From contig DATAJS010000008.1 in assembly GCA_036262035.1 (NCBI GenBank), forward strand, positions 1 to 64,000: a DNA stretch of 64,000 nt. Direction: 5' to 3'. Shown piece by piece: positions 1-64,000 of the stretch. This DNA is from Burkholderiales bacterium (GTDB taxonomy: Bacteria > Pseudomonadota > Gammaproteobacteria > Burkholderiales > SG8-41). The notes under the pieces are model-generated. The model worked only from the letters and a program-made list of their open reading frames with translations, searched no databases and was not told the origin of the DNA. Position numbers and translations under genes: made by a program. Numbering within the stretch: position 1 is the stretch's first letter; the number at the start of each line of letters is the position of its first letter.

Positions 1-756
1 ATTGTAGTGCCGACGCCACGTTTCAACGATGACCTTCGCTTCGCGTCGACTGCGGAACCACTCGACACTCAGGCATTCGTCGCGGAATCGGCCATTGAAG
101 CTCTCATCCATGCCGTTCTGCCACGGTTTGCCGGGATCGATCAGCGCGGTCTCGACGCCAGCGCCCTCCAACCACTCGAGAACGGCGTTGCTGACGAATT
201 CCGGGCCGTTGTCGGAGCGCAGATAGCGCGGTGCACCGTGCTCGCTGATCAGGCGGGTCAGGACGTCGATGACGCGTCCGGAGCGGATGCTGCCGGCGAC
301 GTCGATCGCCAGGCATTCGCGCGTGAACTCGTCGATGATGGTGAGGCATTTGAGGCTCTGTCCGTTAGCGCAGGCGTCGAACACGAAGTCGTACGCCCAC
401 ACGTGATTTGCAGCGTTCGGCGGAATAGGCCGCGGCCGGGAGTTCGCGACACGCCGCCGTCTGCGCTTCGCGGGCAACTGAAGCGCGGCGAGCTGCCACA
501 GCCGATGCGCACGATGCCTGCTCATGTGCAAGCCTTCACGCCGCAGGAAGATCCGAATTCGACGATAGCCGTAGCGCGGGTACTGCGCGGCCAGCCGTTT
601 CATCGCCTCCAGCGCCGGCGCATCGCGCTCTGCACGTACCGACCGATACGACAGCGCCGAGCGCGCCACTTCGAGCAGCTCGCAAGCACGTCGTTGCGAC
701 AGGCCGCGCTCGCATGCGAACGCCACCTGTTCCCGACGCGCCTGCGAGCTCACCAC
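1..756 (-). CDS. IS3-family transposase OrfB (DDE integrase domain), partial
   Basis: This is the catalytic subunit of the IS3 transposase. The frame starts at overlapping GTG codons (756 or 753) that straddle the orfA stop, in the -1 frame relative to orfA, and runs open for 252 codons to the window edge. It contains an HTH_21-like stretch (CELLEVARSALSYRSVRAER) and then a retroviral-integrase fold. The acidic triad is visible: D in WAYDFVFD (bases 388-390), D in RSDNGPEF (211-213) and E in MDESFNGRF (103-105). The last two are 35 residues apart, the classical D,D(35)E spacing. It may be made by coupled initiation or by -1 frameshifting; no A-rich slippery heptamer is evident at the overlap. 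The last residues seen, WRRHYN, are the usual penultimate motif, so only a short tail is missing. Confidence 0.9.
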   Translation of the reverse strand, partial: MVSSQARREQVAFACERGLSQRRACELLEVARSALSYRSVRAERDAPALEAMKRLAAQYPRYGYRRIRIFLRREGLHMSRHRAHRLWQLAALQLPAKRRRRRVANSRPRPIPPNAANHVWAYDFVFDACANGQSLKCLTIIDEFTRECLAIDVAGSIRSGRVIDVLTRLISEHGAPRYLRSDNGPEFVSNAVLEWLEGAGVETALIDPGKPWQNGMDESFNGRFRDECLSVEWFRSRREAKVIVETWRRHYN

Positions 757-1013
757 TTTCGGCGGTTGATCTCCTTGAGCGTGTCGATTTCCAGATCACG
801 CTCGGCGAGCAGCCGCTTTAGCTTTGCGTTCTCGGATTCCAAGCCGCGGAGCCGCTTAACGTCCACCGGCTCGAGATTGCCGAAATGACGCCGCCAGTTG
901 TAGATCGTCTGCTCGCTGATCTTGTGCTTCTTCGCGACTTCAGCGACCGGCGTTTTGTCGGCTTCCCGCAGAATCGCGACCATCTGCTCTTCGGTAAAAC
1001 GGACCTTCTTCAT
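750..1013 (-). CDS. IS3-family transposase OrfA (HTH DNA-binding protein)
   Basis: An 87-residue protein beginning MKKVRFTEEQMVAILREA, the standard opening of IS407-type OrfA. A Tnp_1/HTH_Tnp helix-turn-helix spans about residues 5-45 (EVAKKHKISEQTIYNWRRHFG). A leucine-zipper-like coiled coil follows (LESENAKLKRLLAERDLEID) and would mediate multimerisation with OrfAB. I chose the internal ATG rather than the upstream in-frame start at 1049, because family members start at MKK and a GGGGAG ribosome-binding site lies just upstream. It ends at a TGA that overlaps the start of orfB. Confidence 0.92.
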   Translation of the reverse strand: MKKVRFTEEQMVAILREADKTPVAEVAKKHKISEQTIYNWRRHFGNLEPVDVKRLRGLESENAKLKRLLAERDLEIDTLKEINRRKW

Positions 1014-1104
1014 GAAACTCCCCTGCTGATACGGGAGCCATTCTCTCAACTTCCGAGTGGTCCGAAAAACCTGGGCAGGTCACTTCCTCTCCCTATCAGC
1101 GCAC

Positions 1105-1170
1105 CGCCGTATCCCCCATACCCTTCCCGCCCAATCAAGACGAGCGCCCTGCGACGCACGGCAAGGACGG
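1105..1170 (+). repeat. Left arm of an imperfect inverted repeat flanking the IS110 gene
   Basis: Bases 1105-1132 match the reverse complement of 2876-2903 at 26 of 28 positions (core ATCCCCCA.ACCCTTCCCGCCC). Bases 1146-1170 match the reverse complement of 2812-2836 at 22 of 25. The spacer between the two blocks is 13 nt here and about 39 nt in the right arm, and the spacers do not align. Origin unknown: it may be a degenerate dispersed repeat or part of a composite element. Confidence 0.55.
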
Positions 1171-1206
1171 GGTTTCGCGAGATGCTATGTAGGGCTTGCC
1201 AGGTCA

Positions 1207-1219
1207 AACTTCCCAAGTT
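1207..1219 (+). other. Small perfect hairpin in the IS110 5' leader
   Basis: AACTT-CCC-AAGTT forms a 5-bp stem with a 3-nt loop about 40 nt before the IS110 start codon. In the IS110 group the 5' non-coding end encodes the bridge RNA, so this leader is one of two places where such an RNA could lie. The remaining leader shows no other strong stem by eye. Confidence 0.3.
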
Positions 1220-1257
1220 GAGAAGTCCATCCGATCAACTGTCGAGGAAGAAAGGAA

Positions 1258-2388
1258 ATGGCAATGACAAGGCAAGCCCTGGAGGTGAATGATACGGATG
1301 CCGCGGTGCGGCTGTATATGGCACTCGAGCTGTCGGACGGCAAGTGGAAGGTCGTCGTCGGCGATAACAGCCGCGCGCCCAGTCAGCACAGTGTGGGCGC
1401 GGGCGAGGCGCTGGCGCTGCTCGCGCTGATCGAGAAGGCGAAGAAGCGCTGTGGTCTCGATGGTGCAACGCCGGTGGTGAGTTGTTACGAGGCAGGGCGC
1501 GACGGCTTCTGGTTACATCGTTGGCTGGTGGAGCACGGCGTGGCGAACGTGGTGGTGGATTCTTCGAGTATCGAAGTGAATCGGCGGCAGCGGCGGGCGA
1601 AGAGCGATCGGCTGGATGCGCTCAAGCTCTACGAGATGCTGGTTCGTTACTTCGGCGGGGAGAGGCGGGTGTGGCAAGTGGTGCGGGTGCCGACGGTACA
1701 AGAAGAGGATGCGCGACGGCCTCACCGCGAACGCGAGCGCCTGCAGCGGGAGCGCAACGCACACCTGAATCGCATCTGTAGCCTGGCGCTGCTGCACAAC
1801 GTGCGGCTGCAGCGGCAGCGAGGCATGCAGGTGCAGGTCGCGGCGCTCGAAGGGCGGGTGCCGACGGCCTTGCTGAACGAACTGCGGCGCGAATGCGAAC
1901 GCTTGCAGCTGATCGAGCGACAGATGCGCGAGCTCGCTGCCGCGATCGACGCGCAAGCGGAATCGCTGCTCGAGCAGCAGGGGCCGCTGGCAGCACTGAT
2001 GAAGGTGCGCTCGATCGGGATCAAGAGCGCGTGGATTCTGGTTAACGAGTTATTCGGCTGGCGCCGCTTCAATAATCGGCGTGAGGTTGCCGGGTGCGTG
2101 GGCCTGACGCCCACGCCATACGACAGTGGCGGCAGCACACGCGAACAAGGCATCAGCAAGGCTGGCAACCGGCGGCTGCGCGCGCTGTTGGTCGAGCTCG
2201 CCTGGCTGTGGCTACGGCATCAGCCGCAGAGCGCTCTGAGTTTATGGTTCGGCGAGCGCTTCGCCGGTGGCGGCAAACGCATGCGTCGCATCGGCATCGT
2301 GGCGATGGCGCGGCGGCTGTTAGTGGCGCTGTGGCGTTACGTGCAGCACGGTGTGATACCGGCCGGGGCGCAGCTCAAGGCGGCGTAG
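1258..2388 (+). CDS. IS110-family transposase (RuvC-like DEDD plus Tnp_20 serine domain)
   Basis: A 376-residue RNA-guided-type transposase/recombinase, normal length for the family. The N-terminal DEDD_Tnp_IS110 half begins LYMALELSDGKW and carries E in SCYEAGRDGFW and the acidic cluster VVDSSSIEV...KSDRLDAL. The linker is a charged coiled coil (about residues 155-240). The C-terminal Transposase_20 domain has the signature PTPYDSGGSTREQGISKAGN with the presumptive catalytic serine in GISKAGN. A GAGGAAG element precedes the first ATG; an alternative ATG two codons later is better spaced from AAAGGAA. The reading frame is intact, so the element may be active. It stands alone between the IS3 element and a gene-free region. 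Confidence 0.93.
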   Translation: MAMTRQALEVNDTDAAVRLYMALELSDGKWKVVVGDNSRAPSQHSVGAGEALALLALIEKAKKRCGLDGATPVVSCYEAGRDGFWLHRWLVEHGVANVVVDSSSIEVNRRQRRAKSDRLDALKLYEMLVRYFGGERRVWQVVRVPTVQEEDARRPHRERERLQRERNAHLNRICSLALLHNVRLQRQRGMQVQVAALEGRVPTALLNELRRECERLQLIERQMRELAAAIDAQAESLLEQQGPLAALMKVRSIGIKSAWILVNELFGWRRFNNRREVAGCVGLTPTPYDSGGSTREQGISKAGNRRLRALLVELAWLWLRHQPQSALSLWFGERFAGGGKRMRRIGIVAMARRLLVALWRYVQHGVIPAGAQLKAA

Positions 2389-2640
2389 CGGCGACCCACT
2401 TACCGAAAGGATTCGGTTCGAGATTCGATCGGTTGTGTGTTCGAGGTTCCGGCGCCCGGGACAGTCCTGGGTAAAGCGAAGCGGTTTACCGTCCTGCGAG
2501 ATGGGGCGCTGTTGATTAAAGGTGGGCACCACAGCCTGAAATTCAGGCGCATGTTGCATCGGGTGTTGAAGGCACTGCCTCAACACGGATAGTAGGTGGA
2601 CCGGGCTTGTGGCCCGGCGCCAGCCAACACCGCCTTAGAA
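2389..2640 (+). ncRNA. Candidate structured non-coding end of the IS110 element (possible bridge RNA)
   Basis: The stretch after the transposase stop carries several stem-loops: CCGAA-AGGA-TTCGG (2403-2416), CCCGGGA-CAG-TCCTGGG with one G-T pair (2455-2471), GGTAAA...TTTACC (2470-2490) and CCGGGC-TTGTG-GCCCGG (2601-2617). In the IS1111 branch of the IS110 family the guide (bridge) RNA is encoded in the 3' non-coding end, which this would match. Element boundaries are not visible because this family makes no terminal inverted repeats in its IS110 branch. The assignment is inference from position and foldability; the stems could also belong to chromosomal intergenic repeats. Confidence 0.35.
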
Positions 2641-2811
2641 CATGCACTGCGATCGACGAACGCGAAGAGGATTGAAAGGCTCAACGAGGTGAGTTGACAA
2701 ACGAGTCCTCATAGTAGGACTGTCGAGCTTCTCCGGTGGTGCCACGCGCGATGCTGTCCCCGCGTTGACGGGCGGTAGATCGAAGTCGAGCTGGTGCGCG
2801 AGTTCGCAGCG

Positions 2812-2903
2812 CCGTCCTTGTCGGGCGTCGCAGGGTTCCGATGCCGCAGCGGCAGCGCAGGCAGCGGCGCGAGGAGGGCGGGAAGGGTGTGGGGGATGCG
2901 GCG
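2812..2903 (-). repeat. Right arm of the imperfect inverted repeat flanking the IS110 gene
   Basis: Blocks at 2812-2836 and 2876-2903 are the inverted counterparts of the blocks at 1146-1170 and 1105-1132. Identity is 22/25 and 26/28 by direct base comparison. The longer spacer here contains a GC-rich alternating CTGCCG-type run, suggesting expansion or an unrelated insertion. Confidence 0.55.
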
Positions 2904-3039
2904 CGGAGTCCAGTGAGCACGCGGAGCGTTCAGGCGGTTCTGCTTCAAGGAGGCGCGCATACCACCGTAGCGGCAGCGGGAAGAACGAACCGAGTCAGTA
3001 ATCGAAGAAGACCGTCTCGTCCCTCCCCTGCAGCACGAC

Positions 3040-3062
3040 GTTCCGGCTGGCATTGCCGGAAC
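3040..3062. terminator. Perfect 8-bp hairpin downstream of a Bug gene
   Basis: GTTCCGGC-TGGCATT-GCCGGAAC is a perfect inverted repeat about 40 bp beyond the stop codon of the minus-strand Bug gene. It lacks a following T-run on either strand, so it is at best a weak or RNA-stabilising 3' structure rather than a classical intrinsic terminator. Confidence 0.4.
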
Positions 3063-3103
3063 GGACGCCGGTACGGTGAGGGATCGGCCATTCGAGCCTC
3101 GTC

Positions 3104-4078
3104 TTAATCAGCCTTGGCGCCCGACGCGCGCACGATCGGCGTCCAGCGCTCGATCTCCGACGCGACGAAAGCGGCATACGGTTTGGCATTGGCGCCCGCG
3201 AGCTCCATGCCTTCGGCGCGCAGGCGATCGCGCACCTCGCGCAGCGCGAGGATGCGGGCGACTTCGGCGTTGAGCTTGCTCACGATGTCGGCCGGGATGC
3301 CTGCCGGCCCCGACAGCCCGAACCAGACGGTCGCCACGAGCTGGGCAAACCCGAGCTCGCGAAACGTCGGGATGTCGCGATAGTCCGGCAGCCTCTCCTC
3401 CGACGACAGCGCGAGCGCGCGCAGCCGTCCGCTGCGTATCTGTCCGCTCGCGGTGCTCAAGGTCGTCGAGATCGCATGGATGTTGCCCGCGATCGCGTCC
3501 GCGACCGCGAGGCTCGCGCCGCGGTACGGCACGTGACGGATGTCGACGCCCGCGCTACCCTGCAGTAAGTGGGCGACGAGGTGTCCCTGCGTGCCGTTAC
3601 CCGGCGAGCCGTAGGTGAGCTGCCCCGGCCGCGAGCGCGCGAGCGCGATAAACGTCTTGAGGTCCTTCGCAGGCAGTGACGGGTGGACGGCGAGCGCTGC
3701 GGGCGGGCCGCCGAACAGGGCGATGTGCGTGAAGTCGCGCAGCGGATCGAACGGCACCTTGGTGAGCGCGGCCGCGATGACGTGCGAGGCGACGCCGGAC
3801 ACGACCAGCGTATAGCCGTCGGGCGCGCTCTTCGCCGCGACCTCCGAGCCCACGACCCCGCCCGCGCCGGTGCGGTTCTCGACGATGAAGCTCTGGCCGA
3901 GGCTCTCGGCGAGCTTCGCCGATACCACGCGGCCCAGCGTGTCCGCGGTGCCGCCCGGCGCGAACGGCGCGATCACCCGCACCGGCCTGGCGGGCCACGC
4001 TTGCGCGTAGGCCGACGCGCACGACACGCACAGGAGTACGCATGAGGCGGCAAGCGCCGGCACGACGCGGTGGGCCAT
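3104..4078 (-). CDS. Bug-family (TctC-like) tripartite tricarboxylate transporter receptor
   Basis: A periplasmic solute-binding protein of 324 residues. Bug proteins capture carboxylates or related small molecules and hand them to a TctA/TctB permease or act as sensors; specificity cannot be read from sequence. The signal peptide covers the first 25 residues (MAHRVVPALAAS...SAYAQ). Then come the family hallmarks ARPVRVIAPFAPGGTADTLGR, VENRTGAGGVVG and SAPDGYTLVVSG, and a C-terminal WTPIVRASGAK. I placed the start at the internal ATG directly before the signal peptide; the upstream frame extension is arginine-poor but has no signal-like sequence. It is separated from the Ldh gene by about 250 bp, so it may be transcribed independently. 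Confidence 0.9.
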   Translation of the reverse strand: MAHRVVPALAASCVLLCVSCASAYAQAWPARPVRVIAPFAPGGTADTLGRVVSAKLAESLGQSFIVENRTGAGGVVGSEVAAKSAPDGYTLVVSGVASHVIAAALTKVPFDPLRDFTHIALFGGPPAALAVHPSLPAKDLKTFIALARSRPGQLTYGSPGNGTQGHLVAHLLQGSAGVDIRHVPYRGASLAVADAIAGNIHAISTTLSTASGQIRSGRLRALALSSEERLPDYRDIPTFRELGFAQLVATVWFGLSGPAGIPADIVSKLNAEVARILALREVRDRLRAEGMELAGANAKPYAAFVASEIERWTPIVRASGAKAD

Positions 4079-4149
4079 GACGACGAGTCTACCGACGATC
4101 GCCGGCAGACAGAACAGCGCGCAGGGCATCCGCGGGGTACAATCGCGGG

Positions 4150-4317
4150 GTGAAGACGCTCTGCGACGGCAGCCGCCGTCCTGTACGGGGCGCGCGGCAC
4201 CAGCTCAAAACCTCCCCCAGCGGCCATATGAAGGCGCGCTGTCCCGTCTGCAAGCGCGTCCTCGTCGTCAGCCGCGTGCTCGGCGTGGTCGAGTTTCCCC
4301 GGCACGAGCCGAAGTAG
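4150..4317 (+). CDS. Possible small CPxC protein, unrecognised
   Basis: A 55-codon frame from GTG to TAG, too short for usual gene callers, in the gap between two minus-strand genes. It contains a methionine at mid-length followed by KARCPVCKRVLVVSRVLGVV, a zinc-knuckle-like CPVC pair, and an earlier lone cysteine (TLCDG). With only one CxxC it is not a complete zinc ribbon unless it dimerises. The sequence before the GTG (GGGG) is a weak ribosome-binding site. Coding status is uncertain. Confidence 0.3.
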   Translation: MKTLCDGSRRPVRGARHQLKTSPSGHMKARCPVCKRVLVVSRVLGVVEFPRHEPK

Positions 4318-4331
4318 GACGCGCCGCTTCG

Positions 4332-5342
4332 TCAGAGCGCCTGCAAGCGCTCCACGACCGCTTTCTTGACCACGATCCCCTGCCTGCGCCGGATCTCGCG
4401 CTCGCGGAAGCCGCGCTCCGAGGGGATGCGGATTTCGGACACGCCGGGCTGCCGGGGAAGCTGTCTGATCCTGCTCAGCAACTCCTCCAGCTCGGCCGTG
4501 AACTGCTCGACCGGCATGAAGAGCGCGGGATCGAAGGCGATGAACAGATGCGCGAAGTCGCAGACGTCGCCGTTGCGCACGCGCGCGCCGGCGATCAGGC
4601 CGAGCGCCTGGATCGCGATCGACAGGCCGTAGCCGCGGTGCCCGCCGAACGGGAAAACACCGCCTTCGGCGATGTCGCGCGCGGCGCGCGTCGGCGTGCC
4701 GTTCCTGTCGATGCCGACGACTTCGTGAAACTCCTCGCCGAGGAAAGCCTTCATCAGGACTTCACCCGACATCACCGCGGCGGTGCCGGTGTCGAAGATG
4801 AACGGATCGACCTTGCCCGGCAGCGCGATCGTCATCGGATTGGTGCCCAGCACCTTGCGGGCGGCGCCCGGCGGCACGACCGTCGGCGTGCTGCTGCCGA
4901 TCGAGATGGCGGCAAAGCCCGCGCGGGCGATCTTCTCCATGTAGTAGGCGTTGCGGCCGCTGAACCAGGTATTCCTCAGGCCGATGATGGCGATGCCGGT
5001 GTCGCGCACCTTTTCGATCGCGACTTCGACCGCGCGCAGGAGCGCGACGTAGCCCATGTTGTTGCCGGCATCGAGCTGCGCCGAGCTCGGCGTCTCCCTG
5101 ACGATCGAGATCGGCGTGCGCGGCTTCTTCAGCTCCGGCCGTCCCGCGATCACGAGTATGCGGGGCAGGCCCGCGAATTCGTAGCCCCACGTCGACGCAT
5201 CCACCAGGTGCGTGGTCACGATCGTCGCTTCTTCCGGCGTGAGGCCCAGCCCGCGCAGCGCTTTTTCCCCCAGCGCCTGCGCTTCCTTCACGCTCAGACG
5301 GATCGTGTCCTCGGAATCCTTGTCCAGCAGCTCTTCTGTCAT
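4332..5342 (-). CDS. Ldh-family (malate/L-lactate dehydrogenase-type) oxidoreductase
   Basis: A 336-residue NAD(P)-dependent 2-hydroxyacid dehydrogenase of the Ldh_2 family (YlbC, AllD, DpkA, ComC relatives), unrelated in fold to ordinary lactate dehydrogenase. Family features seen are LDAGNNMGYVALLRAVEVAIEK, the SGRNAYYMEKIARAGFAAI segment, TNPMTIALPG...FIFDTGTAAVMSGEV and GGVFPFGGHRGYGLSIAIQAL. It starts 23 bp after the stop of a Bug gene and appears to be the last gene of the rubredoxin-cupin-Bug-Bug operon, so it probably oxidises a hydroxyacid taken up or generated by that operon. The exact substrate is unknown. Confidence 0.9.
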   Translation of the reverse strand: MTEELLDKDSEDTIRLSVKEAQALGEKALRGLGLTPEEATIVTTHLVDASTWGYEFAGLPRILVIAGRPELKKPRTPISIVRETPSSAQLDAGNNMGYVALLRAVEVAIEKVRDTGIAIIGLRNTWFSGRNAYYMEKIARAGFAAISIGSSTPTVVPPGAARKVLGTNPMTIALPGKVDPFIFDTGTAAVMSGEVLMKAFLGEEFHEVVGIDRNGTPTRAARDIAEGGVFPFGGHRGYGLSIAIQALGLIAGARVRNGDVCDFAHLFIAFDPALFMPVEQFTAELEELLSRIRQLPRQPGVSEIRIPSERGFREREIRRRQGIVVKKAVVERLQAL

Positions 5343-5365
5343 CTCGATCTACCTTGTCGCCAACG

Positions 5366-6343
5366 TCACGGCCTCAGGCCCGCGTTCGCCACGACCTTGC
5401 GCCATGTGTCCAGCTCCGCTTTCACGACCTTCGCGAGCTCGCCCGGCGAGCTGCCGACGATCTCGGTCCCCTGGGCTTCCGCACGCGCGGCGAACTCCGG
5501 CTGTTGCAGGGCGCGCTTCGCTTCGGCGCTGAGCTTGTCGACGACCGCCTTCGGCGTTCCCGCCGGCGCGAACATGCCGAACCAGCCGACCATGTCGTAA
5601 CCCGGCACGCCGCTTTCGGCGATCGTCGGCAGATCCGGCAGGGCCTTCGCGCGCCTGGCCGAGGTGACCGCAATCGCCCGCAAGCGACCCGCCTTCACGA
5701 GCGGCATCGCGGAAATGGGAGCGCTGATGATCCAGTGCACGTCTCCGTTGGCGATGGCGGGATAGGCCTCGTTGACGCCTTTGTAGTGCACGCCGGTCAT
5801 CTTCGTATTCGAGAGCATGGTCAGCAGCTCAGAGCTGAGATGGATGATCCCGCCCGCGCCGGAGGTCGCATACCGCAAGGTGCCCGGTTGGGCCTTCGCA
5901 AGCGCGACCACGTCCTGAACAGATTTCACCGGCAGCGATGGCGTGACCACCATGACATAAGGCAGAGACACCAGATTGCTCACCGGCTGAAAGTCGCGGG
6001 ACGGATCGTACTTCTCGCGGCCAAAAGCGGCGTTGGTGACAAAGCCGCTGCTCGAGACGAGCAGCGTGTGGCCGTCCGGCGGCGCCTTGGCGACCAGCTC
6101 GATGCCGATGCTGCCCCCTGCTCCCGTGCGGTTGTCGACGACGAACGTTTGTTTGAACACCGTGCTCAGGTGCTGGGCGACCGCGCGCGCCGTCATGTCG
6201 ACGCCGCCGCCCGCGCTCACGGGCACGACGATGCGCACCGGACGCTGCGGGTAGGTTTGCGCGAGGCACGGGACAGCGGTGCCGATCGAGGACATCAACA
6301 GCGCGGCACGGAGGACAGTTCTGGCAGGGCAATCAGTCATCAT
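5366..6343 (-). CDS. Bug-family periplasmic solute receptor
   Basis: 325 residues with a signal peptide ending near AVPCLAQ, then YPQRPVRIVVPVSAGGGVDMT, VDNRTGAGGSIG and PPDGHTLLVSS. The upstream GTG start would add four residues; the ATG pair at 6343/6340 sits behind GGAGCGAGGG and is preferred. It is 15 bp downstream of another Bug gene: two receptors in tandem within one operon suggest either two related ligands or one transport and one signalling receptor. Confidence 0.9.
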   Translation of the reverse strand: MMTDCPARTVLRAALLMSSIGTAVPCLAQTYPQRPVRIVVPVSAGGGVDMTARAVAQHLSTVFKQTFVVDNRTGAGGSIGIELVAKAPPDGHTLLVSSSGFVTNAAFGREKYDPSRDFQPVSNLVSLPYVMVVTPSLPVKSVQDVVALAKAQPGTLRYATSGAGGIIHLSSELLTMLSNTKMTGVHYKGVNEAYPAIANGDVHWIISAPISAMPLVKAGRLRAIAVTSARRAKALPDLPTIAESGVPGYDMVGWFGMFAPAGTPKAVVDKLSAEAKRALQQPEFAARAEAQGTEIVGSSPGELAKVVKAELDTWRKVVANAGLRP

Positions 6344-6358
6344 CCCTCGCTCCACCCA

Positions 6359-7336
6359 TTACTCCAGCTTGATGTTCGCCTTCTGCACCACCTGCTTCCA
6401 GCTCGCGATCTCGTTGATCATGAACGCACGGAATCCGGCGGAATCCTGGTAGTCCGGCTCGACGCCCTCATCCGAAAACGCTTTCCGGATTTCCGGAACC
6501 GCCAGCAAGGCCTTGATGTCGCGGTCCACTCTGCTCACGATGGGCGCGGGTGTGCCGGCCGGTGCGAGCACGCCCCACCAGACGATCGCGTCGAATCCGG
6601 GCAGACCGGATTCGTCGAGCGTGGGCACGCCCGAGAAGAAGCTGCTGCGCTGCCTGGAGGTGGTGGCCAGCCCTCTGAGCTTGCCCGCCAGGATGTGCGG
6701 ACGTATGGCCGGCAGCGACAGCAGGACGCCCTGGGTGTGCCCGCCCAGCAGGTCGATCACCTGCTGGTTGCCGCCTTTGAAGTGCACCACGTTGATGTCG
6801 ACGCCGGCTCTCAGCTTGAAAAGCTCGGTGAACATATGGGCGGTCGACCCCGCTCCGGCGGTGCCGAAGAAGAGCTTTCCCGGGTTCGCTTTGGCGTAGG
6901 CGATGAGCTCTTTGACCGTCCTGGCCGGAACCACCGGATTGATCGCGAGCACGTAGTCGCCTTTCCCCACGCGGGAGATCGGCGCAAACGACTTGATCGG
7001 ATCGTAAGGCAGGCTGCGCAAGGCCGGCTGCATCGTGAACGACGCCGGCACGAAGGCCAGCGTGTAGCCGTCGGGCGCCGACCGCGCGGCCAGATCGACG
7101 CCGATCACACCGCCGGCGCCCGCGCGGTTGTCGATCACCACCTGCTGCCCCAGCCGTTCCGACAAACCCTTCCCGATCACGCGCGCGACGAGGTCCGCGC
7201 CGCCGCCCGCGGCGAACGGAACGATCATGCGCACCGGCCGGCTCGGATAGCTTTCCGCCGCAAGCGCACTGCCGATGAACGCGAGCGGCAGCAGGAAGCC
7301 GGCGAAACCCGAGTAACGTGAACTACACCTCCTCAT
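6359..7336 (-). CDS. Bug-family periplasmic solute receptor
   Basis: 325 residues. The signal peptide begins MRRCSSRYSGFAGFLLPLAF and ends near SALAAE; then SRPVRMIVPFAAGGGADLVAR, IDNRAGAGGVIG and SAPDGYTLAFV. The start ATG follows GGAGGAG at good spacing; the upstream in-frame start (7348) lacks such a site. It sits between the cupin gene and the second tandem Bug gene. Sequence similarity to that neighbour is only at family level, so they are not a recent duplication. Confidence 0.9.
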   Translation of the reverse strand: MRRCSSRYSGFAGFLLPLAFIGSALAAESYPSRPVRMIVPFAAGGGADLVARVIGKGLSERLGQQVVIDNRAGAGGVIGVDLAARSAPDGYTLAFVPASFTMQPALRSLPYDPIKSFAPISRVGKGDYVLAINPVVPARTVKELIAYAKANPGKLFFGTAGAGSTAHMFTELFKLRAGVDINVVHFKGGNQQVIDLLGGHTQGVLLSLPAIRPHILAGKLRGLATTSRQRSSFFSGVPTLDESGLPGFDAIVWWGVLAPAGTPAPIVSRVDRDIKALLAVPEIRKAFSDEGVEPDYQDSAGFRAFMINEIASWKQVVQKANIKLE

Positions 7337-7374
7337 GCTCTCCTCCACTTGTTATTGGACGGGCGCGGGCGCTG

Positions 7375-8136
7375 TCAGTGCGCCTGCCCCTCTTCGCGCG
7401 GATATTGCAGCACCAGCGCCTCGAGACCTTTGGGACCTGCGCGAAGCTCGAACTGCTCTTCTTTCGGCTCGACGACCACCATCGACCAGAGCGGGAGCTC
7501 CTCCTCGCCGTGCACGATGCTGCCGTTGCCCACGAAGACGTAGTAGCCGCCTGCGCGTCGCGGGTCGGGCCCGTTCGCCGTCCTGCCGGCGCCGAGCCGC
7601 ACGACGTGCGCCGCCATGCCGTCGTCGCTCTCTTCGAACAGCGTTTCCCAGACCGTTTCGGTTCGCGACTGCATCACCGGCTCGACCGAGAATTTCACCG
7701 GACCCGCGGTGAGATTGCGCCGCCGGCTCGGCCGGAGCTTCTCGCGCGAGCCCGGATCCTTCAGATAGGTCGGCTCCGAATTGCCCGTGTACATGCGCAG
7801 CGCGACGAACGAGAGTCCCTGCGGCCCGGCGGTGACCGGACCATAAGCGGTGTGGTGATCCTTGAACTGGACCGTGAGCGGCTCGAGGACCTGGCCGCGG
7901 CTGCCGATGGTTCCGGAGCCCGCGACGAAGAGCTGGAACATCGTCACGCCGTGAAAGTGCGGCACGATCGCCTCGTGCGCGTTGAGCTCCGACATCGTCG
8001 CCTGCGGCCCCGGCGCCTGGGCGCTCGAGCTGCGCGGGCCGAAGAACACCGTCCCCCAGTGCTGGTTGCCGGTACCGGGCGATATCACGACGTCCCGCTG
8101 CGCCAGCGCGTCGGCTCCACTTCGCGTGTAAATCAT
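7375..8136 (-). CDS. Cupin-domain protein, two tandem beta-barrels
   Basis: A 253-residue soluble bicupin. The first barrel contains NAHEAIVPHFHGVTMFQLFVAGSG-type metal-binding residues (HxH in PHFH). The second has GGYYVFVGNGSIVHGEEELPLWS and lacks a clear HxH pair, so only one site is likely to bind metal. Many such proteins are dioxygenases, isomerases or sugar/acid-binding enzymes; I do not recognise the specific family. It lies about 25 bp after rubredoxin and upstream of two Bug genes, consistent with a catabolic role. Confidence 0.75.
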   Translation of the reverse strand: MIYTRSGADALAQRDVVISPGTGNQHWGTVFFGPRSSSAQAPGPQATMSELNAHEAIVPHFHGVTMFQLFVAGSGTIGSRGQVLEPLTVQFKDHHTAYGPVTAGPQGLSFVALRMYTGNSEPTYLKDPGSREKLRPSRRRNLTAGPVKFSVEPVMQSRTETVWETLFEESDDGMAAHVVRLGAGRTANGPDPRRAGGYYVFVGNGSIVHGEEELPLWSMVVVEPKEEQFELRAGPKGLEALVLQYPREEGQAH

Positions 8137-8161
8137 CGAGACTCTCCTTGTGATAGACGGG

Positions 8162-8332
8162 TCAGATCTCGATCATCTCGAAATCCGCTTTGGTCGCGGA
8201 ACAGTCCGGGCAGATCCAGTCCGCGGGCACGTCGGCCCAGCGGGTGCCGGCGGGAATGCCTTCGTTCGGCAAGCCCGCCGCCTCGTCGTAAGTGAATCCG
8301 CACAACACGCACTGCCACACCTTGAACGGCAT
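8162..8332 (-). CDS. Rubredoxin, 56 aa
   Basis: A small one-electron carrier with a single Fe(Cys)4 site. Both knuckles are present: WQCVLCGFTYDEAAG and WICPDCSATKADFEMI, plus the conserved GIPAGTRWADVPADW segment between them. Start ATG is preceded by GAAAGG. It is the first gene of the minus-strand operon and is transcribed away from the neighbouring plus-strand SDR/IclR cluster. Rubredoxins serve alkane hydroxylases and other reductive systems; none is encoded nearby, so its partner is unknown. Confidence 0.92.
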   Translation of the reverse strand: MPFKVWQCVLCGFTYDEAAGLPNEGIPAGTRWADVPADWICPDCSATKADFEMIEI

Positions 8333-8431
8333 GTCCGTCGACCTTTCATGCAGCCGGGCATGCTACCATCCGTGTTCTATTCTCCAGCATGGGTTCCGTC
8401 TATCGGAACCGCTCGCGATGCAAGAGCGCCC

Positions 8432-9208
8432 GTGAATCTCGGAATCGCCGGCAAGACCGCGCTCGTGACCGCTTCCAGCGCGGGCATGGGCAGGAACATC
8501 GCGCATGCGCTCGCGGCGGAAAGCGCGAACCTCGTGCTCTTCGCCCGGACCGCCGAGAAGCTCTCCGCCGCTGCGAGCGAGATCCGGGAGCAGCACGGCG
8601 TGAAGGCGCTCGCGGTTCCCGGAGACATGCTCGTTCGCGCGGACGTCGAACGCCTCGCCTCGACGGTGCAGAGCGAATTCGGCGGGCCCGACATCCTCGT
8701 GCTCAATACCGGCCGCGCGCCGAATCCCATCCGCGCCACGCTCGAGGAGTCGGTCGAGAGCCGGTGGCACGAGGCCTACCAGAACCAGTTGTGGGGCGCG
8801 ATCCAGGTCGCGACGACGCTCGTGCCGCTCATGGCCGGGCGCGGATGGGGTCGGATCATCGCGATCACTTCGGCGTCGGTGAAGGAGCCGATGCCGCACC
8901 ACAGCCTGTCCACGGTGTTTCGAGCGGGCGTCACTGCGTACATGAAGCATCTCGCGAACGAGCTCGGCCCGCGCGGGATCACCGTGAATTGAGTCGCCCC
9001 GGCGCTGATCGACACCTCGCATCGCGCCGGCAGCGCGGCATACAGCGAAGCACAGACCGAAGCGCGCAGGAAGCTCACGCCGCTGGGCCGCATGGGCACG
9101 CAGGAAGAAGTGTGCGGCGCCGTGGCGTTCCTCGCATCGATGCAGGCGGGCTTCATCACCGGCTCGACCCTCAACGTCGAAGGCGGAATGCTCCGCGCGC
9201 TGCTATAG
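8432..9208 (+). pseudogene. SDR-family oxidoreductase interrupted by an in-frame TGA
   Basis: The frame opens at GTG (VNLGIAGKTALVTA) with the Rossmann motif TASSAGMGRN, LNTGRAP and the ITSAS segment. It stops at a TGA at 8990-8992, exactly where relatives carry the conserved cysteine or alanine of the ITVNxVAP motif. The same frame then continues without fault through VAPALIDTS, TPLGRMGTQEEVCGAVAFLAS and FITGSTLNVEGGM to TAG. Total length would be about 258 residues, normal for the family. The usual YxxxK pair is not evident (STVFRAGV in its place), as in a subgroup of atypical SDRs. This is one nonsense change in an otherwise intact gene: a young pseudogene, a sequencing error, or less likely readthrough. 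Confidence 0.75.
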
Positions 9209-9219
9209 CCTCGGCCGTG

Positions 9220-9951
9220 ATGCGCGCCGTCCAGCGAATACTCGCGATATTCGAAAGCTTCACCCCCGAGCGTAGCAGTCTCACGCTGCAGGAGATCGCC
9301 GACGACATCGAGCTGCCGAAGTCCACGACCTTCCGGATCGTGCAGAGCCTCGAGCAGGCCGGTTATCTCGTGCGTCTCCAGGATCAGAAGTACTGCCTGT
9401 CGTTTCGCATCACGCGCCTCGCCGGCCTCGTCAAGAGCACGCTGGGCATACGCGAGATCGCGCGGCCGATCGTCCTGGAACTCGCCGACGCCACCAAGGA
9501 GACGGTGTCGATACACACCGTGAGCGGCCGCAACCGCGTCTGCATCGAGGCCATGGCGACGGCCGCGTCTCCCTTGCGCAACGTCGTGCAGCCGGGAGAG
9601 CAGGTACCCCTGCTGGCCGGATCGGCGTCGAAAGTGCTGATGGCCTACATGCCGAAATCACAGCTCACGCCCATCGTCGCCGCGATCGCGCGGCAGGCGA
9701 AACGCAGTCAGTCCGACCTGGTGGACGAGCTCGGCAAGATCCGGGGTCACGGCTACGCGGTCTCTCATGGAGAGCGCCTGCTCGGCCTGTCGGCGGTATC
9801 GGCGCCGATCCTGGATGCGAACGACGAAGTTCACTACTGTCTCTCGATCGGCGGACCGACCGTACGAATGCAGGCGAACGAAAAAGACTTCATCGACCGC
9901 GCAATCAAGGCGGCCGCGCAGATCTCGAGGCAGTTCGGCGGCAACCATTAG
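9220..9951 (+). CDS. IclR-family transcriptional regulator
   Basis: 243 residues. An N-terminal winged helix (MRAVQRILAIFESF...LTLQEIADDIELPKSTTFRIVQSLEQAGYLV, residues 1-60) is followed by the IclR effector domain with VSIHTVSGRNRVCIEAM, PLLAGSASKVLMAYM and the closing RGHGYAVSHGERLLGLSAVSAPI block. It lies 11 bp after the interrupted SDR and 14 bp before an intact SDR, and probably controls this plus-strand cluster in response to an aromatic or carboxylate effector. ATG was preferred to the GTG one codon earlier. Confidence 0.93.
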   Translation: MRAVQRILAIFESFTPERSSLTLQEIADDIELPKSTTFRIVQSLEQAGYLVRLQDQKYCLSFRITRLAGLVKSTLGIREIARPIVLELADATKETVSIHTVSGRNRVCIEAMATAASPLRNVVQPGEQVPLLAGSASKVLMAYMPKSQLTPIVAAIARQAKRSQSDLVDELGKIRGHGYAVSHGERLLGLSAVSAPILDANDEVHYCLSIGGPTVRMQANEKDFIDRAIKAAAQISRQFGGNH

Positions 9952-9965
9952 AAGAAAGGGCATCG

Positions 9966-10691
9966 ATGTTGCTCGACCACAAGATCGCCGTCATTACCGG
10001 CAACCCGTACGGCATCGGCCGCGAGACCGCCGCGCTCTTCGAGCGCGAAGGCGCGCGGGTCATCTCGATCGACGACAGCGCACACGGCTGGGGAACCGAT
10101 TCACGGCCCGATTTCATCGCCGACGCCTCGGATGCGAACGCGATGGCTGCCGTCGTCGCACAGTGCACGACATCGGTGGAACGCGTCGACATCCTTTTCA
10201 ATCTCGCAGGGCGTGCGGTGAAGCAAAGCTTCGAGAATACGACCGAAGCGACCTGGAACCGGATGATCGCGCGCAATCTCAACGCCGCTTTCATCTGCTC
10301 CAAAGCGTTCCTGCCGCTCATGAAAAAGTCGCGCGATGGCGCGATCGTCAATCATGCGTCCATCGACGGCTTTCTCGGCAACCCGTCCCTGGCGGCGTAT
10401 TCGGCGGGCAAAGGCGGCGTCATCCCCCTCACCCACGTGATGGCGCACGACCTCGGCAAATACGGCATACGCGTCAACTGCATTTCCACGGGAGGGATCC
10501 GCGACGGCGAGGTGCGCGCCGAGGACGCCGCGCGGCTGCGCGTGACGCCCTCCGGCCGCAGCGGCACGCCCGAGGACGTCGCGCGCGTCGCGCTTTTCCT
10601 CGCCTCGGACCTGTCCGCGTACGTCAACGGGGCCAACATCGTCGTCGACGGCGGCCGCACGGTGATCACGCAGGGATGCTACGAAGACTGA
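9966..10691 (+). CDS. SDR-family NAD(P)-dependent oxidoreductase
   Basis: A 241-residue classical short-chain dehydrogenase with the complete active site: ITGNPYGIGRE (nucleotide binding, residues 10-20), FNLAGRA (78-84), Ser132 in HASIDG, Tyr145 and Lys149 in AAYSAGKGG, and a C-terminal ANIVVDGGRTVITQG. An AGAAAGG site precedes the ATG. It follows the IclR gene and leads into an alpha/beta hydrolase; substrate unknown. Unlike the SDR upstream of IclR, it is intact. Confidence 0.93.
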   Translation: MLLDHKIAVITGNPYGIGRETAALFEREGARVISIDDSAHGWGTDSRPDFIADASDANAMAAVVAQCTTSVERVDILFNLAGRAVKQSFENTTEATWNRMIARNLNAAFICSKAFLPLMKKSRDGAIVNHASIDGFLGNPSLAAYSAGKGGVIPLTHVMAHDLGKYGIRVNCISTGGIRDGEVRAEDAARLRVTPSGRSGTPEDVARVALFLASDLSAYVNGANIVVDGGRTVITQGCYED

Positions 10692-10735
10692 AAGCCGCGC
10701 GCTCCGGCGCCGCTTGTTAAAATCTGCAATTTCAC

Positions 10736-11581
10736 ATGAGCCATCCAACACCCGCAGCACTCGAAGGCTTCTGCGCCGGCAAACGTCTTCGCCAACGCTT
10801 CAAGGTCAGCGGCGTCGGTCCGCCTTTGGTGCTCGTCCACGGCGTCGGCACCCGCCTGGAAGACATGGACCTGCTGTGCCGGGAGCTCGAGCCTTACCTG
10901 CGCGTGCTGCGTTACGACCTGCGCGGTCACGGCGAGTCGGAGAAGGTGCCCGGTCCCTACACGCTCGAGGACTTCTCGGACGATCTCGTCGAGCTGCTGG
11001 ACGCGATGCAGTGGGAGCGCGTCCACTGCTTCGGCTTCTCGCTCGGCGGGCTGATCGTGCAGCGCTTCGCGCTCGATCATCCGGACCGGCTCGTGCGCGC
11101 GGGGCTCATCAGCGCGATCGCCGGGCGCACGCCCGAGGAGCGGGCGTCCGCGCTGCGGCGCGCCGACGAGCTGCGCGACGGCGGCGGCGCGACTTCACAC
11201 CTCGATCAGGCGGTGACCCGCTGGTTCACCGATGCGTTCCGCGCAGCGAACCCCGACGTGATCGAAGGCCGCAAGCAGCGCATCCTCGCCAACCACCCGC
11301 AATGCTACGCCGCGGCGTATCGCGTGCTCGCGTCGTACGACCTCGCGGACGAGCTGCCGAAGATCCGGCACGAGACCCTGGTCGCGACCGGCGAATTCGA
11401 CCAGGGCTCGAACACGCGCATGTCGCGGCTCATGGCGCAGCGCATCCCGCACGCCCAGCTGCGCATCCTCCCCGGCATGAAGCACGCGCTGCTGCTCGAA
11501 TGCCCTCACCTCCTGGCCGATCTCATCAAAAGCTTCGTGCTCACCGGCCGGGCTTCGACGGAAGGTTATATCTCGGAATGA
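10736..11581 (+). CDS. Alpha/beta hydrolase, enol-lactonase/esterase-like
   Basis: 281 residues with the oxyanion-hole motif LVLVHGVGTR (residues 31-40), DLRGHGES (61-68), the nucleophile elbow GFSLGG with Ser102, an acid in TGEFDQGSN and a histidine in GMKHALLLECPHLL. The overall pattern is that of PcaD-like 3-oxoadipate enol-lactonases and related carboxylesterases, but I cannot assign the reaction. Its stop overlaps the start of the following Bug gene by four bases (ATGA), indicating co-translation of the hydrolase and the receptor. Confidence 0.85.
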   Translation: MSHPTPAALEGFCAGKRLRQRFKVSGVGPPLVLVHGVGTRLEDMDLLCRELEPYLRVLRYDLRGHGESEKVPGPYTLEDFSDDLVELLDAMQWERVHCFGFSLGGLIVQRFALDHPDRLVRAGLISAIAGRTPEERASALRRADELRDGGGATSHLDQAVTRWFTDAFRAANPDVIEGRKQRILANHPQCYAAAYRVLASYDLADELPKIRHETLVATGEFDQGSNTRMSRLMAQRIPHAQLRILPGMKHALLLECPHLLADLIKSFVLTGRASTEGYISE

Positions 11582-12537
11582 ATCGCATCGCTCTCGTTGC
11601 ATCCCTGTTCGCCTGCACGTCGCCCTGCTGGGCGCAGACCTTTCCCACCGGACCGCTCACCCTCATCGTGCCGTTCGCACCGGGCGGCGGCACCGACTTC
11701 ATCGGCCGCGTGCTGAGCGAGCAGCTCACGACACAGCTCGGCCAGCGCGTGATCGTCGACAACCGCGGCGGCGCCGGAACCGTCATCGGCACCAATGCGG
11801 TCGCCAAAGCCAAGCCGGACGGCCAGACCATGCTGGTGAACGGCGCGTCGATGGCGTTCTTTCCCGCGTTGTTCAAAGACCTGCCGTTCGATCCGGCGAA
11901 GGATTTGCGGATCGTGACCCTCGTGTCCGAGCAGCCGTACGTGCTGACCGTCACGCAGTCGTTCGCACCGAAGACCGTGAAAGACTTCATCGCGCTCGCC
12001 AAGGCGAGGCCGGGCGAGATCAGCTACGTCAGCGCGGGTATCGGCAGCGGGACACATCTCGCATCCGAGCTGCTGTGGCAGGCGCTGGGCGTGAAGCTCC
12101 TGCACATCCCGTACAAAGGAACGGCGCCCGCGGTCGCGGACCTCGCCGCGGGTTACGTGCAGGTGATGTACACGACGGCCGCCGGTGCGACGGGCATGAT
12201 CAAGTCCGGCAGGATCCGCGCGCTCGGGGTCAGCAGCGCGAAGCGCATCTCGTCGATGCCCCAGGTGCCGACGATCGCCGAAAGCGGCGTGAAGAACTTC
12301 AAGCAGGTGAGCTGGATCGCGCTGTTCGTTCCGAGCGCGACGCCGCAGGCGACGCAGGAGAAGCTGCGCTCCGCCGCGGTCGCGGGACTCTCGTCCGCGG
12401 ACGTGAAGGCGAAGTTCGAGACCCAGGGCCTCGAGCCCGCGTCTTCGGCGTCTCTCGACGAAGCGCAGCGCTTCTACCAGAAGGAGGCGGTGCGCTGGGC
12501 CGGCGTGATCAAGGCGACCGGGATCAAGCCGCAATAA
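11578..12537 (+). CDS. Bug-family periplasmic solute receptor
   Basis: 319 residues; signal peptide MNRIALVASLFACTSPCWAQ, then PLTLIVPFAPGGGTDFIGR, VDNRGGAGTVIG and VRWAGVIKATGIKP at the C-terminus. The start ATG overlaps the stop of the preceding hydrolase, and the stop overlaps the next hydrolase start by one base (TAATG). It is therefore embedded in a hydrolase-receptor-hydrolase unit, suggesting its ligand is an ester or lactone product, or the substrate, of these enzymes (inference). Confidence 0.92.
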   Translation: MNRIALVASLFACTSPCWAQTFPTGPLTLIVPFAPGGGTDFIGRVLSEQLTTQLGQRVIVDNRGGAGTVIGTNAVAKAKPDGQTMLVNGASMAFFPALFKDLPFDPAKDLRIVTLVSEQPYVLTVTQSFAPKTVKDFIALAKARPGEISYVSAGIGSGTHLASELLWQALGVKLLHIPYKGTAPAVADLAAGYVQVMYTTAAGATGMIKSGRIRALGVSSAKRISSMPQVPTIAESGVKNFKQVSWIALFVPSATPQATQEKLRSAAVAGLSSADVKAKFETQGLEPASSASLDEAQRFYQKEAVRWAGVIKATGIKPQ

Positions 12538-13526
12538 TGGGCGCCGCATTCGACCTGCACCCCGAGATGCAGGGGCTCGTCGCGGCGAAGCAAAAGGTGT
12601 CCGGCGCGCCCGCGTCGAAAGACCTGCGCGACGCGTGGAACAGCTACGGCGACAGCATGCAGCGGCCGTATCCGGCCGACATGGTCGTCGAGGACCGCCT
12701 GCTCGAAACCCCCGGCTGCGGCAGGGCGCTCACGCCGGTGCGCATCTACCGGCCGGCCGCCGTTCGCGAAACCGCCGCACCGTGCGTGCTCTACGTGCAC
12801 GGCGGTTCGTTCGTCAAAGGCAGCCTCGACAGCGGCGACGCGATCGCGTGGGGCATTGCGGATCAGGTGCCGGCGGTGGTCGTCAGCATCGACTACCGTC
12901 TCGCGCCCGAGCATCCGTTCCCCGCGGCGGTCGAGGACTGTTACGCCGTGCTGCAAACCGTCGCGGCGAACGCGGCCACGCTAGGCGTCGATTCCGAGCG
13001 CATCGGCGTCTGGGGAGACAGCGCCGGCGGCGGATTGAGCGCCGGGCTCTGCCTGCTCGCGCGCGATCGCAACGGACCGCGCATCGCGGCGCAGGCGCTG
13101 AACTATCCCATGCTCACCGACGAGCTCACGTCCGATGCGTACCGGACTTACGCCGAGTCGCCGGGCGCTCAGACCGCGTCGCTCGATGCGTGCTGGAGCC
13201 TGTACCTCGGAGAGCGGCGTCCGACGGACGATCCGTACGCCGCGCCGCTGAAGGCCAGGGATCTTGCAGGCCTGCCCCCGGCGCACGTGCACATCGCCGA
13301 GATCGATCCGCTGGCGGACGACGGCCGGCGCTACGCGCAGCGCCTCGAGCAGGCCGGCTGCACCGTCGAACTCCGTGTCGCGCGCCGCATGATCCACGGC
13401 TTCCTGCGCGCCAGGTTCTTCGGGCCCGATTCGTCCCGGGAATTTGCGCAGCCCTGCGCCTTTCTCGCGCGGTGGCTGCGCGCCGCGCATGACTCCACCG
13501 CGATCAGTCGATCTTCGCCCCGCTGA
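12537..13526 (+). CDS. HSL-family alpha/beta hydrolase (acetyl-esterase type)
   Basis: 329 residues of the Abhydrolase_3/hormone-sensitive-lipase group. It shows the HGGS oxyanion motif (88-91), DYRLAPEHPFPAAVEDCY (119-135), the nucleophile elbow GDSAGGG with Ser162, an acidic residue in EIDPLADD and the catalytic His in MIHGF. Its 3' end overlaps the 3' end of the convergent Bug gene by 23 bp, so the last few residues (HDSTAISRSSPR) are encoded across the antisense stop and may be dispensable. Confidence 0.92.
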   Translation: MGAAFDLHPEMQGLVAAKQKVSGAPASKDLRDAWNSYGDSMQRPYPADMVVEDRLLETPGCGRALTPVRIYRPAAVRETAAPCVLYVHGGSFVKGSLDSGDAIAWGIADQVPAVVVSIDYRLAPEHPFPAAVEDCYAVLQTVAANAATLGVDSERIGVWGDSAGGGLSAGLCLLARDRNGPRIAAQALNYPMLTDELTSDAYRTYAESPGAQTASLDACWSLYLGERRPTDDPYAAPLKARDLAGLPPAHVHIAEIDPLADDGRRYAQRLEQAGCTVELRVARRMIHGFLRARFFGPDSSREFAQPCAFLARWLRAAHDSTAISRSSPR

Positions 13527-14475
13527 TCTTCACGACCTTCGCGTATTTCTGATAGTCGGATTGCAGTCGCTGCGCGAACTGCTCCGGCGTCATGTGCATC
13601 GGGTCGAGCGTCTGCGCGCTGAGGTTCTTCGCCACGTCGGGATGGTCGAGCGCTTTCTTGAGCTCGGCATTCAACCGGTCGACGACGGGCCGCGGCGTGC
13701 CTTTCGGCACGAAGCAGGCGATCCACGCGGTGAACTCATAACCCGGCACCGCTTCCGCGAGCGCAGGCACGTCCGGAAACTGCGTGGTGCGCGTTTCCGA
13801 CGTCACCGCGATCGGACGCACGCGCTCCGCCTTGATGTTCGGGATCACCGACGCGATGGTGGCGACGACGCTCTGGATCTCCCCGGACGCGATGGCGATG
13901 TTCACCGGGCCGCCGCCCTTGTACGGCACGTGGACCATCTTCGTTCCGGTCATCGAGTTGAGCAGCGCCATCGCGAGATGCAGCAGACTGCCGCTGCCGG
14001 CGGAACCATAGATGATCTCGCCCGGCCGCTTTTTCGCCAGCGCGATGAAGTCCTGCGTGGTCTTCACCGGCATCGACGGGTGCACGACCAGCATGGCCAC
14101 CTGTCGCGCCAGCGTCGTGATGCCGATGAAATCGCCGAGGGTGTCGTAGGGCAGGTTCCTGTACAGATGGGCGTTCGCCACGTGCGTCGCCGACTGCACC
14201 ATCAGGGTGTAGCCGTCCGCCGGGCTTTTCGCGACGAGGTCGCTGCCGATCGTGCCCGACGCCCCGCCGCGGTTGTCGATGGCGAACTGCTGCCCCATCG
14301 TGTCGGACATCCTCTGAAAGACGATGCGCGCGACCACATCGTTGGAGCCGCCCGGCGGGAAAACCACGATCACCCGCACCGCCTTCGCCGGATAGGCTTG
14401 CGCGAAGACGGGCAAAGGCGTCAGCAGAGCTGCCGCTAAAACCGCGAATACTCCTACGTGCCGGTACGATTGCAT
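13504..14475 (-). CDS. Bug-family periplasmic solute receptor
   Basis: 323 residues; signal peptide ending VFAQ, then AVRVIVVFPPGGSNDVVAR, IDNRGGASGTIG, SPADGYTLMVQSATHVANAH and YAKVVKISGAKID at the end. A strong GGAGAGGAGAG precedes the ATG. It is the second gene after a shortened Bug gene (18 bp gap). It is strikingly similar along its full length to the Bug gene at 49968-50930, including shared stretches such as LMVQSATHVANAHLY and MVHVPYKGGGP, so the two are close paralogues about 36 kb apart. Confidence 0.92.
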   Translation of the reverse strand: MQSYRHVGVFAVLAAALLTPLPVFAQAYPAKAVRVIVVFPPGGSNDVVARIVFQRMSDTMGQQFAIDNRGGASGTIGSDLVAKSPADGYTLMVQSATHVANAHLYRNLPYDTLGDFIGITTLARQVAMLVVHPSMPVKTTQDFIALAKKRPGEIIYGSAGSGSLLHLAMALLNSMTGTKMVHVPYKGGGPVNIAIASGEIQSVVATIASVIPNIKAERVRPIAVTSETRTTQFPDVPALAEAVPGYEFTAWIACFVPKGTPRPVVDRLNAELKKALDHPDVAKNLSAQTLDPMHMTPEQFAQRLQSDYQKYAKVVKISGAKID

Positions 14476-14493
14476 GCCTCTCTCCTCTCCGTA

Positions 14494-15279
14494 TTATTCC
14501 GCCTTCATCTTGCGTTCGCGGATCACCTGCGCCCACTTCAGGATCTCGGCGATGGTCGGCACATCCGGCAGGACCGACGAGCGCTGCGGCATGCCCACCG
14601 CCAGTGCGATCAACCGGCCGTCCTTGATGAACTGGAGCAAGCTTGCCAGGCCCAGGATGGCGAAATGGACGCGCCCCGCCACGACTTCGAGCATGGCGTC
14701 CGACGCGCCCTTGAATCCCACCGACTTGGCCTTGATGCCCGAGGCGAGCTTGAAGCGCTCGCCGTTCATGAACGTCGAGCTGCCGACGCCCGCGTGGCTG
14801 TAGATCAGCTGGTTCGGCCTGGCCTTCGCGAGATCGACCAGCTCCCTGACCGTCCTGACGCCGGTGGAAGGCGACGTGATCAGCGCCGTGGTCGAGAACC
14901 CGAGGCGCGTGATGCCTGCGAAGTCCCGGGTCACGTCATACGGCAGGTTCTCGTGGACCGCCGCGCTGATGACGAAGGCCGCCGAAGAGACGAGCAGCGT
15001 ATAACCGTCCGGTGTCGGTTTCGCCACGAGGGCGGTGCCCAGCGTGCCGCCCGCTCCGGTGCGGTTTTCGATGACGACCGGCTGCGCCCAGATGTCGCTC
15101 AGCTTCGCGCCGAGGGTCCGCGCGAGAACGTCGGACGTGCCGCCGGGTGTGAACGGCACGACGATGCGTATCGGTTTGGTGGGATAGTGGGCGTTGCTCT
15201 TGTCCGCGTGCGCCACGCACGGCGCGACGAGACCCGACGCGACCGCGACGGTCAGCGTGACTCTTTGCAGTGCAGCCAT
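14494..15279 (-). CDS. Bug-family receptor with internal deletion in the C-terminal lobe
   Basis: Only 261 residues against about 320 in the other receptors. The N-terminal part is normal: signal peptide to VAHADK, PTKPIRIVVPFTPGGTSDVL, IENRTGAGGTLG and TPDGYTLLVSS. The usual PDVPTIAE motif is followed immediately by ILKWAQVIRERKMKAE, which is the normal C-terminal helix. The roughly 60 residues that usually separate them (AGxPGYE...W.G...PAGTP...V..LN.E) are missing without a frameshift. It is either a decayed receptor or a shortened functional one. It is the first gene of a two-Bug operon, with GAGGGAG ahead of the ATG. Confidence 0.85.
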   Translation of the reverse strand: MAALQRVTLTVAVASGLVAPCVAHADKSNAHYPTKPIRIVVPFTPGGTSDVLARTLGAKLSDIWAQPVVIENRTGAGGTLGTALVAKPTPDGYTLLVSSAAFVISAAVHENLPYDVTRDFAGITRLGFSTTALITSPSTGVRTVRELVDLAKARPNQLIYSHAGVGSSTFMNGERFKLASGIKAKSVGFKGASDAMLEVVAGRVHFAILGLASLLQFIKDGRLIALAVGMPQRSSVLPDVPTIAEILKWAQVIRERKMKAE

Positions 15280-15433
15280 GGCCGCTCCCTCTCACGTGTT
15301 GCGTTCGAGATCAGCGGATCTTCTTCGGGCGTGCAGTCCTTTCGGGTCGTGCCGGACGGCGGGCCGGCGACCACATTACGGACCAGATCGGGGCGCATGG
15401 CAAGCGCGGCGTATAGTTGGCCCGGAGGTCACG

Positions 15434-16468
15434 ATGCTCCTTCCCGTATCGCTCGTCGGCAGTTACCCGCAACCCGATTGGCTGATCGACCGAGCCGCGC
15501 TCGAGGCGCACGGCGTGCCGCGCGTGCGCGCGCAGCAGCTTTGGCGTATCCCGGAACCGCTGCTCGCCGAAGCGCAGCGTGACGCCACGCTGGTCGCCAT
15601 CCGCAGCCAGGAAGAAGCCGGGCTCGACATCATCACCGACGGCGAGATCCGTCGCGAGAGCTACTTCAACCGCTTCGCCACCGCGCTCGACGGCATCGAC
15701 AACGATCACCCGGGGACGGCGCTGAGCCGCGCCGGGCGGCCGACCGCGGTGCCGCGTGTCACCGGCGCGATCCGCCGCACGCGCCCGATCGAAGTCGAAG
15801 ACATGATCTTCCTGCGCGCGCACACGCGACGGCTCACCAAGATCACCGTTCCGGGTCCTTTCACCATGACGCAGCTCGCGCAGAACGAGCACTACCCGGA
15901 CGAGGAGAGCCTGGCGATGGCCTACGCCGACGCGGTCAACGCCGAGATCCGGGATCTGTTCGAGGCCGGCGCCGACTTCGTGCAGATCGACGAGCCTTAC
16001 ATGCAGGCGCAACCCGAGAAGGCGCGGCGCTACGCGGTCAAGGCGATCAACCGCGCGCTGGAGGGCATCGCCGGCACGACCGTCGTGCACATGTGCTTCG
16101 GCTACGCCGCCATGGTGAAAGCGGACAAGCCGGATCGCTATGCGTTTTTGGAAGAGCTTCGCGACTGCGCGTGCCGGCAGGTTTCGGTGGAGACCGCGCA
16201 GCCGCGACTGGATTGCTCGAGCCTGAAAGCGCTCGACAACAAGAAGATCCTGCTCGGCGTCATCGACCTCTCCGACCTGCGCGTGGAGACGCCGCAGACC
16301 GTGGCCGAGCGCATCCGCCGGGCGCTGCCTTACGTCGAAGCGCAGAACCTCATCGTCGCGCCCGACTGCGGCATGAAGTATCTGCCGCGCGACGTGGCGT
16401 TCGGCAAGATGCAGGCCATGGTCGAAGGGGCCGCGATCGTTCGCGCGGAGCTCGGCCCCTCCGCCTGA
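15434..16468 (+). CDS. MetE-like (cobalamin-independent methionine synthase C-terminal family) protein
   Basis: 344 residues, a single TIM barrel like the C-terminal half of MetE. The zinc site is complete: His219 and Cys221 in VVHMCFG, Glu253 in VSVETAQP and Cys312 in VAPDCGMK. N-terminal SLVGSYPQPDWL matches the family opening. Stand-alone forms often act on other thiol/methyl or xenobiotic substrates instead of homocysteine plus folate, so a methyltransferase or a lyase role is possible. A GGAGG precedes the ATG. It is divergent from the truncated-Bug operon and convergent with the FAH-family gene, and seems monocistronic. Confidence 0.88.
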   Translation: MLLPVSLVGSYPQPDWLIDRAALEAHGVPRVRAQQLWRIPEPLLAEAQRDATLVAIRSQEEAGLDIITDGEIRRESYFNRFATALDGIDNDHPGTALSRAGRPTAVPRVTGAIRRTRPIEVEDMIFLRAHTRRLTKITVPGPFTMTQLAQNEHYPDEESLAMAYADAVNAEIRDLFEAGADFVQIDEPYMQAQPEKARRYAVKAINRALEGIAGTTVVHMCFGYAAMVKADKPDRYAFLEELRDCACRQVSVETAQPRLDCSSLKALDNKKILLGVIDLSDLRVETPQTVAERIRRALPYVEAQNLIVAPDCGMKYLPRDVAFGKMQAMVEGAAIVRAELGPSA

Positions 16469-16477
16469 CGACGCCGG

Positions 16478-17263
16478 CTATTCGCCTACGATCGGGTTGC
16501 TCAGCGTGCCGATCCCGGTGATCTCGATCTCGCAGACGTCGCCGGGCTTCATGTTCTTGGGCCCGCCTTCGGTGCCCATCCAGATCACGTCGCCGGGGTT
16601 GAGCGTGCAGTACCGGCTGATCTCCGCGATGTACGTCTCGACGTCGTGGATCATGTTTCCGGTTTTGAAGCGATCCACTTCCTCGCCGTTGAGGCGGATC
16701 GCGGTCGTCATCTCGCGATAATCGAGATCGGTGACGATCCACGGCCCCATCGGCTTGAACGAGTCGCAGTTCTTCGCGCGCCACATGGTGCGGTCGCCGC
16801 GCTGCCACGTGCGCTCGCTGACGTCGTTGCCGATCGTCCAGCCGAAGACGTAGTCGAGCGCTTTCTCCTTGGGGACGTTCCTCCCCTTCTTCCCGATCAC
16901 CGCCACGAGCTCGCCCTCGTACTGGAAGAGCTCGCCGGCGTCTTTCGGCTTGACGATCGGGTCGCCGTGCGCGCAGAGCGCGTTCTGGGCGCGATAGCCG
17001 ACGTCCGGCCGCTGCGGAAACTGCGGCTCGACGCCTTTGCGCTTCGCCGACGCGATGATGTGGTCGCGGTAGTTGATGCCGACGCAGAAGAACGTCAGCG
17101 GTATCGTCGGCGCCAGCAGCTTGACCGACGACAGCGGGCGCTTTTGGCCGCCGGCGGTGTGCGGCTCCCAGGGCGCGCCGTCGATGGCGACCACGCTGTC
17201 ACCGTCGATCTTCCCGTACGACGTCTTTCCGTCCGCTTCGAAACGACACCATTTCGTGCTCAT
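16478..17263 (-). CDS. Fumarylacetoacetate hydrolase-family enzyme
   Basis: 261 residues. The FAH catalytic barrel contains the start motif FFCVGINYRDHI, the metal ligands in FQYEGELVAVIGKKGRN (ExE) and the aspartate in TIGNDVSERTWQRGD, and the closing GDVIWMGTEGG...MKPGDVCEIEITGIGTLSNP. Members hydrolyse or decarboxylate beta-diketo acids or isomerise hydroxymuconates (HpcE-like). It lies 20 bp after the molybdenum subunit gene and probably ends the long minus-strand operon, consistent with processing a ring-cleaved or keto-acid product. Confidence 0.92.
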   Translation of the reverse strand: MSTKWCRFEADGKTSYGKIDGDSVVAIDGAPWEPHTAGGQKRPLSSVKLLAPTIPLTFFCVGINYRDHIIASAKRKGVEPQFPQRPDVGYRAQNALCAHGDPIVKPKDAGELFQYEGELVAVIGKKGRNVPKEKALDYVFGWTIGNDVSERTWQRGDRTMWRAKNCDSFKPMGPWIVTDLDYREMTTAIRLNGEEVDRFKTGNMIHDVETYIAEISRYCTLNPGDVIWMGTEGGPKNMKPGDVCEIEITGIGTLSNPIVGE

Positions 17264-17283
17264 AGCTGTTTTTCCAGGTCAGT

Positions 17284-19551
17284 TTATGAATCGAGCGCCT
17301 GCAACACCTTCGGCGGCGACATCGGCAGGTCGGTCAGGCGCTTGCCGGTTGCGCGGCAGATCGCGTTGGCGATCGCCGCCATCGGCGGGACGATGTTGGC
17401 TTCCGCCACGCCCTTCACGCCGTACGGGTGATTCGGGTTCGGCACTTCGACCACGATCGTCTCGATCATCGGCAGGTCCGACGCCACCGGGATGCGATAG
17501 TCGAGGAAGCCGGGGTTCGAGAGCCGCCCGTCCTTGTCGTAGATGTACTCCTCGTTCAACGCCCAGCCGATCCCCTGCACCACGCCGCCCTGCATCTGGC
17601 CCTCGACGTATTTCGGATGCACGGCGCGGCCTGCGTCCTGCGCCGCGACGTAGCGCAGAATCTTCACCGCGCCGGTCTCGGGATCGACCTCGACGTCGCA
17701 GAACTGCGCCGCGAAACCGGGCGCCTGACCTTCGGCGTTGATGGCGGCCGCGGCGACGATCGGACCGCCCGTCGCGGTGCGCTTGGACGCGATGTCCTTG
17801 AACGACAGCGGCTCGAACTCGCCGGCGCGTTTGCCCGCAGGCCTCGCCTTGCCGTCTTCCCAGATCACGTCCGCGACGTCGATCTTCCAGATCTTCGCCG
17901 CGCGCGCGCACATCTCGGCGATCACCTTGTTGCACGCATCGATCACCGCGCGACCGGTGGCATAGGTGACGCGCGAGCCGCCGGTGGCCTGCGTGTAACC
18001 GACCGAGTTGGTGTCGGCGATGATCGGTCGCACGCGCTCGTAGTCGATCCCCAGCGTCTCGGCCGCCATCTGCGCGGTCGAGGCGCGCGAGCCGCCGATG
18101 TCCGGGCTGCCGGTCGCGACGACGGCACTGCCGTCCTCGTTGACGTGCACGGTCGCGCTCGATTCGCCGCCGCCGTTGAACCAGTAACCCACGGCCATGC
18201 CGCGTCCCTGGTTCTTGCCGAGCGGTTTGCTGTAGCCGGGATGCTCCTGCAGTGCGCGCAGCGTTTCGGCGAAACCCGCGTGCCCGATCTTCGCGCCGTG
18301 CACGAGCGGCGTGCCCGGCTTGGCGACGTTCTTCAGCCTGAAGGCCAGCGGGTCCATGTCGATCGCGCGCGCGGCCGCGTCCATGGTGCTCTCCACGGCG
18401 AACGCCGAGATCGGCGAGCCGGGCGCGCGGTACGCGACCGTCTTCGGGCGGTTGCACACCACGTCGTAGCCGATGGTGCGCACGTTGGCGATGTCGTACG
18501 GCGCGAAGCCGCACATCAGCCCGTTCATGACCGGCGACGTGGGGAAAGCGCCCGCCTGATACTTCATGAGGGCGTCGGCCGCGACGATGCGGCCGTCCTT
18601 CATGACGCCGATCCTGATGGTCATCGAAGCGCCGGACGTCGGTCCGGTCGCCTTGAACACTTCCTCCCGGCTCATCATGATCTTCACCGGATGGCCGGAC
18701 TTGCGCGACAGCGTCACCGCGACCGGTTCGACGTACACCACGGTCTTGCCGCCGAACGCTCCGCCGATCTCCGCGGCGTGCACGCGCAGGTCCGCGGTCT
18801 TGATGCCGAGCAGCTTGCACACCATGGTGCGCACCACGAAGTGTCCCTGGCTCGAGACCCAGAGCTCCACCTGGCCGTCGGAGTCGTAGCGCGCGAGCGT
18901 CGCGTGCGGCTCGATGTAGCCCTGGTGCACCGGTGCGGTCTTGAAGCTCAATTCGACGACCTTGTCGGCGGACGCGAAGCCCGCCTCGATGTCGCCCATC
19001 TTGTATTCGATGCGCTTGGAGACGTTCGACGGCGTCGAAGGCGGCGGATCGATGCCGCGCGTGATCATGTCCTCGAAGAGCAGCGGCGCCCCGGGTTGCA
19101 TCGCCTCGTCGACGTCGATGACGTGCGGCAGCACCTCGTAATCCACTTCGATCAGCTTGCACGCTTCTTCCGCGATCGCCGCCGTGGTCGCAGCGACCGC
19201 GGCGATGGCGTGGCCTTCGTACAACACCTTCTCGCGCGCCATGATGTTGCGCGTCATGTGCCAGAAATTCACCGCGACGCGCTCGGGACCGAGGTACTCG
19301 AACTTCTGGTCGGGCAGGTCCTTCGCGGTCATCACCGCCTTGACGCCTTTCAGCGCCTCCGCTTTGGACGTGTCGATCGAGCGGATGCGCGCATGCGCGT
19401 GCGGGGAGCGCAGGATCTTGCCCCATAGCATGCCGGGCAGATGGAAATCCGCCCCGTACTGGGCGAGGCCCGTCACTTTCGGCACGCCGTCGGGACGGAC
19501 CGGGCTGGTGCCGACGACTTTCAGCTCTCGTTCGGGGATGACGATCGCCAT
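17284..19551 (-). CDS. Molybdopterin-binding subunit of an xanthine-dehydrogenase-family hydroxylase
   Basis: A 755-residue large subunit (CoxL/HcrA/NdhL type). The N-terminal Ald_Xan_dh_C domain begins VGTSPVRPDGVPKVTGLAQY. The Mo-pterin binding segment has GGAFGGK (263-269), and the catalytic glutamate is in GVKGVAEAN (Glu717). It would hydroxylate a carbon of a heterocycle or aldehyde, or reduce an aryl-CoA, using water-derived oxygen. It is preceded two bases upstream by the 2Fe-2S subunit and then the FAD subunit, giving the complete three-subunit enzyme. Substrate is not evident; the neighbouring hydantoinase and FAH-family genes suggest catabolism of a nitrogen heterocycle (inference). 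Confidence 0.94.
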   Translation of the reverse strand: MAIVIPERELKVVGTSPVRPDGVPKVTGLAQYGADFHLPGMLWGKILRSPHAHARIRSIDTSKAEALKGVKAVMTAKDLPDQKFEYLGPERVAVNFWHMTRNIMAREKVLYEGHAIAAVAATTAAIAEEACKLIEVDYEVLPHVIDVDEAMQPGAPLLFEDMITRGIDPPPSTPSNVSKRIEYKMGDIEAGFASADKVVELSFKTAPVHQGYIEPHATLARYDSDGQVELWVSSQGHFVVRTMVCKLLGIKTADLRVHAAEIGGAFGGKTVVYVEPVAVTLSRKSGHPVKIMMSREEVFKATGPTSGASMTIRIGVMKDGRIVAADALMKYQAGAFPTSPVMNGLMCGFAPYDIANVRTIGYDVVCNRPKTVAYRAPGSPISAFAVESTMDAAARAIDMDPLAFRLKNVAKPGTPLVHGAKIGHAGFAETLRALQEHPGYSKPLGKNQGRGMAVGYWFNGGGESSATVHVNEDGSAVVATGSPDIGGSRASTAQMAAETLGIDYERVRPIIADTNSVGYTQATGGSRVTYATGRAVIDACNKVIAEMCARAAKIWKIDVADVIWEDGKARPAGKRAGEFEPLSFKDIASKRTATGGPIVAAAAINAEGQAPGFAAQFCDVEVDPETGAVKILRYVAAQDAGRAVHPKYVEGQMQGGVVQGIGWALNEEYIYDKDGRLSNPGFLDYRIPVASDLPMIETIVVEVPNPNHPYGVKGVAEANIVPPMAAIANAICRATGKRLTDLPMSPPKVLQALDS

Positions 19552-19553
19552 GT

Positions 19554-20030
19554 TCAGCTCCCTCGCATTTCAGCGGCGGCGTCGAGCACCGCCTCGATGA
19601 TCTTGTTGTAGCCGGTGCAGCGGCACAGGTTACCCGCGAGCCAGAAGCGCACTTCGGTTTCGGTCGGATCGGGATTGCGCTCGAGCAGCGACTTCGCCGC
19701 GACCAGCACGCCCGGCGTGCAGATGCCGCACTGGAGCGCGGCGTGCTCGAGGAACTTGCGCTGGAGCGGATGCAGCTTCTCGCCGTCGGCCATGCCTTCG
19801 ATCGTCCGGATCGATTTTCCCTGCACTTCGGCGCCGAGGATCAGGCACGAGCACATCAGCCGCCCGTCGACGGTGACGCTGCACGCGCCGCAGTCCCCCG
19901 TGGCGCAGCCTTCCTTGGTGCCGGTCAGGTGCAGCTCGTCGCGCAGGACCTGTAGCAGCGTCTGGCGTGTCTCGCACAGAAACTCGACGTCGTTGCCGTT
20001 GAGCCTGGTCGTTACATGGACTTTGGCCAT
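19554..20030 (-). CDS. 2Fe-2S subunit of the xanthine-dehydrogenase-family hydroxylase
   Basis: 158 residues. Cys42, 47 and 50 with Cys60/62 form the plant-type [2Fe-2S] site (GCATGDCGACSV...MCSC). Cys101, 104, 136 and 138 form the second cluster (CGICTPG...NLCRCTG). The upstream extension of the frame is arginine-rich antisense-like sequence, so the ATG at MAKVHV was chosen; it overlaps the FAD-subunit stop by one base (TGATG). It passes electrons from the Mo centre to FAD. Confidence 0.95.
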   Translation of the reverse strand: MAKVHVTTRLNGNDVEFLCETRQTLLQVLRDELHLTGTKEGCATGDCGACSVTVDGRLMCSCLILGAEVQGKSIRTIEGMADGEKLHPLQRKFLEHAALQCGICTPGVLVAAKSLLERNPDPTETEVRFWLAGNLCRCTGYNKIIEAVLDAAAEMRGS

Positions 20031-20902
20031 CAGTTCGTCTCCCGCGCGCGAGCGAGCGCGATTTGAGCGGCGCGCCGCGCCATCACGCCGGCCACCTTGA
20101 TCCGGTATTCCCTGGTGCCGCGCTTGTCGTCGATCGGACGGCACGCCGCGCTGACCGCGGCGGCCATGCGCTTGAGCGCGTCCTCATCGACCTTGGTGCC
20201 GATCAATGCCTTTGCGGCCTCGGGCACGAGCAACGCGCGCTCGGCCACCGCACCGATGCTCACACGCGCATCGGTGCACACACCCGATGCGTCGAGCGTG
20301 AGGTTGATCCCGGCGCCGACGACCGCGATGTCCATCTCGGTCCGGGGAATGAAGCGCAGATACGCGTCTCCCGACCGGGGCGGACGTTTCGGCAGCAGGA
20401 ACGACGCGACGATCTCGCCCTTGCCGAGCGAGGTCTTTCCCGGCCCCGTGCAGATGTCTTCGACTTTGACCTCGCGCCGCCCTTCAGGCCCCACGATGCT
20501 CGCGATCGCGCCCGCGGCGATCATCGCCGGCACGCTGTCGGCCGCGGGCGAAGCGTTGCACAAGTTACCGCCGACGGTCGCGCGTCCCTTGATCTGGGTC
20601 GAGCCGATCAGCCCCGCCGCTTCGGTGACGCCCGGCCACGCTTTCGAGAACGCCGCGTGCTCCATCAAGGCCATGCTGGAAACCGCGGCGCCGAAACGAT
20701 ACGCGCCGTTCTCGGCGACGACCGCCGTCATCTCGGGTATGCCTTTCACGTCGACCAGCAGCTCCGGCTCGACGCGGCCGCCCCGCATCTGGATCAGCAG
20801 GTCGGTGCCGCCGGCGAGGACTCTCGCCGTGCCTTTCGCGCCTGCCAGGAGCGCCACCGCGGCCTCCAGCGTGCCGGCCGCTTCATACCGCATGTCGTTC
20901 AT
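20030..20902 (-). CDS. FAD-binding subunit M of the xanthine-dehydrogenase-family hydroxylase
   Basis: 290 residues. It has the FAD_binding_5 pattern ARVLAGGTDLLIQMRGG near the N-terminus, a second flavin segment TVGGNLCNASPAADSVPAMIAAGA and a CO_deh_flav_C domain at the end (FIPRTEMDIAVVGAGINL). First gene of the hydroxylase trio; it starts 81 bp after the Bug stop, so it could have its own promoter or belong to the hydantoinase transcript. Confidence 0.95.
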   Translation of the reverse strand: MNDMRYEAAGTLEAAVALLAGAKGTARVLAGGTDLLIQMRGGRVEPELLVDVKGIPEMTAVVAENGAYRFGAAVSSMALMEHAAFSKAWPGVTEAAGLIGSTQIKGRATVGGNLCNASPAADSVPAMIAAGAIASIVGPEGRREVKVEDICTGPGKTSLGKGEIVASFLLPKRPPRSGDAYLRFIPRTEMDIAVVGAGINLTLDASGVCTDARVSIGAVAERALLVPEAAKALIGTKVDEDALKRMAAAVSAACRPIDDKRGTREYRIKVAGVMARRAAQIALARARETN

Positions 20903-20983
20903 CGCGTTCCCCCTCCGTGACCCCTCAAGATACCGCGCCGCCCCTCGTCACGCCATCCTCGCGAAGTGTTTCGATCCCGCGCC

Positions 20984-21952
20984 CTATTCGACCTTGATTC
21001 CGGCGCTTTTCACGAGCTTCTCCCATTTCGGAAGCTGCACCCGGATCTGCTGCGCGAACTCCTCGGGCTTGTTGCCCACCGGATCGAAACCGAGGAACAG
21101 GAGACGCTTCCGGATCTCGGGGTCGTCGAGGCCTTTCACGATCTCGGCGTTGATGCGGTCGACGATCGCGCGCGGCGTCCCCGCCGGCACCAGCAGGCCC
21201 TGCATGTGGTCGACTTCGAAGCCTTTGTAGCCCGATTCGTCGAACGTCGGCACCTCGGGCATCGCGGGGGAGCGCTTGAGGCTGGTGATCGCCAGCGCCC
21301 GCAGCGCGCCGCTGGCGACGTGAGGCTGCGCCGCCGGAACCGAGATGAAACCGGACTGCACGTGGCCGCCGATCACCGCCGGCATCATGGTCGCGCCGGT
21401 GTACGGCACGTGCGTGATGCTCGCGCCGGCTGCGAGCCTGAAGAGCTCGGTGGCGAGATGCTGCGCGGTGCCCGCGCCGGGCGATGCGCAGTTGAACGTG
21501 CCGGGGTTCGCCCTGGTCAGCGCGACGAGCTCTTTCACGTTCGCCGCTTTCACCGAAGGGTGGAGCAGCAGCACGCTCGGCGCGCTCGCGATGTACGACA
21601 CCGGCTGGAAATCCTTCAGCGGGTCGTACGGCACTTTGGAGTACAGGCTGGGATTCACCACGAAGCTGCTGCTGACGAGCACCATCACGTGACCGTCGGG
21701 GCTGCCTTTCGCGGCGATCGCGGTGCCGATGTTGCCGCCCGCGCCCGGACGGTTGTCCACGATCACCTGCTGTCCCAGCGCGCTGGTGAGGCGGTTCGCC
21801 ATGATGCGCGCGAGCGCATCGGTCGATCCGCCGGGCGGCCACGGCACGATCATGCGTATGGTGCGGCTCGGATAACCGGTCGGCCCCTGCTGGGCCACGG
21901 CGGCGGTATTGAACGCCAGAAGAACGAGTGCTGCGAGTCGAATCGCGATCAT
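20984..21952 (-). CDS. Bug-family periplasmic solute receptor
   Basis: 322 residues. The start ATG overlaps the stop of the racemase-like gene (ATGA), which rules out the longer upstream frame. Signal peptide MIAIRLAALVLLAFNTAAVA; then SRTIRMIVPWPPGGSTDALAR, VDNRPGAGGNIG, SPDGHVMVLV and LPKWEKLVKSAGIKVE. This and the receptor at the head of the same operon bracket the hydantoinase and racemase genes, indicating two uptake or sensing receptors for one pathway. Confidence 0.93.
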   Translation of the reverse strand: MIAIRLAALVLLAFNTAAVAQQGPTGYPSRTIRMIVPWPPGGSTDALARIMANRLTSALGQQVIVDNRPGAGGNIGTAIAAKGSPDGHVMVLVSSSFVVNPSLYSKVPYDPLKDFQPVSYIASAPSVLLLHPSVKAANVKELVALTRANPGTFNCASPGAGTAQHLATELFRLAAGASITHVPYTGATMMPAVIGGHVQSGFISVPAAQPHVASGALRALAITSLKRSPAMPEVPTFDESGYKGFEVDHMQGLLVPAGTPRAIVDRINAEIVKGLDDPEIRKRLLFLGFDPVGNKPEEFAQQIRVQLPKWEKLVKSAGIKVE

Positions 21953-23061
21953 GGGTTCAGGTACATCCTCTGGATGCCCGGCCGGATCTCGCACGCGAGG
22001 TCGGTCAGCCGCCCCGCTCTGGTGTGCGCGATCACGTCCTCGGGCGTTATGCGATCAGAACCCTGCGCGCCGATGATGACGACTTCGTCACCCGCTTTCG
22101 CGTCGGGCGCGTCGGTCAGATCGATGCGGGTGTACTCGATCGAAGGCGGGCCGAGTATCGCCGCGCGCGCGCCGCCGACGAGCACCGCGCCGGCGTTGAG
22201 CCGATGCAGGCCGTCGCTGTAGCCGATCGGGATGACGCCGAGCCGTTTCGGCGAGCGCCCGCCGAACGGCGCCTGCGCCGGAAACTCGGTGCGATGCACC
22301 GGCTTCGCTTCGAGCAGCGTCGTCCTCAGCTTCGCGAGCGGCTGCGCCTCGTCGGCGCTGCCTTCGAGCGGGGTGAACAGCGCCTGGCCGGGATCGACGC
22401 CGTCGAGGTTCATCGCCTTCGTCATGCGCAGCACCTTGGAGCTCGCCATCACGCGCAGCGGAATGCTCACCCCGAGCGCCTCCGCCTCGCGGCACGCGCG
22501 GTCGAAGCGCTCGTACTGCCACTGCAGACACTCGTCGGCATCGGCCGCGGCGGTGATCGACGGATGGGTGTTGACGATCGCGACGCGCAGCTTGCCCGCG
22601 CGCGCCACCCGCGCGATGTATTCGGCCGCGGCATCGGACGGAACGCCGATGCGCTCGTTGCCCGCGTCGATCTTGATCGCGCAGTCGAGCTGGTCGGTCA
22701 CGTTCGCGAGGAGCGCGCCCAGCGACGCTTCGTCGTGCAGCGTCGGGATGATGCGATGGCGCTCGATCGCACGGACCGAGTCGGCGTCGTACGGCACGCC
22801 GGCGTAGAGCAGGATCGGCGACGTAATTCCGGCCTCGCGCAGCGCGATCGCATCGGCGAGGCTGATGAGCGAGATCGCGTCGGCGCCCGCGCCGAGCACC
22901 GCTTTCGCGACCGGGACGAGGCCGAAGCCGTAGCCGTTCGCTTTCAGCGTGCCGAAGAACTTCACCGACGGTGGAATCGCTTCCCGGATCGCACGCGTGC
23001 AGCGGCGGATCGCTTCGAGATCGATCTCGACGACGTTGGGACGCAGCCAGGACGCGCTCAT
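21949..23061 (-). CDS. Alanine-racemase-fold PLP enzyme with altered active site
   Basis: 370 residues with the fold-type III PLP enzyme layout. The Schiff-base lysine is in FGTLKANGYGFG, the substrate arginine in DAGNERIGV, and GYSDGLHRL and a C-terminal barrel are present. However, positions that define classical alanine racemases differ. The PLP-nitrogen arginine motif VRPGxALYG reads VDPGQALFT. The segment before IPIGYSDG has no tyrosine where the catalytic VSYG tyrosine is expected (nearest is PFGG). The CMDQ loop reads PPSIEY. It is coupled by ATGA overlaps to hyuB upstream and a Bug gene downstream. A racemase or related activity on a hydantoinase product is plausible; housekeeping alanine racemase is unlikely. 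Confidence 0.8.
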   Translation of the reverse strand: MSASWLRPNVVEIDLEAIRRCTRAIREAIPPSVKFFGTLKANGYGFGLVPVAKAVLGAGADAISLISLADAIALREAGITSPILLYAGVPYDADSVRAIERHRIIPTLHDEASLGALLANVTDQLDCAIKIDAGNERIGVPSDAAAEYIARVARAGKLRVAIVNTHPSITAAADADECLQWQYERFDRACREAEALGVSIPLRVMASSKVLRMTKAMNLDGVDPGQALFTPLEGSADEAQPLAKLRTTLLEAKPVHRTEFPAQAPFGGRSPKRLGVIPIGYSDGLHRLNAGAVLVGGARAAILGPPSIEYTRIDLTDAPDAKAGDEVVIIGAQGSDRITPEDVIAHTRAGRLTDLACEIRPGIQRMYLNP

Positions 23062-24776
23062 GCCGATTTCCTCCTCGCCGCCGCGGTCGCGGCCGCGTCG
23101 ACCTCTCCCCCCGCGCGCACGACGACGCCGTATTCGTCGTGCGCGTGCCCGATCGAGATCTTGCCCTGCTTCAGGTCCTCGAGCACCGCGTCGACGTCGC
23201 GCTCGAGCGGGTCGCCGTAACCGCCGGCCGCGGCCATCTCGGCGCGGAAGACTTCTCCACGCTCGAGCCTGCGCATGAACTTCGACGGCAGCGCTTCCTC
23301 GCGATCGGTGCCGGGGTTCATGAACGCCCGCGCGGCCGAGCCGGCACGCCCGCCGAAGATTCCCCACGGCGGATGATGGAAGCGGTCGGAGCGCACCTGC
23401 ACCAGCACGTCGTCGACGAGCATGCGGTACTGGCGCACCACGCCCAGCGCGCCGCGATACTTGCCGGGACCGCCCGAATTCGGAATGAACGAATACTCGT
23501 CGATGCGCAGCGGGTACTCCGCTTCGAGCAGCTCGACGGGCACGTTCGCGAGATTGCCGATGCAATACGGCCCGCCGTCCTGCCCGTCGCGATCCGGACC
23601 GCCGCCCTGGCCCGTGTTGTTGTGAAACTCGAGATGGACGAAGCGCCGCTGCTCGTCGTTGTACCCCGACGCGGAGATTGCGAACTCCGAGCCGCCGGGA
23701 CAGCCCGTCAGCCGATCGGGCATGAGCTGCGCAAGCGCGCCGAGCACGACCGAGCGGATGCGCTGCCCGCTCTGGCCGCGCGAGCCGAGCGCCGCGGGGA
23801 ACGGTGCATTGACGAACGTGCCTTCGGGCGCGATCACCTCGATCGTTCTGTACACGCCGGCGTTGCTCGGGATGTCGAGATCGAGCACGGTGCGGATCGC
23901 CGCGTACGAGCACGACGCGGTGAACGCGTAATTGCTGTGCACCGCGCCGCCGAGTCGGAAATCGGTGCCGCTGAAATCGACCGTGAGCGCTTCGCCTTTC
24001 TTGGTGAGCTTCGCGTGGATGCGCACCGGGCCGCCGCCGGCGCCGTCGTCGTCGTTCCATTCGGTGAACTCGCCGACCCCGTCGGGCAGCGCGGCGATCT
24101 GCGCACGCGCGAGACGCTCCGCGTAATCCATGAGGTCGGCGAGATACGCGCAGAACTCGTCGACGTCCCAGCCCGAGACGAGCTTCAGGAGCTCTTTCTC
24201 GGCCTGCTGGATCGCCGCGATCTGCGCGTGCACGTCGCCGAGCACCCGGTCGGGGACGCGCGTGTTGAACTCGATGATGCGCAGCAGGGTCTCGTTCAGG
24301 CGCCCCGCTTCGACGATCTTGCACGGCGGGATGCGCAGACCTTCCTCGAAGATCTCGTTGCTGTCGGTGGCGTTGCCGCCCGGCACGCGGCCTCCGAGGT
24401 CGGTGTGGTGCAGGATGATGCCGATCCACGCGATGCGCCGTCCGGCTGCGTACACCGGCTTGAACATGAAGATGTCGTTCAAGTGGCTGCCGCCCGAGAA
24501 CGGATCGTTGAGCGCGAGCACGTCGCCTTCCTCGATCCGGTTCCTGAAAGGCTCAACGCAGCCGCGGAACGCCGGCATCATCGCGCCCAGGTGCACCGGC
24601 ACCGCGAGCCCCTGCGCCGCGAGCTGGCCGTCGGCGTCGAGGATCGCAGCCGAGAAATCCATGCTGTTCTTGACGTTCGACGAGCGCGCGGTGCGCACGA
24701 TCATCACCAGCACGTTGTCGGTGATGGTGACGAGCGCGTTGTGCAGCAGCTCGCGTTTGACCGGGTTGATGTTCAC
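23058..24776 (-). CDS. hyuB: Hydantoinase/oxoprolinase subunit B
   Basis: 572 residues. The GTG start overlaps the hyuA stop as GTGA, giving VNINPVKRELLHNALVTITD, the expected N-terminus. Family blocks seen are SMDFSAAILDADGQLAAQG, GDVLALNDPFSGGSHLND, ILHHTDLGGRVPGG and GQGGGPDRDGQDGG. With HyuA it forms an ATP-dependent cyclic-amide hydrolase (hydantoin, 5-oxoproline or N-methylhydantoin type) or an acetone/acetophenone-carboxylase-like enzyme. The absence of a carboxylase gamma subunit and the presence of a racemase-like gene favour the amidohydrolase role. Confidence 0.93.
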   Translation of the reverse strand: MNINPVKRELLHNALVTITDNVLVMIVRTARSSNVKNSMDFSAAILDADGQLAAQGLAVPVHLGAMMPAFRGCVEPFRNRIEEGDVLALNDPFSGGSHLNDIFMFKPVYAAGRRIAWIGIILHHTDLGGRVPGGNATDSNEIFEEGLRIPPCKIVEAGRLNETLLRIIEFNTRVPDRVLGDVHAQIAAIQQAEKELLKLVSGWDVDEFCAYLADLMDYAERLARAQIAALPDGVGEFTEWNDDDGAGGGPVRIHAKLTKKGEALTVDFSGTDFRLGGAVHSNYAFTASCSYAAIRTVLDLDIPSNAGVYRTIEVIAPEGTFVNAPFPAALGSRGQSGQRIRSVVLGALAQLMPDRLTGCPGGSEFAISASGYNDEQRRFVHLEFHNNTGQGGGPDRDGQDGGPYCIGNLANVPVELLEAEYPLRIDEYSFIPNSGGPGKYRGALGVVRQYRMLVDDVLVQVRSDRFHHPPWGIFGGRAGSAARAFMNPGTDREEALPSKFMRRLERGEVFRAEMAAAGGYGDPLERDVDAVLEDLKQGKISIGHAHDEYGVVVRAGGEVDAAATAAARRKSA

Positions 24777-26869
24777 GCGCGCTCCAGGTGTACGTTGTTC
24801 CAGCGGTCGAGCCGCGCCGTCCAGCCCGGCCGCACGATGATGGTGGTGTCGTATTCCTCGACGATGAGCGGCCCGCTGCGCGGCTGCGCATCGAGATCGG
24901 CGCGCTCGATCACCGGGGTGTCGCACCAGCCGTGCTGCTCGCCGAAATAAGCGCGGCGCGCCGGCTCGCCGCGGCGCGCGCGCGTGTTGCCGTGCGTGAT
25001 GCGCGTAGGGGTGCGCGGGGTCGCCGACAGTCCCTGAGCGGTGGCCTTGATCGCGACCGACTGGACGATCTCGCCGGTGACGTAGCCGAAGGTGCGGCGG
25101 TGCTCTTCCTCGAACGACCTGAACAGCGTGGCGACAGTGTCCGCGGTGGCCGGGTACTGCGACAGCGGGATCGTCAGCGTGGACGACTGCGCGCGGTATT
25201 GCATATCGAGGCTCACCGTGATGCGCTGCTGGTGCGCGGCCGCATACCCTTCCTCGGCGAGGAGCTTGCGTGCGCCTTCGACCAGACTCAGCGCGGCGGC
25301 GTTGATGTCGTCCGCCGAGCCCGTCGTGAGCCGCCGGTAGAAACCTTTCGCGAGGTGATGCTCGACGTCGGCGAACAGCATCCCGAGCGCGCTGAACAGG
25401 CCCGCCACCGGCGGCACCACGATACGGTTCATGCCGGCGGAATCGGCGAGGGTCGCGGCATGCACCGGGCCGTTGCCGCCGATCGCGAGCAGCGCGAACT
25501 TCGCCGGGTCCTGCCCGCGCTCCGAGGAGACGCTGCGCAGCGCGCGCAGCATCGTCGCATTGGCGATCGCGTGGATGCCGTACGCGGTCTCGGTGGCGTC
25601 GAGCCCGACGCGCGCGCCGAGCGTACGAATCGCCTGCCGCGCCTTGTCGGCATTGAGCGCGAGCTCACCGCCGACGAGCGCGGCGGGATTGAGATAGCCG
25701 AGCGCCAGGTTCGCATCGGTCACGGTCGGCTGGGTCCCGCCGTGGTCGTAGCACACAGGCCCCGGATCGGCGCCCGCGCTGCGCGGCCCGACCTTGATGC
25801 CGCTCGCTTCGTCGACCATCGCGATGCTGCCGCCGCCGGCGCCGACTTCGGCGATGTCGATCGTCGGCGCCTGCACCGGGTAGCCCGCGCCTTTGATCAT
25901 GCGATTGCCCATGAGCGCGCCGCCGCCGACCTCGCACTCGGGGCTCATGCCGAACGCGTGGTTCTCGATGATCGTCGCCTTGGCAGTGGTCCCGCCCATG
26001 TCGAAGACGATCAGGTCGGCGATGCCGATCTGCTCGCCGAGCCGCTGCCCGCCGAGCACGCCGGCGGCGGGCCCTGACTCGATGATCGTGAGCGAGCGCT
26101 CGGCGACCGTCGGCGCGGGCGCGATGCCGCCGCTCGACTGCATGATCATGAGGGGCGCGGCGACTTCGAGCGCTTCGAGCCTCGCGTTCAGCGCGTTGAC
26201 GTAGGACTGCACGACCGGACGGATGTACGCGTTGATCACGGTGCTGCTGGTGCGTTCGTACTCGCCGATCTGCGGCATGAGCGAGGTCGACGTGGTGACC
26301 GACACCGCCGGGAGCCTGCGCCGGAAGAACGCCGCGGCCTGCGCCTCGTGCGCATCGTTCGCATAGGAGTTGATGAAGCAGATCGCGAGCGCGTTGATGT
26401 TCTCGCGCTCGAGCGCCTGTGCGACGCTTTCCAGCGCGGCGCTGTCGAGCGCTTCGACGACTTCGCCTTTCGAGCTCACGCGCTCGGGCACTTCGAAGCG
26501 CAGCCGGCGCGGCACCAGCGGCTCGGGCTTGCGAAACCCCATGTCATACGGGCGCGGCGCGCGAAACCGGCCGAGCTCGAGGACGTCGCCGAAACCGCGG
26601 GTCGTTACGAGCGCGACGCGCACGCCTTTGCGCTCGATGATCGCGTTGGTGGCGACGGTGGTCGCGTGCACGAACTCGCCGATCTGCGCGCCGCGAACCG
26701 ACAGCTCGCTGAGAAGCTCGCGCAGGCCCGACTCGATCGCCGCGCTGTAATCGTGCGGCGTCGAAAGAAGCTTCTTGCTGTAGACGGTACCGCTGTTTGA
26801 TACGAGGACGATGTCCGTGAACGTTCCGCCGATGTCCACGCCCGCCCTGTAGTGCTCTTCTGTTGCCAA
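24773..26869 (-). CDS. hyuA: Hydantoinase/oxoprolinase subunit A
   Basis: 698 residues. Hydant_A_N at the N-terminus carries YRAGVDIGGTFTDIVL and HATTVATNAIIERKG. The central Hydantoinase_A ATPase-like domain has LIVFDMGGTTAKATI, GGGSIAMVDEASG, VGPRSAGADPGPVCYDHGG and ALLAIGGNGPVHAA. The C-terminal domain ends before EHGWCDTPVIERADL. It is the ATP-using subunit that pairs with HyuB. It starts 18 bp after the leading Bug gene of the operon and overlaps hyuB by four bases. Confidence 0.93.
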   Translation of the reverse strand: MATEEHYRAGVDIGGTFTDIVLVSNSGTVYSKKLLSTPHDYSAAIESGLRELLSELSVRGAQIGEFVHATTVATNAIIERKGVRVALVTTRGFGDVLELGRFRAPRPYDMGFRKPEPLVPRRLRFEVPERVSSKGEVVEALDSAALESVAQALERENINALAICFINSYANDAHEAQAAAFFRRRLPAVSVTTSTSLMPQIGEYERTSSTVINAYIRPVVQSYVNALNARLEALEVAAPLMIMQSSGGIAPAPTVAERSLTIIESGPAAGVLGGQRLGEQIGIADLIVFDMGGTTAKATIIENHAFGMSPECEVGGGALMGNRMIKGAGYPVQAPTIDIAEVGAGGGSIAMVDEASGIKVGPRSAGADPGPVCYDHGGTQPTVTDANLALGYLNPAALVGGELALNADKARQAIRTLGARVGLDATETAYGIHAIANATMLRALRSVSSERGQDPAKFALLAIGGNGPVHAATLADSAGMNRIVVPPVAGLFSALGMLFADVEHHLAKGFYRRLTTGSADDINAAALSLVEGARKLLAEEGYAAAHQQRITVSLDMQYRAQSSTLTIPLSQYPATADTVATLFRSFEEEHRRTFGYVTGEIVQSVAIKATAQGLSATPRTPTRITHGNTRARRGEPARRAYFGEQHGWCDTPVIERADLDAQPRSGPLIVEEYDTTIIVRPGWTARLDRWNNVHLERA

Positions 26870-26887
26870 AGCCCGACTTTCCTTATC

Positions 26888-27871
26888 TCAATCGACTTTC
26901 AATCCGATGCGCGACACGAGCTTAACCGTAGCGTCGTATTCTGCCCGAAGCATGGCCTCGAACTCCGCCGCGCTTTTTCCCACCGGCTCGGCGCCCGCTT
27001 TCGAGATGCGCTCGCGCACTTCGGGGTTCGCGAGCACCGCAACGATCTCCTGGTTGAGCTTCGCGACGATCGCCGGCGGCGTGCCGGCGGGCACGAACAC
27101 GCCGATCCACGTCATGTGGGAAAAGCCCGGATAGCCGCTCTCGGCCACCGTCGGCACGTCGCTCAACGTCGGCCAGCGCTTCTCCGACGTGACCGCCAGC
27201 GCGCGCAGGATGCCGGAGGCGACCGACGGCGCCGCGGACGGCACCGCGGCCATCGCGAGCGGAATCGAGCCGCCGACCACGTCCATGTGCGACTGCGCCG
27301 CGCTCTTGTACGGCACGTGCGTGATGTCGACGTTCGCAGCCGCCTTGAACATCTCCATCGCGATGTTGGTCGGCGAGCCGTTGCCCGCGCTGCCGTAGGA
27401 CAGCTTGCCGGGCGCGGCGCGGGCGGCGCTCAGAAGGTCTTTCAGCGTGCGATACGGGAGCTTGGGGCTGGTGACGATCACCGACGGCGCTTCGGTGAGC
27501 TGAACGACCGCGACGAAGTCTTTCCGCGGGTCGTATCCCGGATTCCTGTAGATGAGCGGATTGATGTTGTGGCTGTTCGTCGTCTCGAGCAGCGTATGAC
27601 CGTCCGCGGCGGCTTTGGATACGTACGCCGTTCCGATGTTGCCGCCCGCGCCGGGCCGATTCTCGACGACGACCTGGCGTCCGAGATTGCGCGTCAGACG
27701 CTCCGCCACGATGCGGCCGATCACGTCGAGGCCGCCGCCCGGCGCGTAGCAGATGACGAGCTGCACGGCCTTGGCCGGATAGTCGGCGGCCCTGTCCTGC
27801 TTCTCCTGCGCGGTCACGCTGCTGCACGCGAGCGCGAACAGCCACGCCGCGTTGCGGATGACGCCGTTCAT
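26888..27871 (-). CDS. Bug-family periplasmic solute receptor, head of the hydantoinase operon
   Basis: 327 residues. Start ATG follows GGAGGAGGC; the longer frame from 27931 has no signal sequence. Signal peptide MNGVIRNAAWLFALACSSVTAQ; then AVQLVICYAPGGGLDVIGR (an unusual ICYAPG in place of IVPFAPG), VENRPGAGGNIG, AADGHTLLET and TVKLVSRIGLKVD at the end. First gene of the operon and divergent from the flavin-nucleotide oxidase-like gene across an 83-bp intergenic space. Confidence 0.92.
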   Translation of the reverse strand: MNGVIRNAAWLFALACSSVTAQEKQDRAADYPAKAVQLVICYAPGGGLDVIGRIVAERLTRNLGRQVVVENRPGAGGNIGTAYVSKAAADGHTLLETTNSHNINPLIYRNPGYDPRKDFVAVVQLTEAPSVIVTSPKLPYRTLKDLLSAARAAPGKLSYGSAGNGSPTNIAMEMFKAAANVDITHVPYKSAAQSHMDVVGGSIPLAMAAVPSAAPSVASGILRALAVTSEKRWPTLSDVPTVAESGYPGFSHMTWIGVFVPAGTPPAIVAKLNQEIVAVLANPEVRERISKAGAEPVGKSAAEFEAMLRAEYDATVKLVSRIGLKVD

Positions 27872-27954
27872 GAGCGAGCCTCCTCCTCCGTTCCCGGGAA
27901 ATGTTACCCTGCCCGTTCGCACCCTCACCACTCAACCCGAACCGGACAACCGCG

Positions 27955-28476
27955 ATGGCGACCTACCACCCTTCGATCACCGACGAGCAGGCCGAGCTGA
28001 TCCGCAACGCGTTGCTGTTCTTCGTGGCGAGTGCCGATCCCTCGCTCGCCACGGGTCCGCACGACGTCGGACCGGTCAACGTCTCGCCCAAAGGCGGCGT
28101 GCCCCTGCACATCCTCGGTCCGAACCGCGTCGCGTATCTCGATTACCGCGGCTCGGGCAACGAGACCGCGCGGCACTGCGCGGCCGGCGGACCGATCACG
28201 GTGATGATCCCCGCGTTCGACGAGGAGGACGCGGCCATCGTGCGCTTGTTCGGACGGGCGACCGTGACGCCGCTCGACGAGTCGCCGCTGAAGGACGTGA
28301 TGCTCGCGCACCCGGCCGCCGAGCTCAAAGGCAAGGCGCGGCAGGTGATCGAGGTCGAGATCGACAACACCATGACGAGCTGCGGCTACGGCGTGCCGGT
28401 GATGAAGCTCGTGCGGCAGCGGCGCGCGGTCGACCGCGGCCGCCGCTACAAGGAGAAGACGCCGGCGCTCATCTGA
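27955..28476 (+). CDS. Pyridoxamine 5'-phosphate oxidase-like FMN-binding protein
   Basis: 173 residues, split-barrel flavin-binding family. ALLFFVASADPSLATGPHDVGPVNVSPKGG and VAYLDYRGSGNETARH match the general-stress/PNPOx-like putative FMN-binding group. Role unknown; such proteins often bind FMN or F420 and act in redox or heme-related reactions. Start ATG at MATYHPS is preferred to the TTG/GTG further upstream. The 3' end overlaps the convergent chromate transporter gene by 8 bp. Confidence 0.85.
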   Translation: MATYHPSITDEQAELIRNALLFFVASADPSLATGPHDVGPVNVSPKGGVPLHILGPNRVAYLDYRGSGNETARHCAAGGPITVMIPAFDEEDAAIVRLFGRATVTPLDESPLKDVMLAHPAAELKGKARQVIEVEIDNTMTSCGYGVPVMKLVRQRRAVDRGRRYKEKTPALI

Positions 28477-29692
28477 CGAAGGCGAGCCCCCAGCCAGCCA
28501 TCGCGGTCAGGAGCACGACGAGCCATGGCGGCATCTTCCAGAACACCAGGAGCGCAAAGGCGACCAGCCCGAGGCCGAAATCGGCCGGAGTGAGGATGCC
28601 GCTCGTCCACACCGGGTGGTACAACGCCGCGAGCAGCAGGCCCACGACAGCCGCATTGACCCCTGTCAGGGCGGAGCGCACCGCACGATAACGCCGCAGG
28701 TCGTCCCAGAACGGCAATACGCCGATCACGAGCAGGAACGCCGGCAGGAAAATCGCAGCGAGACACAGCGCCGCGCCCTGCCAGCCGTTCGGCTCGGGCC
28801 CCATCGCGGCACCGAGGTACGCCGCGAACGTGAACAACGGTCCCGGCACGGCTTGCGCCGCGCCGTAGCCGGCCAGGAATGCGTCGTTCGTGATCCAGCC
28901 GGGCGGCACGACCTCGGACTGCAACAGGGGCAGTACGACGTGGCCGCCGCCGAAGACGAGCGAGCCTGCACGGTAGAAGCTGTCGAAGTAGGCGAGCGCC
29001 TGATCGGGATAGGCCGCCGTGAGGAGCGGCAGCGCGACGAGCAACGCGAAAAACAGCGCGAGGCTCACGCTTCCCGCTCGCCTGCTCAGCGGAATGCCCA
29101 TCGGCACGTGCGGCTCGTCCTGCTTCGCGCGCAGGAATGCCCAACCGATCGCCCCACCCAGGACGATCGCCCCGACCTGTCCCGCGGAAGTCGGCCACAC
29201 CATCGCGACGATCGCGGCCGCGATCGCGAGGGTGAAGCGCGGTGCATCGGGCGTGAGATTCCGGGCCATGCCCCACACCGCCTGCGCGACGACCGCGACG
29301 GCCACCACCTTCAGGCCGTGGAGCCAGCCGGTGTTGAGATCGCCCGCCAAGGTCTCTACACCGTAGGCGAAGAGGAGCAGCGCGAGCGCGGACGGCAGGG
29401 TGAAACCGAGCCACGCGGCAAACGCGCCGGGCAGCCCCGCTTTAGCCAGCCCGATGCCGATCCCGACCTTGCTGCTCGCCGGCCCGGGCGTGAACTGGCA
29501 TAGCGCGACGAGATCGGCATAAACGCGATCGTCGATCCACTCGAGGCGCTTTACGTACTCTTCCCGGAAATACCCGAGGTGCGCGATCGGCCCGCCGAAC
29601 GACGTGAGACCCAGCTTGAGGGCGGTGTTGAATACCGCGAGCGCGGAAACGCGCTGCGTCTGGCTCGCGCGCAATCGTTCCGTATCTGCCAC
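28469..29692 (-). CDS. chrA: Chromate efflux transporter, bidomain CHR family
   Basis: 407 residues with two homologous CHR halves. The N-terminal half has LGLTSFGGPIAHLGYFREEYV and ALCQFTPGPASSKVGIGIGLA; the C-terminal half has GSLVFGGGHVVLPLLQSEVV and AQAVPGPLFTFAAYLGA. About 10-12 hydrophobic segments. Long-chain ChrA proteins expel chromate by proton or sulfate exchange, though many close homologues have never been tested. It follows the CoA-transferase gene by 22 bp, an unusual place for a chromate-resistance gene, and there is no chrB regulator nearby. Confidence 0.88.
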   Translation of the reverse strand: MADTERLRASQTQRVSALAVFNTALKLGLTSFGGPIAHLGYFREEYVKRLEWIDDRVYADLVALCQFTPGPASSKVGIGIGLAKAGLPGAFAAWLGFTLPSALALLLFAYGVETLAGDLNTGWLHGLKVVAVAVVAQAVWGMARNLTPDAPRFTLAIAAAIVAMVWPTSAGQVGAIVLGGAIGWAFLRAKQDEPHVPMGIPLSRRAGSVSLALFFALLVALPLLTAAYPDQALAYFDSFYRAGSLVFGGGHVVLPLLQSEVVPPGWITNDAFLAGYGAAQAVPGPLFTFAAYLGAAMGPEPNGWQGAALCLAAIFLPAFLLVIGVLPFWDDLRRYRAVRSALTGVNAAVVGLLLAALYHPVWTSGILTPADFGLGLVAFALLVFWKMPPWLVVLLTAMAGWGLAFVR

Positions 29693-29714
29693 CTGCTTCT
29701 CCTTAGGCGTCGCT

Positions 29715-30941
29715 TTACGATCTGTCCGGCGGACCGGCGAGCTCCGCTTCGACGAACGCGCCGCCGGAAGCGAGCAGCGCTTCGATCTCCTGTGTGCCGT
29801 AGCCGATCTCCGCCAGCACTTCGCGCGTGTGCTGCCCTTTCGCCGGCGACGCGCAGCGGGCGGCGAAGAACTCTCCGTCGTAACGGATCGGCCCGCCCAT
29901 CGCGCGCGCGACGTTCGGCAGGCCGACGTCGAGGATGGGCAGGCACGCGGCGAGCGCGGGGTCGGCGAGCACGTCCGCCACGGTGTTGATCGGTCCGCAC
30001 AGGATGTCGGCCGCGCGCAGTTTTTCGAGCCAGTAGTCCGACGTGTTCGACTCGAGCAGCGGCACGATGATCGCGTTCAGTGCGTCGCGGTTCTTCACGC
30101 GCGCCGCGTTCGTCGCGTAACGCTCGTCGTCGGCGAGCGCTTCGAGCGACAGCGCGCCGCAGAACTTCTTCCAGTGCGAGTCGCGCAGCACCGCGATCGT
30201 GATGTAGCGTCCGCCCGCGACCTTGAAAGCGCCGGCGGGCGCGAGCAGGCTGTTCTGATTGCCCTGGCGCGGCGGCAGCCGCCCGGTCGCCATGTTCTCG
30301 GTGTAGCCGCCGCACATCAGCGACGCCGCCGCGGCCACGAGGCTCACGTCGATCTCGGCGCCGCCCTGCCCCGTCAGCCGGCCGTAGAGCGCGAGCAGCA
30401 CCGACTGCACCGCCGAGCTCGCAGCCGTCATGTCGATCAGCGGGAAGCCCACCCGCAGCGGCGGGCCGTCGGGCTCGCCCACGACGCTCATCACGCCGCT
30501 CATCGCCTGCAATATGGTGTCGCTCGCCGGCAATTGCGCGTACGCGCCGTCCTGCCCGAAGCCGGAGATGGTGCAGTAGACGAGGTCGGGCTTGAGCGCC
30601 TTGCAGCGCTCATAGCCGAAGCCGAGCTTCGCCATCACGCCGGCGCGGTAATTCGAGATCACCACGTCGGCCTGCGACACCAGGCGCTCGACGATGCGGC
30701 GCCCGTCGCCGGTGTTGAGATCGACGCCGATGTCGCGCTTGTTGCGGTTGAGCGCGATGAACTGCGGATTGCCGAAACGCCCCGGCTCGCCCTTGCCCGC
30801 GCTGCGCTGCCAGTCGCCTTCGCGGCGCTCGACTTTCACCACCTGCGCGCCCATGTCGCCCAGCAGCGTCGCGGCGTACGGTCCCGCCACGCCTTCGGTC
30901 ATGTCGACGACGCGCACGTTCGCCAGGATCGCTCTCTTCAT
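29715..30941 (-). CDS. CaiB/BaiF (class III) CoA-transferase
   Basis: 408 residues. N-terminal VVDMTEGVAGPYAATLLGDMGAQVVKVE is the family opening; Asp141 in ASDTILQAMSG is the catalytic aspartate that forms the acyl-anhydride intermediate. It transfers CoA between carboxylic acids. Start lies two bases after the stop of a Bug gene, itself overlapping an enoyl-CoA hydratase gene. The trio therefore looks like uptake, activation and beta-oxidation-like hydration of an organic acid. Confidence 0.93.
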   Translation of the reverse strand: MKRAILANVRVVDMTEGVAGPYAATLLGDMGAQVVKVERREGDWQRSAGKGEPGRFGNPQFIALNRNKRDIGVDLNTGDGRRIVERLVSQADVVISNYRAGVMAKLGFGYERCKALKPDLVYCTISGFGQDGAYAQLPASDTILQAMSGVMSVVGEPDGPPLRVGFPLIDMTAASSAVQSVLLALYGRLTGQGGAEIDVSLVAAAASLMCGGYTENMATGRLPPRQGNQNSLLAPAGAFKVAGGRYITIAVLRDSHWKKFCGALSLEALADDERYATNAARVKNRDALNAIIVPLLESNTSDYWLEKLRAADILCGPINTVADVLADPALAACLPILDVGLPNVARAMGGPIRYDGEFFAARCASPAKGQHTREVLAEIGYGTQEIEALLASGGAFVEAELAGPPDRS

Positions 30942-30943
30942 CG

Positions 30944-31906
30944 CTAGTCGCTCCTGAGGCCGGCCGCTTTCACGACCGCGCCCCAGCGTTTGACTTCGGC
31001 CTCAAGAAAGCGCTTCGCCTGCTCGGGTTTGTCCGCGACCACTTCGGCGCCGTCGCCGGTCAGGCGTTCGCGCACCGACGGCTGGTTCAACGCATCCGCG
31101 ACCGCGGCCTGCATGCGCGCTGTGATCGGCGCAGGCGTGCGCGCGGGCACGAGCACCATGTACCAGCCGACGGCTTCGAAGCTCGGCACGCCCGCCTCGA
31201 TCATGGTCGGCACGTTGGGCACGTGAGCGGCGCGTTTCGCGGACGTGACGGCAACGGGACGCAGCCGCGCGGCCTGCACGTGCGGCAGCGCGGACACGAG
31301 CGTCGCGAACATCGTCTGCGCATGACCGCCCACGACGTCGGTCAGCGCCGGGTTCGCGCCTTTGTAGGGAACGTGGTTCATGCGCACGCCCACCGCATTC
31401 GAGAACATCTCGGCGACCAGGTGCGGCCCGGTGCCGTTGCCCGACGAGGCGTAGGTCACCTCGCCCGGCTTGGACTTGGCGAGCGCGATCAGGTCGCGCA
31501 CGGCCTTCACGGGAACCGAGGGATGCACGACGAGGATGTGCGGCTGCGTCGCGACGACGGTCACCGGCGCGAGGTCGCGCAACGGGTCGTACGGCAGCTT
31601 CGCGATCATCGCCGCGTTGATCGCGTAGGCGAGATTCACGAAGAGCAGCGTGTTGCCGTCGGGCGGCGATTTCGCGGCGAGATCGACGCCGATCACCGAG
31701 CCCGCGCCTGGCCGGTTGTCCACGACGATGGTCCGGCCGAGCGTCTGTGCGAGCGGCGTCGACACGGTGCGCGCGATGAGGTCGACGCCCGGTCCCGGCG
31801 GATAGGGAACGATGAGGCGCAAGGGGCGGCCCTGCTCCGCGGCCTGAGCGCCGGCGAGCGCCGCCGCCAGCGCGGCAATCACGCCTATCGACTGGAACAA
31901 CCTCAT
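30944..31906 (-). CDS. Bug-family periplasmic solute receptor
   Basis: 320 residues. Start ATG overlaps the crotonase stop (ATGA), which excludes the longer reading frame extending upstream. Signal peptide MRLFQSIGVIAALAAALAGA, then PLRLIVPYPPGPGVDLIAR (PPGPG replaces the usual GGG), VDNRPGAGSVIG, SPPDGNTLLFV and WGAVVKAAGLRSD. Placed between crotonase and CoA-transferase; probable acyl-acid ligand (inference). Confidence 0.93.
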   Translation of the reverse strand: MRLFQSIGVIAALAAALAGAQAAEQGRPLRLIVPYPPGPGVDLIARTVSTPLAQTLGRTIVVDNRPGAGSVIGVDLAAKSPPDGNTLLFVNLAYAINAAMIAKLPYDPLRDLAPVTVVATQPHILVVHPSVPVKAVRDLIALAKSKPGEVTYASSGNGTGPHLVAEMFSNAVGVRMNHVPYKGANPALTDVVGGHAQTMFATLVSALPHVQAARLRPVAVTSAKRAAHVPNVPTMIEAGVPSFEAVGWYMVLVPARTPAPITARMQAAVADALNQPSVRERLTGDGAEVVADKPEQAKRFLEAEVKRWGAVVKAAGLRSD

Positions 31907-32679
31907 GCTTTCCGCTCCTTGTTCCTGAACTCTTCGAGCTTGGCCCGCCATTCGTCGGAATGCATGCAGCCGATCCACGCTTCGCTGTCGTAGCGCAGCC
32001 CCGCGGTGAGCCCGGTTTCCATCGCGTGATTGATCGCGCGCTTGGCCTGCACCAGCCCGGTCATCGGGTAGGACGCCATCCTGCGCGCCATCGCCATCGC
32101 CTCGTCGAGCACTTGCGCGAGCGGCACGACGCGATTGACGAGGCCGAGCGCTTTCGCCTCGTTCGCATCGACGCGGCGCGCCGTGAGGATGAGCTCGCGC
32201 GCCATCTGATAGCCGACGAGCCGCGGCAGGCGCTGGCACGCGCCGCCGCCCGGGAAGAAGCCGTGCGTCACTTCGGGCAGCGCGAAGACCGCGGTGTCCG
32301 AAGCGATCGAGACGTCGCACTGGAGCACGAGCTCGAAACCGCCGGCCATGCAATAGCCCTTGATCGCGGCGATCACCGGCTTGCTCACGCCCGCCAGCGC
32401 GTTCGTCCACTTCGGTATGAGGTGATGGCGCTCGCGGATCATCTCCTCGGTCGAGCGCGCCGCGCGCTCTTTCAGGTCGGCGCCGGTGCAGAACGCCTTG
32501 TCGCCCGCGCCGGTGACGACGATCACCTTCACCGCGTCATCGGTGTCGAGCTTCGGGAAAAGGTCCAGCAACTGCTCGCGCAACGCCCGGTTCAGCGCGT
32601 TGTGCGCCTCGGGCCGGTTGAGCGTCAGCAGCGCGACGCCGTCGGCGACGCTCAGTGTGTACAGCGGTGTATCGTTCAC
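31903..32679 (-). CDS. Enoyl-CoA hydratase/isomerase (crotonase) family protein
   Basis: 258 residues from a GTG start preceded by AAGGGGC; the longer frame from 32787 lacks family sequence. Both catalytic glutamates of the hydratase type are present: Glu116 in MAGGFELVLQCD and Glu136 in ALPEVTHGFFPGGG. The CoA-binding segment AFCTGADLKERA is also clear. First gene of the crotonase-Bug-CoA-transferase-ChrA unit. Specificity unknown; could be hydratase or isomerase. Confidence 0.92.
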   Translation of the reverse strand: MNDTPLYTLSVADGVALLTLNRPEAHNALNRALREQLLDLFPKLDTDDAVKVIVVTGAGDKAFCTGADLKERAARSTEEMIRERHHLIPKWTNALAGVSKPVIAAIKGYCMAGGFELVLQCDVSIASDTAVFALPEVTHGFFPGGGACQRLPRLVGYQMARELILTARRVDANEAKALGLVNRVVPLAQVLDEAMAMARRMASYPMTGLVQAKRAINHAMETGLTAGLRYDSEAWIGCMHSDEWRAKLEEFRNKERKA

Positions 32680-32801
32680 GATGCGCCCCTTGTGGTTTGG
32701 CGCGGAGGATACCACCGCGGTCGCCGCCGGACCGATGGAGAGGTTGACACGGCGCGGCGCTTGCAGCCATGTTGCGGCGGCGCTCACACGAAAGGAACCG
32801 C

Positions 32802-33287
32802 ATGCAACTGCTCGGCTGGCTCATACTCGCAACGCTCGTGCTGCTCTCGCTGTTCACCGCCATCAACTGGACGCTGCTCGCGGCGCCCGCGTCGATCGAC
32901 CTCCTCGTGGTGACGGTGCAGGCGCCGCCGGCATTGATCGTGCTGACGGCGCTGCTCGCGATCGTGGCGCTCTTCGGCATCTACGTGGTGTCGCTGCGCA
33001 CCGCGACGCTCGTGGAAACGCGGCGCCACCTCAAGGTGCTGGAAGGTCAGCGCGAGCTTGCCGAAAAGGCCGAAGCGTCCCGCTTCACCGCGCTCGCCGC
33101 ACAGATCGAGCAGGAGCTCGCGGGCACGCGGACGCTGATCGAGGAGACGCGCGCGCAGACGATCGCGCGCATCGAAGCGCTCGAAGCTACGTTCGCGCGC
33201 ACGCTGGACGAGACCGCGAACGCGGTGTTCGCGAACATCGGAGAGGTCGACGACAAGCTCGACCGGCTGGCGCAAACGCCGCGCTGA
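32802..33287 (+). CDS. Small two-TM membrane protein with long coiled coil (LapA-like topology)
   Basis: 161 residues. Two hydrophobic helices near residues 3-25 and 40-65 (LLGWLILATLVLLSLFTAI; PALIVLTALLAIVALFGIYV) precede a charged cytoplasmic helix of about 90 residues (ETRRHLKVLEGQRELAEKAEAS...LDETANAVFANIGEVDDKLDRL). The layout resembles LapA/DUF1049 proteins, but I cannot confirm homology. Start ATG follows GAAAGGAACC. It is divergent from the crotonase operon and convergent with the MFS gene. Confidence 0.75.
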   Translation: MQLLGWLILATLVLLSLFTAINWTLLAAPASIDLLVVTVQAPPALIVLTALLAIVALFGIYVVSLRTATLVETRRHLKVLEGQRELAEKAEASRFTALAAQIEQELAGTRTLIEETRAQTIARIEALEATFARTLDETANAVFANIGEVDDKLDRLAQTPR

Positions 33288-33298
33288 CCGGCGCTGAT

Positions 33299-33331
33299 GC
33301 CGCGCTCCTGTCCAGGAGGCTTCAGCGCGGC
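33299..33331. terminator. Possible bidirectional terminator between convergent genes
   Basis: GCCGCGCT ... AGCGCGGC is a perfect 8-bp inverted repeat enclosing a smaller CCT/AGG stem. It sits just after the small membrane protein gene and overlaps the last codons of the opposing MFS gene. No T-run follows, so termination strength is doubtful. Confidence 0.35.
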
Positions 33332-34548
33332 GCGGTCGGCCCGGCGCGCGGATCGAGCTTGAGCACCGCCTGCGAGCTGCCGGCCATGGGCACGAACGCG
33401 GTGCGCTCCTCGGCCGACCGGCGCGGCGCGATGCGTGCGCGGTAGGCCGCGAACAGCGCGGTTGCGCACAGAACCAGCGCGCTGTAGGTCAGAAAGCTGC
33501 CGGGGCCGAGCACGCCCATGACCATCCCGGCGACGGTGGGACCGACCGCGGCGCCGAGGCCGTACATGAGAAGCAGTCCTCCCGTGGTCTCGAGCAGCCG
33601 GGACGGCTCGATGAGGTCGTTCACGTGCGCCACGGCGAGACCGTAGATCGTGAACACGAATCCGCCGTAGAAGAACCCGATCGCGATCAGCGCGATTTCC
33701 GAGCGGTTCGCGACCAGCAAGCCGGCAACGGCGAGCGCCGCCGCAGCCGCGCACACCCAGAACATCACGAGCCGGCGGTCGCGGCGGTCCGACAGGTGGC
33801 CGATCGGCCATTGCAGCGCCGCGCCGCCGATGATCGTGGCGCTCATGAAAGCCGCGATCCCGCCGTCCGACAGGCCCACCCGCTGCGCGAATACCGCGCC
33901 CATCCCGAAGAACGCACCGTTGAGCAGCCCCGACGCGGTCGCGCCGACGACGCCGAGCGGCGACGTCGCATACAGGCTCTTCAGCCCGACGTGCGGCGCC
34001 TCCACCGCTTCGGGCTCGCGCACCTGCGTGAGCGTCACCGGAACGAGCGCGAACGACAGCAGCACCGAAGCGAGCGCGAAAGGCACGAAGCCGACCTTGT
34101 CGCCGACGAGGATCAGGAACTGGCCGATCGCCATCGCGACCAGCGTCACCGCCATGTACGTCGCGAATATCCGCCCGCGCTGCTCGTTGGGCGCGAGCGC
34201 GTTCAGCCAGCTTTCGATGACGAGATACAGCCCCACGATGCAGACGCCGGTCACCAGCCGGAACAGCGCCCACGACCACGGGTCGACCGTGAGCGCGTGC
34301 AGTATCGGCATGGTCGAAGCGATCGACGCCATCGTCGCGAACGCGCGTATGTAGCCCACGCGCCGGATGAGCGCGGGACAGATGTAGGTGCCGAGCACGA
34401 AGCCCGCGAAATACGCGGACATGACGATACCGGTCACCCACACCGGAAACTCCGCCATCGCCGCGCGCAGGCCGAGCACGGGGAAGAGCAGACCGATGCC
34501 GACGAGCAGCAGGCCGATCCCCGAAAGCAGCGAGACGAGGCGCAGCAT
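33322..34548 (-). CDS. MFS transporter of the YcaD/sugar-MFS type
   Basis: 408 residues with about 12 hydrophobic helices. The A-motif region between helices 2 and 3 reads YFAGFVLGTYICPALIRRVGYIRAF, and WPIGHLSDRRDRR is the equivalent loop in the second half. LVIESWLNALAPNEQRGRIFA is typical of YcaD-like permeases. It begins 7 bp after the ehuA-like gene, so it is probably the last gene of the ectoine transcript and could export or import a compatible solute, though this is inference. Start was set at MLRLVSLL because the upstream frame overlaps the ATPase gene. Confidence 0.88.
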   Translation of the reverse strand: MLRLVSLLSGIGLLLVGIGLLFPVLGLRAAMAEFPVWVTGIVMSAYFAGFVLGTYICPALIRRVGYIRAFATMASIASTMPILHALTVDPWSWALFRLVTGVCIVGLYLVIESWLNALAPNEQRGRIFATYMAVTLVAMAIGQFLILVGDKVGFVPFALASVLLSFALVPVTLTQVREPEAVEAPHVGLKSLYATSPLGVVGATASGLLNGAFFGMGAVFAQRVGLSDGGIAAFMSATIIGGAALQWPIGHLSDRRDRRLVMFWVCAAAAALAVAGLLVANRSEIALIAIGFFYGGFVFTIYGLAVAHVNDLIEPSRLLETTGGLLLMYGLGAAVGPTVAGMVMGVLGPGSFLTYSALVLCATALFAAYRARIAPRRSAEERTAFVPMAGSSQAVLKLDPRAGPTAPR

Positions 34549-34555
34549 CGCGTCT

Positions 34556-35329
34556 TCAGCCGCCGCGCTCGACGGCCGATACCGCGTCGATGAAGCGCCG
34601 CACCCGCTCGTCGCGCGGCGCTCCGAACATCGCGGCGGGGGCGGCATCCTCGACGATGACGCCGCGGTCGAAGAACAGCACGCGGTCGGAGCTCGCTTCG
34701 GCGAACTTCATGTGGTGCGTGACGATGAGCAGGGTCATCGTTCCCGACTCGGCGAGCTCGCGCAGCAAGGCGAGTATCCCGCCGACGAGCTCCGGGTCGA
34801 GCGCCGAGGTGATCTCGTCGAAGAGCATCACCCGGGGCTCCATCGCCAGCGCGCGCGCGATCGCCACGCGCTGCCGCTGCCCGCCCGAAAGCTGCGCGGG
34901 ATAGCTTCCCGCTTTGCCGTCGAGGCCGACCCTCTCGAGATACCCGCGCGCCCGCGCTTCGGCCGCGTCCCGCGCGAGTCCGAGGACGCGCACCGGCGCT
35001 TCCATCACGTTGCCGAGCGCGGTCATGTGCGGGAAGAGGTTGTAGTGCTGGAAGACCATGCCGACGCGCTCGCGCGCGCGGCGCAGCCTCGCCGTCGCGC
35101 CACGACCGGTGGAGCCTGCCGCCCACGGCGCTTCGCCGTCGATCGTGATCGTCCCGGCGTCCGGCGCGTCGAGGGTCATCAGCAGCCGCAGCAGCGTCGA
35201 CTTCCCCGAGCCGCTGGGGCCGATGATGCTCACGGTCTGCCCGGGCGCGATGTCGAGATCGACGCCGCGCAACACCTCGGTCTCGCCGTAGCGCTTGGTG
35301 ACCCCGCGCACGCTCACGATCGGGCTCAT
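34556..35329 (-). CDS. ehuA: Polar amino acid-type ABC transporter ATPase, ectoine uptake EhuA-like
   Basis: 257 residues with a Walker A GPSGSGKS (37-44), Q-loop VFQHYNLFPHMTALGNVMEAPV, signature SGGQRQRVAIARALA, Walker B VMLFDEITSALDPE and H-loop LLIVTHHM. This is the HisP/GlnQ class. ATG overlaps the stop of the upstream permease (ATGA). The name follows position: it completes an EhuB-like receptor and two permeases placed behind ectABCD. Confidence 0.88.
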   Translation of the reverse strand: MSPIVSVRGVTKRYGETEVLRGVDLDIAPGQTVSIIGPSGSGKSTLLRLLMTLDAPDAGTITIDGEAPWAAGSTGRGATARLRRARERVGMVFQHYNLFPHMTALGNVMEAPVRVLGLARDAAEARARGYLERVGLDGKAGSYPAQLSGGQRQRVAIARALAMEPRVMLFDEITSALDPELVGGILALLRELAESGTMTLLIVTHHMKFAEASSDRVLFFDRGVIVEDAAPAAMFGAPRDERVRRFIDAVSAVERGG

Positions 35330-35988
35330 GCGTGCAGCGCCCTCGCGAGCCGCGCCTCGAGCACTCGTATGGCCGCCGCCGAGACCAGGCTCAACGCGAG
35401 GAAGACGACGCCGACCAGCGTCATCGGCTCGATGTAACGGAACGTTTCGGAACCCGCCATCTTCGCCGTCTGAAGAAGCTCCACCACCGTGATCGCCGAA
35501 AGCAGCGGCGTGTCCTTGAACATCGCCACCATGTAGTTCCCGAGCGCCGGCGCCACGCGCGCGATCGCCTGCGGCAGAACGATGCGCCGCCACGTCTGCA
35601 CGCGGGAGAAGTTGAGCGCCGCCGCCGCTTCCCACTGGCCGCGCGGCACGCCTTCGATGCCCGCCCGATACACCTCCGCACAATAGGTCGCGTAATGCAG
35701 GCCGAGTCCGATCGCGCCGGTCGCGAACGGCGATAACGCGATCCCGACCTCCGGCAGCACGAAAAAAAGAACGTAGAGCTGCACGAGCAGCGGCGTCCCG
35801 CGCACGAACTCGACGAAGACCGCCGCCGGCCGCCGCACGAGGCCGTTCCCGGAACGCCGCGCGACGGCCAGCGCGAGTCCGAGTACGAGCGCAATCGCCA
35901 TGCCGGCGAGCGTCGCCTGCACCGTGACCCACAGCGCGGGCGCGAGCACCGGCACGAGAGCGGCCGCGTAGCTCCAGTCGAAGCTCAT
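35326..35988 (-). CDS. ehuD: Polar amino acid-type ABC permease, EhuD-like
   Basis: 220 residues, HisM/GlnP family. Five or six hydrophobic helices, EFVRGTPLLVQLYVLFFVLP near the start and the EAA loop EAAAALNFSRVQTWRRIVLPQA. It is joined by ATGA overlaps to the other permease and to the ATPase. The assignment of D versus C among the two permeases is by gene order only. Confidence 0.82.
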   Translation of the reverse strand: MSFDWSYAAALVPVLAPALWVTVQATLAGMAIALVLGLALAVARRSGNGLVRRPAAVFVEFVRGTPLLVQLYVLFFVLPEVGIALSPFATGAIGLGLHYATYCAEVYRAGIEGVPRGQWEAAAALNFSRVQTWRRIVLPQAIARVAPALGNYMVAMFKDTPLLSAITVVELLQTAKMAGSETFRYIEPMTLVGVVFLALSLVSAAAIRVLEARLARALHA

Positions 35989-36620
35989 GCCGGCACGCCC
36001 GCGCGGCGCTCGAGCCGCCGGAACGCACGCGCGATCAGCGTCGCAGCGGCGAAATAGAGCACGAGCACGACGGCGAAGATGAAGCCCGTCTGCAGCGTGG
36101 CGGCGCGCAGCAGCTGCGCGGCGAACGTGAGCTCGTGCACCGCGATCATCGACACGAGCGCGGTGTTCTTCAGCAGCTCGATCGCGAGGTTGCCCGCGGG
36201 CGGGATCATCGCCGGCAGCGCCTGCGGCAGCACGACGCGCGCGAGCGTCTGCGCACGCGACAGGTTGAGCGCCGCCGCCGCATCGCGCTGTCCCGCCGGC
36301 ACGGCGTTGATCGCGCCGCGCACGACTTCGGCGCCGTACGCGCCGGCGTTCAGCCCCAGCACGGCCACGCCGGCGGCGAATGCATCGAGCTCGATGCCGG
36401 CGAAAGGCAGCACGAAATAGACCCAGAAAAGCTGCACCAGCGCCGAAGTGCCGCGGAAGACTTCCACGTAAAGCGCCGCGGCCCCGCGCACGGGACGCGC
36501 CGCAGCACCTCGGGCCAAACCCGCCGCGAGCGCCGCGACCACCGCAACCGCGGCGGCACACACGGTGAGCGCGACCGTCAAACCGAGCCCGCGGGCGAGC
36601 TCGATCGCGAGACCGCTCAT
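35985..36620 (-). CDS. ehuC: Polar amino acid-type ABC permease, EhuC-like
   Basis: 211 residues with the same HisM/GlnP layout: VEVFRGTSALVQLFWVYFVLPF and the EAA loop DAAAALNLSRAQTLARVVLPQALPAMIPP. It would pair with the second permease as a heterodimeric channel. Start ATG overlaps the stop of the receptor gene (ATGA). Confidence 0.82.
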   Translation of the reverse strand: MSGLAIELARGLGLTVALTVCAAAVAVVAALAAGLARGAAARPVRGAAALYVEVFRGTSALVQLFWVYFVLPFAGIELDAFAAGVAVLGLNAGAYGAEVVRGAINAVPAGQRDAAAALNLSRAQTLARVVLPQALPAMIPPAGNLAIELLKNTALVSMIAVHELTFAAQLLRAATLQTGFIFAVVLVLYFAAATLIARAFRRLERRAGVPA

Positions 36621-37513
36621 GGCGTCGCGGGCTCGTCCGAGCCGCGGCAGAGCTCTTCCGCCGTCACCGTGCCCGGCAGCTCCTGCTCGGTGAAACCCAG
36701 CGGCCGCACGAGCTGCGCGTGGCGCGGCGTGCCGATCAGCTTCGCAAGCCCCGCGTTGAAAGCCTCGACGAGACGCCGGTCGCTCTTCCTGAACCCGAAC
36801 GCGCCGTACCCGCGCACGGCGCCGCTTTTCGCGACCGGGTCGTGGAACGGCTGCGCGCGCTCGGCCGCACGGCTGTCCGCGCGGTGCAGGAGATCGTTGA
36901 CCGTGAGCGCGGTCGCCGCATATGCGTCGACGCGGCCCGCGATCACGCCTTCCAGGGCGCTCGGCGGATCCGGGAAGACGAGCACGCGCTCGCGCGGCAC
37001 GCCGCTGTCGAGGGCGTACCGGAGCTGGACCGCGCCCGCGACGACGCCGAGCGTCGCCGACGTGGTGCGCGCCGCATCGGCGTAGCCGTGCAGCCCGTGC
37101 GGGTTTCCCGCGCGCACGATGAACGCTTCGCCCACCGAATAGGTGGGATTGGAGAACGCGATCTCGCGGCAGCGCGCCGGCAGCACGTACATGCCCGCGG
37201 CGATCATGTCGAAGCGCCCCGCTTTCAGCCCGGGTATCAGCGAGCCGAACTCGGTGAGCACGCCTTCGATCTCGACGATGCCCATGTCGCCGAGCACCGC
37301 GCGCGCGATCGCCGGCGCCTCACCGGTCAGCTCGCCGGTCCTGGGATCGAGCCACGCATACGGCGCTTCGTTCGCATAACCGACGCGTATCCTTCCGGCC
37401 GCGCGCGCCCGCTCGAGCGTTTGCCCGTCGGTTGCGGCCGGCTGTTCGGAGCAACCGCCGGCGAGGGCCGCCAGCAGAAACGCGAGCGCCGGCAGTGCGG
37501 TACGCCGCCGCAC
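36617..37513 (-). CDS. ehuB: Ectoine/hydroxyectoine ABC transporter receptor, EhuB-like
   Basis: 298 residues from a GTG that overlaps the ectD stop codon by one base (TAGTG). An N-terminal hydrophobic segment ends in LAALAGGCSEQ, a lipobox-like site, so it may be lipid-anchored. The mature part begins RIRVGYANEAPYAWLDPRTG, with TGEAPAIARAVLGDMGI and EFGSLIPGLKAGRFDMIAAGMY, closely following the EhuB pattern. It would scavenge ectoine or hydroxyectoine from outside, including that leaking from the cell's own production. Confidence 0.88.
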   Translation of the reverse strand: MRRRTALPALAFLLAALAGGCSEQPAATDGQTLERARAAGRIRVGYANEAPYAWLDPRTGELTGEAPAIARAVLGDMGIVEIEGVLTEFGSLIPGLKAGRFDMIAAGMYVLPARCREIAFSNPTYSVGEAFIVRAGNPHGLHGYADAARTTSATLGVVAGAVQLRYALDSGVPRERVLVFPDPPSALEGVIAGRVDAYAATALTVNDLLHRADSRAAERAQPFHDPVAKSGAVRGYGAFGFRKSDRRLVEAFNAGLAKLIGTPRHAQLVRPLGFTEQELPGTVTAEELCRGSDEPATP

Positions 37514-38436
37514 TACCGCCAGGCTGCGTAGTCGGTCTCGGCCGGCTCGACCGGCGGCGTGTGCTCGCGCGCGGCGATGAACTCCGGACGCGGCTTCAGG
37601 CCGTAACGCGGCGCACCGAGCTTGTTCTCGACGCTGTTGTAGACCATGAACAGGTTCGCGCGCGGATACGGCGAGATGTTGCTGTTCGAGCCGTGCATCG
37701 TATTGCAGTCGAAGAAGATCACCGATCCGGCCGCGCCTTTCATCGAGCGTATGCCGCCGCGCTCGATGAGGAAACCGAGGCTCATCGGATCGGGCACGCC
37801 GCACTCCTGCTTCTTGAGCGAGGCCCTGTAATGGTCCTCGGGCGTCTCGCCCACGCACGAGATGTAGCTCGTGTGCGAGCCCGGGACGAGCAGCAGCGGA
37901 CCGTTGAGCTCGTTGTTGTCGGTGAGCAGGATCGTGCACGAGAGTGCGCGCATGCGCGGCATCCCGTCCTCGACGTGCCACGTCTCGAAATCCGAATGCC
38001 AGTAGAAGTCCTTGCCGAAAAAGCCGGGCTTCAGATTGAGCCGGGACTGGTGGACGTACACCGCGCTGCCGAGGATCTGCCGCGCGATCGCCGCGAGCCG
38101 CGCATCGCGCGCCACGCGGTCGAACAGCGGATCGAGCCGGTGCGCCGCGAAGATCGAGCGCACTTGGTCGCTGTCCGGCTCGCGGATCGCTTCTTCGCGC
38201 CCGCCGATGGCCGGGTCGGCCGCGAGGCGCCTGGCTTCGCGCAGGAACACCGCGACCTCGTCGGGCCTGAAGAACTCCTTCAGGAAGACGAAGCCGTTCT
38301 TCAGGTAAGCCTTGAGCTGATGCTCGGTCAGCCCGGGCTCGTCGGCGCGGCCGTAAACGACCGGATCCTGACGCCGCAGGATCGCCGATTCGTTGTCGCT
38401 GCGCGACTGATAAGCGTCCGAGATCGGTAACACCAT
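37513..38436 (-). CDS. ectD: Ectoine 5-hydroxylase
   Basis: 307 residues, Fe(II)/2-oxoglutarate dioxygenase that converts ectoine to 5-hydroxyectoine. Iron ligands His147, Asp149 (FYWHSDFETWHVEDGMP) and His248 (CNTMHGSNSNISPYPR) are all present, and VHQSRLNLKPGFFGKDFYW is the EctD signature. The start at MVLPISDAYQ follows a GGAAAGG-type site. It lies 29 bp after ectC, the widest gap in the operon. Confidence 0.97.
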   Translation of the reverse strand: MVLPISDAYQSRSDNESAILRRQDPVVYGRADEPGLTEHQLKAYLKNGFVFLKEFFRPDEVAVFLREARRLAADPAIGGREEAIREPDSDQVRSIFAAHRLDPLFDRVARDARLAAIARQILGSAVYVHQSRLNLKPGFFGKDFYWHSDFETWHVEDGMPRMRALSCTILLTDNNELNGPLLLVPGSHTSYISCVGETPEDHYRASLKKQECGVPDPMSLGFLIERGGIRSMKGAAGSVIFFDCNTMHGSNSNISPYPRANLFMVYNSVENKLGAPRYGLKPRPEFIAAREHTPPVEPAETDYAAWR

Positions 38437-38465
38437 GTTTCTTTCTCCTTTCCTGTCGCGCCGCG

Positions 38466-40734
<2,269 letters not shown>

Positions 40735-40781
40735 TCCAGACAAAATTAGCCCCCGGTCATGCGCCGAGGTTCGGATTGGTT

Positions 40782-40799
40782 CGTCCCGTGCGTGGGACG
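40782..40799. promoter_or_regulatory. Inverted repeat upstream of ectA, operator candidate
   Basis: CGTCCC-GTGCGT-GGGACG has perfect 6-bp arms, 48 bp before the ectA start codon. The position suits a repressor or activator site for the osmotically controlled ect operon, but no EctR-type regulator gene is seen nearby and the site does not match an operator I know. Confidence 0.35.
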
Positions 40800-40885
40800 G
40801 CGTTTACATCAACGGCCGATGCTGTCGTTCGGCCGCGCGGACGATGCGAAAGGCGTGTGAGCTTCCGGCCTGCATCGTTTTCAGA

Positions 40886-40912
40886 CGCGGCGCGTCGGGA
40901 TGACGCGCCGCG
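40886..40912. terminator. Strong 11-bp GC hairpin in the ectA/response-regulator gap
   Basis: CGCGGCGCGTC-GGGAT-GACGCGCCGCG is a perfect stem with a 5-nt loop. On the plus strand it is followed by CGTTCTTGTGTG, only moderately T-rich. It lies between two minus-strand genes, where it could end leftward readthrough from the response regulator into ectA, or a plus-strand small RNA. Confidence 0.45.
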
Positions 40913-41206
40913 CGTTCTTGTGTGTCGCGAATCTTAACTGCCAGTGACGCTCGGCGAAAGCGCGAATGTCGGGACTTTGCACCACGCTTTTGCGCGTACC
41001 GAGCCATGTCTGGCCACAGCGGTACCGCGAAGTTCCCCGTACCCGAACACGATGCTGCGCGCATCGAGCGTCACGTCCTCAATGCTAGAGACAGGGAATC
41101 ACCGCAATTCCTGACAAGAATGTTCGCTGCGCTCAGCGCGCACGCCCATATTCGCACTTCAGTTGCGAGGCGGCCACGCGTCCGCATCACGCGCGTGAAG
41201 CGCCGG

Positions 41207-41824
41207 CTATTTACCGGACAAGGCAAACCGCACGAGCTCGGCGACGTTGCGCACACCGAGCTTCTCCATGATGCGGCTCTTGTGGACCTCGACCGTGCGG
41301 GTGCTGATTCCGAGCGCGGCGGCGATCTCCTTCGCGTGCAGACCGCGCGTGACGTGCTCCAGCACCTCGCGCTCGCGTTCGGTAAGGCGTTGCAGCCTTG
41401 CAAGGTCGGCATTCGCCCTGTCGTCTTCCCTGAGCCGCTGCTGCTCGACGGCGAATGCGCTTTCGACCGCATGGCCCAGTTGCTCGTCGTCGAACGGTTT
41501 CTCGAGAAAGTCGATCGCGTGAGCACGGAAAGCCGCGCGCGCAGCGGGAACATCGCCGTGGGCGGTGATGATCACGAAGGGAATACGGCTGCCCTGCTCG
41601 CGCACCCACGACTGCAGATCGAGGCCGCTCATGCCCGGCAGCCGAAGATCCGCGAGCACGCAGCCCCGCCATTGCGGCTGCCATTCCGAGATAAACGCCT
41701 CGGCGCTCGGGAAGAGCCGCGACACGTGCCCGGCGAGACCGAGCATCAGGGCGAGCGAATCGCGTATCGCGGCGTCATCGTCGACGACGAAGATCGTCAG
41801 CTCGTGTGCCGCAGGCTCAGCCAT
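41207..41824 (-). CDS. FixJ/NarL-type response regulator
   Basis: 205 residues. Receiver domain with DDDAAIRDSL, phospho-acceptor Asp59 in LADLRLPGMSG, and the conserved lysine in DFLEKPFDD. The LuxR-type HTH at residues about 140-200 (LTEREREVLEHVTRGLHAKEIAAALGISTRTVEVH) binds DNA. Its start overlaps the histidine kinase stop by 8 bases, so the pair is co-translated. Targets unknown; the divergent antiporter and the downstream ect operon are candidates by position. Confidence 0.93.
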   Translation of the reverse strand: MAEPAAHELTIFVVDDDAAIRDSLALMLGLAGHVSRLFPSAEAFISEWQPQWRGCVLADLRLPGMSGLDLQSWVREQGSRIPFVIITAHGDVPAARAAFRAHAIDFLEKPFDDEQLGHAVESAFAVEQQRLREDDRANADLARLQRLTEREREVLEHVTRGLHAKEIAAALGISTRTVEVHKSRIMEKLGVRNVAELVRFALSGK

Positions 41825-43379
41825 GATCGGTCGTGACCGGGAGCGTGAGCAGAAACTCGCCGTGCTGCGCGATGCGGGCCGTCAGGCTGCCCCCGTGCGC
41901 CTCCGCGATGGCACGGCTCACCGCAAGCCCCAACCCGAGCCCGGTGGGCTTGCCCGATACGAAAGGCTCGAACACGCGATCCCGATCACCGGGCTTCACG
42001 CCGGGGCCGTTGTCGCAGACCGACAGCGCGACGAAGTCGGCTCGCGGTCTGGCGGCATGCAGCGAGATCGATCGGGCTTCGGCGGGGAGCGTTTTCACGG
42101 CGTCCACGGCATTGGCGACCAGATTGCGAAAGACGAGGTCGATCTGGACGCGGTCGATCAGCACCAGCGTCGCCGGCTCTGCGACATCGACCGATACCCG
42201 CACGCGGCTGTCCATCGCTTCGGCCGCGGCGGCCGCGCCCGCCAGCAGCTCTTCCAGCCGCACCGACTCGAGCCGCGTCGTCCCTGCCTTGAAGAAGTCG
42301 CGGAGGCGCCGCACGACCTCCGCGGCCCGGTTGCACTCGCGCAGCATCTTTTCGACGACATCTCGCAGCTCCGCGGTCCTGCCCGCGTCCGCGAGCTTCA
42401 ACGCCGACCGGCCGTAGTTGGTGACGGCCGTGAGCGGCTGGTTGACCTCGTGAGTGATGGCGCCGGCCATCTCGCCGGCGGCCGCCAGACGCAACGATTG
42501 CCGCAGCCCCGCGTTCGCGCGCTCGCGTTCGTCGACCATCACGCCCAGATAGAGGCCGGTCATCGTGAGCGAAGCGACGAGCACCTGCAGGTCGAGCATC
42601 GGCAGCGTATCGTTGGGATGATGGTGGATCGCCAGCACCACGCCGGCCTGTATCAGCGCGACTGCGACGATCGCCCCTGCCATACCGCTCCGTACGGCTA
42701 TCCAGATGAGCGGCAGGAACAGCAGGTAGAAATGATGCGCGGGATCGCCCCGCAAAACCTCGAATATGAGCCACAACGACAATCCCAATACGGCAATCTG
42801 CAGATAGGTTTCCGGACGACGTCCGATCTCGACCAGACGTGCGCGCCGTTCGGCATCCGCGACGACGAGCAGCAGCGGCGCGGTGACGATGATGCCGACC
42901 GCGTCGCCCACCCAGAAGCGCAGCCAACCGGCCGCCAGAGCGTCCTCGTTCAGTGACCCGCTCGCGAAGAGCACGCCCACGAATGCCGCCGAGATCGCCG
43001 CGCTCATCGGAACGACGACGACCACGAACAGCGTGAGGTGCCTCACTCGATCGAGGCGGGGTTCGGGCCGCAGCAGCCGGCGCAGCATCCACGCCGCGCC
43101 GGTGTAGCCGAGCGTCAGGACCAGAGCGGTCAGGGTGATCAGCGCATAGCCGCCCGGTGCGCCGCGAACGATGAGGTCGGCGAGCAGCACGGTGGCGAAC
43201 ACGCTCGGCGCATGGATCAGCCCGCCGAGCAGCATCCACGCGATCGCCAGCGCCGGCTGCGGATTCCACGGCGTGATGTTGAACGGCCCGAGCGGGTCTA
43301 TGTAGCTCACCCAGTCGAGCAGCAGATAGCACGGCGCGAACACCGCCGCGTCGCGCGCGTAACGGAGCGGCGCCCTCAC
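41817..43379 (-). CDS. MASE1-domain sensor histidine kinase
   Basis: About 520 residues. An N-terminal MASE1-like membrane sensor with around eight hydrophobic helices (WVSYIDPLGPFNITPWNPQPA is the domain opening) is followed by HisKA with phospho-acceptor His in GAITHEVNQPLTAVTNYG, and HATPase_c with VFRNLVANAVDAVK, SVCDNGPGV and GLGLGLAVSRAIAEAHGG. The start is uncertain: GTG at 43379 gives VRAPLRYARD, while the open frame runs 40 codons further and would overlap the divergent antiporter start. Stimulus unknown. Confidence 0.88.
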   Translation of the reverse strand: MRAPLRYARDAAVFAPCYLLLDWVSYIDPLGPFNITPWNPQPALAIAWMLLGGLIHAPSVFATVLLADLIVRGAPGGYALITLTALVLTLGYTGAAWMLRRLLRPEPRLDRVRHLTLFVVVVVPMSAAISAAFVGVLFASGSLNEDALAAGWLRFWVGDAVGIIVTAPLLLVVADAERRARLVEIGRRPETYLQIAVLGLSLWLIFEVLRGDPAHHFYLLFLPLIWIAVRSGMAGAIVAVALIQAGVVLAIHHHPNDTLPMLDLQVLVASLTMTGLYLGVMVDERERANAGLRQSLRLAAAGEMAGAITHEVNQPLTAVTNYGRSALKLADAGRTAELRDVVEKMLRECNRAAEVVRRLRDFFKAGTTRLESVRLEELLAGAAAAAEAMDSRVRVSVDVAEPATLVLIDRVQIDLVFRNLVANAVDAVKTLPAEARSISLHAARPRADFVALSVCDNGPGVKPGDRDRVFEPFVSGKPTGLGLGLAVSRAIAEAHGGSLTARIAQHGEFLLTLPVTTDHG

Positions 43380-43477
43380 GGACGCATCATGGCGCAGCGT
43401 TCGCGCCTTCGACAAGTACGTAGTTTCACGTACGGATTTCTCACAATTGCGTGCTGTAGCCCCCCCGATATCGTCGC

Positions 43478-44899
43478 ATGATGTCGACGAATATCGCACT
43501 TCTTCAGGTGGTCGGCGCGGCGCTCTTCGCGCTGGCGGTCCTCCATACCTTCTCCACCCGCTACTTCCAGCGTCTCGCCCACACGCGAGCCGCGCACGCG
43601 GGCGCGTGGCATCTCCTCGGGGAAGTCGAGACCGCGTTCGGGTTCTGGGCCTTCGTGCTCGTGCTCTTCATCGTGCTGTCGCACGGCTGGAGCGCCTCCG
43701 CTCAATACCTGGATGGGCTCACGTTCACGGAGCCGATGTTCGTGTTCGTCATCATGGTGATTGCGGCAAGCCGCCCCATCATGCAGCTTGCAGCGGACCT
43801 CGTGGAAGGCGCTTCGAAGGTGCTGCCGATGCAGCGCGGCACCGGCGTGTATTTTCTCAGCCTGTCCTTCGTCCCGCTCCTGGGGTCGCTCATCACCGAG
43901 CCTGCCGCGATGACGCTGGCGGCGCTCATGCTGCGGGATCGGGTGTTCACCTCCGGAATCTCGAACCGGCTCAAGTACGCGACCGTCGGCGTCCTCTTCG
44001 TCAACGTCTCCGTCGGCGGAACGCTCACCCATTTCGCGGCGCCGCCGGTGCTGATGGTCGCGGCCAAATGGGGCTGGACGACCGAGTTCATGCTCTCGAC
44101 GTTCGGCGCCAAGGCCGCCCTCGCGGTGCTGATCAACTCGGCAGCCGTCACTTTCCTGTTCCGGCGCGAGCTGGCCCGGCGCGCGCGCATGCGCGGCGAC
44201 ACCTTCCACTTACGCGCGCCGCTGGCGTTCGTCGGCGTGAATGTGGCGATCCTCGCGGCCGTCGTGGCGACCAACCATCACCCCGAAGCGTTCATGGGAC
44301 TCTTTCTGCTCTTCCTCGGCCTCGCGGAGGCATACCGGCGCCATCACGACCGGCTGATGCTGCGGGAGGGCCTGATGGTCGCGTTCTTTCTCGCCGGTCT
44401 CGTGGTGCTCGGCGGGCAGCAGCAGTGGTGGCTGCAGGAGGTGCTCGCCCGGCTGGACGAGACGACGCTCTTCTACGGCGCCGCTTCCCTGACCGCGATC
44501 ACCGACAATGCCGCCCTGACCTATCTCGGTTCGCTGGTGGAAGGCATCACGGACGAGTACAAATATTCGCTCGTCGCCGGCGCGGTGGCCGGCGGCGGGC
44601 TGACGGTCATCGCCAACGCTCCGAATCCTGCCGGGTTCGCGATTCTCAAGGACCATTTCGAGGATCAGGCCATCAGCGCGCTCGGATTGCTCGCAGCCGC
44701 GCTGCCGCCGACGCTGGTCGTGATCGCCTGCTTTCGCGGAATTCGCGGCCAGATCGCGGAAGCGTTCGACTGGGGCATCTGGGCAGCCTGGTTCGCCGAG
44801 CTCGACCGGTCGTTCCTGTTCCTCCTGATCCTGCCTTTCGTCGTCGGGGCCGTCGGCTTGTGGGCGGAGTTTCGGCACCGGCGCGGCGAAGAACGATAA
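43478..44899 (+). CDS. Putative Na+/H+ antiporter (Na_H_antiport_3 family)
   Basis: 473 residues with about 11-12 hydrophobic helices. Characteristic blocks are PLLGSLITEPAAMTLAALML, SVGGTLTHFAAPPVLMVAAKWGW, TAITDNAALTYLGSLVEG and TVIANAPNPAGFAILKDHF. It belongs to the ion-transporter superfamily and would exchange Na+ for H+, fitting the salt-stress theme around it. Divergent from the MASE1 kinase gene and convergent with the mechanosensitive channel gene. Two adjacent ATG codons (43478, 43481) are possible starts. Confidence 0.88.
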   Translation: MMSTNIALLQVVGAALFALAVLHTFSTRYFQRLAHTRAAHAGAWHLLGEVETAFGFWAFVLVLFIVLSHGWSASAQYLDGLTFTEPMFVFVIMVIAASRPIMQLAADLVEGASKVLPMQRGTGVYFLSLSFVPLLGSLITEPAAMTLAALMLRDRVFTSGISNRLKYATVGVLFVNVSVGGTLTHFAAPPVLMVAAKWGWTTEFMLSTFGAKAALAVLINSAAVTFLFRRELARRARMRGDTFHLRAPLAFVGVNVAILAAVVATNHHPEAFMGLFLLFLGLAEAYRRHHDRLMLREGLMVAFFLAGLVVLGGQQQWWLQEVLARLDETTLFYGAASLTAITDNAALTYLGSLVEGITDEYKYSLVAGAVAGGGLTVIANAPNPAGFAILKDHFEDQAISALGLLAAALPPTLVVIACFRGIRGQIAEAFDWGIWAAWFAELDRSFLFLLILPFVVGAVGLWAEFRHRRGEER

Positions 44900-44936
44900 A
44901 CGGGACGCCGGGCTGCAATCCGGCATCGTCCCGGTT

Positions 44937-46142
44937 TCATCGTCCCACGGCGCCGTCCTGCACGTCGGCGGTCGCCCGCGAATCGCGCGCCGCCTGAACT
45001 TCGGCGTGAGTCGGCCGCTTGATCGCCGAAGAATCTCCCTTTCCAGCCCGGACCGGCGGTCGCGCGGGCGTCCGCGGGAGCGCACTGTGCTCCGCGTGCT
45101 CGAGCTCGGCGCGAACGCGCGGCAGCGCTTCGGGATGCTCGCGCTGCAGGAAATCGAGCATCGCCTCGCGCACGCGGCATCGCAGGTCCCACGCCCTGGA
45201 CGCATCCGCGGCGCTGACGAGCGCGCGCACCTGCACGGTCCGCTCGCTGGCGTCGGTCACCTGGATCATCGACACGCGCCCGTCCCATTCCGGCGAGCTC
45301 TTGCAGATGCGTTCCAGCTCCGCGCGCAGCGGCGCGAGAGGAACGCGGTAGTCGAGCCACAGAAAGACGGTGCCGAGCAGCTGTGAGCCGGTGCGCGTCC
45401 AGTTCTGGAACGGCTTCTGTATCACCCACTCCAGCGGCACGACCAGGCGCCGCTCGTCCCAGATTTTGACAACGATGTACGTCGCCGTGATCTCCTCGAT
45501 CCGACCCCATTCGTTCTCCATGATGACGACGTCGTCGAGCCGTATCGGCTGCGTCAGGGCGATCTGCAGCCCCGCGATCAGGTTTCCGAATACCGGGCGG
45601 GCCGCGATACCGGCCACCACACCGACCACACCGGCGGATGCGAGCAGGCTCGCGCCGATCTGCCGCATGCCCGGAAAGGTCATGAGCAAAGCGGCACCGC
45701 CGATGACGAGCACGAAGAACTTGACGGTGCGGACGAGCACGCGGGTCTGCGTCTGGATCCGTCGCGCGTGAATGTTGTCCGTCACGCTCGCCGGGTGCAG
45801 CTTGACGACGGCTTCCCCGACGGCGCCGATGACTCGCAGCGCGATCCAGGTGATCGCCGCGATGAGCAGCACCGCTACCGTGTGCACCGCGAACGCGCGC
45901 AGCAGGAGCTCCGGCGGCGCCGCGCCGAGCACGAGCTCGAGCGCCAGCAGCGGAGCCGCGAAGCGGATCGGCGTCGCCGTGAACTCCACGACGGTGCTCG
46001 CGATCGTGCTGGAACGCGAGATGCGCCTCAGCACCGCATACGCGACCTGGTGCGCGACGAGCGCCGCGATTACGCCCGCGCTGCCGAGGATGCCGGTCGT
46101 CAGCCACGGATATGAATAGTCGAACAGAGATGCAAAATCCAT
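44937..46142 (-). CDS. MscS-family mechanosensitive ion channel
   Basis: 401 residues. Several N-terminal hydrophobic helices precede the MscS pore and beta domain: GASLLASAGVVGVVAGIAARPVFGN (pore helix), LTQPIRLDDVVIMENEWGRIEEITATYIVVKIWDERRLVVPLEWV, then a soluble tail ending in a basic, disordered segment. It opens under membrane tension on osmotic downshock and releases solutes, a natural partner of the ectoine accumulation system nearby. Longer than E. coli MscS (286), similar to the YnaI/YbiO-like middle-size group. Confidence 0.92.
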   Translation of the reverse strand: MDFASLFDYSYPWLTTGILGSAGVIAALVAHQVAYAVLRRISRSSTIASTVVEFTATPIRFAAPLLALELVLGAAPPELLLRAFAVHTVAVLLIAAITWIALRVIGAVGEAVVKLHPASVTDNIHARRIQTQTRVLVRTVKFFVLVIGGAALLMTFPGMRQIGASLLASAGVVGVVAGIAARPVFGNLIAGLQIALTQPIRLDDVVIMENEWGRIEEITATYIVVKIWDERRLVVPLEWVIQKPFQNWTRTGSQLLGTVFLWLDYRVPLAPLRAELERICKSSPEWDGRVSMIQVTDASERTVQVRALVSAADASRAWDLRCRVREAMLDFLQREHPEALPRVRAELEHAEHSALPRTPARPPVRAGKGDSSAIKRPTHAEVQAARDSRATADVQDGAVGR

Positions 46143-46232
46143 TGTCGCTCCACGATGCTCCGGTCTTGTTGGTCGCCCTGCATCGGGGCGAGTTCACTGG
46201 GCATCGCTTGAAAAGTGTTGCAGGACGGCGCA

Positions 46233-46260
46233 CGGGCGCGGCGTGCGGGCACCGCGCCCG
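46233..46260. terminator. Perfect 9-bp hairpin after tctA
   Basis: CGGGCGCGG ... CCGCGCCCG encloses a 10-nt loop. It lies about 60 bp beyond the tctA stop and upstream of the minus-strand channel gene. No T-run follows on the minus strand, so it could be a factor-dependent or attenuating structure. Confidence 0.4.
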
Positions 46261-46319
46261 GGAGAACCCCGCTGTTCGACGCCGGCTGGAGACGTTGGGC
46301 GTCGCGCGCCTTCAGGCGC

Positions 46320-47855
46320 TCACGCGGCGGCTTCCGCCTCCTGCAGAGCGTCGTCGCGCTTCCTGCGGATCGCGGGCAGCACCATGACGAGCAGGAGGAG
46401 TGCGGTCGCTATCAGGAACGCCGCGCTGATCGGACGCGTGACGAATACGCTCGGATCGCCGCGCGAGATCAGCAGCGCGCGCCGGAGATTCTCCTCCATC
46501 AGAGGGCCGAGCACGAAGGCGAGGATGAGCGGCGCCGGCTCGACCTTGAGCTTCATGAAGACGAACCCCACGAGCCCGAAGAATATCGTCATGTAGACGT
46601 CGAGGTCCATGTTGTTCACGCTGTAGACGCCGATCGCCATGAACGTCAGGATCGCCGGGAACAGGATGCGGTACGGAACGCGCAGCAGCCGCACCCACAA
46701 CCCGACGAGCGGCAGGTTGAGCAGCACCAGCATCGCGTTGCCGATCCACATGCTCGCGATCAGGCCCCAGAAGAGCTCCGGCCGCTGGGTCATCACCTGA
46801 GGTCCGGGTGCGATGCCCTGGATCGTCAGCGCGCCGAGCATCAGCGCCATCGTCGCGCTGCCCGGGATGCCCAGCGCGAGCGTCGGAATGAACGCGCACT
46901 GCGCCGCCGCGTTGTTCGCCGACTCCGGACCCGCCACGCCTTCGATGGCGCCCTTGCCGAATTCGTCGGGACGCTTCGCCATCTTCTTCTCGAGCGCGTA
47001 CGTCGAGAACGCGGCGATGGTGGGGCCCGCGCCGGGCAGCGTTCCGAAGAACGCGCCGATGCCCGTCCCGCGCAGCACCGGCCAGATGGAACGCTTCATG
47101 TCCGTCCTGGTCGGATAGAGGTGCTTGATCTTCTGGGTGAGCAGAGAGCGCGTCGAGGTGTCGGTGCCCTGCTGCAGGTTCGCGAGGATCTCGGCGAAGC
47201 CGAACAGCCCCATCGCGACGACGGTGAAGCTCAGGCCGTCGGTGAGGCCCGTCGCGCCGAACGTGAATCGCGACATGCCGGAGTTGACGTCGGTGCCGAT
47301 CAGCCCGAACAGCAGCCCGAGAAAGATCATGCCCACCGCCTTGAGGATCGACGCCGATGCAAGCACGGCGGACGCGATCAGGCCCATCACCATCAGCGAG
47401 AAGTACTCGGGCGCCCCGAACTTGAGCGCGACCTCCGCGAGCGGCGGTCCCGCTTTTGCTATGAGGATCGTGCCGACCGTACCGGCGAAGAACGAGCCGA
47501 GCGCCGCGATCGCCAGCGCGGGGCCGGCACGACCCTGCCGCGCCATCTCGTGGCCGTCGAGGCACGTCACGACCGACGCCGATTCGCCCGGCAACTTTAC
47601 CAGGATGGCCGTCGTCGAGCCGCCGTACTGGCAGCCGTAGTAGATGCCCGCGAGCATGATGAGCGCCGAAACCGGCTCGAGGTTGAAGGTGATCGGCAGC
47701 AGCATCGCGATCGTCGCGAGCGGCCCGATGCCCGGCAGCACGCCGATCATCGTGCCAGCGAAGACGCCGATGAAGCAGTACATGAGGTTCTGCAGCGACA
47801 GCGCGACGCTGAAGCCGAGATACAGATTCGGAAAGAGCTCCTGAATTTCGCCCAT
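46320..47855 (-). CDS. tctA: Tripartite tricarboxylate transporter large permease
   Basis: 511 residues with about 12 hydrophobic helices. Family blocks are [81 protein letters not shown], and [26 protein letters not shown]. It forms the transport path for substrates handed over by Bug receptors. It follows tctB by one base. No Bug gene is adjacent in the same operon; the nearest on the minus strand is at 49968, so receptors elsewhere must share this permease or use others in the genome. Confidence 0.96.
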
Positions 47856-47856
47856 G

Positions 47857-48306
47857 TCACCGCTCCCAGGGAAAGAGCGGGAAAGGAAGGCCGAGGCCCC
47901 AGATGAAGAGCGCCCAGGATCCCACGATCAGCGCGACGGTTTCGATCAGCACCTCGTGCCACCGGAATTCCCGTCCCGACACGGCGGCGAGAATGATGAG
48001 GATCGCCAGCGAAGGAACGAAGCCCAGGTGGTCCATGCCCCACGCGAACGATGCGAAGCCGACGCTGAGCAGCAGCATCGCGCGCCATGGGAAGGATCCG
48101 ATGCCCTCGCCCTGCAGCCTGAAGCCTCCCGCCGTGACGATCGCGCCGATGGCGATGAGGCATGCACCGACCGCGACCGGGAAGTAACCCGGGCCCATGC
48201 GCATCGCGCTGCCCATCGGGTAATCGTTCGCGACGACGATCGCAAGAACGCCGAAGCCGATGAACATCAGCCCGGCCCAGAAATCTTCCGTACTCGTAAT
48301 CTTCAA
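47857..48306 (-). CDS. tctB: Tripartite tricarboxylate transporter small permease
   Basis: 149 residues with four hydrophobic helices; DFWAGLMFIGFGVLAIVVANDYPMGSAMRMGPGYFPVAVGACL is the TctB opening (quoted in two parts by family: AMRMGPGYFP is the key motif). A TTG start at LKITSTED is best placed behind GGGAGGAG; an in-frame GTG two codons earlier would overlap that site. Upstream is a divergent gap to the YihY gene. Confidence 0.92.
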   Translation of the reverse strand: MKITSTEDFWAGLMFIGFGVLAIVVANDYPMGSAMRMGPGYFPVAVGACLIAIGAIVTAGGFRLQGEGIGSFPWRAMLLLSVGFASFAWGMDHLGFVPSLAILIILAAVSGREFRWHEVLIETVALIVGSWALFIWGLGLPFPLFPWER

Positions 48307-48402
48307 GCCCACTCCTCCCGCATTCTCGACATGCGCTGAGGAAAGGACCGAGGCGGTCGCTTGTTTCTTACGCCGGACCTGCCGCCGAACACGGAGAACC
48401 CG

Positions 48403-49317
48403 ATGAAGCACGCGCCGATGACCGTAACCGATCCTGCCCGCGGCTCGCGGGACCGCAGCGTCCGAGCACTCCGCGTCGCGCGCCTCGCGGTAGCCGATTT
48501 CTTCGGCGACGAGATGACGACGTACGCGGCGGCGCTCGCGTATCGGGTGCTCTTCTCGCTGTTCCCCTTCCTGATCTTTCTGACCAGCCTGCTCGGCTTC
48601 TTCGGCGCGCCGCAGCTTTTCGAATGGATGCGCGAGCAGGCCGCCTACGTGCTGCCGGCGCAGGCGATGGAGCTCGTCAACACCGTGCTGGGCGAGCTCC
48701 GGCAGACGCAGGGCGGAATTCTTTCGGCGGCCGTAGCGCTCGCAGTGTTCTCCGCGTCGATGGCCGTTGTCGGGACGATGGACGCGCTCAACGTCGCGTA
48801 CGACGTGAAGGAACGCCGCCCGACGTGGAAGCGCTACGTCGTGGCGGTCCTCTATACCGTCGCGCTCGCGCTGATGCTCATCATCGCCGCCGCCGCGATG
48901 ATCAGCGGGCCCGCCCTGCTCGAGTGGGGCGCGCGCTATTTCGGCCTGGATACGCTGTTCATCGTCGTCTGGTCGTGGCTGCGCTGGGGGGTGGCCGCGG
49001 TGCTGCTGATGCTGGTCGTGAGCATCGTCTATTACGCGGCGCCCAACGTGAAGCAGCGGTTTCGACTGATCACGCCCGGCGCCGTGATCGCCGTCGCCGC
49101 GTGGATCGCGGCGTCGCTCGCATTCGGTTACTACGTGCAGAACTTCGCGAGCTACAACAAGACCTACGGCAGCATCGGCGCGGTGATCGTGCTGCTCTTC
49201 TACTTCTACCTCTCCGCGGCCGTGATGCTGTTCGGCGCCGAAGTGAACGCGGTGCTGACGCGCGAAACCGGCGGGAAGATCGAAGAGGCGCCAGCCGGAG
49301 CGGCGCGATCGCGATGA
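48403..49317 (+). CDS. YihY/virulence factor BrkB-family inner membrane protein
   Basis: 304 residues with six hydrophobic helices. YAAALAYRVLFSLFPFLIFLTSL is the family opening, with YNKTYGSIGAVIVLLFYFYLSA and FGAEVNAVL near the end. Function is unsettled; homologues have been proposed as transporters or linked to lipid trafficking. ATG at MKHAPM follows GGAGAA; the frame from 48361 has no ribosome-binding site. Divergent from tctBA. Confidence 0.9.
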   Translation: MKHAPMTVTDPARGSRDRSVRALRVARLAVADFFGDEMTTYAAALAYRVLFSLFPFLIFLTSLLGFFGAPQLFEWMREQAAYVLPAQAMELVNTVLGELRQTQGGILSAAVALAVFSASMAVVGTMDALNVAYDVKERRPTWKRYVVAVLYTVALALMLIIAAAAMISGPALLEWGARYFGLDTLFIVVWSWLRWGVAAVLLMLVVSIVYYAAPNVKQRFRLITPGAVIAVAAWIAASLAFGYYVQNFASYNKTYGSIGAVIVLLFYFYLSAAVMLFGAEVNAVLTRETGGKIEEAPAGAARSR

Positions 49318-49351
49318 GAACAATCTTCAGTGTCGGCATGCGCGGATATGC

Positions 49352-49735
49352 TCACTTCTTGATCTTGAAAGCGTCGGAGAACGCGCGCAGACGCTCGTCC
49401 TTGGGCGCGTAGATCATCCGCACGAGGGTGACGGGCTGCTCGTTGTAGAGCCGCGCCAGATCGCGGAGCACCGCGTCGTATTGCGACGCCGAGGGCGCGA
49501 AGCGGTAGGCATCGCCCTGCCGCTCGATGAGGCCGCACTGCATGAAGCCGGAGACGTATCGGTGGACGGCGGCTTCGTTGAGGTCGGCGTGTTCGAGCTT
49601 CGCGGTCAGCTTGCGCAGGCTGTGCGCGTGCGCCCGCTCGCGCGCGACGAGCAGCAGGAGTTCCGCGGCATCGACGTCGGGAATACAGGCCTGAACGAAC
49701 CCGCGCACGTCGGCGGGGAGCTTGGGATCCGTCAT
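49352..49735 (-). CDS. Conserved-looking hypothetical protein with winged-helix-like fold
   Basis: 127 residues. I do not recognise the family. ELLLLVARERAHAHSLRKLTAKLEHADLNEAAVHRYVSGFMQCGLIERQGDAYRFAP has the helix-helix-helix-wing pattern of a small DNA-binding domain, and the C-terminus (YDAVLRDLARLYNEQPVTLVRMIYAPKDERLRAFSDAFKIKK) is helical and basic at the end. Convergent with the YihY gene. Confidence 0.65.
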   Translation of the reverse strand: MTDPKLPADVRGFVQACIPDVDAAELLLLVARERAHAHSLRKLTAKLEHADLNEAAVHRYVSGFMQCGLIERQGDAYRFAPSASQYDAVLRDLARLYNEQPVTLVRMIYAPKDERLRAFSDAFKIKK

Positions 49736-49875
49736 CGCACTTCGACAAAATGCGCGCGCTCAAGCAATAAGCGGTCCATTGCCGGACGGGCGCGCTGTCA
49801 TTGCCGGTGCTGCCGAGAGTCGGGTCAATGCTCCATGTACATTCGAACGCCGGCGTTTCGAGACGGCACGATGAC

Positions 49876-49906
49876 AAAAAAAAAGACCCGATGCCGCCAT
49901 CGGGTC
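49876..49906 (-). terminator. Intrinsic terminator
   Basis: On the minus strand GACCCGATG-GCGG-CATCGGGTC forms a perfect 9-bp stem with a 4-nt loop followed directly by nine T residues. This is the clearest rho-independent terminator in the window. It ends transcription of the Bug gene whose stop codon lies about 60 bp upstream. Confidence 0.95.
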
Positions 49907-49967
49907 CGCACAGCACAGGAGCTCGGGGAAGGTGGAAGGGTCCTGTCCGCCGTTCGAGGCCGACGCG

Positions 49968-50930
49968 TCAGTCGATCCGCGCGCCCGAAAGCTTCACGAC
50001 CTTCGCGTACTTGTCGTAGTCCGCCTGCAGGCGTTTGGCGAACGCCTCGGTCGTCATGGGCATGGGGTCGAGCGTGTGACCGACGAGCTTGGACGACACG
50101 CCGGGATCGGCCAAAGCCTTGCGGATCTCGCCGTTGAGCTTCTCCACGATGGCCTTCGGCGTCGCCGCGGGCGCGAAGCACGCCACCCACGCGGTGAACT
50201 CGTATCCCGGCACCGTCTCGGCGATAGCAGGGACGTCGGGGAACTGGCTCGTGCGCGTATCGGACGTGACGCCGAGCGGCCGGATGCGGCCCGCCTTGAC
50301 GTGACTCAGCACCGAGCCGATCGTCGCGATCATCGCCTGCGTCTCGCCGGCGACGAGCGCGGTGCCCGCGGGGCCGCCGCCTTTGTACGGCACGTGCACC
50401 ATCTTCACGCCCGCCATCGACGCGAGCAGCGCCATCGTCAGATGGACGAAGCTGCCGTTGCCGGCCGAGCCGTAGATGAGCTCGCCGGGCCGTTTTTTCG
50501 CCAGCGCGAGAAAGTCCTGCGTGGTTTTCGCCGGCAGCGAAGGGTGTACGACGAGCATCCCCACCTGACGCGCCATCGGCGAGATGCCGACGAAATCCTT
50601 CAGCGGGTCGTACGGCAGCTTCTTGTAGAGGTGCGCGTTGGCGACGTGCGTGGCCGACTGCACCATCAGGGTGTAGCCGTCGGCGGTGCTGTTCGCGACG
50701 ACTTCCGAGCCGATCGTGCCCGCGGCGCCGCCGCGGTTCTCGATCACGAACTGCTGGCCCATCTGCTCGCCCACCTTCTGGAACACGATGCGGCCGACGA
50801 TGTCGTTCGATCCGCCCGGCGGGAACACGATCACCACCCTCACCGGCTTGGTGGGATAGGTCTGGGCAAAGCTCGCGGCTGTCAGCAACAGCGCGCAACA
50901 CACGACGACTGCAACTCGAATCAGGATCAT
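49968..50930 (-). CDS. Bug-family periplasmic solute receptor
   Basis: 320 residues; ATG follows GAGGAGAGG, so the 50981 extension was dropped. Signal peptide MILIRVAVVVCCALLLTAAS ending near FAQ, then PVRVVIVFPPGGSNDIVGR, IENRGGAAGTIG and TADGYTLMVQSATHVANAH. It stands alone with its own strong terminator. By eye roughly 70 percent of residues match the receptor at 13504-14475 over the whole length. Confidence 0.95.
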   Translation of the reverse strand: MILIRVAVVVCCALLLTAASFAQTYPTKPVRVVIVFPPGGSNDIVGRIVFQKVGEQMGQQFVIENRGGAAGTIGSEVVANSTADGYTLMVQSATHVANAHLYKKLPYDPLKDFVGISPMARQVGMLVVHPSLPAKTTQDFLALAKKRPGELIYGSAGNGSFVHLTMALLASMAGVKMVHVPYKGGGPAGTALVAGETQAMIATIGSVLSHVKAGRIRPLGVTSDTRTSQFPDVPAIAETVPGYEFTAWVACFAPAATPKAIVEKLNGEIRKALADPGVSSKLVGHTLDPMPMTTEAFAKRLQADYDKYAKVVKLSGARID

Positions 50931-51039
50931 GTCCGCCTCTCCTCGGGGGCTGCCGAACGTGGGACCGGCGGCTGCGAGCAAACCTTACGCGCGGCGCGCT
51001 TCGCGTCAGAATCGGCGGCGTTCGCCGGTCTCTATCCGC

Positions 51040-51549
51040 ATGTCGAGAGCGGGCGGACATCGTCTATTCCAGGACCGGGTACGGCCGTGCGGGCCCACGG
51101 CCGCCCCGCGGTCCGCGAGACACGGCGCGCTCGCCCTGCTCGTATCGGCTCTGGTGTGCTCGTGCGCGACATCGCCGGCCGCGCATTCGGACCCTCTGCG
51201 CGGCCCGACCCCGGCTTTCAACGACGTCGCCGCTCCGGCGAGCGATTGCTGGGCACGGCTCTACGAGCACAGCGGCTTCGGCGGCCGCGCGCTCACGCTC
51301 GCCGGACCGACGCGGGTCGGCGGCCTCGCGCCGCACCCGGGTTTTCCGTGGGAACCGCGTTACGATAGCCTGGTCGTGGGGCCGGGCGCCGTGCTCGCGC
51401 TCTTCGCAGGCCCCGACTTCAAGGAGCGCGAAGCGACCTTCGAGGCCGGCGCGAAAGTCCGCGATCTCGACGACGAGATGAGCGTGTTCCGCCGGATCCG
51501 ATCGATGACGGTGACGTGCGCGGCCCCGAAAACGGCGGCGAAGCGCTAG
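51040..51549 (+). CDS. Beta/gamma-crystallin-like lipoprotein
   Basis: 169 residues. A hydrophobic segment LALLVSALVCSCATSPAA ends in a cysteine suited to lipid modification. The secreted part has CWARLYEHSGFGGRALTLAGP, matching the first Greek-key motif of beta/gamma-crystallins, and LALFAGPDFKEREATFEAG...RIRSMTV as a second, more divergent motif. The start is uncertain because an arginine-rich stretch lies between the ATG and the signal-like helix. It ends 30 bp before the trehalose synthase gene, so co-transcription is likely. Confidence 0.65.
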   Translation: MSRAGGHRLFQDRVRPCGPTAAPRSARHGALALLVSALVCSCATSPAAHSDPLRGPTPAFNDVAAPASDCWARLYEHSGFGGRALTLAGPTRVGGLAPHPGFPWEPRYDSLVVGPGAVLALFAGPDFKEREATFEAGAKVRDLDDEMSVFRRIRSMTVTCAAPKTAAKR

Positions 51550-51578
51550 CCTTGCACCTCACCTTTCGACCGTAATCC

Positions 51579-53831
51579 ATGCGCCTTTCACTGCGTTTCA
51601 TCGTGCCGCTCGCGATCGCGCTCGGCATCATCGCCTACAACGTCGTGCCGCTCGTCGATCAGCTCACGCTGAAGTGGTTCGTGCGCGATCTGGACATCCG
51701 CAGCAAGCTCATCGCCTCCGCGGCGCAGGAACCGCTCGCCGAGCTGCTCACCGACGGTTCGCGCGACCGGGTGCGGCTGCAGCGCGTGCAGGCGTTCCTC
51801 AACCGCATGCTGCAGGACGAGCGTATCTTCGCGCTCGGGTTCTGCGACGCGTCGGGCGCGCTGGTGTCGCACACGCTCACCTATCCGCGCGAGCGCGGCT
51901 GCCGCGCGACCGGTCCCGTTCCGCCGGAGTTCGGGCAGAGCCCGGACACGCGCCGCCCGCTGTACGCCACGAGCAATTCGATCGACGTCGAAGGCCGGCA
52001 CCTCGGCGAGCTGGTCATCGTCCACGACATGAGCTTCATCGCGCTGCGCAGCGCCGACACCAAGCGCTACATCGTCTGGCTGTTCGCCGCGATCGGCGCG
52101 GTGATCGCCCTCATCACCGTGGTGATCGCCGAGCTCTCGTGGCGCGGATGGATGGCGGGCATCAAGGCGCTGATTCGCGGCCAGTCGCTGGCGCTGTCGC
52201 CCGAGCCGCGCTCGCCCGAGCTCAAGCCGATCGCGCGCGACCTCGAGGCGATGGTGCGCGATCTCGACAGCGAGCGGCGGGCGCGCGACGAGTCGCAGAT
52301 CGCGTGGAACCCCGATGCCTTGCGCAGGATCCTGCGCGAGGATCTCAAGGGCGACGAGATCCTGATCGTCTCCAACCGCGAGCCGTACATGCACGTGCGG
52401 CGCAACGACCGCACCGACGTGCTGCGTCCCGCGAGCGGCCTGGTCACGGCGCTCGAGCCGGTGATGCGCGCGTGCTCGGGAACGTGGATCGCCCACGGCT
52501 CGGGCAACGCCGACCGCGACAACGTCGACGCGCACGACCACGTGAGGGTGCCGCCCGACCGGCCCGCGTATCGCATACGCCGCATCTGGCTCTCGCGCGA
52601 GGAGGAAGTGGGCTACTACTTCGGCTTCTCGAACGAAGGCCTGTGGCCGCTCTGCCACTTCGCGCACACGCGGCCGATCTTTCGCGCGCCCGATTGGGCG
52701 CATTACTGCGCCGTCAACGCCCGCTTCGCCGACGCGATCAAGCAGGAGTCGCGCACCGAAGACCCGATCATCCTGGTGCAGGACTATCACTTCGCGCTGC
52801 TCCCCCGCATGATCCGCAAGCGCCTGCCGAACGCGACGATCATCACCTTCTGGCACATCCCGTGGCCGAACCCGGAAGCGTTCGGCATCTGTCCGTGGCG
52901 CGAGCAGATCCTCGACGGGCTGCTCGGCTCCTCCATCGTCGGATTCCATACGCAGTTCCACTGCAACAACTTCTTCGACACCGTCGACCGCTATCTCGAA
53001 GCCCGGGTGAGCCGCGAGACTTCGACCATCTCCTACGGCGGCGATCCGACCGAGGTGAGGCGCTACCCGATCTCCATCGAATGGCCGCCGGCCGCGCTCG
53101 CCGCGCAGCGCCCGGTCGCGGAGTGCCGCGAGCGGATACGGCGCGAGCACGGGCTTTCCGCGGACGTGCGCATCGGCATCGGGGTGGACCGCCTCGATTA
53201 CACCAAAGGGATTCTCGAGCGCTTCGCGGCCATCGAGCGCCTGCTCGAAATCGATCCGCGCTGGATCGGGCGCTTCGCGTTCATCCAGATCGCCGCGCCG
53301 TCGCGCTCGAGCATCGAGGAATACCAGGGGCTCGATGCGCGCGTACGCGCCGCCGCGCAGCGCGTGAACGACCGCTTCGGCACCGCGGAGTGCCGCCCCA
53401 TCGTCCTCAAGGTCGAGCATCACGACACCGAGGAGGTGTACGCGCACTTTCGCGCCGCCGACGTGTGTATCGTGTCGAGCCTGCACGACGGCATGAACCT
53501 CGTCGCCAAGGAGTACGTCGCGGCCCGCGAAGACGAGCGCGGTGCGCTCATCCTGTCGCAGTTCACCGGAGCGGCCGGCGAGCTGCCGGAGGCGCTGATC
53601 GTCAACCCCTACGACACCGAGCAATGCGCGACGGCGCTGCGTGTCGCGCTCGACATGCCGCCGGACGAGCAGCGCGCGCGCATGCGCAGCATGCGCGGCC
53701 TGGTGCAGGAGTTCAACGTCTACCGCTGGGCCGGAAGAATGCTGCTCGACGCCGCGCGCATGCGGCACCGCGGGCGCGTGGCGAGCGGCGCGCGCAGGCC
53801 GGGAAAGGTCGTCGACCTGCGGCGCGTCTGA
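51579..53831 (+). CDS. otsA: Membrane-anchored trehalose-6-phosphate synthase with N-terminal sensor-like domain
   Basis: 750 residues, about 280 more than ordinary OtsA. TM1 (about 6-24), a periplasmic region of about 135 residues, TM2 (164-186) and a HAMP-like linker (to about 240) precede a complete GT20 domain from about 259. Active-site motifs: [18 protein letters not shown] (Asp402), FWHIPWP (His426), [11 protein letters not shown] (Arg538, Lys543) and [11 protein letters not shown] (Glu645). It would make trehalose-6-phosphate from UDP-glucose and glucose-6-phosphate at the membrane, perhaps gated by the sensor part. No otsB phosphatase is present in the window. Such fusions occur in other proteobacterial genomes, I believe, but are little characterised. 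Confidence 0.93.
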
Positions 53832-53923
53832 GCGGCGCGTCCGCGTCGCACGCTGCACGCCTGGTAAGGATCGAAGCCGCGCGGCGGTCTCATTGCATGC
53901 GAATCAACCACGGGAGGTGGAGC

Positions 53924-54898
53924 ATGCATCGGACGCACGCGTTGATCTTCCTGGCGGGAATGCTGCCAGCATCGATACCGTCCGCGCTGGGCGCGCAGTA
54001 CCCGACGCACCCGGTGCGCGTCATCGTCCCGCTCGCAGCGGGCGGCGGCATGGACGCCGTCACCCGGGCGCTCTCGCAGAAGCTCGGCGACGCGATGGGC
54101 CAGACCTTCGTCGTCGACAACCGTCCCGGCGCCGGCAACCAGATCGGGCTCGACATCGTCGCCTCCGCCGAGCCCGACGGTTACACCATCATGATGATCA
54201 GCGCGACGACGGTGATCCACCCGCTGCTCTACGGCTCGCGGCACGACGTGCTGCGCGACTTCATGCCGATCTCCCAGGCGACGGCGCAGGGATACGGCCT
54301 GGTCATCCATCCTTCGATCCCCGCGAAATCGGTCCCCGAGTTCGTCACCTATCTCAAGGCGCGCCCGGGCCAGGTCAACTTCGCGTCGTCAGGCATCGGC
54401 AGCCCGATCCACATGACCGGCGAGCTGTTTCAGATCGCGACCGGCACCAAGATGACCCACGTGCCTTTCAAGGGTCTCGGCGCCGCCTATACCGATCTCG
54501 TCGCGGGCCGCGTGCAGTCCGCGTTCGCGACCGTGATCTCGTCGCTGCCGCACGTGCACGCGGGCCGGCTGCGCGCGCTCGCGGTCTCGACGCCGCAGCG
54601 CGTGAGCGCCATGCCCAACGTGCCGACGCTCACCGAGGCCGGCGTTCCGGTGACGGTCGTGAACTGGTACGGCCTCATCGGGCCCAAGCGTCTTTCGCCC
54701 AGGCTGCAGCAGACGCTGAGCGCTGAAGTCGCGAAGGCGATGCACAGCGCAGACATGGAAAAGCGTCTCGCGGGCGAAGGCTCGAACGCCGTCGGCAGCT
54801 CTCCCGCCGAGTTCACCGCCCACCTGAAGCGCGAGCAGGAGCAATGGCGCAAGGTGATCGCAGAAGCGGGGATACGCGAGAAGCTGCGGCCGCATTGA
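53924..54898 (+). CDS. Bug-family periplasmic solute receptor
   Basis: 324 residues; ATG lies behind GGGAGGTGGAG. Signal peptide MHRTHALIFLAGMLPASIPS ends near LGAQ. Then HPVRVIVPLAAGGGMDAVTR, VDNRPGAGNQIG, EPDGYTIMMIS and EQWRKVIAEAGIREKLRPH, with a slightly longer C-terminus than its relatives. Placed 92 bp after the trehalose synthase gene; no obvious functional link. Confidence 0.93.
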   Translation: MHRTHALIFLAGMLPASIPSALGAQYPTHPVRVIVPLAAGGGMDAVTRALSQKLGDAMGQTFVVDNRPGAGNQIGLDIVASAEPDGYTIMMISATTVIHPLLYGSRHDVLRDFMPISQATAQGYGLVIHPSIPAKSVPEFVTYLKARPGQVNFASSGIGSPIHMTGELFQIATGTKMTHVPFKGLGAAYTDLVAGRVQSAFATVISSLPHVHAGRLRALAVSTPQRVSAMPNVPTLTEAGVPVTVVNWYGLIGPKRLSPRLQQTLSAEVAKAMHSADMEKRLAGEGSNAVGSSPAEFTAHLKREQEQWRKVIAEAGIREKLRPH

Positions 54899-54977
54899 TG
54901 CGCCGTAAGCATTCCGGCGCGGCTCCGGTCCGATCCGTTGAGGCGTACGCATAGCGTCGCCGTTCGCAGGAGAAGCC

Positions 54978-55229
54978 ATGGAGAGACAGGAGCGCAAGCT
55001 TCGGTTCGGAACCGATCCGATCACAGAAGAGTGCTGGGAATTCGATCTCGACGGCCCGTTCGGGCAGGCGTGGGTATGGCGGCGCGTGGACACGCGTGGT
55101 TGCGTGCTCGACCGCTCGCGTCCTTTCGCGTCGTGCCTCGCCGCCGTGCGCGACGCGCGCGCGCACGGCTTCTCCGGACGCGCCGATATCGTCAGGCCCG
55201 CGCCGCAGCCCGTGCAGCGCAGGCGCTGA
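54978..55229 (+). CDS. Small hypothetical protein, 83 aa
   Basis: A charged soluble protein with a GCAGGAGAAG ribosome-binding site at good spacing. MERQERKLRFGTDPITEECWEFDLDG and QAWVWRRVDTRGCVLDRSRPFASCLAAVRDARAHGF show regular beta-strand/helix wording and three cysteines. I do not recognise a family. Confidence 0.65.
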   Translation: MERQERKLRFGTDPITEECWEFDLDGPFGQAWVWRRVDTRGCVLDRSRPFASCLAAVRDARAHGFSGRADIVRPAPQPVQRRR

Positions 55230-55241
55230 CGCCCGTGCGCA

Positions 55242-55412
55242 TCATCGGCGCCCGATCATCGGCGCATTCTCGCCGGGCTTCGGCGGTTCGCGCACCGGCA
55301 CGACGTCGGGAGCCTGATCCGGCGGCACCGGCGGCTGCCTGACGTCCGGCTCCTCTTCGTCTTCGCGTGGGTCGGGGGTCGGGGTATGCAGATGGAGTGA
55401 AAGCTGGGCCAT
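55242..55412 (-). CDS. Possible small proline-rich protein
   Basis: A 56-codon frame starting MAQLSLHLHTPTPDPREDEEE, followed by a proline-rich acidic tail (PPVPPDQAPDVVPVREPPKP). The composition is unlike the Arg/Ala noise of most antisense frames here, which favours coding. The ribosome-binding site is weak. Function unknown, probably disordered. Confidence 0.4.
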   Translation of the reverse strand: MAQLSLHLHTPTPDPREDEEEPDVRQPPVPPDQAPDVVPVREPPKPGENAPMIGRR

Positions 55413-55483
55413 GGCCGGCCCGTGCAAGATACGCTCCGGCCGACATCCTCGATAGCGGGATCCCGGCTGCGTCTACGGTCGCG

Positions 55484-56191
55484 TCAGCTCTCGATGAACA
55501 GCTTCGCGGCGCGCCTGGCGGCCTGGGCGGAAGCGGCGACGACGATATAGCCGCCGCTCCGCGCCGGATTGACGAAGGCCGTCATCCTCCGGTCCGTGAC
55601 CAGCGCACGCCCGCCGACCGGATAGTCCGGCACCAGCACGACGCTCACGCGGCCTTCGGCGGTATCCAGGACGAGATGCTCGCATTCGGTCTCGGACATG
55701 TAGCACTTGCCCGCGTAATCGACTTTCGCCGCGTCCGGTTTCAGCTTCAGTCCGAGCCGCTGCAGGTCCTCTTCCATCGCGACGAGGTCATTGCCCTGCG
55801 GCTCGTCGACCAGGGCCGGCTGCTGCTCGACCACGAGCTCGATCGCCTTGACGGCCGGATGGGTGGGCCCCACCGCGCGGACCGCCGGCGCTCCGAGCGC
55901 CAGCGTCTCGTCCCAGAGCTGCGGCGCGGCCGCACTGAGTCCGACCGCAAGCAGCGCGGCTGCCGCGATCGACAGCGCCCTGCGCCGTTTGTGGCGACGT
56001 CCGAGCATGACGCGATACGAGAGCGCGTCCGGCACGGGCACCAGGAACGCGTCGGCCAGTCGCCCGTCCAGATCGTCGAGCCGCGCGGCGAGCCTGCCGC
56101 AGTCGCGGCATGCGTCGATGTGTCCGTTCTCGTCCGGCGTGCGTTCGCGCGGGGCGGCCATCAGATTGCGGCGGACGTCGAGGCAGATCAT
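55484..56191 (-). CDS. DUF3379-like anti-sigma-factor-type membrane protein
   Basis: 235 residues. N-terminal HIDACRDCGRL is a zinc-binding anti-sigma (HxxxCxxC) motif; one hydrophobic helix (ALSIAAAALLAVGLSAAAP, residues about 72-90) is followed by a periplasmic domain ending RSGGYIVVAASAQAARRAAKLFIES. This is the layout of DUF3379 and ECF anti-sigma proteins. The usual sigma-factor gene is not next to it: upstream is a 180-bp gap and then a divergent MerR gene. Confidence 0.72.
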   Translation of the reverse strand: MICLDVRRNLMAAPRERTPDENGHIDACRDCGRLAARLDDLDGRLADAFLVPVPDALSYRVMLGRRHKRRRALSIAAAALLAVGLSAAAPQLWDETLALGAPAVRAVGPTHPAVKAIELVVEQQPALVDEPQGNDLVAMEEDLQRLGLKLKPDAAKVDYAGKCYMSETECEHLVLDTAEGRVSVVLVPDYPVGGRALVTDRRMTAFVNPARSGGYIVVAASAQAARRAAKLFIES

Positions 56192-56199
56192 CGCGAAGC

Positions 56200-56213
56200 G
56201 TGACGCACGTCAC
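56200..56213. promoter_or_regulatory. Palindrome just upstream of the anti-sigma-like gene
   Basis: GTGACG-CA-CGTCAC has perfect 6-bp arms and ends 8 bp before the start codon, overlapping where the ribosome-binding site should be. It could be an operator or an RNA hairpin controlling translation. Confidence 0.4.
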
Positions 56214-56295
56214 GGTTTCTGGACAGGGTCGTCGAATCGGGCATTTTGAATCCGATGAAGCTCATGATCGATACGACCGGTGCAGCGCAACACTT

Positions 56296-56311
56296 CTTAC
56301 AAGCGCGTAAG
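56296..56311. promoter_or_regulatory. Inverted repeat upstream of merR, possible autoregulatory site
   Basis: CTTAC-AAGCGC-GTAAG lies 60 bp before the MerR-family start codon. MerR regulators bind such dyads between elongated -35 and -10 elements. The arms are short, so chance occurrence is possible. Confidence 0.3.
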
Positions 56312-56370
56312 GTCCCAGCGTTATCACCGGTCCAAGCTCACGACAACGCGAATAGCTGAAGGAGCACTTC

Positions 56371-56790
56371 ATGTACACCATCGGGCGACTCGCACGTCGC
56401 GCGCGCGTCACCGTCGAGAGCATCCGGTTCTACGAGCGTCAGGGATTGCTGCACGCCGAGACCAAGACAGCTTCCGGATACCGGCTCTATACCGACGACG
56501 CGCTGCGGCGTGTGCTGTTCATCAAACACGCACAGCGCTGCAGCTTTTCGCTCGCCGAGATCGGCGAGCTGCTGCAGATGCATTGCGGCACCCTCCAGCG
56601 GCGCAAGGATGCTTACAACCTGCTCGCACACAAGAAGACCGAGCTCGAGGCCACGATCGAATCGTTGACGACGATGTCCGCGGCCATGGAATCGGTGCTC
56701 TCTTCCGGGTCTGCCGAGCCCGACGAGCGCTTCGAGAGCCTGGAAAGTCCGCTGGTCACTGCCCTGGAGGCCGCTGCGGCGCGAGCCTGA
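56371..56790 (+). CDS. MerR-family transcriptional regulator
   Basis: 139 residues. MYTIGRLARRARVTVESIRFYERQGLL and YRLYTDDALRRVLFIKHAQRCSFSLAEIGELL form the MerR winged-helix, followed by a dimerisation coiled coil (RRKDAYNLLAHKKTELEATIESLTTM). The C-terminus lacks the cysteine pattern of Hg, Cu or Cd sensors (only Cys near the HC in LQMHCGT), so the effector is unknown. GAAGGAG precedes the ATG. No metal-transport gene is adjacent. Confidence 0.92.
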   Translation: MYTIGRLARRARVTVESIRFYERQGLLHAETKTASGYRLYTDDALRRVLFIKHAQRCSFSLAEIGELLQMHCGTLQRRKDAYNLLAHKKTELEATIESLTTMSAAMESVLSSGSAEPDERFESLESPLVTALEAAAARA

Positions 56791-56881
56791 ACAGAGCCGC
56801 GTGTCGTGGTATGCCTGACAGTACGCCGCACCTGCTCGCCGCGCCGGCGCAGCAGGGCGCGCACTGACTCCCCCGCCGCGT

Positions 56882-57787
56882 TCAGAGGCGGTCCCAGTAC
56901 GGCTCGGGGCCGAAGCGTTCGAGCAGGTAGTCGATGAACGCGCGGACCTTCGCGGACACGTGACGGTTCGCCAGATAGACCGCGTAGATGTGCCGTTCCA
57001 GAGGGATGTACTCGGCGAGAACGGATCGCAGGCGCCCGGCCTGCAACGCCTCGCCGATGATGAAGGTGGGCAGGAGAGCGAGACCCAGGCCTTCCATCAC
57101 CGCTTCCGACAGCGCGTCGTCGTCGTTGAGGCGCAGATTGCCGCTGGCCCGCACCGAGATGTCGCCATCGGGTCCTCGCAAACGCCACGGGTCCTGCGGA
57201 TTGAAATAGGTGTAGGTCAGACAGTTGTGCTTTTCGAGGTCCGCCGGCGTCTCGGGCACGCCGTATCGCGCGAAATACTCCGGCGTCGCCACCATGCGCC
57301 GCGTCACCGGCGCGAGCTTGCGCGCGACGAGATTGGGCGCGGGCTGATCCACGATTCGAATCACGAGGTCGTAGCCCTCCTCCGCCAGATCGACGAATCG
57401 ATCGGTCGTGACCATGTCGATCTTCAGATCGGGATACGCGGCGAGAAACTGCGGCAGTGCCGTCGCCACGTGCAGGCGGCCGAACGCGACCGGTGCGCTG
57501 ATGCGCAGCAATCCGCGCGGTTCGGCCTGCAGACGTCCTACTGCGAGCCTGGCTTCTTCGAGCTCCTCCACGATGCGCGAGCAATGCTCGTACAGGACGG
57601 CGCCCGCATCGGTGACGCTCAATGCGCGCGTCGTCCGGTTCAGAAGCCGGACCCCGAGCGACTTCTCGAGCTGAGTGACCTGCTTGCTCACGAGCGATTT
57701 CGAGAGATTCAGGCTGCGGGCTGCCGCTGAAAAGCTCTTGTCTTCAACCACGCGGGCAAAGATCGCCATCCGCTCGAGATCCTGCAT
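56882..57787 (-). CDS. LysR-family transcriptional regulator
   Basis: 301 residues. HTH_1 at the N-terminus (MAIFARVVEDKSFSAAARSLNLSKSLVSKQVTQLEKSLGVRLLNRTTRALSVTDAG read by segments) and the LysR substrate-binding domain (PRGLLRISAPVAFGRLHVATALPQFLAAYPDLKID in segments). Of the group close to DmlR/PgrR. ATG behind GAAGGTGG was chosen over a GTG two codons earlier. Target genes are not evident. Confidence 0.93.
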   Translation of the reverse strand: MQDLERMAIFARVVEDKSFSAAARSLNLSKSLVSKQVTQLEKSLGVRLLNRTTRALSVTDAGAVLYEHCSRIVEELEEARLAVGRLQAEPRGLLRISAPVAFGRLHVATALPQFLAAYPDLKIDMVTTDRFVDLAEEGYDLVIRIVDQPAPNLVARKLAPVTRRMVATPEYFARYGVPETPADLEKHNCLTYTYFNPQDPWRLRGPDGDISVRASGNLRLNDDDALSEAVMEGLGLALLPTFIIGEALQAGRLRSVLAEYIPLERHIYAVYLANRHVSAKVRAFIDYLLERFGPEPYWDRL

Positions 57788-57877
57788 GTCCACCTTCGGA
57801 GTGATTGTTGCCGAAAGCGGAACAGTATTTCAGAACGATGGCGCGATCAAACGCATTCGGGACGACTCGTCACCGGT

Positions 57878-58162
57878 CTATGAGGGTTGGGGCGCGTCCG
57901 GAAAGTCGGGCCACGGGGCGACGAGCGGCACATTGAGCTTATCGTGGACGGCTCGCACGCCGGGATACGACAAAGCCGCCTCGACGAGCTGCTGCCTCAT
58001 CCGGCGATGAGGCACATCGCCGAGCAGAGTGACCTCCCCGTGTTCGACTTGCACGACGATCTGGTCGAGATACCGCGAGCCGTGCAACCGGGCCTGCAAG
58101 CCTTCGCGGATCGCCTCGTCGGCTGCCGCGGAGCTTTTGCGGATACCGCTGTCCTGGCGCAT
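57878..58162 (-). CDS. BON-domain protein
   Basis: 94 residues. A single BON domain (AIREGLQARLHGSRYLD, IVVQVEHGEVTLLGDVPHRRMRQQLVEAALSYPGVRAVHDKLNV) and no signal peptide, so probably cytoplasmic. BON domains bind phospholipid or act in stress proteins such as OsmY and Kbp. ATG follows AAGGTG; a GTG three codons earlier is an alternative. It lies 12 bp after a perfect 17-bp palindrome. Confidence 0.82.
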   Translation of the reverse strand: MRQDSGIRKSSAAADEAIREGLQARLHGSRYLDQIVVQVEHGEVTLLGDVPHRRMRQQLVEAALSYPGVRAVHDKLNVPLVAPWPDFPDAPQPS

Positions 58163-58174
58163 GTATGACACCTT

Positions 58175-58191
58175 ATATCATGCCATGATAT
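58175..58191. promoter_or_regulatory. Perfect 17-bp palindrome upstream of the BON gene, probable operator
   Basis: ATATCATG-C-CATGATAT is fully symmetrical and AT-rich in a GC-rich surrounding. It sits 12 bp before the BON start codon and 55 bp beyond the MocR stop. Its symmetry and position fit a repressor site for the BON gene, overlapping the expected -10 region (TATAAG-like sequence adjoins it). Confidence 0.6.
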
Positions 58192-58246
58192 GTTTTGACG
58201 CGCGCCGGCCACGCCGAGTTCCGCAGCCTGTGATCGCGCCGGCCGC

Positions 58247-59698
58247 TCACCCCCGCCGCGACGCTCCCACGATCGCGCCCAGCTTGCGGATCGCGCCTTC
58301 CATCCGATCGGTCCACGGATGACCGTAGTTCAGGCGCAGGCAGTTGCGAAAGCCGCGTCGCGCGGAAAACATCGGGCCCGGGCTGACGCTGATGCCTGCT
58401 TCCATCGCCTGTCGATGCAGCGCCAATGCATCGACGGCGGCGGGCAGCTCCAGCCACATGAAGTAGCCGCCGGTCGGCCGCGTGCCTCGGCAGCCGGTCG
58501 GGAAGTAGCGGCTGACGGCGTGAAGCATGCAGTGCTGCTGATTCGCCAGGGCTTCGCGCAACCGGCGCAGCTGGCGCTCGTAGCGGCCCTGTTTCAGGTA
58601 ATGCGCGATCGCGAGCTGCGCCGGCACGCTTGCCGACAGCGAGCCGATCAGCTTGCGCTGCGCCACCTGCTTCGCATAGCGTCCGGGCGCCACCCAGCCG
58701 ACGCGAAAACCGGGCGCGAGATTCTTGGAGAACGACGAGCAGTGCATCACCAGACCGGCGCGGTCGAACGCCTTCGCGGGCTTCGGCCGGTCCGCGCTCA
58801 GATACAGCTCCGCATAGACGTCGTCCTCGATCAGCGGGACGTCGTGCCGGGTCAGGAGCTCGACCAGCGCCCGCTTGTCCTCGTCGGGCATCACGCTTCC
58901 CAGCGGATTCTGAAAGTTGGTCATGAACCAGCATGCCTTGATCGCGTGCTTCTTCAGCGCGGCCTCCAGCGCGTTCAGGTCGGCGCCGCGCGAAGGATCG
59001 GTCGGTATCTCGAGCGCACGCAGCCCGGCGCCTTCGATCGCCTGGAGCGCGGCCGGAAACGCCGGCGCCTCGACCGCGACGACGTCGCCGGGACGCGTCA
59101 CCGCGTGCAGGCAGATGTTCAGCCCTTCCATCGCACCCGAGGTGATGACGATCTGGTCGGCATCGATCGCACAGCCGGCCTCCAGATAGCGCTTCGCGAT
59201 CAGCCGGCGCAGCTCGGCATTGCCCGGCGAGAGATCCTTGACCGTCTGCCACGGATCGAAGCCGCGTCCGCTCGCGGCAAACGCACGTACGAGCTGCTTG
59301 AAAGGAAACAGCAGCGGGCTCGGGAACGCCGAGCCGAGCGGCACCACGTTTTTGTCCTTCGTCGATTCGAGCACGTGAAAGACGAGCTCGCTCACGTCGA
59401 CGGGTGTCGACCTGCCGGTCGTCCGGTAGGTGTCGGGCGGCGCCAGCGCCACATTGCGCCGCGCCGTGACGTAGTAGCCGGAGCGGGGCCGCGCCTCGAC
59501 CAGACCGCGGTCTTCGAGCAGGCCGTACGCCTGCAGCACCGTTCCGGGGCTGACCCCGTGAGCCGCGGTGAGCTTGCGGACCGAGGGCATCCGGTCGCTC
59601 GGCCTCAGCACGCCGGACTCGATCAACCGCGTCAGATGACGGGCGAGCTGCTCGTACTGCTTCACTGCCCGGACTCGTCCCGCTTTCGCCCCATTCAC
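58247..59698 (-). CDS. MocR-type GntR regulator with aminotransferase domain
   Basis: 483 residues. N-terminal GntR winged helix (QYEQLARHLTRLIESGVL...MPSVRKLTAAHGVSPGTVLQAYGLLEDRGLV) joined by a short linker to a fold-type I aminotransferase domain from about residue 115. The PLP lysine is Lys325 in SSFSKNLAPGFRVGW, and GAMEGLN and NFQNPLG are conserved. Such proteins usually sense PLP or amino compounds rather than transaminate. Divergent from the Fe-S protein gene across 167 bp. Confidence 0.93.
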   Translation of the reverse strand: MNGAKAGRVRAVKQYEQLARHLTRLIESGVLRPSDRMPSVRKLTAAHGVSPGTVLQAYGLLEDRGLVEARPRSGYYVTARRNVALAPPDTYRTTGRSTPVDVSELVFHVLESTKDKNVVPLGSAFPSPLLFPFKQLVRAFAASGRGFDPWQTVKDLSPGNAELRRLIAKRYLEAGCAIDADQIVITSGAMEGLNICLHAVTRPGDVVAVEAPAFPAALQAIEGAGLRALEIPTDPSRGADLNALEAALKKHAIKACWFMTNFQNPLGSVMPDEDKRALVELLTRHDVPLIEDDVYAELYLSADRPKPAKAFDRAGLVMHCSSFSKNLAPGFRVGWVAPGRYAKQVAQRKLIGSLSASVPAQLAIAHYLKQGRYERQLRRLREALANQQHCMLHAVSRYFPTGCRGTRPTGGYFMWLELPAAVDALALHRQAMEAGISVSPGPMFSARRGFRNCLRLNYGHPWTDRMEGAIRKLGAIVGASRRG

Positions 59699-59865
59699 CG
59701 GTGTCCCCGACTGTTACTGGCGGATTTCACTTTACCCGCCTCTGTTTCGATGTGCGCGTGCATTCGCAAAGACGCCGTCGCACCGCGCGGGACGTCGGAC
59801 CGCGGGCTTTCGCTCTTCGCAGGCTGCTTGCTACTATCGGCCTGATACAGCGCGGAGAGCTCCAC

Positions 59866-61206
59866 ATGGCGGACACCGAAAGCAGGGTTTCTTTCCTCGA
59901 CGCGGCGAACGCACGCATCGAAGACATCCTCGATACGTGCACGAAGTGCGGGCGCTGCGTCGAAGCGTGCCCGATGGTCGAACCCGCCGGGCTCGACAAA
60001 CGCCAGGCGCCGGCGATCGTCGGCGGGATACTCGATCTGCTGGCCGGCGGGCCGGGAACGCCGGACGCGGAACGCTGGACCCAGGTCTGCACCAACAGCG
60101 GCAAGTGCATCAACGCCTGCGATTACGGCGTGAATCCGCGCTTCATGGTGAACATGGCGCGCGTCGCTGCGAAGGCCAAGCTCGGCGCAGACGCGGTGCG
60201 GCGCGCGGGACAGGCGTATTACGGCAAGCTCCATCACAGCACGCGGATGATCTCGCGCCTGTTGCTCACCCCCGAAGAGCTCGAGCGCCTCGCGCCGCCG
60301 CTGCGCGACGCCGGCGAATACGCGGGCGATCCCGACATCGTGCTCTACACCGGCTGCAACATCGTCAAGACGCCGCACATCCTGATGCTCGTGATGGAAG
60401 TGCTCGACGCGATCGGCGTCACCTACGAGGTGATGGGCGGTGTGGCGACGTGCTGCGGCATCCAGCACTTCAAGGAAGGCGACGCGAAGACCGCGGGGCG
60501 GATGGGCTACAACACGATCGAGCGCCTCTCCCGTCCCGGCGCTTCGCGCGTGATCGCGTGGTGCCCGAGCTGCCACATCCAGATCGGCGAGATCGCGCTG
60601 CCCGCTTACAAGGAGTCGTACGGCGAGCGGCCTTTCGACATCGGCCCGCTGGCCGAATTCTTCGCCGAGCACCTCGACGATCTGCGGCCGCTCTTCGTCC
60701 ATCCCGTTCGCAAGCGCGTCGCGCTGCAGGAGCGCTCGGCGGTGCCCGGGATCATGACCGCGGTGAAGGCCGTGCTGCGGGCGATCCCGGAGCTCGAAGT
60801 GGTCGAGCTCGACGTGCCGGTCGTCAGCACGCAGGCTTCACATCTGAACGTGCTGCCGAAGTTCAAGGCGGAGTTGCGCGCGCGCGAGTTTCGCGCCGCG
60901 GCCGAGGCCGGGGTGACGACCTTCGCGTCGATCTTCCACGGCTGCCATCGCGAGCTCATCCAGTACCAGCCGCACGTCTCGTTCGAGCTGCTCAACTTCA
61001 TGGAGCTCATCGGCGAGAGCATGGGCATCCACATCCCCGATCTCTACAAGCGCCTGCGCTTCCTCGGCAGCATCGACGCCATCGTCGCCGACACCGCGGA
61101 TCTCATCGCGCGGCACGGGCTCGACGAAGCCGAGGTCCGCGAAGCGCTGCTCTACGACATGTTCGGCGGACGCGCGAAATCGTCCGCCGGCGCTACTCCG
61201 GCTTGA
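59866..61206 (+). CDS. CCG-domain Fe-S oxidoreductase (GlpC/HdrB-like)
   Basis: 446 residues. The first ferredoxin-type site is complete (Cys25, 28, 31, 35: CTKCGRCVEACP). The second reads CTNSGKCINAC: Cys75, 81 and 85 are present but position 78, normally cysteine, is serine, so it may hold a [3Fe-4S] cluster. Two CCG (DUF3400-type) domains follow; the first is complete with CCGIQHF and CPSC, while the second is more degenerate (FHGCHREL). It probably passes electrons from a dehydrogenase to quinone or a thiol/disulfide partner. The partner is not encoded nearby. GGAGAGC precedes the ATG. Confidence 0.88.
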   Translation: MADTESRVSFLDAANARIEDILDTCTKCGRCVEACPMVEPAGLDKRQAPAIVGGILDLLAGGPGTPDAERWTQVCTNSGKCINACDYGVNPRFMVNMARVAAKAKLGADAVRRAGQAYYGKLHHSTRMISRLLLTPEELERLAPPLRDAGEYAGDPDIVLYTGCNIVKTPHILMLVMEVLDAIGVTYEVMGGVATCCGIQHFKEGDAKTAGRMGYNTIERLSRPGASRVIAWCPSCHIQIGEIALPAYKESYGERPFDIGPLAEFFAEHLDDLRPLFVHPVRKRVALQERSAVPGIMTAVKAVLRAIPELEVVELDVPVVSTQASHLNVLPKFKAELRAREFRAAAEAGVTTFASIFHGCHRELIQYQPHVSFELLNFMELIGESMGIHIPDLYKRLRFLGSIDAIVADTADLIARHGLDEAEVREALLYDMFGGRAKSSAGATPA

Positions 61207-61264
61207 TGCCGATCCGCTTCGTCACCGCGGCCCACTTCGCGATCTCGCTCCTGAGATAGGCGCC
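61193..61264 (-). pseudogene. Remnant of a twelfth Bug receptor gene (C-terminal tail only)
   Basis: GAYLRSEIAKWAAVTKRIGIKPE followed by TAG is the typical last helix of a Bug receptor, and nothing upstream in this frame continues the family. The fragment overlaps the last codons of the Fe-S protein gene on the other strand. It shows that a Bug gene once stood here and was lost, with the Fe-S gene end possibly rearranged. Confidence 0.5.
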
Positions 61265-61270
61265 CACCGC

Positions 61271-61393
61271 ATGGCGGCGCGGATGGTCACGCGCCTGCAG
61301 GACCGCCACAACGCCGCGGCGGTGAAGCTCGACCTCGACGAATTGGTGCGGCGCGTAACCACCGGCACGGGCCACTTCTCGGACCTCGTCTGA
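61271..61393 (+). pseudogene. Possible remnant of a low-affinity iron permease-like gene
   Basis: The frame encodes 40 residues, RLQDRHNAAAVKLDLDELVRRV being its core. This resembles the C-terminal tail (QN..NRD..A...KLDELIR) of small membrane proteins of the low-affinity iron permease/DUF1003 kind, without their membrane helices. A tail without its body suggests decay. The resemblance is short and may be coincidental. Confidence 0.3.
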
Positions 61394-61439
61394 CCCGCGA
61401 TCGGGTATAAACCGGTTGTCGACAAGAACGGAGCCCGCG

Positions 61440-61976
61440 ATGTTCGAAACGTCCGTCCGCTACGCCCCGCCCGCGCGCTGGCTGCACTGGCTGACCGCCG
61501 CGCTGGTGCTCGTGGCGATCTTCTTCGGCCTCTGGATCAAGTATTTCGAGCCGCACGACGAGCCGTTCAAGCTGCGCCTCTACAACATCCACGAAAGCAT
61601 CGGCTTCGTGATCTTCTTCGTCGTGCTGATCCGCCTGCTCTACCGCTGGCGCCATCCGGCGCCGCCGCTGCCGTTCGACACGCCGCCGGCGATCCGCGTC
61701 GCCGCCCACGTCTCGCATGCAGCGCTCTATGCGCTGCTCGTGATCATGCCGATCCTCGGGTTCATGGCGACGAACGCGTGGGGGTTCCCGCTCAAGGTGT
61801 TCGACGTGCTGCCGATTCCCGCGCCCTACGGCAAGAACGAGGCGCTCGCGAAAACGCTCTCGTTCCTGCACCTGTGTGGTGCGATCGCCTTGATTTCTGT
61901 CATCGGCGCGCACTTGATGGGCGTTATCTACCACACGTTCATCCGCCGCGACCGTCTCATCCATCGCATGTTGTAA
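61440..61976 (+). CDS. Cytochrome b561-family protein
   Basis: 178 residues with four transmembrane helices. Haem-ligand histidines are in RWLHWLTAALVLVA, YNIHESIGFVIFF, AAHVSHAALYALLV and IGAHLMGVIYHTFI. It would carry electrons within the membrane between quinol and a partner, as in CybB. Single gene with a weak ribosome-binding site; ATG at MFETSVRYAPPARW is the family-like start. Confidence 0.93.
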   Translation: MFETSVRYAPPARWLHWLTAALVLVAIFFGLWIKYFEPHDEPFKLRLYNIHESIGFVIFFVVLIRLLYRWRHPAPPLPFDTPPAIRVAAHVSHAALYALLVIMPILGFMATNAWGFPLKVFDVLPIPAPYGKNEALAKTLSFLHLCGAIALISVIGAHLMGVIYHTFIRRDRLIHRML

Positions 61977-62060
61977 AAGTCCTCGGTCGGGGCGCTTCAC
62001 CGGCCGAAACTCACGTATTCTGGAGGGGCGCGTCCGCCGGCGCGCTCCAAGGGGGTCTTG

Positions 62061-63845
62061 GTGCACATAAAAACATCGCAGTCCGCTGCGCACGCTCGCG
62101 CGCGCCCGGGCTTCACGCTGCGCGCGCGGCGCTTTGCGTTCGCGGGTCTCGTCCTCGGCTCTTCGCTCGGCCTCCTCGCGCTGATGGCGGCGACGCTGTT
62201 TCCCGCCGGCATCGACCCCGTCGGCGCGGCGATGCTGGCGCTCTTCGCGATGACGCTGCCGTGGACCACGATCGGCTTCTGGAATGCGGTCATCGGCTTC
62301 GCTCTGATGGCCTTCGCGCGCGATCCGGCGGGATGGGTCGCGCCGCATCTGCGCCGCATCAGCGGTCACGAGAAGATCGAAAGCTCGACGGCGCTGCTGG
62401 TCTGCGTGCGCAACGAGGACGTCAAGCGCCTCGAGCGCAACCTTGAATGGATGGCCGAAGGCCTGGCCGCGACGGGTCAGGCGCAGTGGTTTCATCTCTA
62501 TCTGCTGTCCGACTCCGATCGGCCCGAGATCGTCGCGGAGGAAGAGCGCGTCGCCGACGCGCTGGCGGCGCGGTTCGGACACACGTTCACGGTGACGTAC
62601 CGCCGCCGCGACGAGCGCACCGGATTCAAGGCGGGCAACATCCGCGACTTCTGCGAACGCTGGGGCCGGCTGCATCACTATGCGATCGTGCTCGACGCCG
62701 ACAGCGTGATGACGCCCGCGGCGATGCTGCGCCTGGTGCGCATCATGCAGGTCGAGCCGCGGATCGGCATCCTGCAGACGCTCGTGACGGCGCTGCCGAG
62801 CGCGAGCGGCTTCGCGCGCGTCTTCCAGTTCGGCATGCGGCTCGGCATGCGCTCGTACACCCTCGGCGCGGCGAGCTGGCAGGGCGACTGCGGACCCTAC
62901 TGGGGTCACAACGCGATCCTGCGCCTGGCCCCGTTCACCGAGCACTGCGATCTTCCGCTGCTGCCCGGCAAGCCGCCGCTCGGCGGCCACGTGCTCAGCC
63001 ACGACCAGATCGAAGCGGTGCTCATGCGCCGCGCGGGTTTCGAGGTGCGCGTTCTGCCCCTTGAGGACGGAAGCTGGGAAGAGAACCCGCCGAGCCTGCC
63101 CGAATTCGTCCGGCGCGATCTTCGCTGGTGCCAGGGCAACATGCAGTACTTCCATCTGCTGACGATGCCGGGCCTGCGTCCGCTCAGCCGCGTGCAGGTC
63201 GCGCTGGCGATCGCGATGTATGCCGGCTCGCCGGCGTGGCTGGGCTTCATGGCGCTCGGTCTCGTGCGCGATGCGCCGTTCAGGGCCGATCTCGGGATGG
63301 TCCTGCTCGCGACGACGCTCGTCATGACCTTCGCGCCCAAGCTCGCCACCCTCGCGCACGTGCTCTCGCGCGGAGCGCTGCGCCGAGCCTACGGCGGCAC
63401 GCTGCGCACCCTCGCCAGCTTCCTGATCGAGACGCTGTTCTCGGTGCTGCTCGCGCCGGTCGCGGCTGTCTCCGTCACGCTCTTCCTCGCCGGACTGCCG
63501 TTCGGCCGCACCATCGGCTGGAACGCGCAGCAGCGCGACGCCGAAGGCGTGTCGTTTGCGCTGGCCCTGCGCTGCTTCTGGCCGCAGACGCTGCTCGGCC
63601 TCGCGTTCGGCGTCGCGCTGTGGCTCGTCGCGCCCGGCGCGCTGTGGCTCGGTGCGCCGGTGATCGCGGGGCTCGCGGGATCGATCCCGTTCGCGATGCT
63701 GAGCGCGCATCCGCGCCTCGGCCGCGCGCTCGGCGCCGCAGGGCTGTGCCGCGTCCCCGAGGAAACCCGGCTGCCGCACGGCGCCGAACGCGCGGGTCTG
63801 TTCACGCCGTTCGCGGTGCGCCGCGCGGCCGCCGCGGCCGAATGA
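62061..63845 (+). CDS. mdoH: Glucans biosynthesis glucosyltransferase
   Basis: 594 residues, shorter than E. coli MdoH/OpgH (847) because the long N-terminal region is reduced. Membrane helices flank a GT84 domain with LLVCVRNEDVKRLERNLEWM, LLSDSDRPE, AIVLDADSVMTP and the acceptor motif RRDLRWCQGNMQYF; HNAILRLAPF and GKPPLGGHVLSHDQIEA are also typical. It polymerises UDP-glucose into osmoregulated periplasmic glucans. GTG behind AAGGGGG was preferred to TTG one codon earlier. The next gene starts inside its stop codon (ATGA). Confidence 0.92.
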   Translation: MHIKTSQSAAHARARPGFTLRARRFAFAGLVLGSSLGLLALMAATLFPAGIDPVGAAMLALFAMTLPWTTIGFWNAVIGFALMAFARDPAGWVAPHLRRISGHEKIESSTALLVCVRNEDVKRLERNLEWMAEGLAATGQAQWFHLYLLSDSDRPEIVAEEERVADALAARFGHTFTVTYRRRDERTGFKAGNIRDFCERWGRLHHYAIVLDADSVMTPAAMLRLVRIMQVEPRIGILQTLVTALPSASGFARVFQFGMRLGMRSYTLGAASWQGDCGPYWGHNAILRLAPFTEHCDLPLLPGKPPLGGHVLSHDQIEAVLMRRAGFEVRVLPLEDGSWEENPPSLPEFVRRDLRWCQGNMQYFHLLTMPGLRPLSRVQVALAIAMYAGSPAWLGFMALGLVRDAPFRADLGMVLLATTLVMTFAPKLATLAHVLSRGALRRAYGGTLRTLASFLIETLFSVLLAPVAAVSVTLFLAGLPFGRTIGWNAQQRDAEGVSFALALRCFWPQTLLGLAFGVALWLVAPGALWLGAPVIAGLAGSIPFAMLSAHPRLGRALGAAGLCRVPEETRLPHGAERAGLFTPFAVRRAAAAAE

Positions 63846-64000
63846 AGCGTCCGGCGCTGCTGCTGGGATTCATCGCGCTCCTCGCACACGGCGCCGCCGC
63901 GGCGGTCCCGGTCGATTTCGTCAACGCGAGCCGCGCGACGCGCTGCGCCGAAGAAGACAATGTCTACGTGAAGATCGCTGGCAGCGGCATCGCGTCGTTC
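63842..64000 (+). CDS. Secreted hypothetical protein, partial at window end
   Basis: 53 codons are visible. A signal peptide (KRPALLLGFIALLAHGAAAA) is followed by VPVDFVNASRATRCAEEDN and YVKIAGSGIASF. Coupled to mdoH by ATGA. In other bacteria mdoH pairs with periplasmic mdoG or mdoD, but this N-terminus does not look like MdoG, so identity is open. Confidence 0.75.
   Translation, partial: MKRPALLLGFIALLAHGAAAAVPVDFVNASRATRCAEEDNVYVKIAGSGIASF

Follow-up and report, generated by a model that had tools for sequence, protein, structure and literature searches.

The window analysed here, the whole 64,000-nucleotide stretch of contig DATAJS010000008.1 from a Burkholderiales bacterium, contains a likely operon on its reverse strand, in which a gene for an alanine-racemase-like protein lies between hyuB and a gene for a solute receptor. 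From the upstream to the downstream end, the following genes were assigned:

26888..27931, reverse strand: second receptor of Bug/TctC-like type, immediately before hyuA (assigned by BLAST clustering with the receptor that Pfam confirms)
24773..26869, reverse strand: hyuA (Hydantoinase_A, three domains; Pfam; TTG start assumed)
23058..24776, reverse strand: hyuB (Hydantoinase_B; domain match; GTG start assumed)
21949..23061, reverse strand: alanine-racemase-like PLP enzyme, 370 aa (translation, Pfam domains, profile alignment, structure match)
20984..21952, reverse strand: Bug/TctC-type solute receptor (Pfam; ATG start assumed)
20030..20902, reverse strand: molybdenum hydroxylase FAD subunit (domain match)
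19554..20030, reverse strand: molybdenum hydroxylase [2Fe-2S] subunit (domain match; ATG start assumed)
17284..19551, reverse strand: molybdenum hydroxylase large (Mo-binding) subunit (domain match)
16478..17263, reverse strand: member of the fumarylacetoacetate hydrolase family, closing the likely operon (domain match)

The stop codon of hyuA overlaps the assumed GTG start of hyuB (GTGA), that of hyuB overlaps the ATG of the alanine-racemase-like gene (ATGA), and the stop of the latter overlaps the assumed ATG of the receptor gene at 20984..21952 (ATGA). No Rfam family matched anywhere in the 64-kb window at the gathering threshold.

The window protein matched both Ala_racemase_N (E 2.9e-40, 138.7 bits, cut-off 24.1) and Ala_racemase_C (E 4.9e-16, 58.9 bits, cut-off 25), and has the N- plus C-domain architecture of a full-length alanine-racemase fold (PLP fold type III). 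Its predicted monomer structure (mean pLDDT 93.0) matched alanine racemase (Alr) of G. stearothermophilus (1sft) with a Z of 36.4 and an rmsd of 2.1 over 351 residues. Comparison with the 85%-identical L008 showed purifying selection on the gene (dN 0.089, dS 0.49, dN/dS ~0.18), and this ratio, together with conservation in five phyla as given by record titles, ruled out a pseudogene.

The active site was read from a profile alignment to the G. stearothermophilus enzyme (1bd0/1sft), with Geobacillus numbering for Lys39, Arg219, Tyr265, and the other reference residues. In total, we found 26 proteins from five phyla, according to their record titles, with Asp in the Arg219 column (Asp-type), and these were compared with 41 canonical relatives. 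The codons concerned in the window gene are:

22942..22944, reverse strand: Lys40, the PLP-binding lysine, equivalent to Lys39 of Geobacillus Alr, 26/26 (alignment and residue table)
22804..22806, reverse strand: Tyr86, a tyrosine specific to the clade, over Leu85, 26/26 (residue table)
22564..22566, reverse strand: His166, kept in 26/26 (residue table)
22393..22395, reverse strand: Asp223, replacing Arg219, the partner of pyridine N1 (alignment and residue table)
22276..22278, reverse strand: Ala262, aligned with the catalytic Tyr265, non-Tyr in 26/26 (alignment and residue table)
22126..22137, reverse strand: Glu309-Tyr310-Thr311-Arg312, over Geobacillus Asp313-Gln314-Cys315-Met316 (alignment and residue table)

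Lys39, Tyr43, Arg136, and His166 (Geobacillus numbering) are kept in the window protein, Lys39 and Tyr43 also in each of the 26 Asp-type members, and the KANGYG lysine motif noted in the preliminary description is present in the translation. The same description had proposed an alanine-racemase fold without the classical Arg and Tyr, and the residue tables bear this out with a contrast well beyond chance: the Arg219 column holds Asp in 26/26 Asp-type members and Arg in 41/41 canonical relatives, whereas Tyr265, a variable position in the Asp-type clade, is Tyr in 0/26 and 41/41, respectively. VDPGQALFT stands, as had been described, where Alr has VRxGxAxYG, with Asp223 aligned on Arg219; across the clade the motif reads DPGR, DPGQ, or DPGH, with Arg after Gly in 19 of the 26 members. 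The alignment also places PPSIEY over xxCMDQ, Ser307-Ile308-Glu309-Tyr310 of the window protein lying over Cys311-Met312-Asp313-Gln314 of Geobacillus Alr. When the 253-275 hairpin of the 26 members was scanned for Tyr, none was found, and an ordinary Alr with a misaligned Tyr was rejected on this ground. Another Tyr and Arg occupying the same positions were likewise absent by alignment, Tyr86 falling on Leu85 and Arg312 on Met316, not on 265 or 219. The gate tyrosine Tyr354 is also missing (0/26) and Tyr284 mostly lost (present in 4/26), while Tyr86, Glu309, and Arg312 are gained invariants (each 26/26), the latter two within an E-(H/Y)-x-R motif fixed in 26/26 members. The preliminary description was silent on these losses and gains. 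Column 85 holds Leu (31), Phe (5), Met (4), or Ile (1) in the 41 canonical relatives, and Leu85 is described on the nonpolar face of PLP in the S. pneumoniae enzyme (PMC3146814). A smaller comparison of 22 Asp-type with 36 canonical proteins gave the same residue pattern.

The Asp-type proteins form a single clade (support 100/100); a second clade tree was built without three near-duplicate clade rows and some canonical rows. The sister lineage carries Asn219, still has Tyr265, and already contains Glu309-His310. Member counts are lower bounds, as the genome searches scored few candidates per genome, and residues were read for the 19 of 40 non-window matches that came with loci. The residue tables omit L073 (the same gene as L095), L001, L018, L022, L021, L004, and L056 as duplicate, fragmentary, mis-extracted, or non-Alr. 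The Chloroflexota rows L145 and L146 also stand outside the 41 canonical relatives; read separately, L001, L145, and L146 are canonical at 219 and 265, and none is counted among the 41. A plasmid search matched 138 records, none of them reaching 60% identity; among the 15 plasmid rows listed, 14 were annotated alr (33-35% identity) and one was unannotated.

The coupling to hyuAB put forward in the preliminary description is seen in the window as the ATGA overlap, and the link recurs in three phyla, with hyuA and/or hyuB adjacent or at most two genes away at 8 of the 26 Asp-type loci. A D-hydantoinase-like neighbour was observed at one further Asp-type locus, and the Asn219 sister has hyuA and/or hyuB next door. 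No hyuA or hyuB was found near 18/26 Asp-type loci, several of whose contigs end early. In a control of 22 genomes, taken without the Chloroflexota loci, hyuB occurred within 6 kb in 4 genomes against 0.50 expected (Poisson 0.0018); leaving out the genome that had given rise to the control gave 3 observed and 0.49 expected (p 0.014), and leaving out its near twin G716 as well gave 2 observed and 0.48 expected, which is not significant (p 0.084). In the HyuA tree, the proteins of the window, L008, L009, L079, L089, and L095 group together (97/90), with the unlinked HyuA L101 inside. The Chloroflexota HyuAs of L152 and L153 fall outside this clade, and that of L154, a locus with the same hyuB-alr ATGA overlap as the window, is of a different HyuA lineage, located across the tree from that clade. 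On these positions, the idea of a single hyuA lineage inherited along with the gene at every linked locus was rejected. The second HyuA tree covers neither four of the unlinked rows in the first tree nor the first HyuA of L153, one of five new sequences. Around the unlinked HyuA relatives L101 and L120, stretches of 20 kb and 19 kb, respectively, were read and showed no Alr-like ORF. Since the HyuAs of linked loci come from more than one lineage, the association of the alr-like gene with hyuAB probably formed more than once, as judged from these trees. The other neighbours vary, with an HpcH/HpaI-aldolase-like gene adjacent or two genes away at six loci and a molybdenum-hydroxylase-like gene in six, including the window and one of the HpcH/HpaI loci, and the substrate may thus differ between branches.

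That alanine racemase catalyses little besides racemisation is generally attributed to Arg219 and Tyr265, and Arg219 bonds to N1 in Alr, keeping it unprotonated (PMC3245724, PMC5025676). The earlier argument that an acidic residue at N1 implies an altered protonation state is in line with what these papers report on Arg219. With the catalytic residues swapped and an acid in place of the cofactor-contacting residue, the window protein probably cleaves or remodels another amino acid rather than racemising alanine. We tentatively favour, at somewhat less than an even chance, a PLP lyase (aldolase or beta-eliminase) with a carbanion-stabilising active site, acting on a D-amino acid from cyclic-amide opening. 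HyuAB, or elsewhere perhaps the D-hydantoinase-like enzyme, would open the cyclic amide to give the amino acid, and the Alr-like enzyme would form an aldimine with the D-enantiomer and then break a bond at C-alpha/C-beta, Lys40 and His166 acting as the bases in a retro-aldol cleavage or a beta-elimination. By holding the PLP ring nitrogen in its protonated state, Asp223 would stabilise the quinonoid, while the lack of Tyr265 would abolish L-side proton transfer and open the pocket for larger substrates. The product, an aldehyde or keto acid, would be passed on to the pathway, where, in the window, oxidation of the ring or of the aldehyde would fall to the molybdenum hydroxylase. Replacing Tyr265 with Ala is reported to make Alr a D-specific aldolase (PMC6411801, PMC4401734), for which His166 is the proposed base (PMC4401734), and turning the Alr scaffold into an effective beta-eliminase is described as likely to require R209E (PMC5025676). 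Against the lyase reading, a fold-III D-threonine aldolase of known structure has Gln at N1, not Asp (PMC4401734). It is conceivable, though we lean slightly against it, that the clade, combining an acid at 219 with the loss of Tyr265, represents a natural D-specific lyase class on the Alr scaffold acting after HyuAB, with the Asn219/Tyr265 sister as an intermediate stage. As to the substrate, the preliminary description had named a hydantoin-derived or an N-acyl amino acid; the former is plausible, narrowed down only as far as the product of some cyclic-amide hydrolase, and no finding spoke for the latter.

The main rival to the lyase, in our view rather unlikely, is a racemase or epimerase that acts on an unusual amino acid or amino-lactam and would let a stereospecific HyuAB use both enantiomers. 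In its favour, known hydantoin pathways follow the same logic, pairing a racemase with a stereospecific hydrolase of cyclic amides. Glu309, His/Tyr310, and Arg312 could furnish a new second base, replacing Tyr265 from the partner subunit, which would favour a racemase over a lyase, and their fixed motif is part of the strand from which Met312 reaches the active site of the partner (PMC3245724). A hand-over of the base would be possible, as Glu309-His310 is present alongside Tyr265 in the Asn219 sister. However, position 310 is His in 23/26 and Tyr in 3/26 Asp-type members, which would make the base a different type of residue in different members, and Arg219, the suppressor of Alr side reactions (PMC3245724, PMC5025676), is swapped for an acid.

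It is improbable that the protein is an alpha-decarboxylase acting on a D-amino acid or D-centre, akin to the fold-III ornithine and diaminopimelate decarboxylases. In these decarboxylases, the residue at N1 is the acid of an EPGR motif. The DPGR/DPGQ/DPGH of the clade, with its frequent Arg, resembles the Glu274/Arg277 pair of ornithine decarboxylase, for which a Cys360/Asp361 stretch is listed as well (PMC5518511), but the protein ends in an Ala_racemase_C domain and matched no decarboxylase family at E up to 0.001. Still less probable is another PLP reaction, be it transamination or a PLP carrier or regulatory role, in which the HyuAB product is not turned over: an acid-for-Arg change in the Geobacillus enzyme raised transamination 5.4-fold, as cited in PMC5025676, but the protein is a full two-domain enzyme with conserved His166 and Arg136, tightly coupled to a catabolic-looking operon.

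The NCBI model TIGR00492 'alanine racemase' gave the window protein a score of 166.4, below the equivalog score of 168, and was passed by 8 of the 10 Asp-type members tested. A separate canonical alr in the same genome, L001 (VRPG, VGYGG), led us to reject the gene as the organism's only alr. An ordinary alanine racemase with its Arg and Tyr hidden by alignment artefacts would agree with this acceptance and with the close match to 1sft, but is very improbable given Asp in 26/26 within an ungapped motif around 219, the Tyr-free hairpin of every member, and the separate canonical gene. With most tested members accepted by the model, the label 'alanine racemase' is likely given to proteins without the residues of that mechanism.

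Among the open-access papers listed by the literature searches, read as titles and abstract starts, we saw no Alr-like protein coupled to a hydantoinase or oxoprolinase and none with a natural acid at 219. The Asp219 clade without Tyr265 and its Asn219/Tyr265 sister offer natural enzymes on which the control of PLP reaction specificity can be tested, and the link between the HyuAB family and a PLP enzyme of uncharacterised function may aid the substrate search for both. If the lyase reading is true, evolution would have joined two changes that engineers had made separately, in a previously unrecognised enzyme class.

Compared with alanine racemase (EC 5.1.1.1; 1sft), the window protein has in common both Pfam domains, the whole-length fold, the PLP lysine, Tyr43, Arg136, and His166, whereas the Asp-type clade has Asp for Arg219, Leu or Ile for Met312, and Glu for Asp313, lacks Tyr265 and Tyr354, and gains Tyr86 and Arg312. 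The engineered variants Y265A and R219E/R209E are united here in one natural clade, which differs from them in being fixed in the members found, in having Asp, not Glu, and in its additional clade-specific changes. D-threonine aldolase and D-serine dehydratase have their own C-terminal domain with metal ligands, which is absent from the window protein; Ala_racemase_C is found instead, with no further family matching there at E up to 0.001. D-threonine aldolase and D-3-hydroxyaspartate aldolase, fold type III enzymes of D-amino-acid chemistry, show partial barrel likeness to the window protein (profile E 1.7e-5 to 1.1e-4). D-threonine aldolase has Gln249 as N1 partner and a metal site (PMC4401734), unlike the window protein with its Ala_racemase_C domain. 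The fold-III decarboxylases share with the clade an acid followed by PG and often Arg, but not the Ala_racemase_C domain of the window protein. VanT serine racemase and the broad-specificity/lysine racemases (4ecl, 4dza, 4beu) have the same fold as the window-protein model (Z 33.6-35.9) and probably keep the Arg and Tyr pair.

The gene preceded by hyuA and hyuB translates into a protein of 370 residues with Ala_racemase_N (138.7 bits) and Ala_racemase_C (58.9 bits) domains (Pfam), and scores 166.4 bits against the cut-off of 168 of the NCBI alanine racemase model. Its predicted structure (mean pLDDT 93.0; 53 aligned sequences) superposes over the whole length on solved alanine racemases (1sft: Z 36.4, rmsd 2.1, 351 residues, 27% identity). 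The lowest-confidence ten residues are the block 261-270 (mean 66), which matches the hairpin holding Tyr265 in alanine racemase. With the nearest start codons assumed, hyuA, hyuB, the Alr-like gene and a solute receptor gene are joined by 4-base overlaps (GTGA, ATGA and ATGA), and are followed by a three-subunit molybdenum hydroxylase and a FAA-hydrolase-family gene.

Genes of the operon and of the Bug/TctC-like receptor cluster
24773-26869, minus strand, hyuA
23058-24776, minus strand, hyuB
21949-23061, minus strand, Alr-like gene
20984-21952, minus strand, Bug/TctC solute receptor, 3' of the Alr-like gene (Pfam)
11578-12537, plus strand, Bug/TctC-like receptor (clustering)
13504-14475, minus strand, Bug/TctC-like receptor (clustering)
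14494-15279, minus strand, Bug/TctC-like receptor (clustering)
26888-27931, minus strand, Bug/TctC-like receptor (clustering)
30944-about 31900, minus strand, Bug/TctC-like receptor (clustering)

Six genes of one receptor cluster thus lie within one stretch of the window, the Pfam check covering 20984-21952; such expansion is typical of Burkholderiales. A short methionine-synthase-like protein (Meth_synt_2; 15194-16468, plus strand), encoded opposite to the operon, reached the cut-off of none of the 12 NCBIfam models that were listed. The ARAGORN call of a tRNA-Thr at 18459-18543 (plus strand), antisense within the molybdenum-hydroxylase large-subunit gene, is probably a false positive, since Rfam at its gathering threshold found no RNA in the window.

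Active-site residues were mapped by aligning a profile built from 22 members of the clade with the Geobacillus alanine racemase (1bd0/1sft), and were tabulated for 26 proteins with Asp in place of Arg219 (Asp-type) and 41 relatives with Arg219 and Tyr265 (canonical); an earlier table of 22 versus 36 gave the same picture. The preliminary description held that the PLP-arginine and the catalytic tyrosine were absent and the lysine kept, and the alignment bears this out. The Arg219 column is Asp in 26/26 Asp-type proteins, including Asp223 of the window protein, versus Arg in 41/41 canonical ones. The Tyr265 column, always Tyr in the canonical set, is variable in the clade (Glu 16, Ala 5, Asp 2, Arg 2, Ser 1; Ala262 in the window protein), and the 253-275 hairpin is free of Tyr in all 26. 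Replacement of the CMDQ motif was also confirmed, Ser307-Ile308-Glu309-Tyr310 aligning on Cys311-Met312-Asp313-Gln314; across the clade, the Met312 column is Leu (24) or Ile (2) versus Met in 40/41, and the Asp313 column Glu in 26/26 versus Asp in 39/41. Tyr354, found in 38/41 canonical proteins, is never Tyr in the Asp-type (His 14, Pro 4, Thr 4, four others), and Tyr284 is present in 4/26 versus 41/41. Gained residues are Tyr86 (26/26 versus 0/41; Leu in 31/41 canonical), Arg312 (26/26 versus 0/41) and His (23) or Tyr (3) at position 310, and Asp223-Pro-Gly is followed by Arg in 19/26. Lys39, Tyr43, Arg136 and His166 are retained in all 26. Judging from the alignment with solved enzymes (identity about 27%), Asp223 would lie near the pyridine N1. 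The Asp-type proteins are likely named alanine racemase in databases, because eight of ten tested pass the NCBI equivalog cut-off of 168 (range 157.3-238.2 bits), the window protein and L078 failing.

The Asp-type proteins form a clade. In maximum-likelihood trees of two row sets (23 versus 36 and 24 versus 29 rows, midpoint-rooted), a single branch with support of 100/100 separated them, together with the relative L095, from the canonical enzymes. L095 is sister to the rest and also passes the equivalog cut-off; its profile score (295 bits) lies between those of the Asp-type (at least 330.7) and the best other protein (288.4; L145, canonical).

L095:2050-3144, minus strand, Alr-like relative adjoining hyuB and hyuA

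L095 has Asn219 and an intact Tyr265, with Tyr86 and Glu309-His310 already there and Arg312 absent. It likely represents an intermediate stage of the active-site change, and with the canonical enzymes assumed as outgroup, Arg219 would have been lost before Tyr265. As the L095 branch is long, its placement deserves less trust than the support value would imply. The main rival to the lyase reading given below is a racemase in which His/Tyr310, together with Arg312, would serve as second base from the strand beside Met312; Glu309-His310 alongside Tyr265 in L095 also fits such a hand-over.

Occurrence counts of Asp-type proteins are lower bounds: 2/349 genomes of the window's order (its own and G055), 1/398 of its phylum (its own alone; 40 others gave weaker matches, and the 19 read were all canonical), 17/95 of the phylum of L009 (Candidatus Rokuibacteriota by its record) and 4/400 around a Chloroflexota genome, where the other seven matches were canonical. 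Around the Actinomycetes genome of L010 (249 and 396 genomes) and a Bacillota genome (43), only the starting genome had one. The member L008 is from Betaproteobacteria. The window's genome also encodes, elsewhere, a canonical alanine racemase with VRPG and VGYGG, and a second, lower-scoring Alr-like protein was present in each of four genomes searched by profile.

The coupling to hyuAB, stated for the window in the preliminary description, recurs: hyuA and/or hyuB are adjacent or at most two genes away in 8/26 Asp-type loci (window, L008, L009, L079, L089, L152, L153 and L154), with hyuA alone seen in L009 and in L079, where its frame reaches the contig end. Contigs often run out within a few genes, and neighbourhood genes were called by a simple script, which missed the clade gene in L151 and L154 (recovered by translation). 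Across 22 genomes (226 hyuB genes in 122 Mb), four have a hyuB no more than 6 kb from their Alr-like gene versus 0.50 expected (Poisson 0.0018), three versus 0.49 (0.014) without the window's genome, dropped as having prompted the question, and two versus 0.48 (0.084) without its near twin G716 as well. On hyuB density alone the link is suggestive, not decisive; the statistic ignores relatedness, and the control counts loci with hyuB outside Chloroflexota. In Chloroflexota, hyuAB adjoin the Alr-like gene at 3/4 Asp-type loci. The HyuAs of the window, L008, L009, L079, L089 and L095 form one clade (97/90) in which one unlinked HyuA (L101) is nested. The Chloroflexota HyuAs tested lie elsewhere: those of L152 and L153 are not part of this clade, and the one from L154 is at the far side of the tree, yet L154 has the order hyuA-hyuB-alr-like with an ATGA overlap identical to the window's. 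Coupling of the Alr-like gene to HyuAB thus probably arose repeatedly, an argument for a functional link.

Several neighbours were also seen. In L152:3421-14011 and L153:3449-14063 the Alr-like gene sits between two hyuB-hyuA pairs, beside a gene we take by resemblance to be MlrC-like, with a peptide-type ABC transporter farther along. At L010 there is a divergent D-hydantoinase-like gene, scoring 392.5 bits against a cut-off of 393.25. Six Rokubacteria-group loci carry an HpcH/HpaI-aldolase-like gene (one member checked with Pfam) adjoining or two genes off, and in six loci, the window among them, one gene clusters with the large molybdenum-hydroxylase subunit of the window. At L138:8120-16421 (minus strand), the unlinked HyuA of the linked clade lies beside hyuB, two or three genes from an allantoinase/dihydropyrimidinase-like gene, again a cyclic-amide context.

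In alanine racemase, Arg219 forms a bond with the pyridine nitrogen, whose protonation it is proposed to block, thereby destabilising the carbanionic intermediate, Tyr265 is the L-side base (PMC3245724, PMC6411801), and Tyr265 and Tyr354 are the narrowest gate tyrosines (PMC3245724, PMC3146814). An Alr-based beta-eliminase would likely require R209E (E. coli numbering), and this Arg to Glu change in the Geobacillus enzyme raised transamination 5.4-fold, as cited in PMC5025676. Tyr265 to Ala turned the racemase into a D-specific aldolase with His166 as proposed base (PMC6411801, PMC4401734). For the Asp-type enzyme we favour a lyase: its PLP may be protonated, it may break C-alpha/C-beta bonds D-specifically, and its pocket would be open, as both gate tyrosines are gone; the substrate would be an amino acid released by HyuAB ring opening of a cyclic amide. 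We infer these features because, compared with the engineered variants R209E and Tyr265 to Ala, the Asp-type clade carries both kinds of change, and carries them fixed.

Follow-up and report, generated by a model that had tools for sequence, protein, structure and literature searches.

The gene at positions 51579-53831 (+) of the window, by which we mean the whole 64,000-nucleotide stretch of Burkholderiales contig DATAJS010000008.1 that was analyzed, raises the question of whether a trehalose-6-phosphate synthase (TPS) may be built as the output of a membrane receptor. The open reading frame runs from an ATG start to a TGA stop and encodes 750 amino acids, predicted to form a membrane-bound TPS with a PDC/Cache-TM-HAMP-like-GT20 architecture. 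A scan of GTDB contigs identified at least 80 loci that match essentially the whole protein with 56-83% identity, and the window protein and 80 listed relatives made up the 81-sequence family set used throughout. Because the identical, colinear architecture recurs over the whole length in at least 80 independent loci, a chance fusion or a frame artefact was ruled out.

Domain architecture of the membrane-bound TPS

All parts of the protein are encoded on the + strand. The first predicted transmembrane segment, TM1 (residues about 7-28, 51597..51662), is preceded by a conserved, positively charged MRLSLR, and the N-terminus is predicted to lie inside. The periplasmic domain follows (residues about 29-163, 51663..52067), then TM2 (residues about 164-187, 52068..52139), in which Y164, T180 and A184 are invariant, then a linker (residues about 188-240, 52140..52298) and the GT20 catalytic domain (residues 261-724, 52359..53750). 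Over the 81 sequences, mean pairwise identity was 0.69 in GT20, about 0.6 in the TMs (61% for TM1) and 0.44 in the periplasmic domain. The preliminary description had claimed this order of parts, had likened the N-terminal part to the input module of a chemoreceptor or histidine kinase, and had called the GT20 domain complete with its active-site motifs. The predicted structure and the Pfam match to GT20 bore out the order, the N-terminal part has a sensor-type PDC/Cache fold by predicted structure and PDB matches, and the catalytic domain spans nearly the full profile with every examined OtsA catalytic residue kept.

The periplasmic region is predicted to be a conserved PDC/Cache domain

The N-terminal 256 residues were folded with the 81-sequence alignment, giving a mean pLDDT of 84.5, with values mostly of 80-95 in the periplasmic domain. 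The model consists of a helix at residues 2-57 that includes TM1, a helix at 63-80, strands at 83-90, 95-98, 128-137 and 140-150, and a helix at 152-199 that includes TM2. The region is thus predicted to be TM1, a single PDC/Cache domain and TM2. The closest solved match found with Foldseek and VIA-align in the PDB was the extracellular domain of WalK, with Z 11.8 across 124 residues, followed by LuxQ (about Z 9.8), CitA (9.7), DcuS (9.6) and DctB (9.4); the LapD-like CdgS9 was also among the structural matches. Sequence profiles gave little: none of the Pfam Cache-clan profiles matched the window protein, CHASE4 matched weakly in 10 of the 81 family sequences (best 0.0016), Cache_WalK matched weakly (0.16) in one diverged relative, and a search of solved structures by sequence alone, with profiles of the PDC domain and of the linker, returned nothing useful.

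Seven periplasmic residues are invariant in the 81-sequence alignment: W33, D37, R82, C89, C108, D150 and R157. dN/dS in the domain was 0.02-0.21 in the close pairs for which it could be computed, pairs that contain the window protein being mostly saturated, and the domain is under purifying selection. The fold, the invariant residues, the two cysteines and the low dN/dS go beyond what a passive tether would need.

In 81 of 81 sequences among the matches listed, residues 29-163 contain two cysteines and no more, always in identical places: Cys89 (51843..51845, +), a probable disulfide partner, and Cys108 (51900..51902, +), the second of the pair. This constancy could be read to mean that the disulfide state of Cys89-Cys108, not a bound ligand, sets the activity of the enzyme, as a redox or envelope-stress switch. 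The pair is retained in the alphaproteobacterial copies and is absent jointly from the diverged L127-L129 branch. However, disulfides with a purely structural role often occur in periplasmic domains and would leave the same pattern, and the diverged branch retains the architecture without the cysteines. We regard a redox switch as improbable.

The linker may be a degenerate HAMP-like module

TM2 leads in the model into a helix, a 13-residue connector and a second helix at residues 213-238, which is the layout of a HAMP domain. No Pfam HAMP match was found in the window protein, HAMP was likewise absent from the best-matched families of the 81 sequences, and a HAMP search of the window's own genome found 37 HAMPs elsewhere and none at the TPS linker. 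When family residues 181-242 were compared profile to profile with the same-genome HAMPs by hhalign, they aligned in register, with RG201 at the HAMP Gly and E214 at the DE. The score was 17.1 with a probability of 7.6%; none of 200 column shuffles reached this score (maximum 15.3), and the reversed profile scored 8.1. dN/dS in the linker was 0.02-0.10 in the computable pairs. The description of the linker as HAMP-like therefore stands in part, as a weak, degenerate profile resemblance in the HAMP register, and finds no counterpart in a Pfam HAMP match. Taken together, the linker appears to resemble HAMP weakly, as a degenerate HAMP-like linker. An open frame of 2146 residues that strings together about eleven HAMP domains was noted separately (G000:C15:78948-81863).

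The catalytic domain belongs to a diverged GT20 subfamily

PF00982 (GT20) matched residues 261-724 with 402 bits (cut-off 32.5), covering profile positions 3-470 of 473. The full-length predicted model fits solved trehalose-6-phosphate synthases, best 5jio, with a TM-score of 0.91 on the target and 37% identity. We take the OtsA active site to comprise R9, G22, Y76, W85, D130, H154, R262, K267, R300, D361, N364, L365 and E369; aligned to E. coli OtsA of MG1655, all of these catalytic and ligand residues are conserved in 81 of 81 sequences among the matches listed. Two swaps at the edge of the active site run through the same 81 sequences among the matches listed: the GG loop is SG (G21 to S), and GW (G40-W41) is AH. 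The NCBIfam OtsA equivalog model TIGR02400 scored 414 bits and the glucosylglycerol-phosphate synthase model 294 bits, both below their cut-offs. Because its score lies far under the OtsA cut-off of 565, we place the family in a separate, diverged GT20 subfamily and not among OtsA equivalogs.

Genes of trehalose metabolism adjoin most relatives

An OtsB cluster neighbours the TPS in 65 of the 80 loci listed, usually directly downstream. By Pfam, the 86 downstream genes scanned included 54 trehalose-phosphatases and 20 GH15 proteins, and 18 of the 65 upstream genes scanned were GH15, these GH15/TREH_N proteins having a trehalase-like N-terminus. These operon partners support trehalose as the probable product. 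A different product, such as glucosylglycerol phosphate or another glucoside phosphate, or an inactive GT20 acting as a sensor or regulator, is suggested by the invariant SG and AH substitutions and by scores under both NCBIfam cut-offs. The examined catalytic residues are nevertheless all kept, the adjoining genes encode trehalose-phosphatase and trehalase-like GH15, and the OtsA model outscores that of glucosylglycerol-phosphate synthase; we judge a different or absent activity very improbable.

The window TPS has no adjoining OtsB, the genome's only OtsB being paired with a soluble OtsA (otsBA) on contig C5, so local coupling is weaker for this copy than in its relatives. Its upstream neighbour, which ends 29 bases before the TPS, is a small probable lipoprotein gene (50929..51549, +) whose product resembles beta/gamma-crystallins weakly (Crystall_3, 21.2 bits against a cut-off of 27.3). 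This crystallin-like gene was rejected as a conserved partner, having no match in any other locus examined and occurring in this genome only.

In L128 (309-1376, overlapping) and L129 (about 317-1345), the gene immediately upstream of the diverged PDC-type TPS encodes an MscS-type channel, an arrangement that points to osmotic physiology. MscS genes were also observed directly upstream of soluble otsA in genomes of the window's family (L011, L012, L016, L017, L018, L024 and L027), and the channels in the soluble otsA setting are 50-58% identical to the one beside the diverged membrane TPS. In G013 (L043), an MscS gene and a membrane TPS share one contig. The window itself holds a second, unrelated-looking MscS-family channel gene at 44940-46142 (-), about 5 kb upstream on the opposite strand.

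The architecture is widespread, and one branch has no periplasmic domain

The contig labels of the listed matches were Betaproteobacteria, Nitrospira, Geobacter, other Desulfuromonadia, Smithella/Syntrophia, Bdellovibrionota, Gemmatimonadota and Acidobacteria; individual labels may be wrong, since some contigs are short and come from metagenome bins. The search of 60 near relatives found the full architecture intact in a single frame in six other genomes and broken across two frames in G029. The split membrane TPS of that genome (L010 and L023; G029:C189:5333-7523) breaks near residue 435, either by sequencing error or as a pseudogene. In the class-wide sample, the N-terminal profile matched 9 of 274 genomes. 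This distribution is much wider than that of an isolated, odd fusion.

Two other explanations of this distribution were considered and rejected. In the 274-genome sample, the N-terminal module was not found on other outputs such as kinases or cyclases; every match examined, all but one weak second match (G272:C12), was a TPS. A mobile or viral gene was also set aside: no relative was found in viral contigs, and plasmid matches reached no more than about 71% coverage of the query, those examined being without the periplasmic domain.

In the tree, the membrane TPS family forms a separate, well-supported clade from soluble OtsA. The taxonomic order of the window also contains a soluble GT20 from this 'WIAHGSG' subfamily (L144, G609:C1:331287-332681), whose long branch makes its placement uncertain. 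Ten alphaproteobacterial copies (rhizobial, including Aminobacter: L132, L134, L135, L137, L138, L140-L143 and L030) have a single TM anchor and the linker, the periplasmic domain being gone, and they form one nested branch (support 99/98). Because the 2TM-PDC form is found on both sides of the tree, loss of the sensor in rhizobia is the simplest reading. Since this branch keeps the enzyme, members of the family can do without the sensor. In Bradyrhizobium diazoefficiens, the general stress response controls trehalose synthesis (PMC8092242); if its otsA is of the one-TM type, the case would suggest that the sensor can go where expression is controlled otherwise.

The rhizobial copies bear most directly on the chief rival to the receptor-enzyme model, in which the N-terminal part serves simply to locate trehalose production to the inner membrane and to aid oligomerization, with no signal transduced. 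The enzyme would then sit beside a channel, a transporter or the membrane being protected. Retention of just the TM anchor and linker, as one nested change, fits such an anchor or scaffold, as do the MscS genes that adjoin some copies. Against this stand a folded PDC domain with invariant residues, a cysteine pair and dN/dS well below 1, kept in many phyla, and the recurrence of the 2TM-PDC form on both sides of the tree, which makes the rhizobial loss read as the exception. We consider a pure anchor rather unlikely.

A proposed receptor-enzyme

We propose that the protein is a membrane receptor-enzyme, with PDC/Cache input, HAMP-like coupling and a GT20 output gated by a periplasmic signal, and we give this model about an even chance of being correct. 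The cytoplasmic GT20 domain, tethered to the inner membrane, would serve the periplasmic domain as its output and form trehalose-6-phosphate from NDP-glucose and glucose-6-phosphate. A condition of the periplasm or membrane, be it osmotic state, desiccation, redox state or the presence of a small ligand, would shift the pose of the PDC dimer. The helices of TM2 and of the HAMP-like linker would relay this change to the GT20 assembly, whose activity would be set with no kinase or response regulator involved. What we infer here is membrane insertion, dimerization, gating and which signal is read; gating of trehalose synthesis by the N-terminal domain, which the preliminary description had likewise put forward as direct control by an extracytoplasmic signal with no phosphorelay, is plausible from the sequence evidence, and osmotic or desiccation stress is the favoured signal by pathway logic. 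As the design is kept across many bacterial phyla, cells may tune trehalose output by outside conditions. Our broader proposal is more tentative, at somewhat below an even chance: that these proteins form a widespread class of receptors, each a single chain, whose periplasmic PDC/Cache domain acts directly as the gate on making a compatible solute. Adjustment to osmotic or desiccation stress could then proceed without passing through kinases, transcription or second messengers.

If gating holds, a transmembrane Cache receptor would act directly through a metabolic enzyme, the known range of sensor outputs would grow, and the cell could obtain a stress protectant quickly and with no need for transcription. 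The plain 'OtsA' annotation of genomes hides a receptor-like protein. Because the family occurs in many phyla, probably including the genetically tractable Geobacter, the question is directly testable.

Comparison with known systems

A search of the open literature, with subscription papers mostly outside its coverage, found no paper on a membrane or HAMP/Cache trehalose-6-phosphate synthase. Each part is known in kind; the combination, a Cache receptor with a compatible-solute enzyme as output, did not turn up in that search. A survey of Cache domains reported known signal-transduction domains as outputs, SMP_2 being the exception, and selected proteins that hold such domains (PMC4822843); this selection of recognized outputs may explain why the architecture was passed over.

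In Geobacter sulfurreducens, GSU2337 has been annotated as a TPS 'containing a domain' with 37% identity to its mycobacterial counterpart, with the adjoining GSU2336 a trehalose-6-phosphatase (PMC2700814, the G. metallireducens genome paper). No sensor region is named in PMC2700814, whereas the Geobacter contigs in the present scan carry the full architecture, and GSU2337 probably belongs to the membrane TPS family.

In Thermoproteus tenax, the msc-gt-tpsp operon joins a mechanosensitive channel to trehalose synthesis (PMC3634074). The genetic link between trehalose and MscS is shared with L128 and L129, and in T. tenax the activity of the synthase is controlled by a protein partner. That partner is a separate glycosyltransferase, and TPSP is reported without such a sensor (PMC3634074); here, in contrast, the putative control lies in the same chain.

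Soluble OtsA of E. coli and M. thermoresistibile has the catalytic fold and catalytic residues in common with the window family, and an OtsB operon partner is common to OtsA-type systems and most of the membrane TPS relatives. OtsA has no membrane or periplasmic part, whereas the window family carries the SG and AH substitutions and forms its own clade. With single-domain PDC/Cache receptors that contain HAMP, such as WalK/YycG, CitA and DcuS, the family shares the TM-PDC-TM layout, the predicted fold and a linker in the HAMP register. The output sets them apart: Cache receptors end in a histidine kinase, a chemoreceptor or a cyclic-nucleotide enzyme, and the window TPS ends in an enzyme of sugar metabolism.
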